Below, in pieces: positions 1 through 44,081 of a stretch of 44,081 nt of DNA. The notes under the pieces were generated by a model that did no database searches, was not told the DNA's origin, and saw only the letters and a program-made list of their open reading frames with translations. Positions within the stretch are counted from its first letter, which is position 1; each line of letters begins with the position of its first letter. The position numbers and the translations under genes were made by a program. This DNA is from an uncultured bacterium. Lineage in GTDB: Bacteria > Bacillota_I > Bacilli_A > RF39 > UBA660. The stretch is from assembly GCA_949291455.1 (NCBI GenBank), contig CASEVQ010000006.1, positions 1 through 44,081 of the forward strand. The letters are read 5' to 3'.

Positions 1-356
<356 letters not shown>

Positions 357-427
357 ATATTTGTTTATTTGATTAGATCATACACATTATCTAAGTTTTC
401 AGAGAACTATTGTTAATTGTTAGATTT

Positions 428-533
428 ATTGGTGACAATAGCTAAGAGGATACACCTGTTCCCATCCCGAACACAGAAGTTAAGCTCTTAAACGCCGACG
501 ATAGTGTATGCGAAAATAGGTAGTTGCCAATAT
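428..533 (+). rRNA. 5S rRNA
   Basis: The 5' strand TTGGTGACAAT pairs with the 3' strand ATAGGTAGTTGCCAATA as helix I, with a few mismatches. The conserved internal block CCCATCCCGAACACAGAAGTTAAG lies between them (recognisable core CCGAACACAGAAG near 467-479). Its length of about 106 nt fits. It sits about 70 nt after 23S, so this is the end of an rRNA operon. The ends are accurate to a few bases. Confidence 0.95.
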
Positions 534-544
534 TTTTTTTTGCG

Positions 545-572
545 AAAAATTCATATATTAATGAATTTTTTT
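545..572 (+). terminator. rRNA operon terminator
   Basis: AAAAATTCAT (545-554) pairs perfectly with ATGAATTTTT (561-570) around a 6-nt loop, and the T-rich right arm runs into more T. A run of T (533-541) directly after 5S may give an additional stop. Confidence 0.7.
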
Positions 573-609
573 ATTTTGAGTAAAATTTATATAATATTTT
601 AATAAATAG

Positions 610-639
610 TTGAATTAAACAATTTAAATTTGCTATAAT
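610..639 (+). promoter_or_regulatory. promoter of the tsaE operon
   Basis: A -35-like TTGAAT (610-615) and a consensus -10 TATAAT (634-639) are separated by 18 bp. They lie just upstream of tsaE and after the rRNA terminator, so the t6A operon probably has its own promoter. Confidence 0.65.
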
Positions 640-655
640 ATTTTTGGTGATAAGG

Positions 656-1108
656 ATGGAATATAAAATAACTACTAGAGATGAAAGAGAAACTATTCAA
701 ATTGCTCAAAATTTGGAATCAGAAAAATTTAAAAACATGATTATATGTTTAGATGGTGACTTAGGTAGTGGTAAAACAATTTTTACTAAAGGATTTGCTC
801 AAGCACTTGGTATTGATGAAAATATAACTTCACCAACTTTTAATATAATAAAGGAATATACTTCTGGAGAAATGCCATTGTATCACATGGATGTATATCG
901 TTTGGATGGAAAAATTGACGGTACTGGTATAGAAGATTATTTTAAAAAAAATGGTGTTGTTATTATAGAGTGGGCAGATACAATAAAAAAATATTTACCT
1001 GAAGAACGTTTGGATATAAAAATTAAAGTTATTGACGAAGATACAAGACTTTTTATTTTTACTCCTCATGGTAAAGTATACGAAGAAGTTTGTGATGCAG
1101 TATTATGA
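656..1108 (+). CDS. tsaE: TsaE, tRNA t6A-modification ATPase
   Basis: TsaE is the ATPase that, with TsaB and TsaD, drives transfer of the threonylcarbamoyl group to A37 of ANN-decoding tRNAs in the cytoplasm. The P-loop GDLGSGKT is near residues 34-41, followed by the family-typical SPTFNIIKEY and HMDVYRL blocks and a C-terminal IIEWAD motif. About 150 residues is the normal length. The frame is open from a TTG at 644, but ATG 656 has GGTGA at 646-650 at good spacing, so 656 is the chosen start. The stop overlaps the start of tsaB (ATGA), which indicates coupling. Function rests on strong family motifs. Confidence 0.95.
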   Translation: MEYKITTRDERETIQIAQNLESEKFKNMIICLDGDLGSGKTIFTKGFAQALGIDENITSPTFNIIKEYTSGEMPLYHMDVYRLDGKIDGTGIEDYFKKNGVVIIEWADTIKKYLPEERLDIKIKVIDEDTRLFIFTPHGKVYEEVCDAVL

Positions 1109-1743
1109 AAATATTCTATCTAGATACTTCGTCAAATTTTTTATATACTGCTATTTTAGAAAATGAAGTAGTAATTGACGAAATTAAAGAAAAACTAGAG
1201 AAAGATTTGTCTAAATATACGCTATCAAAAATTAAGGAATTACTAGTAAAAAATAATATTTCTTTTGATAATATAGAAAAAATAATTGTTGTAAATGGTC
1301 CAGGTTCATTTACAGGAATTAGAATTGGTCTAACTATAGCTAAAACACTAGCCTGGGCAAAGAACATTCCAATTATTCAAATATCTAGCTTAGAAGCAAT
1401 GGCATTATCAAATAATATAGAAAATATAGATTATATTGTTCCAATAATCGATGCTAGACGTAATTTTGTATTTTCAACAATTTATGATAATAATAACAAG
1501 CAGTTTATACTTAAAGAACAATATATAAACTTAAATACATTATATGCAGTATTAGATAGCATTACTGGAAATATTTTGTTTGTAACAAATGATAACATTG
1601 AAACAAAATATAATAAGATAAATTATGAACCAAACATTTCTAGAATTGTTAAAGTAACAAAAAATAGATTAGAGATTAATCCACATAAAATTGATGCTAA
1701 TTATTTAAAATTAACGGAAGCTGAAGAAAAATATGATAATTGA
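1105..1743 (+). CDS. tsaB: TsaB, t6A synthesis partner of TsaD
   Basis: TsaB is an inactive paralogue of TsaD with an ASKHA fold; it forms the TsaBDE threonylcarbamoyl-transferase complex. The N-terminal ILYLDTS-like strand (FYLDTSS), the VVNGPGSFTGIRIGL block near residues 62-76 and a Lys/Glu-rich helical region are typical. Length 212 is usual for Firmicutes. It overlaps tsaE by 4 nt and rimI by 11 nt, so the operon is tightly coupled. No broken motifs are seen. Confidence 0.94.
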   Translation: MKIFYLDTSSNFLYTAILENEVVIDEIKEKLEKDLSKYTLSKIKELLVKNNISFDNIEKIIVVNGPGSFTGIRIGLTIAKTLAWAKNIPIIQISSLEAMALSNNIENIDYIVPIIDARRNFVFSTIYDNNNKQFILKEQYINLNTLYAVLDSITGNILFVTNDNIETKYNKINYEPNISRIVKVTKNRLEINPHKIDANYLKLTEAEEKYDN

Positions 1744-2164
1744 TTTGACAATAAGTAATGTTGATTTAATAAATAGATTAGAAAAACAATTTCCTTATTT
1801 TTTTTTATCTAATAATGAAATAATTAAAGATTTAAATAATAATGTATTTAGTAAATACTTTATTTATGTTGAAGAAAGTAATATAATAGGATTTGTAAAT
1901 TATTTTGATATATACGATAGATTTGAAATTGTTAATATATTTGTAACTGAAACATATCGACATAAGAAAATTGGTTCTAAAATGCTTGAACATTTAATAA
2001 AATTAGGGGAAAAACAAAATATAAAAAATATCACTCTTGAAGTAAAAAAAGATAATATAGTAGCTATTAATTTATATAAAAAGTATAATTTTGAAATAGT
2101 AGCAATAAGAAAACTTTATTATCAAGGAATAGACGGATTATTAATGGAAAGAAAGATGATGTAA
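1733..2164 (+). CDS. rimI: GNAT acetyltransferase, RimI-like
   Basis: A 143-residue GNAT-fold N-acetyltransferase. The family member at this position is RimI, which acetylates the N-terminus of ribosomal protein S18. The acetyl-CoA-binding motif A is visible as IFVTETYRHKKIGSKMLEHL (about residues 63-82), with a shortened R/Q-x-x-G-x-G/A pattern, and motif B as NITLEVKKDNIVAINLYKKY (about 99-118). It sits between tsaB and tsaD as in many Firmicutes. The substrate is inferred from position only; the GNAT fold is clear. Confidence 0.85.
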   Translation: MIIDLTISNVDLINRLEKQFPYFFLSNNEIIKDLNNNVFSKYFIYVEESNIIGFVNYFDIYDRFEIVNIFVTETYRHKKIGSKMLEHLIKLGEKQNIKNITLEVKKDNIVAINLYKKYNFEIVAIRKLYYQGIDGLLMERKMM

Positions 2165-3166
2165 ATGAAAGATACTTACATATTAGCTATTGAAAGCAGT
2201 TGCGATGAAACCAGTTGCGCTATAGTAAAAAATGGTCAAGAAGATATTGCAACTGTTATACTGTCTCAAATTGATATACATACAAACTTTGGAGGTGTAG
2301 TGCCAGAAATTGCAAGTCGGCAACATATAAAAAATATAACGATAGTAATTGAAGATTGTTTGAAAAAAGCTAATATGAAAATTGAAGATATTGATGCGAT
2401 TGCCGTTACATATGGACCTGGTTTAGTTGGATCATTACTAGTAGGACTAGAAGCGGCTAAAACTTTATCATTAATTTATAATAAACCTTTAATTCCAGTA
2501 AATCATATAATTGGTCATATATATGCTAATAATATAGAGAAAAAAATGGAATATCCATTAATTGCATTAGTAATTAGTGGTGGACATACTGAATTGATTC
2601 TTATGAAAGATGAATATGAATTTGAAAAAATTGGTGGAACTCTAGATGATGCAGTTGGTGAAACCTATGATAAAGTAGCAAGGGTAATTGATGTTGGATA
2701 TCCAGGTGGACCAGTAATAGATAAGCTTTCAGCAAAAGGAAGCTATGAATATGATTTACCAATACCTTTAAATGATAACAGTTATAACTTTAGCTTTAGC
2801 GGCTTAAAAAGTGCTGTAATTAATTTAGCACATAAAATGAAACAAAGAAATGAAAAACTAAATAAAGAAAACTTAGCTAAATCATTTCAAGATGTCATAG
2901 TAGAATCTATTACAAAAAAGACAATTAAAGCATTAAAGGATAAAAATGTAAAAAGATTAATTTTAGCTGGTGGAGTAGCTGCTAATCAAGGTATTAGAAA
3001 TAAACTAGAAGAAATTTGTAAAAAAGAAAATATTGAGTATAATTTCCCTAATATTAAGTATTGTACAGATAATGCTACAATGATTGGAGCAGCAGCATAC
3101 TATGCATATAAGAAAGGAATAACAGCGACAATAGATTTAAATGCAGTTTCAAACGAAGAATTATAG
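2165..3166 (+). CDS. tsaD: TsaD, tRNA N6-threonylcarbamoyltransferase catalytic subunit
   Basis: TsaD transfers threonylcarbamoyl from threonylcarbamoyl-AMP to A37 of tRNA. It starts one base after the rimI stop codon. The N-terminal ILAIESSCDETS motif, the metal-binding His pair in NHIIGHIYAN (about residues 114-123), SGGHTEL, the DDAVGETYDKVAR block and GGVAANQGIR (about 268-277) are all intact. The 333-residue length is normal. As the last gene of the t6A set it completes tsaE-tsaB-rimI-tsaD. It is essential in most bacteria. Confidence 0.97.
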   Translation: MKDTYILAIESSCDETSCAIVKNGQEDIATVILSQIDIHTNFGGVVPEIASRQHIKNITIVIEDCLKKANMKIEDIDAIAVTYGPGLVGSLLVGLEAAKTLSLIYNKPLIPVNHIIGHIYANNIEKKMEYPLIALVISGGHTELILMKDEYEFEKIGGTLDDAVGETYDKVARVIDVGYPGGPVIDKLSAKGSYEYDLPIPLNDNSYNFSFSGLKSAVINLAHKMKQRNEKLNKENLAKSFQDVIVESITKKTIKALKDKNVKRLILAGGVAANQGIRNKLEEICKKENIEYNFPNIKYCTDNATMIGAAAYYAYKKGITATIDLNAVSNEEL

Positions 3167-3177
3167 GAGGAATTTTT

Positions 3178-4239
3178 ATGAGTGAAAAGGAAAATTTAAA
3201 AAAAAGAATTAACATAAAAAATAAAAAAGATGCGATAAAAAAATTATCTCAGACTACTAAAAAAACAAAACAAAGTAAAAAAACACTTTCCAATAAAAAA
3301 GTAATCACTCATGAAAATAAAAAAACAAGTTCTAAAAGTATAAAAGACAAAAAAGAAAATATCATTTTACATAATACGGAAATTGATAAAAAAAATACTA
3401 ATAAAGAAAAAACAAATTCTAAAAAAGCAACTAAAAATAAAAAAGTAGAAAATTCAAAAAATAATATAAAGACAATTGTTAAAAAAGAAAACAATGAAAA
3501 TATAAAACAAAATAAAATAAAAAGAATTTCTAATAATTTAAGAAATAAATTAAAAGATAAAATTTTTGAAGAACTAAAAGATGAAGATTTAAAAAAATCA
3601 ACAAAAGATAATAAGAAAACAACAAAAAAGTCAAAACTAATAATATTTTTATTTATCTGCATAGTAATTATTGGCATTGTTATATTTGTTAAAAAAAATA
3701 ATATAATTGATGAAGAATTAAAAAAATACAAAGAATTCTCAATTGGTGAAAAAGTAATACTTTCTGATAATTCTATTTGGTATGTAATAGAAAACAGTAG
3801 CAGTAATACAAAGACTGTAAAACTTTTAAAAGAAAATCAAATAGATATAAATAACGATGGCAAATTTGATAATAATGACAAGACGAAATTCTATAATAAA
3901 AATGAGTATTTATTTGATTCAAGTGATAAAGCAAGTATAGCTTATTATCTTAATAATGAATACAAAAAATCAGTAAGTGAAAAAATAGTTGGTATTGAAT
4001 CAGTATCGTTATTAACATCGAAAGAATATGTAAATATACGAGAAAAGATGGGATATGATTATGAATGGACAACAGGAAATTGGTTGGCTAACGAGTCACT
4101 AGGCACTTGGTGGTTAGATTCATCTCAAAATGGAAAAATATATGTTGTAAATATAATAGGAAGCTATAAACTTTCTAATGCAACAGAAGTAAATTATGTA
4201 AGACCAGTTATTACTGTTAATAAAGATAGTTTAGAATAA
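3178..4239 (+). CDS. Lys-rich membrane-anchored protein with an extracellular domain
   Basis: A 353-residue protein of unknown role. Residues 1-155 are extremely rich in Lys, Asn, Ser and Thr with little hydrophobic content, so they are probably disordered and cytoplasmic. One membrane segment (about 153-171, IIFLFICIVIIGIVIFV) follows. The outer domain starts with FSIGEKVILSDNSIWYVIE and ends with the VRPVITVNKDS pattern, which is common at the end of a small repeated domain in Firmicute surface proteins; a DUF6273-like assignment is possible. AGGAGG at 3166-3171 supports the ATG. It lies 11 nt after tsaD and may be co-transcribed. The basic tail could bind nucleic acid or the inner membrane face; this is inference. 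Confidence 0.7.
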   Translation: MSEKENLKKRINIKNKKDAIKKLSQTTKKTKQSKKTLSNKKVITHENKKTSSKSIKDKKENIILHNTEIDKKNTNKEKTNSKKATKNKKVENSKNNIKTIVKKENNENIKQNKIKRISNNLRNKLKDKIFEELKDEDLKKSTKDNKKTTKKSKLIIFLFICIVIIGIVIFVKKNNIIDEELKKYKEFSIGEKVILSDNSIWYVIENSSSNTKTVKLLKENQIDINNDGKFDNNDKTKFYNKNEYLFDSSDKASIAYYLNNEYKKSVSEKIVGIESVSLLTSKEYVNIREKMGYDYEWTTGNWLANESLGTWWLDSSQNGKIYVVNIIGSYKLSNATEVNYVRPVITVNKDSLE

Positions 4240-4267
4240 AAGAGCTTTAATGATTTAAAGCTCTTTT
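4238..4267. terminator. bidirectional hairpin terminator
   Basis: A perfect 13-bp stem, AAAAGAGCTTTAA (4238-4250) with TTAAAGCTCTTTT (4255-4267), closes a 4-nt loop between two converging genes. It has A-runs on the left and T-runs on the right, so it can act in both directions. It overlaps the stop codons of both neighbours. Confidence 0.85.
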
Positions 4268-5237
4268 AAAATTTAAATTTTGGTTTTTTATTTTTTATTT
4301 TCCAGTTTAAACCTGTGGAATAAGATAAATTAAATTTAGATATGTCTATTTGTTTATTCTTTTCAAAATATAAAAAAACATCATAAATTAAATTGCAACA
4401 TTTTTCTACTGCAACATTATATAATTCATCAAAAGAAAAATTATATTTTTTATTAGTATCGTATGGATATAGCCAACTTTTCTTAGAATTATTTAAATAG
4501 TAATCAGGATTTTTATAACTGTAAGAATATGATAAAAATTTAGAATTTAATATTGTTTTAGGACTTAAAACATCAAAAAATTTGTAACATAATATTTTAT
4601 AACCATATGGATCATGTCTTAAATATTTAAATGAAAGTTTCATATCATAAATACTTTTTAGATAGTCTTTTGTAAAATTTTTATAATTAAAAACCTCTAA
4701 AAAAGTTTTATCCATAACTACTTGTAATTGATTTGAAAAATTTCTAATTTTAAAAACTTCGCTGTAAACCTTATATTTTTTGTTATTAAATCCCTTTTTA
4801 TTTAACATATAAATATCTAAAAAAGTTTCCATTTCATGATGCTTTGCATTATACTTAAAAGTTTCTTTTCTTTTTTTATCAAATATCCCACAATTATATT
4901 CAACATATGGATGAATGGTAGAATCTAAGATATAATGTGTAATTAATCCATATACAAAAGTCATAACAATAATATTTTTTTCTAGACCATAATCTTTAAT
5001 ATTTTTTAATAAAACATCGAAAAACATATCACATTTATTATGATGAAAAAATCCGGCAAAATCACGTTTATTCTTGCTTTTTTTTGTTATCGGAAAATAA
5101 ATATTAAAAAAGTTAAAAGGATCCATACTCTGTGCAAATATAGACAAATAATTACTATCAAAACTAATATTTTTTTCTTTTTTCAATTTATGCATAACAT
5201 CGTTAGCAAAGAAAAAATGCGTAACAGTTCCTGCCAT
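4266..5237 (-). CDS. zinc-dependent phospholipase C-like protein
   Basis: A 323-residue cytoplasmic protein matching the zinc-dependent phospholipase C/S1-P1 nuclease-like family (PF00882 type), a predicted metallohydrolase. Visible motifs: N-terminal MAGTVTHFFFANDV with the early His and Asp, MDPFNFF, FHHNKCDMFFD, HYILDSTIHPYVEYN and KHHEMETFLD, giving the His/Asp/Glu ligands expected for a trinuclear zinc site. There is no signal peptide, unlike secreted clostridial phospholipases. This uncharacterised subfamily is common in Firmicute genomes and its substrate is unknown. GAGGTG lies upstream of the ATG. It is divergent from the Abi gene. Confidence 0.8.
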   Translation of the reverse strand: MAGTVTHFFFANDVMHKLKKEKNISFDSNYLSIFAQSMDPFNFFNIYFPITKKSKNKRDFAGFFHHNKCDMFFDVLLKNIKDYGLEKNIIVMTFVYGLITHYILDSTIHPYVEYNCGIFDKKRKETFKYNAKHHEMETFLDIYMLNKKGFNNKKYKVYSEVFKIRNFSNQLQVVMDKTFLEVFNYKNFTKDYLKSIYDMKLSFKYLRHDPYGYKILCYKFFDVLSPKTILNSKFLSYSYSYKNPDYYLNNSKKSWLYPYDTNKKYNFSFDELYNVAVEKCCNLIYDVFLYFEKNKQIDISKFNLSYSTGLNWKIKNKKPKFKF

Positions 5238-5331
5238 ATTTACACCTCTTTCACAAAATTATATCATACTTTTCACTAGATTTTCATGTTATTATATTAA
5301 TATATGTGATATACTTATTTATGGTGATACT

Positions 5332-6270
5332 ATGAAAGATAAGCAGTTCAAGAATTTAGATGAACAAGTAGAAATATTTAAGTATAAGGGGTTAATAATA
5401 AATGATGAAAAATACGCTAAGGAAGTGTTACTAAGAGAAAATTATTTTTTCTTAAGTGGATACAGGCATTTATTTATGAATCCAGAAAATCCTAAATTTT
5501 ATTTAGAAGGTACAACTTTTGAAGAACTTTATAGCCTATTTCTTTTTGATAGACAATTTAGGAATATTATATTTAAAAATCTGTTGATAGTTGAAAACAA
5601 TGCAAAATCTATTTTTTCTTATCAGCTTTCTAAGAAATATGGATATAAAGAAAATGATTATTTAAAACCGAGTAATTTTGATATGTCACCAGATAAAAGT
5701 AGGCAAGTAAATGATTTAATTAAAAAGATGAAAAGACAAGTTAGAGTAAATGGATCACAACATACTGCTACAGCTCATTATATAAGTAATTATGGATATA
5801 TTCCTTTATGGGTTTTAGTAAAAGTTTTATCTTTTGGTATTATTAGTGAGTTTTATTCCATATTAAAAATGGATGATAGGGTTTCTATTGCTAAAATTTA
5901 TAATATAAATGTAGAAGATTTAACTAATTATTTATCTTTACTTGCAAATTATAGGAATGTATGTGCACACGAAGATATTCTTTACGAAAATAAAACACAA
6001 AGGGAAATTAATAATACTGTTTATCATGCTTTATTGGGAATAAAAAAAGTAGATAATGAATATGTACAAGGAAAAAATGATTTATTTGCTTTATTAATAA
6101 TATTAAGACAATTACTTAGAAATGAAGATGTAAAAAATTTAATATTAGAAATTGATAGGGCACTTGAAAATTTAAAACTTAATTTGCACACGATTCCTAT
6201 AGAAAAAGTATTGGATAGAATGGGATTTCCTTATAATTGGAAGGAAATTGCTAATATAGAAAAGAGGTAA
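5332..6270 (+). CDS. Abi family HEPN protein (AbiD/AbiF type)
   Basis: A 312-residue member of the Abi_2 family (AbiD/AbiF), linked to abortive infection. Family blocks seen: the N-terminal LDEQVEIFKYKGLIINDEK, LLRENYFFLSGYRHLF, LFLFDRQFRNIIFKNLLIVENN and GYIPLWVLVKVLSFG. The HEPN ribonuclease motif Rx4H is intact as RNVCAH (Arg208-His213), so RNA cleavage is plausible. The ATG has GGTGAT upstream. The stop lies inside the ribosome-binding site of the protease gene (6 nt gap), so the two are probably co-expressed. It sits among core genes rather than in an island. Confidence 0.9.
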   Translation: MKDKQFKNLDEQVEIFKYKGLIINDEKYAKEVLLRENYFFLSGYRHLFMNPENPKFYLEGTTFEELYSLFLFDRQFRNIIFKNLLIVENNAKSIFSYQLSKKYGYKENDYLKPSNFDMSPDKSRQVNDLIKKMKRQVRVNGSQHTATAHYISNYGYIPLWVLVKVLSFGIISEFYSILKMDDRVSIAKIYNINVEDLTNYLSLLANYRNVCAHEDILYENKTQREINNTVYHALLGIKKVDNEYVQGKNDLFALLIILRQLLRNEDVKNLILEIDRALENLKLNLHTIPIEKVLDRMGFPYNWKEIANIEKR

Positions 6271-6276
6271 TGTTAT

Positions 6277-7392
6277 TTGAAAAATAAAATATTAATTTTT
6301 ATAATTGTTTTTGTAGCATTTATATCTGGTGGTGGAATGATGTATCTTTTTGTAGGAGATCCTTTTACCACAACTAATAATTCGTCAAATGCTAGTACTA
6401 ATTACAATAGCTGTAGTAATTGTATGAGTGGAACAATGGTTGTTAACAATGGTGGTATAACTCAATCTGTTAATAAGGTTTATGATGCTGTTGTAATGGT
6501 AAAAAACTATCAAAAAAACACATTAGCAGGTTCTGGTAGTGGTTTTGTTTATAAAAAGGATGATAAATACGGTTATATAATGACTAACCAACACGTAGTA
6601 GAAGATGCTACTGCAGTAAAAGTAACTTTGGCTAGCGGTGAAACGATTGATGCAGATTTATTAGGTGGAGATGAATATTTAGATATAGCAATTGTAAGAA
6701 TTCCTGTATCGAAAGTTATTTCTGTAGCAACTATCGGAACAACAGAAAATTTAAGTTTAGGTGATACTGTATTTACAATTGGTACTCCTGTTGGAGAGAA
6801 CTATTTTAATTCTGTAACTGGCGGATATATATCAGGATTAGACAGAAAAGTAACTGTTAGTGTTCAAGCAAATTCTGATTGGGTACAAGAAGTAATTCAA
6901 ATTGATGCAGCAATAAATCCTGGAAATAGTGGAGGACCACTTGTTAATTTTAACGGAGAAGTAATTGGAGTAACATCGCTTAAATTAGTAGATTCGACAA
7001 TTGAAGGTATGGGATTTGCTATTAAAATTGAAGATGCAATGAAGCATGTAGAAGATTTAGAAAATGGTAAAAAGATTGAAAGACCATTATTAGGCATAAC
7101 TCACATAAATGCTACTGAAACATATACATTAAGACAATATGGAATATCACTTGATTCTGATATAACATCTGGAATAGTTGTATTATCTGTCGAAGAAGGC
7201 TCAGCTGCTGATAAAGCTGGATTGAAGAAAGGTGATGTAGTAATTGGTTTAAATAATGATGAAGTAACTAATACAGCATATCTAAAGTATTTATTATATA
7301 AATATAGTGTTGGTGATGAAATTAAAATTACTTATATAAGAGATAATGAAACAAAAACAGCAACCGTGACATTGACAGACGTAGCAGATTAG
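6277..7392 (+). CDS. HtrA/DegP-like membrane-anchored serine protease with PDZ
   Basis: A 371-residue S1C protease for envelope protein quality control. An N-terminal membrane anchor (about residues 4-26) is followed by a Ser/Asn-rich linker with two Cys, the trypsin-like domain with His106 (TNQHVVEDA), Asp136 (LDIAIVRI) and Ser218 (NPGNSGGPL), and a single C-terminal PDZ domain (about 265-365, with SAADKAGLKKGDVVIGLN). The triad is complete. It begins with TTG; GAGGT at 6264-6268 supports this start. It follows the Abi gene by 6 nt. Confidence 0.93.
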   Translation: MKNKILIFIIVFVAFISGGGMMYLFVGDPFTTTNNSSNASTNYNSCSNCMSGTMVVNNGGITQSVNKVYDAVVMVKNYQKNTLAGSGSGFVYKKDDKYGYIMTNQHVVEDATAVKVTLASGETIDADLLGGDEYLDIAIVRIPVSKVISVATIGTTENLSLGDTVFTIGTPVGENYFNSVTGGYISGLDRKVTVSVQANSDWVQEVIQIDAAINPGNSGGPLVNFNGEVIGVTSLKLVDSTIEGMGFAIKIEDAMKHVEDLENGKKIERPLLGITHINATETYTLRQYGISLDSDITSGIVVLSVEEGSAADKAGLKKGDVVIGLNNDEVTNTAYLKYLLYKYSVGDEIKITYIRDNETKTATVTLTDVAD

Positions 7393-7434
7393 TTATATTA
7401 TATAGTTAAACTTCAATAGAAAAGATGTGAACAT

Positions 7435-9078
7435 ATGAAACTTAAAAAGAATTCATTTATCCAAGGAGCATTTATTGCAACACTTGGAATAGTTATCAGT
7501 AAAATATTAGGAATTATTTACGTAATTCCTTTTTATGCTATTATAGGTGATCAAGGTGGAGCGTTATATGGTTATGCTTATAATATTTATTCAATATTTT
7601 TAGGGATATCACAAGCAGGATTACCACTTGCTATGAGTAAGTTAATAAGTGAATATAATACTCTAGGTTATTATGAAACAAAAGAAAAAATATATAAAGT
7701 TGGGAAAACTTTTTTAAATATTTTAGGTGTAATATGCTTTTTGATATTGTTTATCTTTGCACCACAAATTGCCGATTTGATAATTGGCGGCGTTACTGAT
7801 GGAAACTCACCAGAAGATATTGTTTTTGTTATAAGAATAATTTCAACAGCCATATTAGTTGTTCCAATTTTAAGCGTTTCTAGAGGATACTTGCAAGGGC
7901 ACAAGTTTATAACGCCTACTCCTGTAAGCCAAATAATTGAACAGGTAGTAAGAGTATTAATAATAGTAATAGGTAGCTATTTAATGTTAAGAGTTTTTAA
8001 TTTTCCACTTAGAACAGCAGTTGGATGTGCTGTATTTGCAGCTACTGTTGGAGCAATATGTTCATATCTATATATATATGTAAAAATTAAGAAAAATAAA
8101 GAACAATTTAATGTAAAAAGTATAAAAAAAGAACCAAATTTAAGTACAAAAAAAATATTAAAAATGTTAATAATCTATGCTATTCCTTTTGTAATGATTG
8201 ACTTATTTCGTTCTATTTATAATTCAGTTGACGTTATAACTCTTGTAAAATCATTAGTAAATAATTTTGGGTATCTTACAAAAGATGCAGAAACAGTAAT
8301 GAGTGTTATTTCAACATGGGGATTAAAATTAAATATGATAATAATATCAGTTGTATCAGGTATAATGACAAGTTTGATTCCAAATCTTACGAGTAGTTTT
8401 GTAAGTGGAGATATGAAAGATGTTAATAAAAAAATAAACCAAACTTTACAGATAATTCTTTGTATATCACTGCCTATGACAATTGGACTAAGTTTTATCA
8501 CAACTCCAGTATGGAATGTATTTTATGGAATGTCAACCTATGGTGAAATAACGTATAGATATCTTGTTTTTGTTGCATTTGCTACTACTTTATTTACAGC
8601 AACCACTACAACAATGCAATTATTAAAAGAATATAAAATGGTATTTTTTACTCTTATAGTAGGTCTTCTTATAAAAAGTACTTTAAATATTCCGTTGATG
8701 TATTTATTTAATAATCTAGGAATTTATCCATTTTATGGTGCAATAACAGCAACAATATTGGGATTTGTGACTTCAGCAATAATATCTACAATACATATAA
8801 AAAGAAAATTTAATATAAATTATAAAACAACTATATCAGAAGCTAAAAATATAATAATTGCTGTAACTTTAATGTTAGCAGTAATGTTTGCAACAACATA
8901 CATAATTCCATTAAAAGTAGAAGGAAGACTATTATCATTTGTTATTGCAGTAATATATGCTCTAATAGGAGGATCTGTATATCTTATATACACATATAAA
9001 ACTAAAATTTTAGAGAATGTTTTTGGGAAAAAGTTCTTAAATAAAATTACTAGTAAATTAAAAATAGTAAAACAATAA
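7435..9078 (+). CDS. MOP-superfamily flippase (MurJ/SpoVB/Wzx-like)
   Basis: A 547-residue polytopic membrane protein with about 14 hydrophobic helices. The start KNSFIQGAFIATLGIVISKILGIIYVIPFY and the GQAGLPLAMSKLISEY-like block (about residues 58-75) are characteristic of the polysaccharide-transport/SpoVB branch. Such proteins flip lipid-linked cell-wall or polysaccharide precursors. Together with the FemAB-type gene 12 nt downstream it probably serves peptidoglycan assembly, acting as the MurJ/lipid II flippase or a capsule flippase; these cannot be separated here. The ribosome-binding site (GATGTG) is weak. Confidence 0.88.
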   Translation: MKLKKNSFIQGAFIATLGIVISKILGIIYVIPFYAIIGDQGGALYGYAYNIYSIFLGISQAGLPLAMSKLISEYNTLGYYETKEKIYKVGKTFLNILGVICFLILFIFAPQIADLIIGGVTDGNSPEDIVFVIRIISTAILVVPILSVSRGYLQGHKFITPTPVSQIIEQVVRVLIIVIGSYLMLRVFNFPLRTAVGCAVFAATVGAICSYLYIYVKIKKNKEQFNVKSIKKEPNLSTKKILKMLIIYAIPFVMIDLFRSIYNSVDVITLVKSLVNNFGYLTKDAETVMSVISTWGLKLNMIIISVVSGIMTSLIPNLTSSFVSGDMKDVNKKINQTLQIILCISLPMTIGLSFITTPVWNVFYGMSTYGEITYRYLVFVAFATTLFTATTTTMQLLKEYKMVFFTLIVGLLIKSTLNIPLMYLFNNLGIYPFYGAITATILGFVTSAIISTIHIKRKFNINYKTTISEAKNIIIAVTLMLAVMFATTYIIPLKVEGRLLSFVIAVIYALIGGSVYLIYTYKTKILENVFGKKFLNKITSKLKIVKQ

Positions 9079-9090
9079 GGAGAGCAAAAT

Positions 9091-10356
9091 ATGAAATTTA
9101 AAGTAATTACTGAAAACGAATTTAGTGAATTTTCAAGTAAGCATGAATATGAAAGCTTTATGCAAACAGTAGAACTTGGAAACTTAAAAAAAGAGTTAGG
9201 TAATGTAGTTTATTATGTAGGTGTGTCAAAAAGTAATAAAATTGTAGCAGCAACACTATTATTGGAAGAAAAAACTATATTTGACAAAAAAACGTTTTAT
9301 GCACCACGAGGCTTTTTAATTGATTATAATGATATAGAAGTTTTAAGTTTTTTTACTTCAGAATTAAAAAAATTTATTAAAGAAAAAAAAGGATTCATGC
9401 TAACAATTGATCCTAATGTAATATACAGAGTAAGAACAAGTGATGGTGAACTTATCGATAATGATAAAGTTAAAAATGATTTAGCAATAAGTAATTTAAA
9501 ATCTCTTGGTTATAAACATTTTGGTTTTAATAAGTATTTGGAAACAATTCAAGTTCGTTGGGGTTATAGATTACAACTAGATAAACCATACGAAGAAATT
9601 AAAGAGCATTTTTCTAAAAGTACTAGAAAAAATATTGATTCTTGTTATAAGAAAGGTTTACTTGTTAGAAAAGGAAAAATAGAAGATTTGCCAACAATGG
9701 AAGCAATCTTTGAAAGTACTTCTAGAAGAAAAGATTTTTTCTTTCGAAGTTTAGAATATTATCAAAAAATGTACAAACATATGAAAAATTTAATGACAAT
9801 TTATATTGCTTATTTAGATTCCAACGTATATTTGGAAAATACAAAGAAACTATTAGAAGAAGAAAAACAAAAAAATATAGAAATTGATAAAAAAATTAAA
9901 TCTAATTGTGTGGGAACAAAATTATTAACTCAAAAAGAAACTTCAGATAAACTGTTATTAAAGTATGAAGAAGAATTAGTTAAAGCTAAAGAATTTAAAA
10001 AAGATTATCCAAATGGTAAAGATATAGCTGTTTTATTATCAATGAAATCAGGCAATGAATACTTGACTTTGTCTAGTGGAACATTAGAAGAATATAAAAA
10101 TTTTACTCCAAAGTATGCTTTATATGACTATCATATAAAAGATGCTTATAAAATGGGGTATAAATATGTAAACTTTTATGGAATAACAGGCGACTTTGAA
10201 AAAGGAAATAAATATTATGGTATTTATGAATTTAAAAAAGGATTTAATGGCAATGTTATTGAATTAATAGGACAATTTTCATTAAAAATAACTAATTTCT
10301 ATGATGTTTACATGACAATGAAAAAAATAAAAAATAAGATAAAAAAAAGAAAGTAA
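9091..10356 (+). CDS. FemA/FemB-family aminoacyltransferase (first copy)
   Basis: A 421-residue FemABX-type enzyme, expected to add amino acids from aminoacyl-tRNA to the lipid II stem peptide. Two GNAT-like lobes are visible, with LGNLKKELGNVVYYVGV, FYAPRGFLIDYND, the KSTRKNIDSCYKKGL block (about residues 169-183) and the C-terminal YGITGDFEKGNKYYGIYEFKKGF. A charged helical insertion (about 245-305) matches the antiparallel coiled coil of FemA. AGGAGAG precedes the ATG, 12 nt after the flippase. A paralogue follows in the opposite orientation. Confidence 0.92.
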   Translation: MKFKVITENEFSEFSSKHEYESFMQTVELGNLKKELGNVVYYVGVSKSNKIVAATLLLEEKTIFDKKTFYAPRGFLIDYNDIEVLSFFTSELKKFIKEKKGFMLTIDPNVIYRVRTSDGELIDNDKVKNDLAISNLKSLGYKHFGFNKYLETIQVRWGYRLQLDKPYEEIKEHFSKSTRKNIDSCYKKGLLVRKGKIEDLPTMEAIFESTSRRKDFFFRSLEYYQKMYKHMKNLMTIYIAYLDSNVYLENTKKLLEEEKQKNIEIDKKIKSNCVGTKLLTQKETSDKLLLKYEEELVKAKEFKKDYPNGKDIAVLLSMKSGNEYLTLSSGTLEEYKNFTPKYALYDYHIKDAYKMGYKYVNFYGITGDFEKGNKYYGIYEFKKGFNGNVIELIGQFSLKITNFYDVYMTMKKIKNKIKKRK

Positions 10357-10380
10357 TGATTAATCACTATTTTCTTTTTT
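10351..10380. terminator. convergent palindromic terminator
   Basis: TGATTAATCA (10357-10366) is a perfect palindrome flanked by partly complementary GAAAGTAA and CTATTTTC, followed by a T-rich tract. It spans the stop codons of both convergent FemAB genes, only 3 nt apart. The stem is AT-rich and imperfect, so the call is moderate. Confidence 0.5.
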
Positions 10381-11664
10381 TCTTTTTTTAGCACGATTTT
10401 TAATAATATTTCTATATATTGGAACTAATTTAGTAAAAACAAAATACATAAATTTATGAGTAACTAAATCAAACTCACCAATAAATTCAATATAATCACC
10501 ACCAAATTTCTTCTTAAATTCATGAAGACCTAATTTAGGATTATCTTTAGATAAATCTCCAATAGTACCAAATTGATCATATATTTTAATACCCTTATCA
10601 TAACAATATTTTATATGTTCGTAATAAGTTTTATAATTAGAATAACTATCCATTAATATGTTATGATTACCAGCATATAAAACCCATGCTTTGTCACCAT
10701 ATTCCATCACGACATGACCATTTAAAATAATTTCATCTTGGTATTTATTTAAGGCTTCTTGATATTCTTCAATATAAGAATTGAGTTTATCTAAACGTTT
10801 ATCTAACTCATTCTTTTTTGTTTTAATACTAGTGCTTAAAGATTCTCTTTTATTAATTTCCTTTAATTCTTTTTCAACTTCTTTTTTTTCATTTTCATAA
10901 ATATTAATAATTTTTTTAGGATTCACAGAACCCATAAAAAGATTCATCTTATTATCTTTATTATATATTTCATATAGAGCTTTATAATACTCTAAATCAT
11001 GAGAAACAAAATCTTTTCTATTTTCAGTTAAATCCATAAGATGACTAAAAGTTGGAATATCTTCAATAGTACCAATTCTAACATTTGTTTTTAGTTTTTC
11101 AGCTTTATTGATTCTTTGCTTAGTAGTTTTTGAAAACTTATTCTTAAGAACATCAAAAGATTCGTTCATATCAATTCTAAAAGTATATCTTGGCTGCATT
11201 GTTTCAAAATTTTTAGTAAATCCTAAATGCTTAAATCCTAATTTTAATAGTCCATTATATACTAATTTTGGATTTTTTTCTAATTTAATCTCTTCACCTA
11301 GATAGTTTTCCTTATGCCAAATAATATCAGGATCAATTTTTATAAATATAGCTCTGCGTTTTTTAGCAAATTTTTTAATATAGTTAGTAAAAACTTTTAA
11401 TAATTTAAAATCATAAAAATTAATAACAAATCCACGTGGAGAATATAAATAACAATATCCAAAAGGAAGTTTTTTTTCTAGTAATAAAGCAGAAGCTTGA
11501 ATGTTATTATTATCATCAACTAAACCAACATAATGTGGTATAAGTTTTTTTTCTTTTTTAGAAAATTCTCCCCATGCATAACTTTGCAGAAAGTGTGATT
11601 TTTCTTTATGATTTTTAACAAAATTCTCATAGCGTTCTTTATCAATATTTTCAATAAATTTCAT
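10360..11664 (-). CDS. FemA/FemB-family aminoacyltransferase (second copy)
   Basis: A 434-residue paralogue of the neighbouring FemAB enzyme. Shared blocks are SHFLQSYAWGEFSKKE, YCYLYSPRGFVINFYDF, FSKTTKQRINKAEKL, MLTENRKDFVSHDLEYYKAL-like DLTENRKDFVSHDL and the C-terminal FGTIGDLSKDNPKLGLHEFKKKFGG. The helical arm (about residues 255-315, Lys/Glu-rich) is present. Two FemAB enzymes suggest sequential addition of two residues to an interpeptide bridge. It has its own promoter (11689-11717) and reads towards the first copy. Confidence 0.92.
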   Translation of the reverse strand: MKFIENIDKERYENFVKNHKEKSHFLQSYAWGEFSKKEKKLIPHYVGLVDDNNNIQASALLLEKKLPFGYCYLYSPRGFVINFYDFKLLKVFTNYIKKFAKKRRAIFIKIDPDIIWHKENYLGEEIKLEKNPKLVYNGLLKLGFKHLGFTKNFETMQPRYTFRIDMNESFDVLKNKFSKTTKQRINKAEKLKTNVRIGTIEDIPTFSHLMDLTENRKDFVSHDLEYYKALYEIYNKDNKMNLFMGSVNPKKIINIYENEKKEVEKELKEINKRESLSTSIKTKKNELDKRLDKLNSYIEEYQEALNKYQDEIILNGHVVMEYGDKAWVLYAGNHNILMDSYSNYKTYYEHIKYCYDKGIKIYDQFGTIGDLSKDNPKLGLHEFKKKFGGDYIEFIGEFDLVTHKFMYFVFTKLVPIYRNIIKNRAKKRKKENSD

Positions 11665-11688
11665 ATTATCATTATCCTTAATAATAAA

Positions 11689-11717
11689 AGTATAATATTT
11701 AATAATATAAAAGTCAA
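11689..11717 (-). promoter_or_regulatory. promoter of the second FemAB gene
   Basis: On the minus strand, TTGACT (11717-11712) and TATACT (11694-11689) are separated by 17 bp. They lie 25 bp upstream of the ATG. Confidence 0.7.
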
Positions 11718-11745
11718 ATACAGTAATTAATAAAATTGATGAAAG

Positions 11746-11774
11746 TTGACTATTTGAATTTAATATAATAAAAT
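11746..11774 (+). promoter_or_regulatory. promoter of the coiled-coil protein/deacetylase pair
   Basis: TTGACT (11746-11751) and TAAAAT (11769-11774) with a 17-bp spacer lie 16 bp upstream of the ATG at 11791. They are divergent from the FemAB promoter in the same intergenic region. Confidence 0.65.
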
Positions 11775-11790
11775 TAGTTTGGTGATATTT

Positions 11791-12063
11791 ATGAAGAAAA
11801 TATTAAATTATTTTATTGCACTATTGGTTGTTTTATTAGTCGGATTAATAGTATTAAATATAGAAAATAATTTTCAATATAACAAGAAAATAAATAATAT
11901 GGAAGAAAAGATAAAAAATATAAAAAAGGAAAATGATAGTCTTCAAAATAAGAAAAATAAAATACAAAATGAATATGATGAGCTTGAAGAAAATAAAGGA
12001 AAGGAAATAGAGGAGTATAAAAAATGGCAGTTAAAAGTAGAGAAATTAAAAGAATTACTATAA
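11791..12063 (+). CDS. small membrane-anchored coiled-coil protein
   Basis: A 90-residue protein from ATG 11791, with GGTGAT at 11781-11786; a longer frame from TTG 11779 would read through that site. Residues about 4-24 form one membrane segment, and the rest is a highly charged Lys/Glu/Asn coiled coil, a DivIC/FtsL-like layout with no recognisable family signature. It overlaps the deacetylase gene by 40 nt in another frame, and that gene has a similar membrane-segment-plus-coil N-terminus. A paired role at the cell surface is inferred; the function is unknown. Confidence 0.75.
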   Translation: MKKILNYFIALLVVLLVGLIVLNIENNFQYNKKINNMEEKIKNIKKENDSLQNKKNKIQNEYDELEENKGKEIEEYKKWQLKVEKLKELL

Positions 12064-12944
12064 TACTTATTTTAATTATATTGGTTATAGTTAATATAAT
12101 GATTTACTTAGAAAGCAAAAGCTTAAATGATAAATATAAAAACTATAGCGAAGAATATCTTAATTTAAAAAAAGAAAATAAAGAAATTAATAAACAATTA
12201 TTTAATTTAAATAATGAATTAGACACTATTAAAAATATAGAACAAAAGACAAAAAATATAAAAAAAGAATATTTTGGCAATATAAAAATATTAGAAGACA
12301 AAATATTAAATAATCAGTCTAAACAAAAAATAGCCTATTTAACATTTGATGACGGTCCTTACTATAATACATATAAAATATTAGATATTTTAGATCAATA
12401 TGATGTTAAAGCAACTTTTTTTACTACTAACATTAATGGTGAAACCTGTTATGATAATAAACAAGCAAATTGTCATTTAATGTATCAAGAATATTTAAAA
12501 AGAGGTCATACCATTGCAAATCATACTTATTCTCATGGAATAAAAAGAGGACTATACAATAGTGAAAAAACTTTTATTGATTCAGTAAAGAAACAAGAAG
12601 ACCTTATAAATAGTCAAACTGGATATATAACAAATATTGTAAGATTTCCTGGTGGGAGTGCAACTGCTGGGAAATTAAAAAATTCAATAATTGAAGAATT
12701 AAGAAAAAATAATTATGGTTGGGTTGATTGGACCGCTCAGGATGGAGATGGAGGAAGTTTATCTTCTAAAGAGCAAGCTTGGCAGATATTTACAAATTCA
12801 ATAGATAGTAATATTGAAGTTATTTTATTACATGATTACAATGGCATAACTACTTCTATTCTGCCAGATATTATTCAATATTTAAAAGATAATAATTATC
12901 TTCTATTACCTCTTTTTTATGAGAGTAATATGGTAAATAAATAA
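12024..12944 (+). CDS. membrane-anchored polysaccharide deacetylase (NodB domain)
   Basis: A 306-residue carbohydrate esterase family 4 enzyme, expected to deacetylate peptidoglycan GlcNAc or another surface glycan. A membrane segment (about residues 11-28) is followed by a coiled coil (35-95) and the NodB domain: motif 1 TFDDGPY (Asp109/Asp110), motif 2 HTYSHG (metal-binding His167 and His171), motif 3 RFPGGSA, motif 4 WVDWTAQDGDG and motif 5 LLHDYNG. All metal ligands are present. GAGGAG supports the ATG, which lies inside the preceding gene. It is followed by the minus-strand ZIP terminator. Confidence 0.92.
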   Translation: MAVKSREIKRITIILILIILVIVNIMIYLESKSLNDKYKNYSEEYLNLKKENKEINKQLFNLNNELDTIKNIEQKTKNIKKEYFGNIKILEDKILNNQSKQKIAYLTFDDGPYYNTYKILDILDQYDVKATFFTTNINGETCYDNKQANCHLMYQEYLKRGHTIANHTYSHGIKRGLYNSEKTFIDSVKKQEDLINSQTGYITNIVRFPGGSATAGKLKNSIIEELRKNNYGWVDWTAQDGDGGSLSSKEQAWQIFTNSIDSNIEVILLHDYNGITTSILPDIIQYLKDNNYLLLPLFYESNMVNK

Positions 12945-12965
12945 AAAAAATCCTTTTAAAGGATT
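12942..12965 (-). terminator. terminator of the ZIP gene
   Basis: AATCC (12949-12953) and GGATT (12961-12965) close an A/T-rich hairpin (stem up to 8 bp). Read on the minus strand it is followed by a run of T (12948-12942). It sits between the convergent deacetylase and ZIP genes. Confidence 0.75.
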
Positions 12966-12972
12966 AACCATT

Positions 12973-13782
12973 TTATCCGAGTGCTACGTCCAAAATCATC
13001 ATTACTGAAAAACCTATTAAAGTGAAGAGTGCCATTTTCTCTTTTTTTTCATTTGCCTGACTAGCTGGAATTAATTCTTGGACAACTACATATATCATAG
13101 CACCAGCAGCAAAAGCTAATAAAAATGGTAAAATAAATCTAATTTTTAAAACTAGTAATGCTCCAATAACTCCAGAAATAGGTTCGACAATACCACTTAA
13201 TTGTCCCCAAAAAAATGCTTGTTTTCGAGAAAATCCTTCACGCCTAAGTGGGACACTTACTGCTGTACCTTCTGGAAAGTTTTGTAGACCAATACCTAAT
13301 GCTAAAATAGAAGCCGAAGCAACAGTAGCACCCTCTAAACCATAAAAAATAGAACCAAATGCAACTCCAACTGCAAGACCTTCTGGAATATTATGCAATG
13401 TAATTGAAAAAATTAGCATTAGAACACGTTTAAAACTGCTATTGTCTTTTTTATTATTTTTAGATAATTTGCTATCAAAATAATCAAAAATTCTATCGCC
13501 TAAAAATAACAATAATCCACCAGCAAAGAAACCAGCAAAAACGACTAACCATGAAACCATTTTTAAATTTTCTGCCATTTCTATTGCAGGTGATAATAGT
13601 GACCAGAAAGATGCAGCAATCATAACACCAGCAGCAAAGCCTAACATACCATCCATAATATTTTTATTGACTTTTTTGAAAAAAAATACTAAAGCAGCGC
13701 CTAATAACGTTATTCCCCATGTAGAGCAAGTTGCAATTAATGCCTGAATAATGGGATTTAAATTATTAAAAAAATCTATCAT
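12973..13782 (-). CDS. ZIP family divalent metal transporter (ZupT-like)
   Basis: A 269-residue inner-membrane transporter with about eight helices, expected to import zinc or other divalent metals. The two ZIP signature helices are clear: LHNIPEGLAVGVAFG (about residues 130-144) and GLQNFPEGTAVSVP (about 165-178), whose His, Asn, Pro and Glu residues form the metal path. A variable loop rich in Lys/Asn/Asp precedes helix 4. It is transcribed alone. No metal-regulator operator was recognised upstream (13783-13921). Confidence 0.93.
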   Translation of the reverse strand: MIDFFNNLNPIIQALIATCSTWGITLLGAALVFFFKKVNKNIMDGMLGFAAGVMIAASFWSLLSPAIEMAENLKMVSWLVVFAGFFAGGLLLFLGDRIFDYFDSKLSKNNKKDNSSFKRVLMLIFSITLHNIPEGLAVGVAFGSIFYGLEGATVASASILALGIGLQNFPEGTAVSVPLRREGFSRKQAFFWGQLSGIVEPISGVIGALLVLKIRFILPFLLAFAAGAMIYVVVQELIPASQANEKKEKMALFTLIGFSVMMILDVALG

Positions 13783-13921
13783 ATATACTCCTTACCTGTA
13801 TTTATCGTATGTTTTTTAATTATCTATGTATAGGCTAATAACTAAGAAGGTTATAATTTAATTTAAGGTTTATATGACAATATTATTAAGCTAACATATT
13901 ATAATATAGAGGAGTGATATT

Positions 13922-14251
13922 TTGAGCAATAATAATTTTAGGGCAACTAAAAAAGTAGTAGTAGATGCTGGGCACGGTGGTAGCGACCCAGGTGCTATTA
14001 ACGGAAATGTGTATGAAAAAGATTTCAATTTAGAAGTTGCTAATTATATTTATAATCGTTTGAAAGAGTTAGGTGTTCCTGTTTATATCACAAGAGACAC
14101 AGATGAAACTCTGGATAGAAATGAAAGAGTAAGTAGAATTTTAAATGCTTTTGGAAATAATAGTGATGTTATCGTGTTATCTAATCACATAAATGCAGGA
14201 GGTGGCGAAGGTCAAAGTGTAACAAATAAATGTATAACAATTAAAGCCTAA
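13922..14251 (+). pseudogene. N-acetylmuramoyl-L-alanine amidase, N-terminal half, cut by an element
   Basis: The first 97 codons encode the start of an Amidase_3 domain, which cleaves the bond between muramic acid and the stem peptide: VVVDAGHGGSDPG (first zinc His), EKDFNLEVANYI (zinc Glu) and LSNHINAGGGEG (second zinc His). After position 14212 the frame enters inserted DNA and stops 12 codons later. The rest of the gene resumes at 31541 in the matching frame (GGGEG then AEVVYALR). The catalytic Glu is in the distant half, so this fragment cannot be active. The TTG start has GAGGAG at 13909-13914; TATAAT at 13900-13905 is a likely -10. Confidence 0.92.
14199..14223 (+). repeat. attL: recombination core plus left arm of attP
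   Basis: The core GAGGTGGCGAAGGT (14199-14212) is followed on the element side by CAAA and GTGTAAC (14217-14223). GTGTAAC is the inverted partner of GTTACAC at 31508-31514 on the other end. The left side of the core is native amidase coding sequence. Confidence 0.88.
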
Positions 14252-14276
14252 ATATAAAAAGAAATGAGGAAATGTT

Positions 14277-14627
14277 ATGAATATTAGTTACACTAGAAAA
14301 GGTGATTATTTATTACCTAATTTGATATTAGAAAATAAAGAACAATATAATATAAGAAAATATGGGTTATTAAGATTAAATTATATTAAAAATAATAAGA
14401 AAAGTTTATATATTAAATTACTTATGAATGATGAATTAAATAAATATTTACATGATATAGATGAATTAGTAGAAGATAAAGTAAACGAATTAATAAAGTT
14501 ACTAGCTGAAAAAGAAAATATAAATGAAAAAATGAAATGTAATCAACAATTACTGTGGATAAAAAATATGAATAATATAAAAAATAGAGCTGAAGAAATT
14601 ATATTAAAGGAGTATATCTATGTGTGA
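14277..14627 (+). CDS. tnpV: TnpV-like transposon protein
   Basis: A 116-residue protein resembling TnpV of Tn4451-type mobilisable elements, whose molecular role is unknown. Family pattern: an N-terminal YTRKGDYLLPNLIL, KYGLLRLNYIKNNKKSLYIKLLM, a helical stretch with INEKMKCNQQLLWIKNMNNIKNRAEEIIL and a short C-terminal tail. The length fits the family. AATGAGGAAATGTT precedes the ATG. As the first gene inside attL, it supports a Tn4451-like origin for the element. It overlaps the next gene by 8 nt. Confidence 0.82.
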   Translation: MNISYTRKGDYLLPNLILENKEQYNIRKYGLLRLNYIKNNKKSLYIKLLMNDELNKYLHDIDELVEDKVNELIKLLAEKENINEKMKCNQQLLWIKNMNNIKNRAEEIILKEYIYV

Positions 14628-14919
14628 TATAACAGAAAAAGAATGGAATCAGAAATATCTACCTTTTTATAATAATTTTAGTAAGTATATGATTAATTAT
14701 ATTATTCCTGATGTAGTAGCATTTTATATAGCAAATAGTTATAATAGAAAATGTTTATGTGATTCACCACTTTATAATCATATTAATTCTGCAAAAGATG
14801 TATTTAATATAAACTGTGATACTAAAAAATTAATACCTAAAATAGAACAAATATTAAGAATAAAATATAATCTAAAAATAGTAAATAATAATCCATTAAA
14901 ATTAAAAAGATATTATTAA
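14620..14919 (+). CDS. hypothetical protein next to tnpV
   Basis: A 99-residue protein with no family I recognise. AAAGGAG precedes the ATG at good distance, and the gene overlaps tnpV by 8 nt, so it is translated with it. It is rich in Asn, Lys and Tyr, has three Cys (CLC near residue 47 and NINCDTK near 66), and shows no membrane segment. A strong terminator follows immediately. It is probably an accessory gene of the transposition module; the function is unknown. Confidence 0.65.
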   Translation: MCDITEKEWNQKYLPFYNNFSKYMINYIIPDVVAFYIANSYNRKCLCDSPLYNHINSAKDVFNINCDTKKLIPKIEQILRIKYNLKIVNNNPLKLKRYY

Positions 14920-14926
14920 AGGGATA

Positions 14927-14956
14927 AACACTATCTGAAATATGGTAGTGTTTTTT
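14927..14956 (+). terminator. terminator after the tnpV unit
   Basis: AACACTATC (14927-14935) pairs with GGTAGTGTT (14944-14952), 9 bp with one G-T pair and an 8-nt loop, and runs into T's. It separates the tnpV unit from the restriction operon. Confidence 0.88.
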
Positions 14957-15099
14957 GTTTATGTGATTATTTTTCTTGTCTAGCCAGCACTGAATTTGTA
15001 CTCCCGTACGAAAATCTTTAGTGGGAAATATCCCAAACCCTATCATTACTATTACAAAAATTGAAAATCTATAAGTAAATCAATCATAAAATCCAAAAA

Positions 15100-15127
15100 T
15101 TGACAAAATATATGGTATAATTATACA
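15100..15127 (+). promoter_or_regulatory. probable promoter of the type I restriction operon
   Basis: A consensus -35 TTGACA (15100-15105) is followed after 16 bp by TATACA (15122-15127). A second match, TATAAT (15116-15121), is too close to serve this -35. AAGGAG at 15128-15133 follows immediately, so the leader would be very short if TATACA is used. A short inverted repeat (TGGGA/TCCCA) lies at about 15022-15035. Confidence 0.5.
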
Positions 15128-15142
15128 AGGAGATTACTTGTA

Positions 15143-15373
15143 ATGGAGTGTGAGTACATGAATGATAAATTAATTGAATTATTAAATATGTCTTCTACAG
15201 AATTATTAAATGAGATAGCAAAACAAAATTATAATATGAAAGAGCTAGAGACCTTTAACAAAGGAAAAGAATTGGTTGATAAACTTTCGGAATTAAATAG
15301 TGAAGAATCTTATAGAAAAGTTTCAATAGGTGTAATAGCTTATATTTTATATAAAAGAAATGGTGGTAAGTAA
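15143..15373 (+). CDS. small protein leading the type I restriction operon
   Basis: A 76-residue protein, not assigned to a family. AAGGAG at 15128-15133 supports ATG 15143; ATG 15158 is a possible alternative. It is acidic/helical (LIELLNMSSTELLNEIAKQNYN) with a moderately hydrophobic C-terminus (VSIGVIAYILY). The stop codon ends one base before the hsdM ATG, so it is coupled to hsdM. It could be a regulator or antitoxin-like partner of the operon, but nothing in the sequence proves this. Confidence 0.65.
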   Translation: MECEYMNDKLIELLNMSSTELLNEIAKQNYNMKELETFNKGKELVDKLSELNSEESYRKVSIGVIAYILYKRNGGK

Positions 15374-15374
15374 A

Positions 15375-16874
15375 ATGGGAAAAGATATGCAAGAGATGGA
15401 AAAAACATTATGGGCAGCTGCCGATAAAATGATAGGTGGTTTGTCTGTATCAAATTATAAATTTGTAGTATTAGGTATAATATTTTTAAAATACATTTCT
15501 GATAGTTTTGAAGAAAAGTATAATGAACTTGTAAAAGAAGGTTATGGCTTAGAAGAAGTAAGAGATGCTTATGAAGAAGATAATATATTTTTTGTCCCTG
15601 AAAAAGCAAGATGGTCTTTTTTAGTAGCACATTCTAAAGATTATAATATTGGAGAAATATTAGATAATGCTTTAGGTTTAATTGAAAAAGAGAACTCTTC
15701 TTTAAAAGGTGTATTATTTAAAATTTACAATAGTCCAGATTTTAGGAATGTTAATCTTGGAGAAATAATTGATTTGTTTACTAATATGAATTTAGGGACT
15801 AAAGAAGCATCAGAAAAAGATATGCTAGGAAGAGTATATGAATATTTCTTAGCTCAATTTGCATCTAAGGATGGTCAAAAAGGTGGAGAATTTTATACAC
15901 CAGCTTGTATAGTTAAAACAATGGTAGAAATGATAGAACCATATAGTGGTAGAGTATATGATCCAGCATGTGGTTCAGGTGGAATGTTTGTTCAATCATT
16001 AAAATTTATAGAGAATCATCAAGGTAATGTTAGAAATGTTTCTATATACGGTCAAGAAAAAAATCCTACAACTTGGAAATTAGCTAAAATGAATTTAGCA
16101 ATTAGATCAATTGATGGAGATTTAGGAAAATTTGCGGCAGATACATTCCATGAAGATTTACATAAAGATTTAAAAGCAGATTATATATTAGCAAATCCAC
16201 CATTTAACATAAGTGACTGGGGTCAAGAAAAACTAGTTGATGATTATAGATGGAAATACGGGGTTCCACCAAAAGGAAATGCAAACTATGCTTGGTTACA
16301 ACATATGATATCTAAGTTATCAGTAAATGGTAAAGCAGCTATAATTCTTGCTAATGGGTCTCTTTCAGCAGGTGGACAAGAAGGAGAAATCAGAAAAAAC
16401 ATTATTGAAGCAGATTTAGTTGATTGTATAGTAGCAATGCCATCTAATTTATTTTATACAGTAACTATTCCTTGCTCAGTTTGGATAATAAATAGAAATA
16501 AAAAACAAAAAAGGAATACTTTATTTATAAATGCTTCAAATATGGGGACTATGGTTACAAGAAAATTGAGAGAATTAACAGAAGAAGATATTTATAAAAT
16601 AGCGGATACATATCATAATTATCAAAATAATATAAATTATGATGACGTTTTAGGATATTGTAAGAAATCTACAATAGATGAAATTAAATTAAATAATTAT
16701 ATCTTAACTCCAGGAAGATATGTAGGCACTGAAAAGATTGAAGATGATGGTATTCCATTTGAAGAAAAAATAAAAACTTTATCAGAAAAATTGAAAAATC
16801 AAATACAAGAATCTAAGGAATTAGATGAAAAAATAAAAATTATATTGGAAAATATACTTAATGAAAAGAAATAA
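15375..16874 (+). CDS. hsdM: type I restriction-modification DNA methyltransferase subunit M
   Basis: HsdM methylates adenine N6 in the recognition site and forms the M2S methylase core. An N-terminal helical HsdM_N domain (EMEKTLWAAADKMIGGLSVSNYK) is followed by the methyltransferase domain with the SAM motif DPACGSGGM (about residue 195) and catalytic NPPF (about 274), then FYTPACIVKTMVEM just ahead. About 499 residues is normal. ATG 15375 is chosen because it follows GGTGG/TAAG and sits one base after the preceding stop; ATG 15360 would overlap that gene. The C-terminal coil ends in a 14-nt overlap with the PIN gene. Confidence 0.95.
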   Translation: MGKDMQEMEKTLWAAADKMIGGLSVSNYKFVVLGIIFLKYISDSFEEKYNELVKEGYGLEEVRDAYEEDNIFFVPEKARWSFLVAHSKDYNIGEILDNALGLIEKENSSLKGVLFKIYNSPDFRNVNLGEIIDLFTNMNLGTKEASEKDMLGRVYEYFLAQFASKDGQKGGEFYTPACIVKTMVEMIEPYSGRVYDPACGSGGMFVQSLKFIENHQGNVRNVSIYGQEKNPTTWKLAKMNLAIRSIDGDLGKFAADTFHEDLHKDLKADYILANPPFNISDWGQEKLVDDYRWKYGVPPKGNANYAWLQHMISKLSVNGKAAIILANGSLSAGGQEGEIRKNIIEADLVDCIVAMPSNLFYTVTIPCSVWIINRNKKQKRNTLFINASNMGTMVTRKLRELTEEDIYKIADTYHNYQNNINYDDVLGYCKKSTIDEIKLNNYILTPGRYVGTEKIEDDGIPFEEKIKTLSEKLKNQIQESKELDEKIKIILENILNEKK

Positions 16875-17829
16875 AAAAAGTAATAAAATATTGTTGTTTT
16901 TTGATACAAACATATTGTATGATACAACAGAAAATTGTACAAAATTTGATTTTGGTAATATTTATGATAGAGTGAAAGAATATATTAAGATTAATAACTA
17001 TGACAAATTTAAAATAGTAATCCCGAGAATTGTTATAGAAGAATTAACTAAACATAAAATTGAGAACTTTAATTTAAAAAATGATTTTATAGAAGGTAAA
17101 TCCAAAGAAAAGGGTTCAGAAAATTTTCATGAATTTATTAGACAATTAGGCTATGAATGTAAAATTATAAAAAATAACTATAAAAATGAAAAAGAATATA
17201 AAAACTATATAAGAAGAATTAGAGATGAATATGTAAGGAGCGAAAAAGAAAATTTTGAAATAGCCGAATTTAGTAATATTGTTAATATGAATACAATCGT
17301 TAGATGTGCAATTAATAAGAAAAAACCTTTCTTTAAAGGACATTACAATCAAAAAGAATTTAGTGATGCTGGATTTAAAGATGCTATTTTTATAGAAAGT
17401 ATAAAAAAATATCTGCAATTTCAAAATTGTGATTATATTATTTTTACGAACGACAAATATATATTAGAGATAAATATCAATAAATTGATTAATAACCGCA
17501 ATGGTGAAATTAAAGATATAGTAGATGGAGATACTGTAATTCAATATTTAACTGATAAGTATGGTTTAAAAGATTACTCTGAATTTATTAAATTCATTGA
17601 TAGTGAGTATTTTGATAATACCGTAAATGAAGCGTTTAATTGTGAAATATTAAAAAAGACTTATGGGTTAATAGAGGATAAAGATGAATATGACAATATT
17701 TTATATGGAATAAGCTTGAGAATATTAAAAGATAATACTGAAATGGAAATAATTGTTTATATTGACGAAAATAAAAACTTTATAGAAATTTATGATAAAG
17801 AAAATCAAGAATTGATTTTTTCTTGGTAG
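16861..17829 (+). CDS. PIN-domain nuclease embedded in the type I operon
   Basis: A 322-residue protein with a PIN (PilT N-terminus) nuclease domain, closest to the PIN_12/DUF4935 type. The acidic residues expected for metal-dependent RNA or DNA cleavage are present: LFFDTNILYD (about residues 12-21), IPRIVIEELTKHK (about 55-67), AGFKDAIFIES (about 170-180) and IIFTNDKYI (about 194-202). The C-terminal 100 residues are acidic and unassigned. It overlaps hsdM by 14 nt and ends 12 nt before hsdS, so it is expressed with the methylase. No antitoxin neighbour is evident, so it may act as an extra effector or be controlled by the restriction complex (inference). Confidence 0.85.
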   Translation: MKRNKKSNKILLFFDTNILYDTTENCTKFDFGNIYDRVKEYIKINNYDKFKIVIPRIVIEELTKHKIENFNLKNDFIEGKSKEKGSENFHEFIRQLGYECKIIKNNYKNEKEYKNYIRRIRDEYVRSEKENFEIAEFSNIVNMNTIVRCAINKKKPFFKGHYNQKEFSDAGFKDAIFIESIKKYLQFQNCDYIIFTNDKYILEININKLINNRNGEIKDIVDGDTVIQYLTDKYGLKDYSEFIKFIDSEYFDNTVNEAFNCEILKKTYGLIEDKDEYDNILYGISLRILKDNTEMEIIVYIDENKNFIEIYDKENQELIFSW

Positions 17830-17841
17830 AAAGGAGTAAAT

Positions 17842-19023
17842 ATGAAATTAAAGGAATTATGCAATGTTACTTCTAGTAAAAGAATATTTGCATCTCAGTA
17901 TCAAAATAGTGGTATACCTTTTTATAGGGGAAAAGAGATTTCTCTATTAAGTAATAATGAGAAAATAGAACAAGAGTTGTATATTAGCGAAGCATTATAT
18001 CAAGAAATTAATAAAAAATATGGAGTACCTAAAAAAGATGATATATTAATGACAGCAGTAGGGACTATTGGAAATTGTTATATTGTAAAAGATGAAAAAA
18101 TTTATTTTAAAGATGGAAATATTATTTGGTTAAAGGATATTGACAGCAAAAAAATTTTACCTAAATATTTATATTATTATTTAAATTTAAATAGTACCAA
18201 AAACACAATTGATTCATTACTAATTGGGTCAACTCAGAAAGCATTAACTATAGAAAGTTTTAAAAATGTTGAAATCGATGTACCAAATATAGAAATTCAA
18301 TCTAAAATAGTTAAATTATTAAATATTTTGAGTAATAAAATAAGATTAAATACTGATGTAAATAATAATTTGTATGAAATAGGTAAAACATTATTTGAAA
18401 ATCTATTTGAACTAGAAAATTTTGAAAATAAAAATCTGAATGATGTATGTGATGAAATAACAAGGGGATACACAAAAAATTATGTTGAAAAAAGTAATAT
18501 TATTAACTTAAATCAAAAAGTTAACAAAGGGAAAACTTTGGAAAAACAATATTTTAAATATTTAGATGAAAAGCAAGAAATTCCCGTAAATAGATTTGTT
18601 AAAAAGAATGATATTTTATTAAATTCTTTAGGACAAGGAACTCTAGGTAGAGTTCATCTATTCTTAGAGAATACTGACAATGTTGTAGTTGATCAACATA
18701 TAACAATAATTAGAACAGATAATAATATAATAAATCCCTATTATCTATATTATTTATTAGTTTCTAAAAAATACCAAGATAAATTAGTGGAATTAGTAAC
18801 TGGAACAACTGGAATGCAGATGTTAAATATTTCAGCAATCAGAGAGTTAAAAATTCCGATTCCTATGAAAAAAAACAGTGATAACTTTGAAAAAAATGTA
18901 AAATTGATATTTGAAAAAATAAATATTAATAATTTAGAAAATGAAAATTTAATAAAACTACAAGACACATTACTACCGAAGTTAATGAATGGAGAAGTTA
19001 ATATAGATAATGTAGAAATTTAG
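17842..19023 (+). CDS. hsdS: type I restriction-modification specificity subunit S
   Basis: HsdS carries DNA recognition for the type I enzyme. The 393 residues show the usual two target-recognition domains, each followed by a helical spacer. TRD1 is about residues 1-150 (GIPFYRGKEI, DDILMTAVGTIGNCYIV), spacer IQSKIVKLLNILSNKIRLNTDVNNNL. TRD2 is about 195-345 (NDVCDEITRGYTKNY, NDILLNSLGQGTLGRVHLF, TGTTGMQMLNISAIRELKIPIP), spacer then LLPKLMNGEV. The structure is complete, so a bipartite recognition site is expected; its sequence cannot be read off. AAAGGAG precedes the ATG. Confidence 0.94.
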   Translation: MKLKELCNVTSSKRIFASQYQNSGIPFYRGKEISLLSNNEKIEQELYISEALYQEINKKYGVPKKDDILMTAVGTIGNCYIVKDEKIYFKDGNIIWLKDIDSKKILPKYLYYYLNLNSTKNTIDSLLIGSTQKALTIESFKNVEIDVPNIEIQSKIVKLLNILSNKIRLNTDVNNNLYEIGKTLFENLFELENFENKNLNDVCDEITRGYTKNYVEKSNIINLNQKVNKGKTLEKQYFKYLDEKQEIPVNRFVKKNDILLNSLGQGTLGRVHLFLENTDNVVVDQHITIIRTDNNIINPYYLYYLLVSKKYQDKLVELVTGTTGMQMLNISAIRELKIPIPMKKNSDNFEKNVKLIFEKININNLENENLIKLQDTLLPKLMNGEVNIDNVEI

Positions 19024-19064
19024 TCATACAAATAGTTGTTTGCATACTAAAGGAGGATAAAATA

Positions 19065-19715
19065 GTGAATGTTATTGATATTTTAAAAGAAAATATTTTT
19101 TCTGTTATTACTGCTATAGTTGCAATAATAGCGATATTTCAAGCATCGCAACAATTAAAAATGAGTAACAAGCAATTTCTATTTAATAAAAGAATAGAAA
19201 ACTACTTAATTTTTTATGGGATTTATGAGTTGTATATGGATAATATAAAATTATTAGATTATAGTGATGAAAAAAGTGATGAAGCTATAATAGTGGATAT
19301 TCAGTTTTCTCAGTTAACTAATAATTCTTATTTAAAAGATATTACAAAAATAATAAATAATCCTAAAAATAATGATTACAAAACAGAATTTTGAATAAAA
19401 CTTGAAGATATGAAAAGAGTTGCAACTGAAATTTCATTTTTATTTAAAAATAAATATGGTTTAGCGTTACATGATTTTATTGTTTGTTATCAAAATGTAT
19501 TATTGGAAATGTATAAATACCAGATATTATCTGATATGATGCGTAATAATAAACAATTTTTTAATAAAAAAACATATAAAGAGTTACAAAAAGAATATGG
19601 CGAACTAAATCACAGAACTGAATTATATAAATCTTTTGATAAATTAAAAGCTAGTTATAATAAAATAATTGATGAAAAAATTATTGATAAAATAAAGAAG
19701 GAAATGAGATTGTAA
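19065..19715 (+). pseudogene. membrane protein gene with an in-frame TGA
   Basis: From GTG 19065 (AAAGGAGG at 19050-19057) the frame encodes an N-terminal membrane helix (ITAIVAIIAIF, about residues 16-27) and a helical cytoplasmic part. It stops at TGA 19392-19394, but the same frame continues to 19715 with coherent sequence (IKLEDMKRVATEISFLFKNKYG). No frame change is needed, so a single nonsense change explains the split of a protein of about 216 residues. An ATG at 19410 lacks a good ribosome-binding site. TGG to TGA is one possible origin. It lies between hsdS and hsdR and may have been an accessory anchor; the family is unknown. Confidence 0.75.
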
Positions 19716-19730
19716 AGGTAGTGATAAATA

Positions 19731-22700
19731 ATGTTGACTGAAGAAGGATTAGAGTTAATGACAGTAGATATGTTAAAAGAGTTGGGATATGAATATGAGC
19801 CTGGAGAGTCTATTGGTAGAGATTATTCTGAAGTTATATTAGAACCTAATTTAACTATGTCATTATATAAATTAAATAGAAATTTAAAAGATGAAACTAT
19901 AAGAGAAGCTGTAAGAATAGTTAAGAATTTAGAACAAAATAATTTAGTAAAGAATAATAAACAATTTACTAAGTATTTGCACACGGGGATTAGTGTTCCT
20001 GAATATACAAAAGATGGTGTTATTTATCACACGGTAAAATTAATAGATTTTGATAATATTAATAATAATGAATTTTTAGTAACTAATCAATTTACTATAG
20101 ACGAAAATAGTGTTAAAAGACCAGATATGATTATTTATATTAATGGTATGCCTTTAGTTGTATTTGAATTAAAAAGTATGACACGTGAAGAAGTTGATTT
20201 AGAAAGTGCATATAATCAATTAAAGGGGTATATGAATGTTCATATTCCAAGTTTATTTTATTATAACCAGATATTAGTAATAAGTGATGGAGTAAGTGCT
20301 AAGGCTGGAACTATTACTTGTAATTATTCTAGATTTAATGAGTGGAAAAAGACTGGAATTAATGATGCTACAAGAAAAAATAATACACATGAATCTTTAA
20401 TTAATGGGATGTTTAATAAAAAAACATTATTGGATTTAATAGATAATTACATTTTATACAGTGATGATAATAAAATACTTCCTGCATATCATCAATATTA
20501 TGGTGTAGAAAAAGCTATTGATAGAACTTTAAAGGCTAAAGATGGTAAAGCTGGAATTATTTGGCATACCCAGGGTTCAGGAAAAAGCTTTAGCATGGTT
20601 TTCTATGTAGGAAATATGATTAAAGAATTAAATAATCCCACTATAGTAGTAGTAACTGATAGAAATGATTTAGATAATCAGTTATTTGCGACTTTTTCTA
20701 AGTGTAGTGATTATTTAAGACAAAGTCCTGAACAAGTAGAATCAAGAGAAGGATTAAAGAAACGTTTAGAAGCAAGAATAGCTGGTGGAATAATATTTAC
20801 AACACTTCAAAAATTCGAAGAAGAAACAGGATTATTAAGTGAAAGAAATGATATATTAGTCATCGCTGATGAAGCACATAGAAGTCATTATGGAATAGAT
20901 GCTGTAATGAAGTTTGACATGAATAAATTTGAAGCAGTAAAAAAATATGGTACTGCAAAATATTTACATGACGCTTTACCAAATGCTAAATATATTGGAT
21001 TTACTGGAACGCCTGTTGAAACAAAAGACCATTCTACAACTAATGTATTTGGTAATATTATTGATGTTTATGACATGACACAAGCCATTGAAGATGGGGC
21101 AACTGTTCCAATTTTATATGAAGCTAGAATGGCTAAAGTTGGTCTAAATGATAGAATTCTTGAAGCCATAGATGAATATTATAATGCTTTAGAAGAAGAT
21201 GGAAAAGCCGATACTGATGAAATTAGAAAAAGTCAAATTGAAATGGCTAACATGAAACAGATACTAGAAGACCCAGACAGATTAGGTATGATTGTAGAAG
21301 ATATATTAAAGCATTATGAAGATAGAAAAGATTTGGTAGCAAATAAAGCAATGATAGTTGCTTATTCAAGAAATGCTGCTTATACAATGTATAAAAAAAT
21401 ATTAGAGTTAAGACCGGATTATAAAGATGTAGTTCATATGATTATTACACCTTCAAATAATGACCCGGAAGAAATGCAAATTGCTATTGGATCGAAAAGT
21501 GATAAGCAAATTTACGAAACAGAATTTAAAGATCCTAATAGTTCATTTAAAATAGCTATTGTTGTAGATATGTGGCTAACTGGTTTTGATGTTCCTTGTC
21601 TTGGAACAATGTATGTAGATAAACCAATGAAAGCACATAATTTAATGCAAGCAATAGCTAGAGTAAATAGGGTTTATAAAGATAAAACGGGTGGATTAAT
21701 AGTAGATTATATTGGCTTAAAAAGATGGCTGTTAGAAGCATTAAAAACATATACAGAAAGAGATCAAGGTAAAATAGTTGATAATGAAGAAGTAGTTGTT
21801 TTATTAAAAGATAAAGTTGAATTAATCAGAAACTTATTTCATCATTTTAATTATAGTAATTTTTCTTCTTTAGATAATAGAGGAAAATATGATTTAATTA
21901 ATGAAGGTGCTAATTTTATTTTAGAGACAGAAGAATCTAAAAAGAGATTTATGAGATATAGCTATGATATCAAGGGTCTATATTCAATTTGTACTGGACA
22001 ATTAGATCGTGATTTAAAAGAAGAAATACTATATATTATTTCTGTTAGAAGTTTTATATCTAAAATATCTGGAAACGGAAAGATAGATGTTAAAGAAATA
22101 AATTCTAAAGTATCAAAAATGTTAGAAGATGCAATTAATGATGATGAATTAATTAATATTGGAACTATAAAGAAAAGTAATGCTTTAAGTTTGTTAAATG
22201 ATGATATTTTAAATAAACTAGCTAAAATGAAATCTAAGAATGTAGCAGTAGAAGTATTAAATCATGCATTAAAAGAGTATATTATGAAGATAGGTCAAAC
22301 AAACTTAATTTTAATGGAAAAATTTTCAACAAGATTTAAAAAAATAGCTGATTCTTATAATGAAAGAACTAATTTAGCAGATATTGAACAAATGATAGAA
22401 GAAATGATTGCTTTAAAAAAAGAAATTGAAAAAGAAATAGAATCTGGTACTGAATATAATCTGTCATCAGAAGAAAGAGCCTTCTTTGATGCTTTAGGAA
22501 ATGATCCAGAAGTTAAAGAATTAATGAAAGATGAAATATTAGTTCAAATTGCTAGAGAATTAGTAGAGGTTGTTAATTCTAATATGACAATAGACTGGGA
22601 TATTAAGAAATCATCAAAAGCGCATATGAGAATGGAAATTAGAAAATTATTAATTAAATATAATTATCCACCAAATAAGAGTGAACAAGCAGTTCAAACA

Positions 22701-22745
22701 GTAATAAAACAAGCGGAGTTAAATTGTAAGAATATGGTAAGTTAA
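19731..22745 (+). CDS. hsdR: type I restriction endonuclease subunit R
   Basis: HsdR is the translocase and nuclease subunit of the type I complex. Its 1004 residues show, in order, the PD-(D/E)XK nuclease core (RPDMIIYINGMPLVVFELKS, about residues 128-147), the helicase Walker A HTQGSGKS (about 278-285), the DEAH box (DEAHRSHYG, about 380-388), SF2 motif III-like GFTGTPVE, and QAIARVNRVYKDK (motif VI). The C-terminal helical region binds the methylase. All catalytic residues are intact. GGTAGTGAT precedes the ATG. Confidence 0.96.
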   Translation: MLTEEGLELMTVDMLKELGYEYEPGESIGRDYSEVILEPNLTMSLYKLNRNLKDETIREAVRIVKNLEQNNLVKNNKQFTKYLHTGISVPEYTKDGVIYHTVKLIDFDNINNNEFLVTNQFTIDENSVKRPDMIIYINGMPLVVFELKSMTREEVDLESAYNQLKGYMNVHIPSLFYYNQILVISDGVSAKAGTITCNYSRFNEWKKTGINDATRKNNTHESLINGMFNKKTLLDLIDNYILYSDDNKILPAYHQYYGVEKAIDRTLKAKDGKAGIIWHTQGSGKSFSMVFYVGNMIKELNNPTIVVVTDRNDLDNQLFATFSKCSDYLRQSPEQVESREGLKKRLEARIAGGIIFTTLQKFEEETGLLSERNDILVIADEAHRSHYGIDAVMKFDMNKFEAVKKYGTAKYLHDALPNAKYIGFTGTPVETKDHSTTNVFGNIIDVYDMTQAIEDGATVPILYEARMAKVGLNDRILEAIDEYYNALEEDGKADTDEIRKSQIEMANMKQILEDPDRLGMIVEDILKHYEDRKDLVANKAMIVAYSRNAAYTMYKKILELRPDYKDVVHMIITPSNNDPEEMQIAIGSKSDKQIYETEFKDPNSSFKIAIVVDMWLTGFDVPCLGTMYVDKPMKAHNLMQAIARVNRVYKDKTGGLIVDYIGLKRWLLEALKTYTERDQGKIVDNEEVVVLLKDKVELIRNLFHHFNYSNFSSLDNRGKYDLINEGANFILETEESKKRFMRYSYDIKGLYSICTGQLDRDLKEEILYIISVRSFISKISGNGKIDVKEINSKVSKMLEDAINDDELINIGTIKKSNALSLLNDDILNKLAKMKSKNVAVEVLNHALKEYIMKIGQTNLILMEKFSTRFKKIADSYNERTNLADIEQMIEEMIALKKEIEKEIESGTEYNLSSEERAFFDALGNDPEVKELMKDEILVQIARELVEVVNSNMTIDWDIKKSSKAHMRMEIRKLLIKYNYPPNKSEQAVQTVIKQAELNCKNMVS

Positions 22746-22773
22746 AAGATCAAATTTATTAGGAGGATTTGTA

Positions 22774-23706
22774 ATGAACTATAATTTAGGTAGATTAGAA
22801 AAAATTAGTAATTTAAGAGAAGTATGGAAGAATGAAGCTACTGATTTTACTAAATGGTTGGCTAAAGAAAATAATATTAAACTATTAAGCGAAGAATTAG
22901 GATTTAATATAACTGCTGATGAAACAGAGGCTTCAACAGGAAGATATAATGTTGATATTAAAGCACATGAAGAAGAAACAGATAAAACTATAATAATTGA
23001 AAATCAACTTGAAATGACTAACCATGACCATTTAGGAAAGGTAATTGTTTATTCAGCGGGATTTGATGCAGATATTCAAATTTGGATAGTTAAAGATGTA
23101 AGAGATGAACATAAACAAGCTGTTGATTGGTTAAATGAACATTCTGATGAACATATTAATATATTTTTAGTACAAATTGAATTATGGAAAATTGATGATT
23201 CACAAATTGCTCCTAAATTTCAAATAATAAGTAAACCTAATAATTGGGCAAAAGCAATTAGAAAAAGTATATCTAAAAATATGAGTAATGCTTCAACAAT
23301 ACAATTAAATTTTTGGGAAGATTTTAAAAGCTATTGTGAAGAAAAGAAAGTTAGTTTTTCTTTAATTAAACCACTACCTCAGCATTGGTATAATGTATTT
23401 ATAGGTAGAAGTGATTGTAATTTAGCATTAACTTATAATACAAAGAAAAAACAAGTTGCTTGTGAATTATATATAAATGATAATAAAGATTTGTATTATT
23501 CATTAGAAAAGTATAAAGATGAAATAAATGAAAAGATATCTTTTGATTTACAATGGATGCCTTTAGAAAATAAAAAAGCAAGTAGAATTAAATTGGTTTC
23601 TAAATTAGATGTTGATCCTAATTCTGAATCATGGGATAATGCTTTTGAGTGGTTAAGTGAGAATGTAGAATTATTTAAAAATACATTTAAGAAGTATTTA
23701 AAGTAA
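22774..23706 (+). CDS. DUF4268-type PD-(D/E)XK-like protein
   Basis: A 310-residue protein of the DUF4268 type. The N-terminal part (to about residue 140) resembles a restriction-endonuclease-like fold: NEATDFTKWLAKENNIKLLSEELGF, then YNVDIKAHEEE...IIIENQLEMTNHDHLGKVIVYSAG, giving the Asp, Glu and Gln of a D-(E/Q)xQ-type nuclease site. The C-terminal DUF4268 domain (about 165-310) includes WEDFKSYCEEKK and HWYNVFIGRSD. It follows hsdR by 28 nt with AGGAGG. Such genes are often found beside restriction systems; its target is unknown. Confidence 0.85.
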   Translation: MNYNLGRLEKISNLREVWKNEATDFTKWLAKENNIKLLSEELGFNITADETEASTGRYNVDIKAHEEETDKTIIIENQLEMTNHDHLGKVIVYSAGFDADIQIWIVKDVRDEHKQAVDWLNEHSDEHINIFLVQIELWKIDDSQIAPKFQIISKPNNWAKAIRKSISKNMSNASTIQLNFWEDFKSYCEEKKVSFSLIKPLPQHWYNVFIGRSDCNLALTYNTKKKQVACELYINDNKDLYYSLEKYKDEINEKISFDLQWMPLENKKASRIKLVSKLDVDPNSESWDNAFEWLSENVELFKNTFKKYLK

Positions 23707-23736
23707 TAAGAAAGAATAGTAAAAATTTATAAGGAT

Positions 23737-23784
23737 AAAAGAGGCGCTAGTACAGGCTAATATGGTTTTGTGCCGCGCTTTTTT
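23737..23784 (+). terminator. hairpin with T-run before the TIGR04141-like gene
   Basis: AAAAGAGGCG (23737-23746) can pair with CGC-G-CTTTTTT (23774-23784), one G-T pair and one bulge, with a loop of 27 nt. It is much richer in G and C than its surroundings. It ends the upstream restriction operon or attenuates the gene that starts 16 nt later. Confidence 0.5.
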
Positions 23785-23800
23785 GGTAGTAGGAGGAATT

Positions 23801-25396
23801 ATGCAGTATAATATTTTTAGAGTAAAAGATGAAAAAGGGCTTTTAGAAGAAATGAAAATAAAAAATTACATTAAAAGTAATAATGAAAAACAGGTAGATA
23901 ATTATAAATTGTCATTATATTATTGTAAAAACGATAGTTCGAAAATATCATGGCAAAACATATTAAATGAGTTTAATGTTGATATAACAATAGATAAAGA
24001 TAATTTGAAAGGGATATTATTAATATCTTCTGATATGGACTTTTATGCAGTTACATATGGTATGAGCAGTTCATTGGTGCAAAAGTATTGTGATACAGAT
24101 TTTGCTATGAATATCGCTAAACGTGTAGAAGTTTCAAAAATAAAAAGAAAAGCAGCAAAGTTTTTAAATGGAAGTACTAGTAGTTTAGTAAAAACTATGT
24201 CTAATGCAAATATAATTGTTTTGGACAGGGGAGAGTCTGTTGTTAATTTAGAAATTATACCTGATGAGTGTGAAAATTTAGGAAAGTGTATTGTTATTGG
24301 AAAATCCTTAAAATTAAATTTAGATAAAAATATCGATAATATATCTGAAGTTATATCAATAATAAAAAATATTGAGAATAGAGAAGATAAAAGACCGATA
24401 CCTTTATTCGTAAAAGTGACTGATGATGACTTAAAATCTAGAATATGGGAGACATTAAATTCTGAGTTTATGCAAAATATAAAAAACCTGAATTTTTCAT
24501 TGGATGAAATGAATGTTTTGGGGAGTTCAATATATTTTGATGATAATTTTAGGTTAGAGTTAGCATATTTAAATAAAAAAGAAGAAATATCAATTTTAAG
24601 TACTGATGTAGTGAGAAATTTTATTGAAAAAAATGATATAAAAATCGATAAAATTTTAGATTATATAAAAATAAAATATATTTCTGATAGTGGTAATTTT
24701 GTACGTTCTTTAAAAGAAGTTGTAACTTTTGATTTTAGTTATGAGGATACAAATTACGTTGTTTATGATGGTGATATTTACTACTATAATGATGATTTTT
24801 ATCAAAATATTAAAGACGGATTAAGATTGATAGAATTTAAACCATATGATAAAGCGGATGATAAAAGTATTATTTGGTATAAAAACTATTTAAGTGAAAA
24901 TAACCTTGTTGACGTAAAAGATAACAAGTCAAAGAAAGATGAAAATAAAATAACTTATAGAGAAAAAGCAATAAATGAAGTATTAAGTAAAAAATACCAG
25001 TATGATAATTTAGATAGAAATCTTGTTAACATAAATAAAGATTTGATTTATAAAATAGAGATAGCAGATTTAGGTAAAAAGGATGAAATAATTTATGCTG
25101 TAAAAGTAGGTAGCCCTAGAGATTTTTGTTATGCTATAGATCAGTCAAATTTAACGATCGACGCTTTTTTATCTAGAACCTACGATAAAGATGAACTTAT
25201 AGAAGAATATAAAAATGTTAAATATATTGGATTATGGTTATATCTCAAAGGAAAGAAAAAAATTCATGACCAAAACAATAATATCGATGTATCACAATTA
25301 GATTCTATAATGTTTTTAAATAAATTGGTTGACTGGGCTAACAAAGTAGTTTCTGCTAATTATAAACCTATTGTGGTAATTAATTATTATGATTAA
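23801..25396 (+). CDS. TIGR04141/DUF6119-like sporadically distributed protein
   Basis: A 531-residue protein resembling the TIGR04141 (DUF6119) family, which is found patchily in mobile and defence regions; its biochemical role is not established. The matching region is the N-terminal half: SLYYCKNDSSKISWQNIL, then KGILLISSDMDFYAVTYGMSSSLV and DTDFAMNIAKRV. Further on come DLKSRIWETLNSEF, KYISDSGNFVRSLKEVVTFDF and a C-terminal IYAVKVGSPRDFCYAIDQS with LGKKDE, a nuclease-like beta pattern at low confidence. AGGAGG at 23791-23796 fixes ATG 23801; an upstream ATG at 23762 lies in the hairpin and lacks a ribosome-binding site. Confidence 0.8.
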   Translation: MQYNIFRVKDEKGLLEEMKIKNYIKSNNEKQVDNYKLSLYYCKNDSSKISWQNILNEFNVDITIDKDNLKGILLISSDMDFYAVTYGMSSSLVQKYCDTDFAMNIAKRVEVSKIKRKAAKFLNGSTSSLVKTMSNANIIVLDRGESVVNLEIIPDECENLGKCIVIGKSLKLNLDKNIDNISEVISIIKNIENREDKRPIPLFVKVTDDDLKSRIWETLNSEFMQNIKNLNFSLDEMNVLGSSIYFDDNFRLELAYLNKKEEISILSTDVVRNFIEKNDIKIDKILDYIKIKYISDSGNFVRSLKEVVTFDFSYEDTNYVVYDGDIYYYNDDFYQNIKDGLRLIEFKPYDKADDKSIIWYKNYLSENNLVDVKDNKSKKDENKITYREKAINEVLSKKYQYDNLDRNLVNINKDLIYKIEIADLGKKDEIIYAVKVGSPRDFCYAIDQSNLTIDAFLSRTYDKDELIEEYKNVKYIGLWLYLKGKKKIHDQNNNIDVSQLDSIMFLNKLVDWANKVVSANYKPIVVINYYD

Positions 25397-25413
25397 TATT
25401 TAATTTAAATTGG

Positions 25414-25437
25414 GAGTACGTTTAGGTACTCTTTTTT
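25414..25437 (+). terminator. terminator after the TIGR04141-like gene
   Basis: GAGTAC (25414-25419) and GTACTC (25426-25431) enclose a 6-nt loop and are followed by six T's. The stem can extend by G-T pairs. This closes the restriction/defence transcription unit. Confidence 0.88.
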
Positions 25438-25505
25438 CATATTTCGTACAATTAAACTTTATTTTTATTTGTTGTAAGATATAGATACCTAGGGAAAATA
25501 GTATG

Positions 25506-25521
25506 TAAAAGTGCACTTTTA
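25506..25521. promoter_or_regulatory. 16-bp perfect palindrome, probable operator
   Basis: TAAAAGTGCACTTTTA is a perfect inverted repeat 40 bp upstream of the HTH gene. A possible -10 (TATAAT, 25539-25544) would place the palindrome over the -35 region, so it may be an operator for the HTH protein itself. The regulator is not shown by sequence. Confidence 0.5.
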
Positions 25522-25560
25522 TAAAGATATATTTTATTTATAATTCTATATAAGGATAAT

Positions 25561-26043
25561 ATGGAAGAATATATAAAACCAATTATACCATTATCAGTAT
25601 TTAGCGATAATAGAATATCATCTTTAGAAAAGTTATTATTAATACACATAATTTCTTTGTGTAATAATAAAGGATATTGTTGGGCAACTAATAGCTATTT
25701 TATGAAAGTTCATGGCTATAGCAAACAAACAATTTCTAAATGTATTAACAATCTCGCCTCTTTTGGTTATATAAAGTTGAAATATGAAAAAGAAAGTACT
25801 AATAATTCAAAGCGTACAATTACACTTGACCAAGTATTAAAAAAAGAAATACAAGATATTAAAAATAATTTGAATACCAGTGTTCAATCTAACTTTAATC
25901 ATTATAATAAAAATAAGATAAATGAAATATATTATAAAGATAAATTAGGTAATGAATATTGGAATGGAAAGTTAATTGAAAAAGAAGAAGCAACTAAACA
26001 AGAAATAGAAGAATTAGAAAATTTATTAAAAGAATATAAGTAA
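25561..26043 (+). CDS. helix-turn-helix protein of the transposition module
   Basis: A 160-residue protein with an N-terminal winged-helix/HTH region (HTH_36 type): IPLSVFSDNRISSLEKLLLIHIISLCNNKGYCWATNSYFMKVHGYSKQTISKCINNLASFGYIK, about residues 9-75. The rest is a charged helical tail (KEEATKQEIEELENLLKEY). This type is common in replication initiators and mobile elements of Firmicutes. It lies about 240 nt before the recombinase and may regulate it or control excision; the palindrome at 25506-25521 is a candidate target. AAGGAT precedes the ATG. Confidence 0.72.
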   Translation: MEEYIKPIIPLSVFSDNRISSLEKLLLIHIISLCNNKGYCWATNSYFMKVHGYSKQTISKCINNLASFGYIKLKYEKESTNNSKRTITLDQVLKKEIQDIKNNLNTSVQSNFNHYNKNKINEIYYKDKLGNEYWNGKLIEKEEATKQEIEELENLLKEYK

Positions 26044-26070
26044 AAGAGATTAGGAGGTTTTAAAATAATA

Positions 26071-26106
26071 TGCAAGAATTTATCATAAGATTTTTTAAGA
26101 GGTGAG
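26071..26106 (+). CDS. 11-codon leader-like ORF
   Basis: ATG 26071 has a strong AGGAGG (26053-26058) and encodes only 11 residues ending in FFKR, with its stop overlapping the GGTGA ribosome-binding site of the next small gene. It may be a leader peptide or the remains of a decayed gene. Its shortness leaves this uncertain. Confidence 0.3.
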
Positions 26107-26108
26107 AT

Positions 26109-26282
26109 ATGTTTAATATTAAAGAAACCTTTAAAAAAGATGATAATTCTACTATTAATGATTTGATAATTGGATATATAATGTGCGTTTTAGTAAAATC
26201 GTAGATTTGTTATACGGCTATATTAATGATAGACTGAATCTAGGCTTTAAATGTTATACAAAAGAAAGGAGAAAAAGCCGTG
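26109..26282 (+). pseudogene. small element gene interrupted by a frameshift
   Basis: ATG 26109 (GAGGTGA upstream) reads FNIKETFKKDDNSTINDLII and then stops at 26202-26204. A shifted frame through the same place continues with VRFSKIVDLLYGYINDRLNLGFKCYTKE and ends at about 26285 over the recombinase start. The joined product would be about 58 residues, in a position where small uncharacterised genes precede recombinases in Firmicute elements. A one-base frameshift near 26180 is the simplest reading; programmed frameshifting is not excluded. Confidence 0.5.
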
Positions 26283-27863
26283 TATAACACTGTGTTACAG
26301 CACCCTAGTTATTATAGAGTAGGATTATATATAAGATTATCTGAATCAGATTCTGATAAAAGTTATGAATCAGAAAGTGAAAGTATTATTAATCAAAGAA
26401 ATTTATTAATGAGCTTTGTAAAACAAAATGAATTTACTTTTGTTGATGAATATATTGATGATGGATTTACCGGTACTAATTTTGATAGACCTGGATTTAA
26501 AAGATTAATTGATGATATAGAAAAAGGTAGAATTAATTGTGTTATAACTAAAGATTTATCTAGATTAGGTAGAAATTATGTAACATGTGGATATTATGTA
26601 GATGAATATTTTCTTTTAAAGAAAGTTAGATATATTGCTGTATTAGATCAGGTGGATACTTTTTTAAATAATGTTGGTAATGAAATGATACCTTTTAAAT
26701 CAGTATTTAATGATATGACTAGTAGGGATAATTCAAAAAAAATTCGTTCTATTTTAAGAAATAAAAAAGAAATAGGGAAATTTATTGGAAGTGAATCTAG
26801 TTTTGGATATATGAGAGATCCAGAAGATAAAGGACATTTATTACCTAATCCAGAAACTGCATTTATTGTGAAAAAAATATTTGAAATGGCAAATAATGGA
26901 ACAAGTGTAAGTGATATAGCAAGTTATCTTAATGATTGTAAATATCCTACACCAAGTCTATACAAGAAAAAAGAGGGTTCTAAACAAAAGGTTAATCCAA
27001 TATGGTCTATTTCATCAGTGAAAAAAATATTAAAAAATCAGATGTATACTGGAGATATGGTCCAAAATGTTCAAACTAAATTATCATATAAATCACCTAA
27101 GAAAGTAACACTTAATAAAGAAGCATGGATAATTGTACCTAATACTCATGAACCTTTAGTTAGTAAAGAAGTATTTTTTAAAGTACAAAATAATGTTAAA
27201 AGAAAACCTAAAACACAGTCTAATAGGGAAAAAAGACTATTTGAAAATCTTATTTACTGCAAAGAATGTGGAAACACTTTAACAGTTACTTACCGAAAGA
27301 AACAAGATTATTGGACTGTTAATTGTAATAGGTATTCGAGAGATCCAAGAAGACATTTATGTTATCCACATTTTATGCCATATGATAAGTTAGAAGAAGC
27401 ATTACTAGATACAATAAAAAATACTTGTAAAAAATATTTAGACAAGTTAGATATTAAGTCATTAGCAAAATTAGTTAATGATAAAAATAGTAAAAAAGAA
27501 AGTAATATGGAAGAAATTAATTATCTAAATAAAAGGATTAAAGAATGTAATTCTAAAATTGATATGTTATATGATGATAAATTTAAAGGTAATATTTCGG
27601 AAGATACTTATAAAAGATTATCTAGAGAAACAGAAATATTATTAAATCAATCTAAAGCAAGGTTGGAAGAATTACAAAGTATAGACAAAAAGAAAATTGA
27701 TTCTGCTAAAGAAATTAAAAAATATGAACAAAAAATTAAAGAATTAATTAATCTTGATAAACCAAGTAGAGAATTATTACAATCCATCATTGATAAAATA
27801 ATTATAAATAAAGATAGAAATATTGAAATCTTTTATAAATTCAGTTTGTTAAATAATATTTGA
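26280..27863 (+). CDS. large serine recombinase (TnpX/TndX type)
   Basis: A 527-residue large serine recombinase expected to integrate and excise the element at attP/attB. The N-terminal resolvase domain (about residues 12-155) has catalytic Ser21 in YIRLSESD, the conserved DDGFTGTNFDRPGF, and the Arg motif TKDLSRLGRNY. The recombinase domain (about 170-280) includes GYMRDPEDKG...LPNPETAFIVKKIFE and ASYLN. A zinc ribbon (YCKECGN, then CNR and HLCYPH, about 325-365) and a coiled coil (about 390-465) follow, both typical of this class. It starts at GTG 26280 with AAAGGAG at 26265-26271. It lies 12 kb and 3.7 kb from the two ends. Confidence 0.95.
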   Translation: MYNTVLQHPSYYRVGLYIRLSESDSDKSYESESESIINQRNLLMSFVKQNEFTFVDEYIDDGFTGTNFDRPGFKRLIDDIEKGRINCVITKDLSRLGRNYVTCGYYVDEYFLLKKVRYIAVLDQVDTFLNNVGNEMIPFKSVFNDMTSRDNSKKIRSILRNKKEIGKFIGSESSFGYMRDPEDKGHLLPNPETAFIVKKIFEMANNGTSVSDIASYLNDCKYPTPSLYKKKEGSKQKVNPIWSISSVKKILKNQMYTGDMVQNVQTKLSYKSPKKVTLNKEAWIIVPNTHEPLVSKEVFFKVQNNVKRKPKTQSNREKRLFENLIYCKECGNTLTVTYRKKQDYWTVNCNRYSRDPRRHLCYPHFMPYDKLEEALLDTIKNTCKKYLDKLDIKSLAKLVNDKNSKKESNMEEINYLNKRIKECNSKIDMLYDDKFKGNISEDTYKRLSRETEILLNQSKARLEELQSIDKKKIDSAKEIKKYEQKIKELINLDKPSRELLQSIIDKIIINKDRNIEIFYKFSLLNNI

Positions 27864-27869
27864 TTCATA

Positions 27870-27892
27870 GAAGTTAGTTCTATACTAACTTC
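27870..27892 (+). repeat. hairpin 1 of the array
   Basis: GAAGTTAGT (27870-27878) pairs perfectly with ACTAACTTC (27884-27892), loop TCTAT. It is 6 nt after the recombinase stop but is not followed by a T-run, so a terminator role is doubtful. Confidence 0.8.
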
Positions 27893-27931
27893 ATACATTT
27901 AAAGGCGAGATAATGAAGTTTAGTTGCTAAT

Positions 27932-27960
27932 TAACTTTGTGGTAGAATGGCACAAAGTTA
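27932..27960 (+). repeat. hairpin 2 of the array
   Basis: TAACTTTGTG (27932-27941) and CACAAAGTTA (27951-27960) form a perfect 10-bp stem with a 9-nt loop. An alternative pairing of AAGTT (27917-27921) with AACTT (27933-27937) would compete with it. Confidence 0.85.
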
Positions 27961-28002
27961 GTAATATAAAAATTCAATTAACTATTTTTAGTAAATTTTA
28001 AA

Positions 28003-28029
28003 AAGTTCCCACCGACTTGGTGGGAAGTT
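28003..28029 (+). repeat. hairpin 3 of the array
   Basis: TTCCCACC (28006-28013) and GGTGGGAA (28019-28026) form a perfect 8-bp stem with a 5-nt loop. The right flank GT would pair with AC, but the left flank is AG, consistent with one change in an ACTTCCCACC arm. Confidence 0.85.
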
Positions 28030-28035
28030 TATAGT

Positions 28036-28075
28036 AAATATTAACTTGTGACCATGTTGGGTACAAGTAATATTT
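28036..28075 (+). repeat. hairpin 4 of the array
   Basis: Three stacked helices: AAATATT/AATATTT, ACTTGT/ACAAGT and ACC/GGT, 16 bp in all, interrupted by single-base bulges (A28043, G28050), with a 6-nt loop. Complementarity extends beyond the ACTT/AAGT ends into the spacers. Confidence 0.85.
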
Positions 28076-28147
28076 AAAAAAATAATAACTTAAATCTAAT
28101 TTGAAACAAAAATATAAAATTAAATTTTATTATACCTCTATTATAAA

Positions 28148-28172
28148 ACTTATGCACACAATGTGCATAAGT
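28148..28172 (+). repeat. hairpin 5 of the array
   Basis: ACTTATGCACA (28148-28158) and TGTGCATAAGT (28162-28172) form a perfect 11-bp stem with a 3-nt loop. Confidence 0.9.
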
Positions 28173-28182
28173 AAAAATATTA

Positions 28183-28235
28183 ACTTCCCGACAGGCTGTC
28201 GAGAAGTAGTTGATTTAATAACATGTACCAAGTTG
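28183..28235 (+). repeat. hairpin 6 of the array and a degenerate seventh unit
   Basis: ACTTC-C-CGACA and TGTCG-A-GAAGT (28183-28207) form a 10-bp stem with one C-A mismatch. Next, ACATGTACCAAGTTG (28221-28235) matches the 5' part of hairpin 4 but lacks its right arm, so it looks like an eroded unit. Confidence 0.75.
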
Positions 28236-28308
28236 TTAGTTCTATTATAAATAATTAAATTAAAAATCAGTGATATAATAGTAATTATCAATTTTAGGCG
28301 GTGATAAT

Positions 28309-29151
28309 ATGCAAATAAATATTAAAACTATTAATAGAGCTATTAATCGAAAATTTCATAGGCCATTGAAAGATGGATGTATTTATAATGTTTCAAAATT
28401 AAATAATGAAAGAAGAGCAAAGCATAACGAAACAATCAGTTTATTAAAACAAGCTCACGAAACATTAATAAATGTTGAATATAATCTAAATATATATAAT
28501 TTAGTTGATGCTAATACTTTGTTAAGATCTTCATTTGAATATGTAATGATGGCTATGATGATTCAATTTGATGAGAATGTCTATAATGAATTCACAACAC
28601 TTGGGATTGAACGTGATAAAACTAGAGTTTGTGAAATAATTGATAAATTTAGAACACACATGAATGAAATTTCTGAAACAGCTTTTAAAGATATAAATCG
28701 TAAAGAAAAACTATCTATGTTAACAGAATTATATGATAAATTATGTAATTTTACACATAGTACTTTAATAGTAAGTACTATGATAGAAATTAACAGTAAA
28801 AAAGAAAAAGAAATATTTCAATTACTAATGTATCAAAATTATTATTTTTTAAAAATGCTTTTATTTCTATGTTTGAAATATTTTACGAATGATAATAAGC
28901 ATTATTTAGAATTAAGAAATGTCGGCTTTACTTATTTATTTTTAATGTTTATTATTAATAATAAAATAAAAGATTATAAGTTGGATTTATCAAAGTATAA
29001 TGAATTATTATATTTTGATAAAAATACTAAATATTTCGAAAATGATAAAAAAAATATGGAAAAACTTAGTTTTGAATTAAATGAGCTAAAAGTAGCTATA
29101 GAAGAAAATAGAGATAGTTTTATAAAAGAGTTATTAGAATTTTTAAAATAA
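28309..29151 (+). CDS. helical protein behind the hairpin array (DUF5677/HEPN-like?)
   Basis: A 280-residue, almost wholly helical protein I cannot place firmly. The block DANTLLRSSFEYVMMAMMIQF (about residues 68-88) and the later LYDKLCNFTHSTLI (about 145-158) recall DUF5677 and related HEPN-like proteins, which keep an Arg-(S)-x-E and a His at similar places. A proper Rx4-6H ribonuclease motif is not obvious. GGCGGTGATA precedes the ATG, with TATAAT (28274-28279) as a likely -10. Its position between the hairpin array and other defence genes suggests a defence or toxin role (inference). Confidence 0.6.
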   Translation: MQINIKTINRAINRKFHRPLKDGCIYNVSKLNNERRAKHNETISLLKQAHETLINVEYNLNIYNLVDANTLLRSSFEYVMMAMMIQFDENVYNEFTTLGIERDKTRVCEIIDKFRTHMNEISETAFKDINRKEKLSMLTELYDKLCNFTHSTLIVSTMIEINSKKEKEIFQLLMYQNYYFLKMLLFLCLKYFTNDNKHYLELRNVGFTYLFLMFIINNKIKDYKLDLSKYNELLYFDKNTKYFENDKKNMEKLSFELNELKVAIEENRDSFIKELLEFLK

Positions 29152-29202
29152 ATTTATTATGGGTTAGTTTTATATAATAGTTTAAATAATTAAGTAAGTC
29201 AG

Positions 29203-29231
29203 TTGACATAAACTACCGTTTGCGGTATAAT
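29203..29231 (+). promoter_or_regulatory. consensus promoter with an inverted-repeat operator (Fic gene)
   Basis: A perfect TTGACA (29203-29208) and TATAAT (29226-29231) are spaced by 17 bp. The inverted repeat TACCG-TTTG-CGGTA (29214-29227) covers the spacer and the edge of the -10. A repressor bound here would block RNA polymerase; the HTH-carrying Fic protein downstream is the obvious candidate. Confidence 0.88.
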
Positions 29232-29250
29232 TGTAACAGAGGTGAAAATT

Positions 29251-30127
29251 ATGGAGTTTATGACTACAAAAGAAGCTGTTGAAAAATGGAATATTAGCGA
29301 AAGAAGAATTAGACAATTATTACAAGATGGTAGAATTGAAGGTGCTGTTAAAGTAGGTAATAGTTGGAATATTCCGATTGATGCTGATAAACCTGTTGAT
29401 AAAAGAATAATTAAACCAGATGATAATAAATTTATAATTGATTTAGATGATAATTATTTTGATGAAGTAGATAGCTTAAAAAAAGAATTAGATAGTAAAA
29501 GACCAATACCAAAAGAAACTTTGAAATCTTTAAAAGAGTCTATTAATTTAGAGTGGACTTATAATAGTAATGGAATTGAAGGAAATACTTTAACATTAAG
29601 AGAGACACAAGTTGTTTTAGAAGGTATTACGGTAGGTGGAAAGTCTATTAAAGAGCATTTAGAAGCAATTAATCATGAGAAAGCTATTTTATATTTAGAT
29701 GATTTAGTAAAAGATAAAAATCCAATAACTGAATGGAATATAAAAAATATTCACCAGTTAATTTTAAAAGATATAGATAATGAGAATGCTGGAAGATATA
29801 GAAAAGAAAACGTAACTATAAAAGGAGCTACTCATATTCCACCGGATTATTTAAAACTGCCTGAATTAATGGAAAAATTAATACTTAATTACAATACTTG
29901 TAACGAATATCATCCAATAATTAAAGCTGCATTATTGCATGGAGAATTGGTTAAAATACATCCATTTGTTGATGGTAATGGAAGAACATCAAGATTACTT
30001 ATGAATTTAGATTTAATGAATAGTGGCGTTAGATAAAGCACATACTACTGGTAATTACACTGACTTTGTTAAGTTAGTTACTAAGTTAGAAGTTGAAATG
30101 CTAAAAAAATATTTAGAATTATTGTAA
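29251..30127 (+). pseudogene. HTH-Fic AMP-transferase, truncated by deletion and frameshift
   Basis: ATG 29251 has GAGGTG upstream. An N-terminal MerR/excisionase-like HTH (about residues 1-45), a Fic_N region with the inhibitory motif SNGIEG (Ser106-Gly111, matching S/T-x-x-x-E-G/N) and the Fic core HPFVDGNGRTSR (about 237-248) are intact. The frame then stops at 30034-30036 (LMNSGVR). The proper C-terminal sequence continues in another frame from 30026 (ALDKAHTTGNYTDFVKLV) to a stop at 30127, so roughly 20 codons and the reading frame were lost. The missing part helps close the Fic fold, so activity is doubtful. Confidence 0.85.
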
Positions 30128-30139
30128 GAGGTATAGAAT

Positions 30140-31504
30140 ATGATTGAAGATAAACATAATGAGAAATGTCTATGTGCATTTTGTGGTAATAATAATTTTG
30201 AAATTCCAAATGATATTATTGATGCAATAAAAAGAGAAAATTTGATTATATTTGCTGGTGCTGGTATAAGTACTGAAGGAAAAAATGTATATAAAACAAC
30301 ATTATATACAGAAATAAATGATGAATTAGAAGAAAATTATGACAATACTTTCCCTCAATTGATGACAAAATATTGTAATCAACCAAATGGCAGAAGAAAG
30401 TTAATTAATAGAATAAACGAAAGGTTTGATTACTATAAAGCATTTCCAGAGGTAGATAATGTAATGAAAATGTTTTTTTCTCCATTATCTGATATTTATA
30501 GTATTAAGGATATAATAACTACAAATTGGGATAGACAATTTGAAGAAAAATGTAATTGTATACCAATTGTATATGATAAGGATGTTTCTCTTATAGATGA
30601 TAAAAAGAGAAAAGTATATAAAATCCATGGTAGCATAGATAATGTTGGAACTTTAATTATGACTGAAGATGATTATGAAAAATGTTATAGCGAATTGAAC
30701 AAAAATTTAATTGGTTCAAAATTAAAAGAATTGCTTAGTAGAAAAACAGTTGTGTTTATTGGATATTCTTTAGAAGATGATGATTTTAAAAAAATATGGG
30801 AGTTTATTGATGAAAAACTTGGTGAATTGAAGCCTCATTTTTATATTGTTTCACCAGATAAATCGATGAGAGAAAAACTGTCAGATAAAAATGTAACTAT
30901 AATAAATACATTAGGATCTAATTTTATAGAAAAAATTAGAAAACAGTTAATTGACGATAATTATTTATTAGATTCAGACATTCTTTATTCTATTGCAGCA
31001 GATCTTTATTATTTATGCCTTAAAGTGCATAGAGACACCAATAATTTAATTAAAGAAAAAAAAGAACCTCTATTAATATATTCAATATTATATCAAGATG
31101 GATTAATCCACTCATTAGAGAGAATTTTAGCTAGAAAAACATCAGGAGAATATTTAAATCCGAATTTTATATTTAATTCTATTAGCACTTATTCTGATAT
31201 GCTCAAAAAGTATTTAAAAAGTGGAAATGTTTTTGATGGGGCATATATAGCAGGATATATTCATGCTATGGATTATATATTTTATTTATATAATGTTATT
31301 TATAATAAAGAAGATATAGAAAATTGTGAAAAAATATATTTATACTATTTACCTCCTAAATGTGGATATAACAATTTAGAAGAATTTGAAAATGATTTAA
31401 AAACATATAAAACAAAAAAATATATTACTATTGCAAAAAAAATTATTAAAGATATGGGAAATGATAATTATGAACTAGAAATTCATCATCTTCCATTTTT
31501 GTAA
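30140..31504 (+). CDS. SIR2-family (sirtuin-fold) defence protein
   Basis: A 454-residue SIR2_2-type protein. Proteins of this type in defence systems degrade NAD+ on infection. NAD-binding features are visible: IIFAGAGIS (residues 36-44), TTNWD (127-131), KIHGS with His163, and VFIGYSLEDDDF (about 205-216). A CxCxxC cluster at residues 10-15 may bind zinc. The C-terminal 190 residues are helical and unassigned, possibly a sensor. AAGAGGT precedes the ATG. The stop lies 3 nt from the attP arm, so this is the last cargo gene at the right end. Confidence 0.88.
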   Translation: MIEDKHNEKCLCAFCGNNNFEIPNDIIDAIKRENLIIFAGAGISTEGKNVYKTTLYTEINDELEENYDNTFPQLMTKYCNQPNGRRKLINRINERFDYYKAFPEVDNVMKMFFSPLSDIYSIKDIITTNWDRQFEEKCNCIPIVYDKDVSLIDDKKRKVYKIHGSIDNVGTLIMTEDDYEKCYSELNKNLIGSKLKELLSRKTVVFIGYSLEDDDFKKIWEFIDEKLGELKPHFYIVSPDKSMREKLSDKNVTIINTLGSNFIEKIRKQLIDDNYLLDSDILYSIAADLYYLCLKVHRDTNNLIKEKKEPLLIYSILYQDGLIHSLERILARKTSGEYLNPNFIFNSISTYSDMLKKYLKSGNVFDGAYIAGYIHAMDYIFYLYNVIYNKEDIENCEKIYLYYLPPKCGYNNLEEFENDLKTYKTKKYITIAKKIIKDMGNDNYELEIHHLPFL

Positions 31505-31507
31505 AAA

Positions 31508-31540
31508 GTTACACAATGATCATCGCGAGGTGGCGAAGGT
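31508..31540 (+). repeat. attR: right arm of attP plus recombination core
   Basis: GTTACAC (31508-31514) faces the core GAGGTGGCGAAGGT (31527-31540), and native amidase sequence follows. Joined to the left end, the two 22-bp half-sites around a central GG (31529-31530) match at 16 of 22 positions as inverted repeats, including GTGTAAC, GCGA and TCA blocks. Confidence 0.88.
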
Positions 31541-32665
31541 GCAGAAGTAGTTTACGCACTACGAAACGAAGAAACTTTAGCAAAATCAATTTTAGATGAA
31601 ATTGGTAATGCTGGACAAAAGAAAAGATCTTACTATCAAAAAAGATTACCAGAAGATCCATCTAAAGACTATTACTTTATACAACGATTGACGGGAAATA
31701 CAGAGCCAGTATTAATAGAATATGGCTTTATAGACAATAAAAATGATTTGTATAAATTGCAAAATAATTTGTTAGACTATGGTGAGGCAGTAGTAAAAGC
31801 AGTTACTAATTATATTGGAGTTCCATATATACCAACAACACCAGGAATAGATAGTAACATCTATATAGTAAAAAAAGGTGATAGTTTATATAGCATTGCT
31901 AACAAATATGGAATAACAGTAAATGAACTTAAAGCAGCAAATAACTTAACATCTAATTTACTTAATGTTGGGCAAACATTAAGTATTCCAACAATAAATC
32001 CAGACATAACATTGCCAGAAAATTATATAGTATATACTGTGAAAAAAGGTGATACGTTGTATAAAATAGCATCAGAGTACAATGTATCAGTTAATGATCT
32101 AATAGATTTTAATCAATTAACAACAACTGCTATCGTTATAGGACAGCAATTGTTAATACCTACTAACGCTGAAGAAACAAATACTATTACATATATTGTT
32201 TTGCCAGGTGATAGTCTTTGGAAAATTGCTAACAATTGTAACATTACAGTTGATGATATTGTAAAAATAAATAATTTACAAACTACTATAATTCAACCAG
32301 GAGATAAATTAAAATTACCAAAAAACTGCAATATAAACACTGACAATAATCCTGATAATAATATAAATGAAAACGATATAAAACATGTTGTAACGAATAA
32401 TGAAACATTATACAGCATTGCCAAAAAATATGGAACAACTGTTGATGATATAATGGAATATAACAACTTATCCACAAATGTATTACAATTAGGACAGATT
32501 TTATATATACCAAATACATCTGAATATATTAATTATTATGTTCAACCAAATGATAGTTTATATAGTATTTCAAGAAAATTTAATACAACTGTAGATGCAA
32601 TTAAAAAGTTAAACAACTTAACTAGTGATATATTGTACATTAATCAACTACTACTTATTCCATAA
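31541..32665 (+). pseudogene. amidase, C-terminal half with five LysM domains
   Basis: The frame is open from the core (GGT GGC GAA GGT GCA) to 32665 and completes the amidase begun at 13922: AEVVYALRNEETLAKSILDEI, RSYYQKRLPEDPSKDYYFIQRL and PVLIEYGFIDN with the catalytic Glu. Five LysM repeats follow, about 45 residues each, each with a GDSLY/NETLY-like core and GQxLxIP-like end. They would bind peptidoglycan. The first in-frame start (TTG 31688) has no clear ribosome-binding site, so expression from this copy is unlikely. Confidence 0.9.
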
Positions 32666-32696
32666 AAACTAATAACGTTAAGTATGAATTATATTT

Positions 32697-32729
32697 GATA
32701 TTTATATATTTTTATAAATATCTTTTTTT
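32697..32729 (+). terminator. terminator of the amidase gene
   Basis: GATATTTATA (32697-32706) and TATAAATATC (32713-32722) form a perfect 10-bp stem with a 6-nt loop and are followed by seven T's. Confidence 0.88.
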
Positions 32730-32749
32730 AAAAAAACATAAATTAATTA

Positions 32750-32778
32750 TTGAATTTTATTTTTATCAATGCTAAAAT
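32750..32778 (+). promoter_or_regulatory. promoter of the split tRNA-Trp
   Basis: TTGAAT (32750-32755) and TAAAAT (32773-32778) with a 17-bp spacer lie 15 bp before the mature 5' end of the split tRNA. Confidence 0.6.
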
Positions 32779-32793
32779 ATAATTACATTTTAT

Positions 32794-32835
32794 AGGGAAT
32801 TAGTTCAGTTGGTAGAACGCAGGTCTCCAAAACCT
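32794..32835 (+). tRNA. tRNA-Trp, 5' part (split gene)
   Basis: This is the first 42 nt of a tRNA-Trp (anticodon CCA): acceptor strand AGGGAAT, D arm GTTC...GAAC, anticodon arm CAGGT-CTCCAAA-ACCT. The sequence then leaves the tRNA. The missing 34 nt are at 42103-42136; joined they give a 76-nt tRNA with a perfect acceptor stem and encoded CCA. Confidence 0.92.
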
Positions 32836-32973
32836 TTGTTGTTTGATGACTTAATGCCATTTAACCCTTGAATTTATTAGCATTTGTTAAAATTATAGTT
32901 ATTATTGTTGGCACCGTTGGTGGCAAAATGTTAAATTTATAACAAATTAAATCAATATAAAACGATATGAAAC
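32836..32973. other. left-end interior of the tRNA-Trp insertion
   Basis: No gene is seen between the left core and the promoter of the resident tRNA-Trp. It holds TTGTTGTTTG (32836-32845, repeated near the right end at 41942-41951) and an imperfect inverted repeat, TTGGCACC (32908-32915) with GGTGGCAA (32919-32926), part of the probable integrase-binding region. Confidence 0.55.
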
Positions 32974-33003
32974 TTGTTAAAAAGATGAGTTTTATGATAT
33001 AAT
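32974..33003 (+). promoter_or_regulatory. promoter of the resident tRNA-Trp
   Basis: TTGTTA (32974-32979) and TATAAT (32998-33003) with an 18-bp spacer lie 25 bp before the tRNA. A small palindrome GCTCTTAAAGAGC (33010-33022) lies between. Confidence 0.65.
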
Positions 33004-33028
33004 TATTTTGCTCTTAAAGAGCACCTAT

Positions 33029-33102
33029 AGGGGTGTAATTTAGTGGTAAAATTTTGGTCTCCAAAACCAACTTCGGGAGTTCGACTCTCTCCACCCCTGC
33101 CA
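33029..33102 (+). tRNA. trnW: tRNA-Trp (anticodon CCA), intact
   Basis: A complete 74-nt tRNA: acceptor AGGGGTG with CACCCCT, G73, encoded CCA, an anticodon arm TTGGT-CTCCAAA-ACCAA and T loop TTCGACT. It lies about 200 bp inside the left end of the insertion, so it travels with the element and can replace the split copy. Its D arm and acceptor differ clearly from the split tRNA-Trp, so it is not a recent duplicate. Confidence 0.96.
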
Positions 33103-33112
33103 GAGAATTATC

Positions 33113-33151
33113 CGATTTTTCCTTTGATTTATAAGGGAAAATCGTTTTTTT
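33113..33151 (+). terminator. terminator of the resident tRNA-Trp
   Basis: CGATTTTTCCTT (33113-33124) pairs with AAGGGAAAATCG (33133-33144), 12 bp with one T-G pair, followed by seven T's. The terminator after the split tRNA (42147-42184) is similar in sequence, so tRNA and terminator seem to have been acquired together from a related genome. Confidence 0.92.
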
Positions 33152-33262
33152 ATCTAAAAATTTTCTTTTGTTATTTTCTTATTTTTTGTAATCGTTTTGT
33201 TCTATAATATACTTGCTATGTATTAAGAAAAGAGTTAACATTCACATAGAGAGGATGGAATT

Positions 33263-33478
33263 ATGAAGGAAGTAACGATTGAAATTAATGAATACCAATT
33301 GGTAATTTATCATACGATAAGGGCTTTATATGAAGACTATGGCTCTGCTCTACCACCAAAAATTGAAAAAGAATTAGAAAATTTTGTTAATTTGTTAGGC
33401 AATTATTTAGAAGATGATGTTGAAGGAGATATAGAGGAACAAATTTTTTATAGAAAAACTATTTATAAATATGAATAA
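33263..33478 (+). CDS. small acidic protein
   Basis: A 71-residue protein, rich in Glu and Asp, without Cys or a membrane segment. GAGAGGATGGAATT precedes the ATG (AGAGG spacing about 10). No family is recognised. Helical prediction by eye (EYQLVIYHTIRALYEDYG, KIEKELENFVNLLGNYLEDD) suggests a compact helical protein. It is the first gene after the resident tRNA-Trp. Confidence 0.55.
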   Translation: MKEVTIEINEYQLVIYHTIRALYEDYGSALPPKIEKELENFVNLLGNYLEDDVEGDIEEQIFYRKTIYKYE

Positions 33479-33812
33479 ATGGGTGCTAAATGTGAATAAA
33501 TAGGTAATAAATATTATTATCTGCTTTTTTATGGTATAATATTTAAAGAATAAACTGATGAATAGTAATTTATAAGCAATCATGTGTATTTTTAAAAATT
33601 AATTATAAGAAAAATATAGTTCGATAAGTATGGGGTGGCTTGAAACTAGTTTATTTTCCCTTGTTTATCGTAAAGATAATGAACAACTGATAGAAAGATG
33701 AGTTTATACTACTAATTGTTAAAGAATTAAAGCGCAAAAGAAATTAATTTTATTTTTCGGTTATTATTCAAGACATTTGGAAGAAAAAAATAATAAGTGT
33801 GAGGGTATTGAT
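33479..33812 (+). other. long leader of the LuxR-type gene
   Basis: A possible -10 (TATAAT, 33535-33540) starts a transcript of about 265 nt before the ATG. CGATAA (33622-33627) pairs with TTATCG (33665-33670), with GGG/CCC possible inside, so a stem-loop may form. I do not recognise a known riboswitch. No gene is seen. Confidence 0.4.
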
Positions 33813-35216
33813 ATGATAGAAAAGTTAAAATCTAAATTTTCAAATTTTATTTGTTGTGTTTGTTTTTCTTCTTGCTTTTATGCGTTTATGTTGATTGAAT
33901 CATTTGTAAATGAACGTAGTGTTGAAATTATGGGTTGTAATATTGTAAATATGGTATATACATTAGGTCTTGTTTTTACAGGATTAGGCTTTTTATCCTT
34001 TTCATTTTTATGTAAAATTTATAAATCAGAAAAATTAAAAAAAATAATAATGCTTATTAATTGCCCACTAAGCCTTTTAGTAAATATTATATTAGCATTG
34101 TCTAACCAACCTATTGTTTTTTTAACAAGTTCAATATTAGCACTATTATTAATGGGTCACATAAGTTCATATGTATATTATATAATGGCAATAAATTTTA
34201 AAGATAGCAAATATACAGGAAGAGTAATTGGTATAGGAATGGGTATAGCAATTATTTTACAATATATTGTTCAAAATTTAATGCCACAATCAATTATATT
34301 TATAATAAGTATATTATTAAGTATTATATGTATTATATGCTATATACTTATAAATTCAAAAGATATAAACAATAAAAATGCAACTACAAATTTATTTAAT
34401 ATAAAAAACAATGATAAAATGATTAAAGCATTAATAATTGCAGTTATTTTAATGAGTCTTGTTGCGGGAATGATTGATAGTGTATTGACAACATTTAATG
34501 CTACAAAAGAATATGACATATATAATGGAGTAAGATTATTTTATGCATTAGGCTTAATTATTGCTGGATTTATTGCAGATACAAAAAGTAGAATATATTT
34601 ACCACTTGCAACACTTTGTGCAATATTACTATCATCAATTTGCATATTTTTCTTATCTGAAGAAATTAGTTATTTTGCGGGGACAGCATTAATGTATTTA
34701 TATAGTGGTTTTTATGTGATATTTTTTACTATAATGTTTCTTGATTTTGCTCCGAACAGTAAATGCCCTGAGTTATGGGCAAGTATGGGACGAATTATTC
34801 GTAGTTTTACAGTTGCAGCAACAATAATACCAGCGATAAAAATATATAATGTTGTAGGAAATATTGCATTAGCTACAATAAGTTGCTTACTATCAATTTT
34901 AATTATGCTTGTATTATTACCATTTATTAGTAAAACAGTTAATTATTCTAAACAAATAAATAAGCAATTTAACAAATTAGAAATGATACCACAAGAGAGG
35001 TTAAAATTATATGCTGAACATTGTTTACTTACACCTCGTGAAACAGAAGTATTAGAAAAACTACTTATGACTGATGATGATTTACAAGGAATTGCTGAAA
35101 GTTTATATATATCAAGAAGAATGGTTCAACGATATGTTACTTCGATTTATGAAAAAACCGACACTAAAACACGTCATGGATTATTTCAAAGTTACATTAA
35201 TTTTACGATAAATTAA
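33813..35216 (+). CDS. 12-helix membrane protein with C-terminal LuxR-type HTH
   Basis: A 467-residue regulator with about 12 membrane helices in an MFS-like arrangement (about residues 5-385), then a cytoplasmic LuxR/GerE HTH at 406-467 (LTPRETEVLEKLL, DDLQGIAESLYISRRMVQRYVTSIYEKTDTKTR). It would sense a ligand or envelope state in the membrane and bind DNA directly. This architecture is known mainly from Actinobacteria such as Eggerthella, so it is unusual beside low-GC core genes. ATG 33813 is chosen because GAGGGT lies at 33801-33806; the longer TTG start has none. A terminator separates it from the TPR operon, its probable target. Confidence 0.88.
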   Translation: MIEKLKSKFSNFICCVCFSSCFYAFMLIESFVNERSVEIMGCNIVNMVYTLGLVFTGLGFLSFSFLCKIYKSEKLKKIIMLINCPLSLLVNIILALSNQPIVFLTSSILALLLMGHISSYVYYIMAINFKDSKYTGRVIGIGMGIAIILQYIVQNLMPQSIIFIISILLSIICIICYILINSKDINNKNATTNLFNIKNNDKMIKALIIAVILMSLVAGMIDSVLTTFNATKEYDIYNGVRLFYALGLIIAGFIADTKSRIYLPLATLCAILLSSICIFFLSEEISYFAGTALMYLYSGFYVIFFTIMFLDFAPNSKCPELWASMGRIIRSFTVAATIIPAIKIYNVVGNIALATISCLLSILIMLVLLPFISKTVNYSKQINKQFNKLEMIPQERLKLYAEHCLLTPRETEVLEKLLMTDDDLQGIAESLYISRRMVQRYVTSIYEKTDTKTRHGLFQSYINFTIN

Positions 35217-35225
35217 TTTTAAAAG

Positions 35226-35251
35226 ATGATAAAAATGTTATCATTTTTTTA
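35226..35251 (+). terminator. terminator after the LuxR-type gene
   Basis: ATGATAA (35226-35232) and TTATCAT (35238-35244) with a 5-nt loop are followed by seven T's. Confidence 0.85.
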
Positions 35252-35370
35252 TATAAAATAATTATTCTAGAAACTTTTTTATCATTTAATTAAAAATTGG
35301 CACACATACGAACTATACAAGCACTATTTTTTTTAATATAATTTACTAAAAAGCAAAAGGAGGAGCACAC

Positions 35371-37842
35371 ATGAAAAAGCTTCTTTCGTTTTTCAACTAC
35401 AAGGGAGGGTTATGGTTATATATATCCTTATTTGGATTAACAGTATGTCCCACTATAATTTCAGCACTTGTAGTAATTATTAAAGGATCACTTTTAGGTG
35501 AAATAGGAATTTTCTTTACACAATTACTAGGTTTATTAATTGGTTGGATACTTTTTAGTATTGCATTAGGATTTTCTTTAAATAAAGATTATACTTATAA
35601 AAAAGGATTACAACAATTACCAAAGCAATTATTAAATGGAGTTTTACCAATACTTGCAATTTATATAATGATTGAATGGTTATTTACAATGTCTTTATCA
35701 CAAATGCCGTTGTCGGTATATATATTTGTATCATTTATTGAAACATTATTATTTATACCAGTTATCTATCGACTTGCTCTTTCTTCGAAATTAAATGAAG
35801 AAGACTTATTTTTAAAAGACTCAGCAATGTCATTTTTAATACACCATATAAAATTAAGTTTAATATCAATCATTTGTTATTTTATATCAAAACAAGTCGG
35901 TGCATTATTATCCAATTGGTTATTTAACATGGAAATATTTATTCCCTTATCTAGACAGTTTATAATAAATATATTTATTGTTGCTATACAATGGTTAATA
36001 TTACTTCCGGTTTTTAAATTAGCAATAAAAGAAATTGCTGAACCAACAGATAAATTAAAAAGAAAAGTTAAAAAGGAAAAAACTAAACATAATCTTATTA
36101 AAAATCAAAAAGATAAGGAATACAAAAACCAAGACTTTAAAGAAAAACGTATTAAACCAGGATTAGTAGTAGATTCAATATATTTTGTTATTTTCGTTGG
36201 ATTTATGATTACTTGCATTTACAATATTCACACTAATCCTAAAAATATAGATGGCTCAAATAGAGGATATTTAGCAATATCTTCAATAGATGATTGTATA
36301 GCAATTGGTGATGAGGCATTTGCTAACAATGATTATATAACTGCTTCAATATATTATGATTATGCTAAAACACTTGTTGCTGCATGGCAAGGATATCTTT
36401 ATGATGAAAATCTTTTACATGAAACATTAAATACCAATGAAACCGATGCGGAAATAATTTTGCTTTCGGCATTAGCAACAGATAATCCAGAAGGCTATAT
36501 AAAACATTTTATTAATAAAGAAGTTGATACAGATTATTTACTTGAAGCTTTAATTTCATTTGAAGGCGTTAAAGATAAACGCAAAGCGTTACATCAATTA
36601 GTAAGTCGTGGTATACTTCAAAAACGTTTTGTATTTCCAAATACTTTGAGTGAAAAAGAAATTGCTGATTTAGAAAAAGCAATAACTATAGCGGATCGTT
36701 TAGTAGAAAGACGTAGTATAGTTGAAGCATATTATTATTTATTACGAGAAGGAAATACTAGTACAAAAGCAGTTCAAATAGCATGTGATCTTGCCAATAA
36801 ATATCCTGATGATTTTTATTTACAAACCTATGCAACTGAGATTATGTGGTACACTACTGAAGCAGGTGGAAATTATATAGATGAAGATATATTAAATAGA
36901 TTTGCTCAAATGATTACACAAAATACTACTGAAGAGGAAACCGATAAGATTTTGGCTGTAAAATTATTTATTTCAAGAATATATATGAATACTTCGAAAA
37001 GTAAAAAAGCCCTTGAATTTTTTGATAGTTTTTTCCCTGAAGTTACCAACTTTGAAGCAGATATGATTAAAATATCTTTACTACACAATGACAGACAATA
37101 TGATAAAGCATTAGACTTTGCTCAAGAATATGCTAAAAAAAATCCTGATGATGTGGCAAACAACAGTTATCTTGCAATTGGAATGTTACCTCGTGATGCT
37201 GATGTAGCAATTGAAAGTGCTTTAAGATTAGCAAACACAATTAAAACATCTAAAGATGCAGAAGAAATTGCAGAAGCTGATGCAGGAATTGGAGTATTTC
37301 TTGAATATATATTTGGTTATTACAATGCTCCAAATTCTCAATTTTGTGGATACAAAGAATTTTATTCATCGAAATTTAGTGAAGAGCAAAAACAAAAATT
37401 ACAAGATGATTTGATAATTGGTACATATCTTAAATTTAGAGCATCTAAAGATTATAATGAAGGTATTCAAATGATAAGTGAAATCATTGATAAATATAAA
37501 AATGTTCCATATGCTCTTTATGAAAGAGGGTATTATGAAAATAAATTATCTCAATATTCTGAAGCATTAGATGATTTAAAGAAAAGTTTAGAATTAGATC
37601 CTTTAAATGCTTTTGCATACATAGAACTTGCTGAAGCATATGAAGGAGTAGGAGATTATACTAGTTCATTAAAAGCAATTGAAAAAATGGATTTAGTACT
37701 TGATGAATTAAATTATTCACCTACGATAAATGAACGGGGAATTGCTGTATATATAAGTGTATTTTTAAATAACACCAAACATGCTATGTATGAAGAACGC
37801 ACGGATTCTCTTTTGAACAATAATGATCAAGGAGGTAAGTGA
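35371..37842 (+). CDS. membrane protein with large TPR region
   Basis: An 823-residue protein. The first 215 residues hold about five membrane helices. A charged linker (about 225-260) and another helix (about 268-287) follow. The rest is a long tetratricopeptide-like helical repeat region, clearest at 700-790 (PYALYERGYYENKLSQYSEALDDLKKSLELDPLNAFAYIELAEAYEGVGDYTSSLKAIEK). The TPR part would lie on the outer face if helix counts are right, presenting a binding surface. AAGGAGG precedes the ATG. Its stop is directly ahead of the next TPR gene. Function unknown. Confidence 0.8.
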   Translation: MKKLLSFFNYKGGLWLYISLFGLTVCPTIISALVVIIKGSLLGEIGIFFTQLLGLLIGWILFSIALGFSLNKDYTYKKGLQQLPKQLLNGVLPILAIYIMIEWLFTMSLSQMPLSVYIFVSFIETLLFIPVIYRLALSSKLNEEDLFLKDSAMSFLIHHIKLSLISIICYFISKQVGALLSNWLFNMEIFIPLSRQFIINIFIVAIQWLILLPVFKLAIKEIAEPTDKLKRKVKKEKTKHNLIKNQKDKEYKNQDFKEKRIKPGLVVDSIYFVIFVGFMITCIYNIHTNPKNIDGSNRGYLAISSIDDCIAIGDEAFANNDYITASIYYDYAKTLVAAWQGYLYDENLLHETLNTNETDAEIILLSALATDNPEGYIKHFINKEVDTDYLLEALISFEGVKDKRKALHQLVSRGILQKRFVFPNTLSEKEIADLEKAITIADRLVERRSIVEAYYYLLREGNTSTKAVQIACDLANKYPDDFYLQTYATEIMWYTTEAGGNYIDEDILNRFAQMITQNTTEEETDKILAVKLFISRIYMNTSKSKKALEFFDSFFPEVTNFEADMIKISLLHNDRQYDKALDFAQEYAKKNPDDVANNSYLAIGMLPRDADVAIESALRLANTIKTSKDAEEIAEADAGIGVFLEYIFGYYNAPNSQFCGYKEFYSSKFSEEQKQKLQDDLIIGTYLKFRASKDYNEGIQMISEIIDKYKNVPYALYERGYYENKLSQYSEALDDLKKSLELDPLNAFAYIELAEAYEGVGDYTSSLKAIEKMDLVLDELNYSPTINERGIAVYISVFLNNTKHAMYEERTDSLLNNNDQGGK

Positions 37843-37843
37843 C

Positions 37844-38704
37844 ATGATAAAAAAAATAATTATAATTATTACGGCAATAAATTTTATATTTATATTAATA
37901 AATGGTTTTACATTATTTGAAGTTATAGGATTATTACTATTGGTAACATCATTTATAGGAATACAATTTTTTGTAAAAGGTTTTAATGGAAAAATGCCTC
38001 AATTTTGTTTAGGTGCATCTATAATAGCTTTGTTACTTTGTACTATTTTGGGAAACACATCAACATTAGTATTTAGTGATGCGGTAGATATAGACCAAGA
38101 AATATTAGAAGAATATTATGAAAAAAATCGTATTCCAGATGTTAAAACAATTGCTCAAATAGAAAATCTTATTGAAAATGAAAAATATGATGAAGCAAAA
38201 AATATTATAAATAAGTTACCATATTGTAATGAAAAAATAAAATTACAAGGAAAACTATTACTTGCTCAAGATGATAATTACAACGCCGCAAATATGCTAT
38301 CTCAAATAAAAAATAAAGACAAAGAAAGTTATGAAATGTTATTAAGAGCGAGATTATTTCAATACAAAGGTAAAGTAAATAATACGATTTGTGATATTGC
38401 CCAAGATGCAGCATATGATTATCCATTTGAACCATATTTTATGTATATGGCTGGTTACACATGTTATGAAACAGACAAATACATTCAAGCGGCATATTAT
38501 TTAGGAAAGACTTTGGAGATGGAACCAGATAATCCATATGCTAATTACTATTATGCTTTAACTGCTTATGTATTAGGTGATACTAATCAAAGTTTAGAAT
38601 ATCTTGATTATGCTTTAAAATGTGCCAAAAATGAAGGCGGCTATGAAGAACTTATTGACTCCATTTCAGAGTATAAAACTCTAATTAAGGAGGGTAAAGA
38701 ATGA
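37844..38704 (+). CDS. small membrane TPR protein
   Basis: A 286-residue protein from ATG 37844, chosen because AAGGAGG lies at 37829-37835; an earlier ATG at 37823 would include that site as coding sequence. Three membrane helices (about residues 3-85) precede a TPR-like domain (about 95-280: YAANMLSQIKNKDKESY, IQAAYYLGKTLEMEPDNPYANYYYALTAYVLGDTNQSLEYLDYALKCA). The start directly follows the stop of the larger TPR gene and the end overlaps the next gene by 4 nt, so the three are co-translated. It looks like a smaller relative of the 823-residue protein. Confidence 0.82.
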   Translation: MIKKIIIIITAINFIFILINGFTLFEVIGLLLLVTSFIGIQFFVKGFNGKMPQFCLGASIIALLLCTILGNTSTLVFSDAVDIDQEILEEYYEKNRIPDVKTIAQIENLIENEKYDEAKNIINKLPYCNEKIKLQGKLLLAQDDNYNAANMLSQIKNKDKESYEMLLRARLFQYKGKVNNTICDIAQDAAYDYPFEPYFMYMAGYTCYETDKYIQAAYYLGKTLEMEPDNPYANYYYALTAYVLGDTNQSLEYLDYALKCAKNEGGYEELIDSISEYKTLIKEGKE

Positions 38705-40311
38705 AAAATAAACTATTAAGAAAAAAAATAAGTTGTCTATTAGTTATTATTGCATCATTTAGTACTTTTTTCTTTTCAATAGCAAACGCCAATGCCCAAA
38801 CTTTAGGTAGTGCTCATAGAGATTTTGTAAATTCAACTAATTCAAATGTTGATGGACATACCGCATCTAGTCAATGGCGAGTTCATGATCGAGCTAACAC
38901 AGGAAATTTTGCAGAAGATTTAAAACAAGAATGGCAAAATTTATGTGATTCATTTAATTTTAAACCACGTGATAATTCTACATCTACTAATAATATGAAA
39001 CCAGTTGATGCAGTTAAACCATTTATTCAAAACAAAATAAAAGATGAAATTAAAAATACAAATTTAAATGATATAACAGATGCTATTAAAAATTTTGGTA
39101 GAAATTCTGATAGTCTAAAGGATGCAAGAGAAAATATAAGCCACGGTAATGAAATTAACTATAATAATCTAGTGGATAAGGCAAACAAATATATTAATAC
39201 AACAGAAAATATAGCTACCTTTACCAATTCAGAACACACTCATTCGTTTATGAGATGGACACATTATACTTTAAAAGGAATGGGACTTGGAACATCAAAT
39301 ATAAAACAAGCAAGTGCCGCGGATGCAGCAGTAAGTAATATGCTAGAACTTATGGGTAATGATGTATTTACCAATTATATGAATACTCACACCAATAAAC
39401 CTCTAGATCTTTTAGATGGAATAACAGAATATAGTGATAATATAGCTTATAAGATGATGTCAAACACATTTACACCGCAAGATATTGTAGGCCCCGACAA
39501 AGATGGAAGTCATGGAGCTTTAACGAGACCATTACCAACTATAAATGAACAAAACAATAAATTTTTACGAGAATTAAATATTATTAAAAAATTATCACAA
39601 GATATTTTTGATTACTTTACAAAAAATTTTATTAAAGATCTTAGTAAATTAGTTAACAAGTCATGGGATAGTTTATGGAAAAAGTTTTCTGATTTATTTA
39701 AAGCAGATACAAAAAAGAAAACCGGACCTGGTGATGCAAGAACACTTCCAGTTTTAGAAACGGCAATTAAACCAAATATTTATTTATATCCAATTGAAGA
39801 AGAAGAGATAATTGTTCGATTTAAAAATCCAGAATTGCTTGAAACTGTCATACCGGAATACAAAGATTTTTGGCATGCAACAGCAAAACCAAATGGAAAT
39901 CTTTTAATAGATGGAAAAAAATATGGATATTTATTCTATGAATCAGACACTTCAACATTACATATGCAAAAAGAAGAAGGTTGGATTATAAAACCAGAAA
40001 CAAAAAAAGAACAATTAACTGAAATTGCAACAAAATATAAATTTAACGAGCAAGAAACAAAAGACTTTGTTACCTTCTGGTGTACAAAGCTTGAAAATAA
40101 TGTATCATATGTTATGTATCCACAGCATACAGCAACAATAGATGCACTAATGCCTATGGAAATTACCCCAATACCTAATACCATTTTCCGAGTATGGTTC
40201 TTATTTGCTCCGGTATCTAGTGATTTAGGCACTTTTAAAGATCCAATAATTAGTCCGATAGAACGAAGTGGATTTACAGTAACAGAATGGGGTGGAATAG
40301 TTATGGATTAA
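38701..40311 (+). CDS. secreted protein with C-terminal KPNIYLYP-type domain
   Basis: A 536-residue secreted protein. An N-terminal signal peptide (about residues 1-32, basic start, ISCLLVIIASFSTFFFSIANA, ANA-Q cleavage) is followed by a helical, Asn/Asp-rich middle part (about 35-350) with a possible coil. The C-terminal domain (about 355-536) opens with AIKPNIYLYPIEEEEIIVRF and contains HATAKPNGNLLIDGKKYGYLFYES, FCTKLEN-like FWCTKLENNVSYVMYP and FTVTEWGGIVMD. This pattern recurs in surface and lipoprotein-like proteins of Firmicutes and Actinobacteria; its role is not known. It overlaps the TPR gene by 4 nt (ATGA). Confidence 0.8.
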   Translation: MKNKLLRKKISCLLVIIASFSTFFFSIANANAQTLGSAHRDFVNSTNSNVDGHTASSQWRVHDRANTGNFAEDLKQEWQNLCDSFNFKPRDNSTSTNNMKPVDAVKPFIQNKIKDEIKNTNLNDITDAIKNFGRNSDSLKDARENISHGNEINYNNLVDKANKYINTTENIATFTNSEHTHSFMRWTHYTLKGMGLGTSNIKQASAADAAVSNMLELMGNDVFTNYMNTHTNKPLDLLDGITEYSDNIAYKMMSNTFTPQDIVGPDKDGSHGALTRPLPTINEQNNKFLRELNIIKKLSQDIFDYFTKNFIKDLSKLVNKSWDSLWKKFSDLFKADTKKKTGPGDARTLPVLETAIKPNIYLYPIEEEEIIVRFKNPELLETVIPEYKDFWHATAKPNGNLLIDGKKYGYLFYESDTSTLHMQKEEGWIIKPETKKEQLTEIATKYKFNEQETKDFVTFWCTKLENNVSYVMYPQHTATIDALMPMEITPIPNTIFRVWFLFAPVSSDLGTFKDPIISPIERSGFTVTEWGGIVMD

Positions 40312-40400
40312 AAAATTAATATATAAATATATAATAGAGAATAACAAAAATGCTAATTAATAAATATCAAAAAAACAATTTAAAAGAGAGGAGATATATT

Positions 40401-41216
40401 ATGAAAAAAATAATGATTTTAACTCTAATGCTAGTAATGATGTTTTCGCTTACTGCATGTGGTAATAAAGAAAATCAAAACAATAATACAAATAATAATG
40501 AACAAAAAACAGTTACAGATTTAGGATTTAAAGATGCTAAAGCAATACAAAATTTTGTAGATAATTTTAACGATAAATATCCTGGATATTATGCATACAT
40601 GGTAGAAAGTGATGCGAACACTTTAGAAGGAACTACTTTTAGTAGTCAAGGATATTCAGTTTATCGTATATTAATATGGAGCGATAGAAATGCAGAAAAT
40701 AACAAAGATAGTCTAGGAGACTATAATGGAAATAGTCATTTTAATAACTTAAATATAAGACTTATATACAATCCTTCAGGACAATTAGTTTTGCTTAAAA
40801 CATTGTACTTAGTTAGCAATAGTGTGTCTTATTTTAAGAATGATGATCAAGCAACTTATGATGCTATGATGGCTGTTTTAAATGAACTTTTTTCAAAAAA
40901 TACTGAAGAACAAAATCAAAAAATTTATGAAAATTTAAGATTACCTAAAGTTGAGGCTATTGATAGTTTTGAACTTAAAAGTGACTATGTAAGCAAAGTT
41001 GATTTAGTGGAAGACTTTATGACGCATTGTGGATATAAAGTTGGAGATTCAGTAAGCACAATATTAGAATATGACTTTAATGGTGAAAATTATCGTTTAA
41101 TAGTAAATCCTCTTGGTTCATATTCAAATAGTGAATATGTTATCAATTGGGATATAGCTTTTGCAACACCTGATGACTTTTTAGCATATGAAGCGGCATT
41201 AACTATGCCATCTTAA
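40401..41216 (+). CDS. surface lipoprotein
   Basis: A 271-residue lipoprotein. ATG 40401 is chosen because GAGGAG lies at 40388-40393; the frame is also open from 40350. The signal peptide ends in the lipobox LTAC (Cys about residue 20) followed by an Asn/Lys/Gln linker. The mature part has repeats of aromatic residues (PGYYAYMVESD, GYSVYRILIWSD, LRLIYNPSG-like) that suggest beta structure, and two similar halves may exist. It is the last gene of the TPR/secreted-protein unit. Function unknown. Confidence 0.78.
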   Translation: MKKIMILTLMLVMMFSLTACGNKENQNNNTNNNEQKTVTDLGFKDAKAIQNFVDNFNDKYPGYYAYMVESDANTLEGTTFSSQGYSVYRILIWSDRNAENNKDSLGDYNGNSHFNNLNIRLIYNPSGQLVLLKTLYLVSNSVSYFKNDDQATYDAMMAVLNELFSKNTEEQNQKIYENLRLPKVEAIDSFELKSDYVSKVDLVEDFMTHCGYKVGDSVSTILEYDFNGENYRLIVNPLGSYSNSEYVINWDIAFATPDDFLAYEAALTMPS

Positions 41217-41480
41217 AATTAAAATATTAGTAGTTATACAAAAAGAAAAAATTTGGTATTTATTAAAATAAAATAAAGTGGCAGTTATGAAATTAAATGA
41301 TTAATTTAGTAATTGCCTTCTTTTACTGCATTAAATAAAAATATAATGACAAAAACTTATTATTAATACATAATAAAAAAAATCTAAAAATACAGTCAAT
41401 AAGTTTTTTATAATAATTCAAAATTATTAATTTATATAAATGTAATTATGTCAAAATGTATAATAATGTGAAAAAATAAA
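41217..41480. other. AT-rich gap after the lipoprotein gene
   Basis: No gene or strong hairpin is seen. The GC content is very low and stop codons are frequent in all frames. Confidence 0.5.
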
Positions 41481-41838
41481 TGATTATATGGAAACAATGA
41501 TGGCAGTTGAGGATAATAAATCAGATATACTGAATTTGTTCAATTATAACTGAAATTAATATAACATCAACGGATAATATTTATTATAATTTAGATAAAT
41601 TTATGGGAGAGCAGTTGATTCTTCATATTTATCAAGTGCAGTTGGCATAGTTAGAAATTATATGTTTGAAAAAGATCCTAATTTAAAAGATATTGCATCG
41701 TTAATAAATTCACTACCTGATAAAAATATCGAAACTTTCATTAAAATGTTAAATGATTTATCTAATGGAAATTTCTATGATATTTCTAAAATAGAAGATA
41801 TAGAACAATATGATAATTCAACACAATTTAAAAATTAA
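41481..41838 (+). pseudogene. decayed gene fragment
   Basis: Two coherent stretches in different frames: NITSTDNIYYNLDKFMGEQL (about 41561-41620) and, after a frame change, DSSYLSSAVGIVRNYMFEKD...LKDIASLINSLPDKNIETFIKML ending at TAA 41836-41838. An earlier piece, MAVEDNKSDILNLFNYN, ends at a stop near 41553. The pieces read as one degraded gene with a frameshift and a stop. The family is not recognised. Confidence 0.5.
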
Positions 41839-41870
41839 TTTGTTAATAGTTGTTGTATAAAAAAATATGA

Positions 41871-41951
41871 TATAATATTTATACCAAGTCAAATATTGGG
41901 CATTGGGGTTCTTAATTGTGGCATAATAGTCCAAAAGACCATTGTTGTTTG
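41871..41951 (+). other. decayed tRNA-Trp-like or att-like segment
   Basis: TATAAT (41871-41876) is followed 28 nt later by a segment that resembles a tRNA-Trp 5' half (GGGGTT..., TTAATTGTGGCATAA near a D arm) and then TCCAAAAGACC-ATTGTTGTTTG (41930-41951), which echoes TCCAAAACC-TTTGTTGTTTG at the left junction. It does not fold into a full tRNA. It may be the scar of an earlier integration at tRNA-Trp. Confidence 0.4.
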
Positions 41952-41964
41952 TTTGAGAGTGGTC

Positions 41965-42049
41965 TGGTGGCAATTATGGTGGCAAACCAATCCAATAAGC
42001 CCAAGTAAAATGATTTATTTATGTGTTTGTTATAAGTCGTTTTACTTGG
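41965..42049. repeat. right-end arm-type repeats and inverted repeat
   Basis: TGGTGGCAA occurs at 41965-41973 and 41977-41985 (12-bp period), matching 32918-32926 at the other end. CCAAGTAAAATGA (42001-42013) and TCGTTTTACTTGG (42037-42049) form an inverted repeat with one T-G pair and a 23-nt loop. Both fit an attachment-site region. Confidence 0.65.
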
Positions 42050-42090
42050 ATTTATGGGGGTTCAAGGTGTTTGGATGTGATTTAATAATT

Positions 42091-42136
42091 TCTCCAAAAC
42101 CTGATGTCGTGAGTTCAAGTCTTACATTCCCTGCCA
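42091..42136 (+). tRNA. tRNA-Trp, 3' part (split gene)
   Basis: Core TCTCCAAAACCT (42091-42102), then the remaining tRNA: variable region, T stem GTGAG-TTCAAGT-CTTAC, acceptor strand ATTCCCT (pairs perfectly with AGGGAAT at 32794-32800), G73 and CCA to 42136. It has no D arm of its own and cannot fold alone. Confidence 0.92.
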
Positions 42137-42146
42137 AAGAATGTTC

Positions 42147-42184
42147 GATTTTCCTTATAAATTTAATAGGAAAATCTTTTTTTT
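42147..42184 (+). terminator. terminator of the split tRNA-Trp
   Basis: GATTTTCCT (42147-42155) and AGGAAAATC (42168-42176) form a 9-bp stem followed by eight T's. It is similar to the terminator of the resident tRNA-Trp at 33113-33151. Confidence 0.88.
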
Positions 42185-42240
42185 AGAAAAAATATTCATT
42201 CAATAATATACATATATTTAATAAAAATTGCTATTGAAGA

Positions 42241-42269
42241 CTGATAAATTAATTTTTATCAGTTTTTTT
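42241..42269 (+). terminator. second hairpin terminator
   Basis: CTGATAAA (42241-42248) pairs with TTTATCAG (42255-42262) and seven T's follow. No gene is seen in 42185-42240, so this may be a back-up terminator or a remnant that shields the sigma-factor gene from upstream transcription. Confidence 0.8.
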
Positions 42270-42295
42270 GAAACTTTTTAGATAAAAGATACGAC
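42269..42295 (+). promoter_or_regulatory. ECF-type autoregulatory promoter
   Basis: TGAAAC (42269-42274) and CGAC (42292-42295) are separated by 17 bp. This matches the form of Gram-positive ECF sigma promoters (TGAAAC or TGTAAC, 16-17 bp, CGTC or CGAC) and lies directly before the ECF sigma gene. Confidence 0.7.
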
Positions 42296-42316
42296 TGTAA
42301 TAATGAGGTGAGCAAA

Positions 42317-42856
42317 ATTGTCAATCAAGAAACCTTAAATACATTTGATAAATTATATTACGATACATATCAAGATGTTTTAAAGCATATTGTAATCAAC
42401 ACTTCTAATATTGATGATGTAAAAGATATTATTCAAAACGTTTATTTAGATGTTTTAAAAAAATTAGGTAATAAAAATATTAAATTAAATAAATCTTATA
42501 TAATAGGAATTGCTAAGAATAAAATAAAAGATTATTATCGTTTTAATTACAAAGTTAAGATAACATCATTGTTTTCTGGTATTAGAGACAGTAAAGACAT
42601 TAATTTAGTTGATACACTTGATGCTAATATAGATATAGAAAAGATAATAATTGAAAAACAAGATATAAATTTTATTTGGAGATATTTAAAAAAACAAAAA
42701 GCAGTCATAGCAAAAATTTTTTTCTTATATTATTATATGGATTACAATATAAAAGACATTTCTTTAGAACTTCATATTAATGAATCAAATGTAAAAAATT
42801 ATTTATATAGAACATTAAACAAGCTTAATTCTTTAATGAAAGGTAAAGGTGAGTAA
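42317..42856 (+). CDS. ECF-family RNA polymerase sigma factor
   Basis: A protein of about 180 residues with sigma-70 regions 2 and 4: YYDTYQDVLKHIVINTSNIDDVKDIIQNVYLDVL (region 2), then KAVIAKIFFLYYYMDYNIKDISLELHINESNVKNYLYRTLNKL (region 4 HTH). Start choice is unusual. GAGGTG (42305-42310) points to ATT 42317 at ideal spacing. An in-frame GTG at 42308 lies within that ribosome-binding site and almost at the predicted transcription start. No ATG, GTG or TTG occurs just downstream. The gene pairs with the anti-sigma gene that starts 1 nt after its stop. Confidence 0.85.
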   Translation: MVNQETLNTFDKLYYDTYQDVLKHIVINTSNIDDVKDIIQNVYLDVLKKLGNKNIKLNKSYIIGIAKNKIKDYYRFNYKVKITSLFSGIRDSKDINLVDTLDANIDIEKIIIEKQDINFIWRYLKKQKAVIAKIFFLYYYMDYNIKDISLELHINESNVKNYLYRTLNKLNSLMKGKGE

Positions 42857-42857
42857 A

Positions 42858-43535
42858 ATGTCTAATAAACAAATAATGAAAGATGTATTTGATAATGAAT
42901 TTAATGCGAATAAAATAAGAAATCAAATACTTTTAAAAAGTGAAAAGAAGACTAAAAAAAATATGATTAAGTTTTTACAGTATGCTACTTTTTTGTTTGT
43001 AATAGCAATCGTTGGTATTACCATATTTATAAATAACCAACAAGCCAATTATATATATTCTGACGTTACTTCAAATATAATTATAAATAAAATTAATGAG
43101 TTTGATTTAACTAAACTTGATGCTGATATAAAATTTGAAGAAATAAATAGTGTTAATTTGCCATGGAATGATATGTTCAATAATATTAATATTCCTAAAG
43201 ATTTGGATAAATTTTATGGATATGGTGTTTATACTAAAAATGATTCTAACAATGAATATAATATTTTAGATTCTTATGTATATGAATATTTTAATTTGGA
43301 TAATAATAGAAAAATTAAAATAACATTTTCTAATACAAATAAATCTATTAGAGATTATTTTTTTGATATTGATGATGTTAAAGAATCTAATATAAATGAT
43401 AACAAGTTAATCGTTTATCAAAGTGAAGATATTTATTTTACAGAGTTTAAATATAATGAATATTATTTTGATATTGAAAATCATGAAATTACTACTGATG
43501 AGTTAATATTTATTTTGAAGTCTATCATTAAATAA
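42858..43535 (+). CDS. probable membrane-bound anti-sigma factor
   Basis: A 225-residue protein from ATG 42858 (AAAGGTGAG upstream; GTG 42849 is in frame but inside that site). About 40 cytoplasmic residues precede one membrane helix (about 38-57, FLQYATFLFVIAIVGITIFI), and an outer domain of about 165 residues follows, rich in Asn, Asp, Tyr and Phe. This single-pass layout next to an ECF sigma gene is the usual anti-sigma arrangement: the N-terminus binds the sigma factor and the outside domain senses stress. No zinc anti-sigma (HxxxCxxC) motif is present, and the outer domain is not recognised. Confidence 0.75.
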   Translation: MSNKQIMKDVFDNEFNANKIRNQILLKSEKKTKKNMIKFLQYATFLFVIAIVGITIFINNQQANYIYSDVTSNIIINKINEFDLTKLDADIKFEEINSVNLPWNDMFNNINIPKDLDKFYGYGVYTKNDSNNEYNILDSYVYEYFNLDNNRKIKITFSNTNKSIRDYFFDIDDVKESNINDNKLIVYQSEDIYFTEFKYNEYYFDIENHEITTDELIFILKSIIK

Positions 43536-43587
43536 AAGCTGATAATAATTTTTTTATATAAATAAGATAATTAATTACAAAATTTAA

Positions 43588-44010
43588 TTATCTTTTTTTT
43601 AATTTTACATTATTTTTAAATTTTTTTAGGTCTTCTACTCCACATTTTTCCTCTCCACTATAAAATGTTGGAATAATAAGGCTATTACTATCATATGAAA
43701 AATCATAACCTAATCTATTTAATAATATATTCATAAAAAGTTTAGCTGTTCTAGAGTTCCCATCGTAAAATGGTTGATACATAATTAAATTAGCAACAGT
43801 ATTTAGGAGCAAAAGCAGCATTTCTTCTGTATATTCACTATTATCTAAATTATTTAATTTGTCAAAAAAAAGTTTTAGCATATCATCATAAAATTTTAAT
43901 TTTTCATCACAGAATTCACGAATATTAAAATTTGTAGAATTTGGTATAAAAATATTATTTATTTCAGTTAATGTTGCAAAATATGGATATTTATTATGTA
44001 ATATATTCAA
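43588..44010 (-). CDS. Fic-like protein with altered catalytic motif
   Basis: A 140-residue protein with a short Fic-like core. The motif reads QPFYDGNSRTAKLFMNILL (about residues 76-94): the catalytic His of HPFxDGNGR is Gln and the second Gly is Ser, while Arg is kept. Helical context fits (NTVANLIMYQPFYDGNSR; LLNRLGYDF). TTG 44010 is chosen as start because GGTGAT is at 44020-44015 with 4-nt spacing; GTG 44019 would be within it. The loss of the catalytic His argues against AMP transfer, so it may be inactive or have another role. Confidence 0.7.
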   Translation of the reverse strand: MNILHNKYPYFATLTEINNIFIPNSTNFNIREFCDEKLKFYDDMLKLFFDKLNNLDNSEYTEEMLLLLLNTVANLIMYQPFYDGNSRTAKLFMNILLNRLGYDFSYDSNSLIIPTFYSGEEKCGVEDLKKFKNNVKLKKR

Positions 44011-44081
44011 AATTATCACCTACAGATTAAGATAATAAATTATATTATAATAAGAATTTAAAATATGCAACAAATAATGCT

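What the first reader, a model, noticed from the sequence alone, without database searches (positions are those of the whole stretch)
32794..42136. tRNA-Trp split by an insertion that brings its own tRNA-Trp
The 5' piece (32794-32835) and 3' piece (42103-42136) join to a perfect tRNA-Trp, with TCTCCAAAACCT at both junctions. Elements in tRNA genes usually rebuild the gene; here the tRNA stays broken, because sequence after the left core is not tRNA-like. The element carries a distinct intact tRNA-Trp with promoter and terminator 200 bp inside its left end. If this is the only tRNA-Trp in the genome, loss of the element without precise repair would be lethal, giving the element an addictive hold.
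Basis: partly seen in the sequence, partly recalled or inferred. Interest (0 to 1): 0.78.

Follow-up and report, generated by a model that had tools for sequence, protein, structure and literature searches.

The report
Mobile element swaps essential tryptophan tRNA
A decayed conjugative element has cut this bacterium's tryptophan tRNA gene in two and supplies a complete substitute of its own, the only tryptophan tRNA found in the assembly; the trick is known from some bacterial viruses but, as far as I could find, had not been reported for conjugative elements.

Summary
Host tRNA-Trp halves (32794-32835, 42103-42136) join to a perfect tRNA; the anticodon-loop core TCTCCAAAACCT stands at both junctions. 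Same-genus genome G009 has the uninterrupted site (75 of 76 bases identical, matching flanks). The 9.27-kb insert carries a different intact tRNA-Trp (33029-33102) with promoter and terminator, the only tRNA-Trp in the 88%-complete assembly.

The insert is the wreck of an integrative conjugative element: its ends match a complete 35.5-kb element in G208 (tyrosine integrase, VirB4, VirD4, MobL relaxase), and it keeps a truncated integrase relic. Eleven genomes show the same layout. In eight tested, the element's copy is the only tRNA-Trp. Complete, integrase-less and half-lost copies form a graded series.

Mechanism: recombination in the anticodon loop destroys the host gene. The element tRNA's 3' half could not rebuild it (5 of 12 stem pairs would break here), so a whole tRNA is carried. 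This is the logic of phage 'tRNA-dependent lysogeny' (Guerrero-Bustamante and Hatfull 2024), here in conjugative elements, for which I found no earlier report. The addictive hold is plausible but unproven. New variant of a known kind.

The parts
32794..32835 (+). 5' half of the host tRNA-Trp gene, ending with the core TCTCCAAAACCT (32824-32835); left junction (attL)
   Evidence: Joins with the 3' half to a complete tRNA-Trp; identical to the intact host gene of G009 over this half
42091..42136 (+). core copy (42091-42102) and 3' half of the host tRNA-Trp gene (to 42136); right junction (attR)
   Evidence: one mismatch to the intact gene of G009
32836..42090 (+). inserted element, remnant of an integrative conjugative element
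   Evidence: Absent at the empty site in G009; both ends match the G208 ICE and the G101 element
33029..33102 (+). element-borne intact tRNA-Trp(CCA), only tRNA-Trp found in the assembly
   Evidence: ARAGORN and Rfam; genome-wide search; identical copy in the G101, L112, L113 and L116 elements
32974..33003 (+). promoter-like site upstream of the element tRNA (TTGTTA, 18 nt, TATAAT)
   Evidence: Consensus scan, 10 of 12 matches; not tested
33113..33144 (+). terminator-like hairpin followed by a T run, after the element tRNA
   Evidence: Consensus scan; not tested
32919..32925 (+). left arm-type repeat GGTGGCA
   Evidence: Only three copies in the 44-kb window, all near the two ends; same arrangement in G208
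41966..41984 (+). right arm-type repeats GGTGGCA (41966-41972 and 41978-41984), 12 bp apart
   Evidence: same spacing in G208
41470..41811 (+). truncated, frame-broken relic of the C-terminal part of the element's tyrosine integrase gene
   Evidence: tblastn of the G208 integrase, residues 407-536, E 5.6e-15; reading frames
33777..35216 (+). cargo gene: membrane protein (MFS-like) with a C-terminal LuxR-type DNA-binding domain
   Evidence: GerE above its cut-off, MFS_1 just below
35371..37842 (+). cargo gene: large membrane protein with TPR repeats
   Evidence: Pfam TPR matches
37823..38704 (+). cargo gene: membrane protein with TPR repeats
   Evidence: Pfam TPR matches
38701..40311 (+). cargo gene: putative secreted protein, no family match
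   Evidence: No Pfam or NCBIfam match
40350..41216 (+). cargo gene: putative lipoprotein
   Evidence: Only lipoprotein-signal matches below the curated cut-offs

Best explanation
The insert is the remnant of an integrative conjugative element (ICE). Its tyrosine integrase recombined a roughly 9-12 bp core in the anticodon loop of the host's single tRNA-Trp gene. The element's attP holds only that core and not the 3' half of a tRNA, so integration destroys the host gene. A complete tRNA-Trp with its own promoter and terminator, 193 bp from attL, takes over. Shown: split gene, empty site in a relative, intact element tRNA as the only copy in eight carriers, complete ICEs of the same family, integrase relic in the window. 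Inferred: that the element tRNA is expressed and charged; that a whole tRNA is carried because host alleles differ too much for hybrid repair; that after loss of the integrase the host is locked to the element's tRNA.
For: Exact halves and core. Empty sites: G009 for the window and G326 for G101. Same layout in G101, G105, G158, G192, G208, G211, G304, L112, L113 and L116. Complete ICEs: G208 with integrase, VirB4, VirD4 and MobL and G304 with integrase and T4SS homologues between exact host halves. One tRNA-Trp in each of eight carriers, and it is the element's. Integrase relic. All stem pairs kept with compensatory changes in an alignment that includes four element tRNAs. A hybrid of host 5' half and element 3' half breaks 5 of 12 acceptor and anticodon stem pairs in this host.
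Against: The window genome is 87.7% complete, so a second tRNA-Trp could lie in the missing part. G143 carries an element and two further tRNA-Trp genes, and G035 has an intact copy outside the split layout, so dependence is not universal. Hybrid repair would be less damaging in G101 and G208 than in the window. No expression or charging data.
Confidence: 0.86

Rival explanations
1. The host keeps another tRNA-Trp in the part of the genome missing from the assembly, and the element's tRNA is a dispensable extra, for example a counter to tRNA-cleaving defence.
For: The assembly is incomplete. G143 has two host copies besides the element's.
Against: Eight carriers, 86-96% complete, each show only the element's copy, and relatives without the element almost always show a single tRNA-Trp match.
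Confidence: 0.1
2. The split is an assembly artefact (chimera at the short shared core).
For: Short repeated core; draft metagenome-type assemblies; several carrier contigs end just inside the element.
Against: Both host flanks are contiguous in G009. The same element end sits in different host alleles in separate genomes. G208, G304 and G101 each show both junctions on one contig.
Confidence: 0.02
3. The two halves are expressed and joined at RNA level (split or intron-bearing tRNA), so the host gene is not broken.
For: Both halves are undecayed and would form a perfect tRNA.
Against: 9.27 kb with protein genes and a terminator-like site lies between them. In G105 and G158 the 3' half is gone and in G211 the 5' half is decayed, so the halves are not kept there. 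Trans-spliced tRNA halves are known from some archaea (PMC3218864), not, to my knowledge, from bacteria.
Confidence: 0.01

Closest known systems
Phage tRNA-dependent lysogeny (mycobacteriophage Fionnbharth and others; Guerrero-Bustamante and Hatfull 2024, PMC10865867)
   Same: Tyrosine integrase; core of about 10 bp at the anticodon loop of an essential host tRNA gene; no functional tRNA rebuilt at the junctions; element encodes a whole tRNA of the same isotype that must complement the loss
   Different: Carrier is a conjugative element, not a phage; host class Bacilli; isotype Trp; tRNA lies about 200 bp from attL; includes decayed remnants that still hold the only tRNA-Trp. Dependence was tested by deletion there, not here
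Rhizobium podophage vTRX32-1 group (PMC8631192)
   Same: 12-bp core inside the host tRNA-Leu; the phage carries a whole tRNA-Leu presumed to replace it
   Different: Phage; its tRNA lacks the core motif, whereas the element tRNA here contains TCTCCAAAACC
Genomic islands in tRNA genes as catalogued by Islander (PMC4383910), anticodon-centred subsite
   Same: Tyrosine integrase, anticodon-centred crossover, tRNA fragments marking the ends of the element
   Different: Islander's islands carry a tRNA fragment that rebuilds the target; these do not
Cis-mobilizable elements (CIMEs), ICE remnants bounded by att sites without integrase or conjugation genes (own knowledge)
   Same: The window element has both att ends, an integrase relic and no conjugation genes
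   Different: It carries the cell's apparently only tRNA-Trp; mobilization in trans not tested

Membership tests
tRNA-dependent integration (as in phage tRNA-dependent lysogeny) | short core shared with an attB inside a host tRNA gene | tested here: met
   9-12 bp core in the anticodon loop of tRNA-Trp in all carriers
tRNA-dependent integration (as in phage tRNA-dependent lysogeny) | no functional tRNA rebuilt at attL or attR | tested here: met
   Sequence after the left core is not tRNA-like; same in the relatives
tRNA-dependent integration (as in phage tRNA-dependent lysogeny) | element encodes a whole tRNA of the disrupted isotype | tested here: met
   33029-33102 and the copies in ten other carriers
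tRNA-dependent integration (as in phage tRNA-dependent lysogeny) | disrupted tRNA is single-copy in the host | tested here: met
   One tRNA-Trp, the element's, in eight of eight such carriers tested; G143 and G035 are exceptions in other layouts
tRNA-dependent integration (as in phage tRNA-dependent lysogeny) | element tRNA required for survival of cells with the integrated element | not testable with these tools
   Needs a deletion or depletion experiment
tRNA-dependent integration (as in phage tRNA-dependent lysogeny) | the element is a temperate phage | tested here: not met
   G208 carries a relaxase, coupling protein and VirB4; no relative of the integrase found in viral contigs. Hence 'works like', not 'is', lysogeny
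Integrative conjugative element (element family) | integrase, relaxase, coupling protein and T4SS ATPase between att sites | tested here: met
   G208: Phage_integrase, MobL, T4SS-DNA_transf, TraG P-loop above cut-offs; G304: integrase with VirD4 and VirB4 homologues
Integrative conjugative element (the window's own copy) | integrase, relaxase, coupling protein and T4SS ATPase between att sites | tested here: not met
   Only an integrase relic; no other ICE protein matched
Classical tRNA-gene genomic island | attP carries a tRNA fragment that restores the target | tested here: not met
Integrative conjugative element (element family) | excision and transfer between cells | not testable with these tools
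   Sequence only; the same element end in different hosts is indirect support

The most novel reading that the evidence does not exclude
Conjugative elements repeatedly and permanently replace the single essential tRNA-Trp gene of these bacteria: insertion splits it, the element's captured tRNA takes over, the element decays and one host half is lost (G105, G158) or decays (G211). Repeated takeovers would help explain the diverse tRNA-Trp types in this family, and carrying a whole tRNA would let one element cross hosts whose tRNA-Trp alleles are incompatible with hybrid repair.
Probability: 0.45. Interest if true: 0.72.

Novelty: new variant of a known kind. Interest (0 to 1): 0.55.

Why it matters
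It extends a phage mechanism to conjugative elements and to another bacterial class, and shows natural end states in which a cell's apparently only tRNA for one amino acid lies on a mobile-element remnant. It offers a testable reason for carrying whole tRNAs: only a 9-12 bp anticodon-loop core must match, so host alleles with incompatible acceptor stems become usable targets. It also shows a route by which an essential tRNA gene could be exchanged between lineages.

Tried and rejected
The plasmid search with the left end gave only short tRNA-region matches. A viral-contig scan with the element tRNA found nothing, and one with the integrase found no relative. In phages the integrase has only distant relatives, under 60% identity. 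Several core repeats first noted as candidate pairs (G154, G014, G015, G153) proved to have no tRNA halves and were dropped. G032 and G033, first read as 5' halves, are intact tRNA-Trp genes. G378 has an element-like tRNA-Trp without a split host gene; left unexplained. Host XerCD as the integrating enzyme was considered and set aside because the related complete elements carry their own integrase. A covariation count on the seven-element alignment A2 failed on a structure string; the count was made on A1, which holds four element tRNAs and 14 others.

Full report
What is there. The window (contig 6 of a 1.09-Mb, 87.7%-complete assembly) holds a tRNA-Trp gene cut in the anticodon loop. Bases 32794-32835 and 42103-42136 join to a 76-nt tRNA-Trp with its stems paired, and TCTCCAAAACCT stands at both junctions. 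From core to core the insert measures 9,267 bp. A different, intact 74-nt tRNA-Trp sits at 33029-33102, with a promoter-like site and a terminator-like hairpin.

It is a real insertion. In G009, of the same genus, the host tRNA-Trp is uninterrupted (75 of 76 bases identical) and flanked by the same sequences: 93-95% identity on the left, 78-84% on the right, including the Fic-type gene at 43588-44019. Near-identical left ends (94-99%) are found in other genomes, but in host tRNA-Trp genes of different sequence: G101, G315 and L112. G326, in the same genus as G101, has exactly the joined form of G101's two halves.

What the element is. Both of its ends match a 35.5-kb element in G208, which splits that host's tRNA-Trp at C11:63851 and C11:28304. 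That element encodes a tyrosine integrase next to attR, a VirB4/TraG-type ATPase, a VirD4 coupling protein, a MobL relaxase, TrbL, ArdC, a sortase and an N6/N4 methylase: a complete integrative conjugative element with its own tRNA-Trp about 200 bp inside attL. G304 has a second one on one contig, about 44 kb between exact host halves, with the integrase at the tRNA end. The left contig of G192 carries homologues of the G208 methylase, surface protein, TrbL and VirB4 in the same order. The window element keeps the ends, the arm-site pattern (GGTGGCA once on the left and twice, 12 bp apart, on the right; only these three in 44 kb) and a truncated integrase relic at 41470-41811 (E 5.6e-15). No other protein of the G208 set tested matched, and the genome has no close relative of this integrase. 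It is a wreck that cannot move by itself.

How general it is. A split tRNA-Trp with the element's own tRNA-Trp on the same contig was found in G000, G101, G105, G158, G192, G208, G211, G304, L112, L113 and L116. In G315 the contig ends inside the element. Right halves next to integrases, intact or broken, were also found in G035, G798 and G772. At the threshold used, the integrase was seen only in this bacterial family in samples of 395 genomes of the class and 385 of the order. The public records that could be named are titled 'uncultured Bacilli bacterium'.

Is it the only tRNA-Trp? A covariance model of tRNA-Trp separates Trp hits (85 bits or more) from the rest (71 or less; those inspected were Gly, Cys and other isotypes). 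In all eight carriers tested that have an element tRNA on the split contig there is exactly one, the element's. G143 is an exception, with two host copies besides the element's, whose contig ends at the core. G035 has one intact copy outside the split layout.

Why a whole tRNA. The usual way is to carry the 3' half so that the gene is rebuilt (Islander, PMC4383910). Host alleles here differ so much that hybrids would suffer: the G000 5' half with the element tRNA's 3' half loses 3 of 7 acceptor pairs and 2 of 5 anticodon-stem pairs; the G315 5' half loses 2 acceptor pairs; in G101 and G208 the damage is smaller. A complete tRNA needs only the 9-12 bp core in the target. That this is the reason is my inference. 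The element tRNAs look functional: in an alignment of 18 tRNA-Trp, four of them element-borne, every stem cell pairs and 15 of 21 pairs show changes on both sides. The G105 element's tRNA is identical over its full length to the tRNA-Trp of G033, which stands in the usual locus with different flanks, and the window's differs by one base from that of G229. This suggests capture from hosts in the same family.

Graded series. Empty sites (G009, G326); complete elements with both host halves exact (G208, G304); elements without integrase but with both halves (window; G101 with 1.4 kb); remnants with the 3' half gone although genes seen downstream of the empty site in G009 follow on the contig (G105, G158, with the window as positive control); a decayed 5' half (G211). 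In the last three, excision could no longer restore the host gene, so the element tRNA appears to have replaced it for good.

Known or new. The mechanism is that of phage tRNA-dependent lysogeny, shown by deletion in mycobacteriophages (PMC10865867), and it is presumed in a Rhizobium podophage (PMC8631192). Searches of the open-access library found no report for conjugative elements; most subscription papers are not covered. A Sinorhizobium study remarks that phage-borne tRNA genes can substitute for host ones (PMC11476347). I therefore call it a new variant of a known kind.

Limits. The genomes examined are drafts and many carrier contigs end at the element. Expression, charging and essentiality are not tested. 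The addictive hold follows from single copy and essentiality but remains inference; in the window the element itself is immobile, so the lock is on the host.

Noticed in passing
window 14208-31520: A second, separate island splits an amidase-LysM gene (Amidase_3 part at 13922-14251, rest after 31500) with GAGGTGGCGAAGGT at both junctions; it carries a large serine recombinase (26280-27863), type I restriction genes, a SIR2-like and a Fic-like gene.
   Followed up: partly
window 42308-43535: An ECF sigma factor gene and the gene after it stand between the tRNA 3' half and the Fic-type gene in the window but are absent at the G009 empty site.
   Followed up: no
L181:18342 (G304:C39, minus strand): A second tRNA-Trp-like 5' half with a disordered 3' part lies about 1.5 kb beyond the right end of the G304 element, perhaps a relic of an earlier insertion.
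   Followed up: no
L120:4167-4240 and L120:16256-16329 (G378): Two different intact tRNA-Trp genes 12 kb apart on one strand, one resembling the G192/G143 element tRNA but without a split host gene beside it.
   Followed up: partly
L021-L030 and others, family-wide: One 74-nt tRNA-Trp sequence is identical across many genera while its flanks differ; in many genomes the gene sits beside a cell-wall hydrolase gene.
   Followed up: partly
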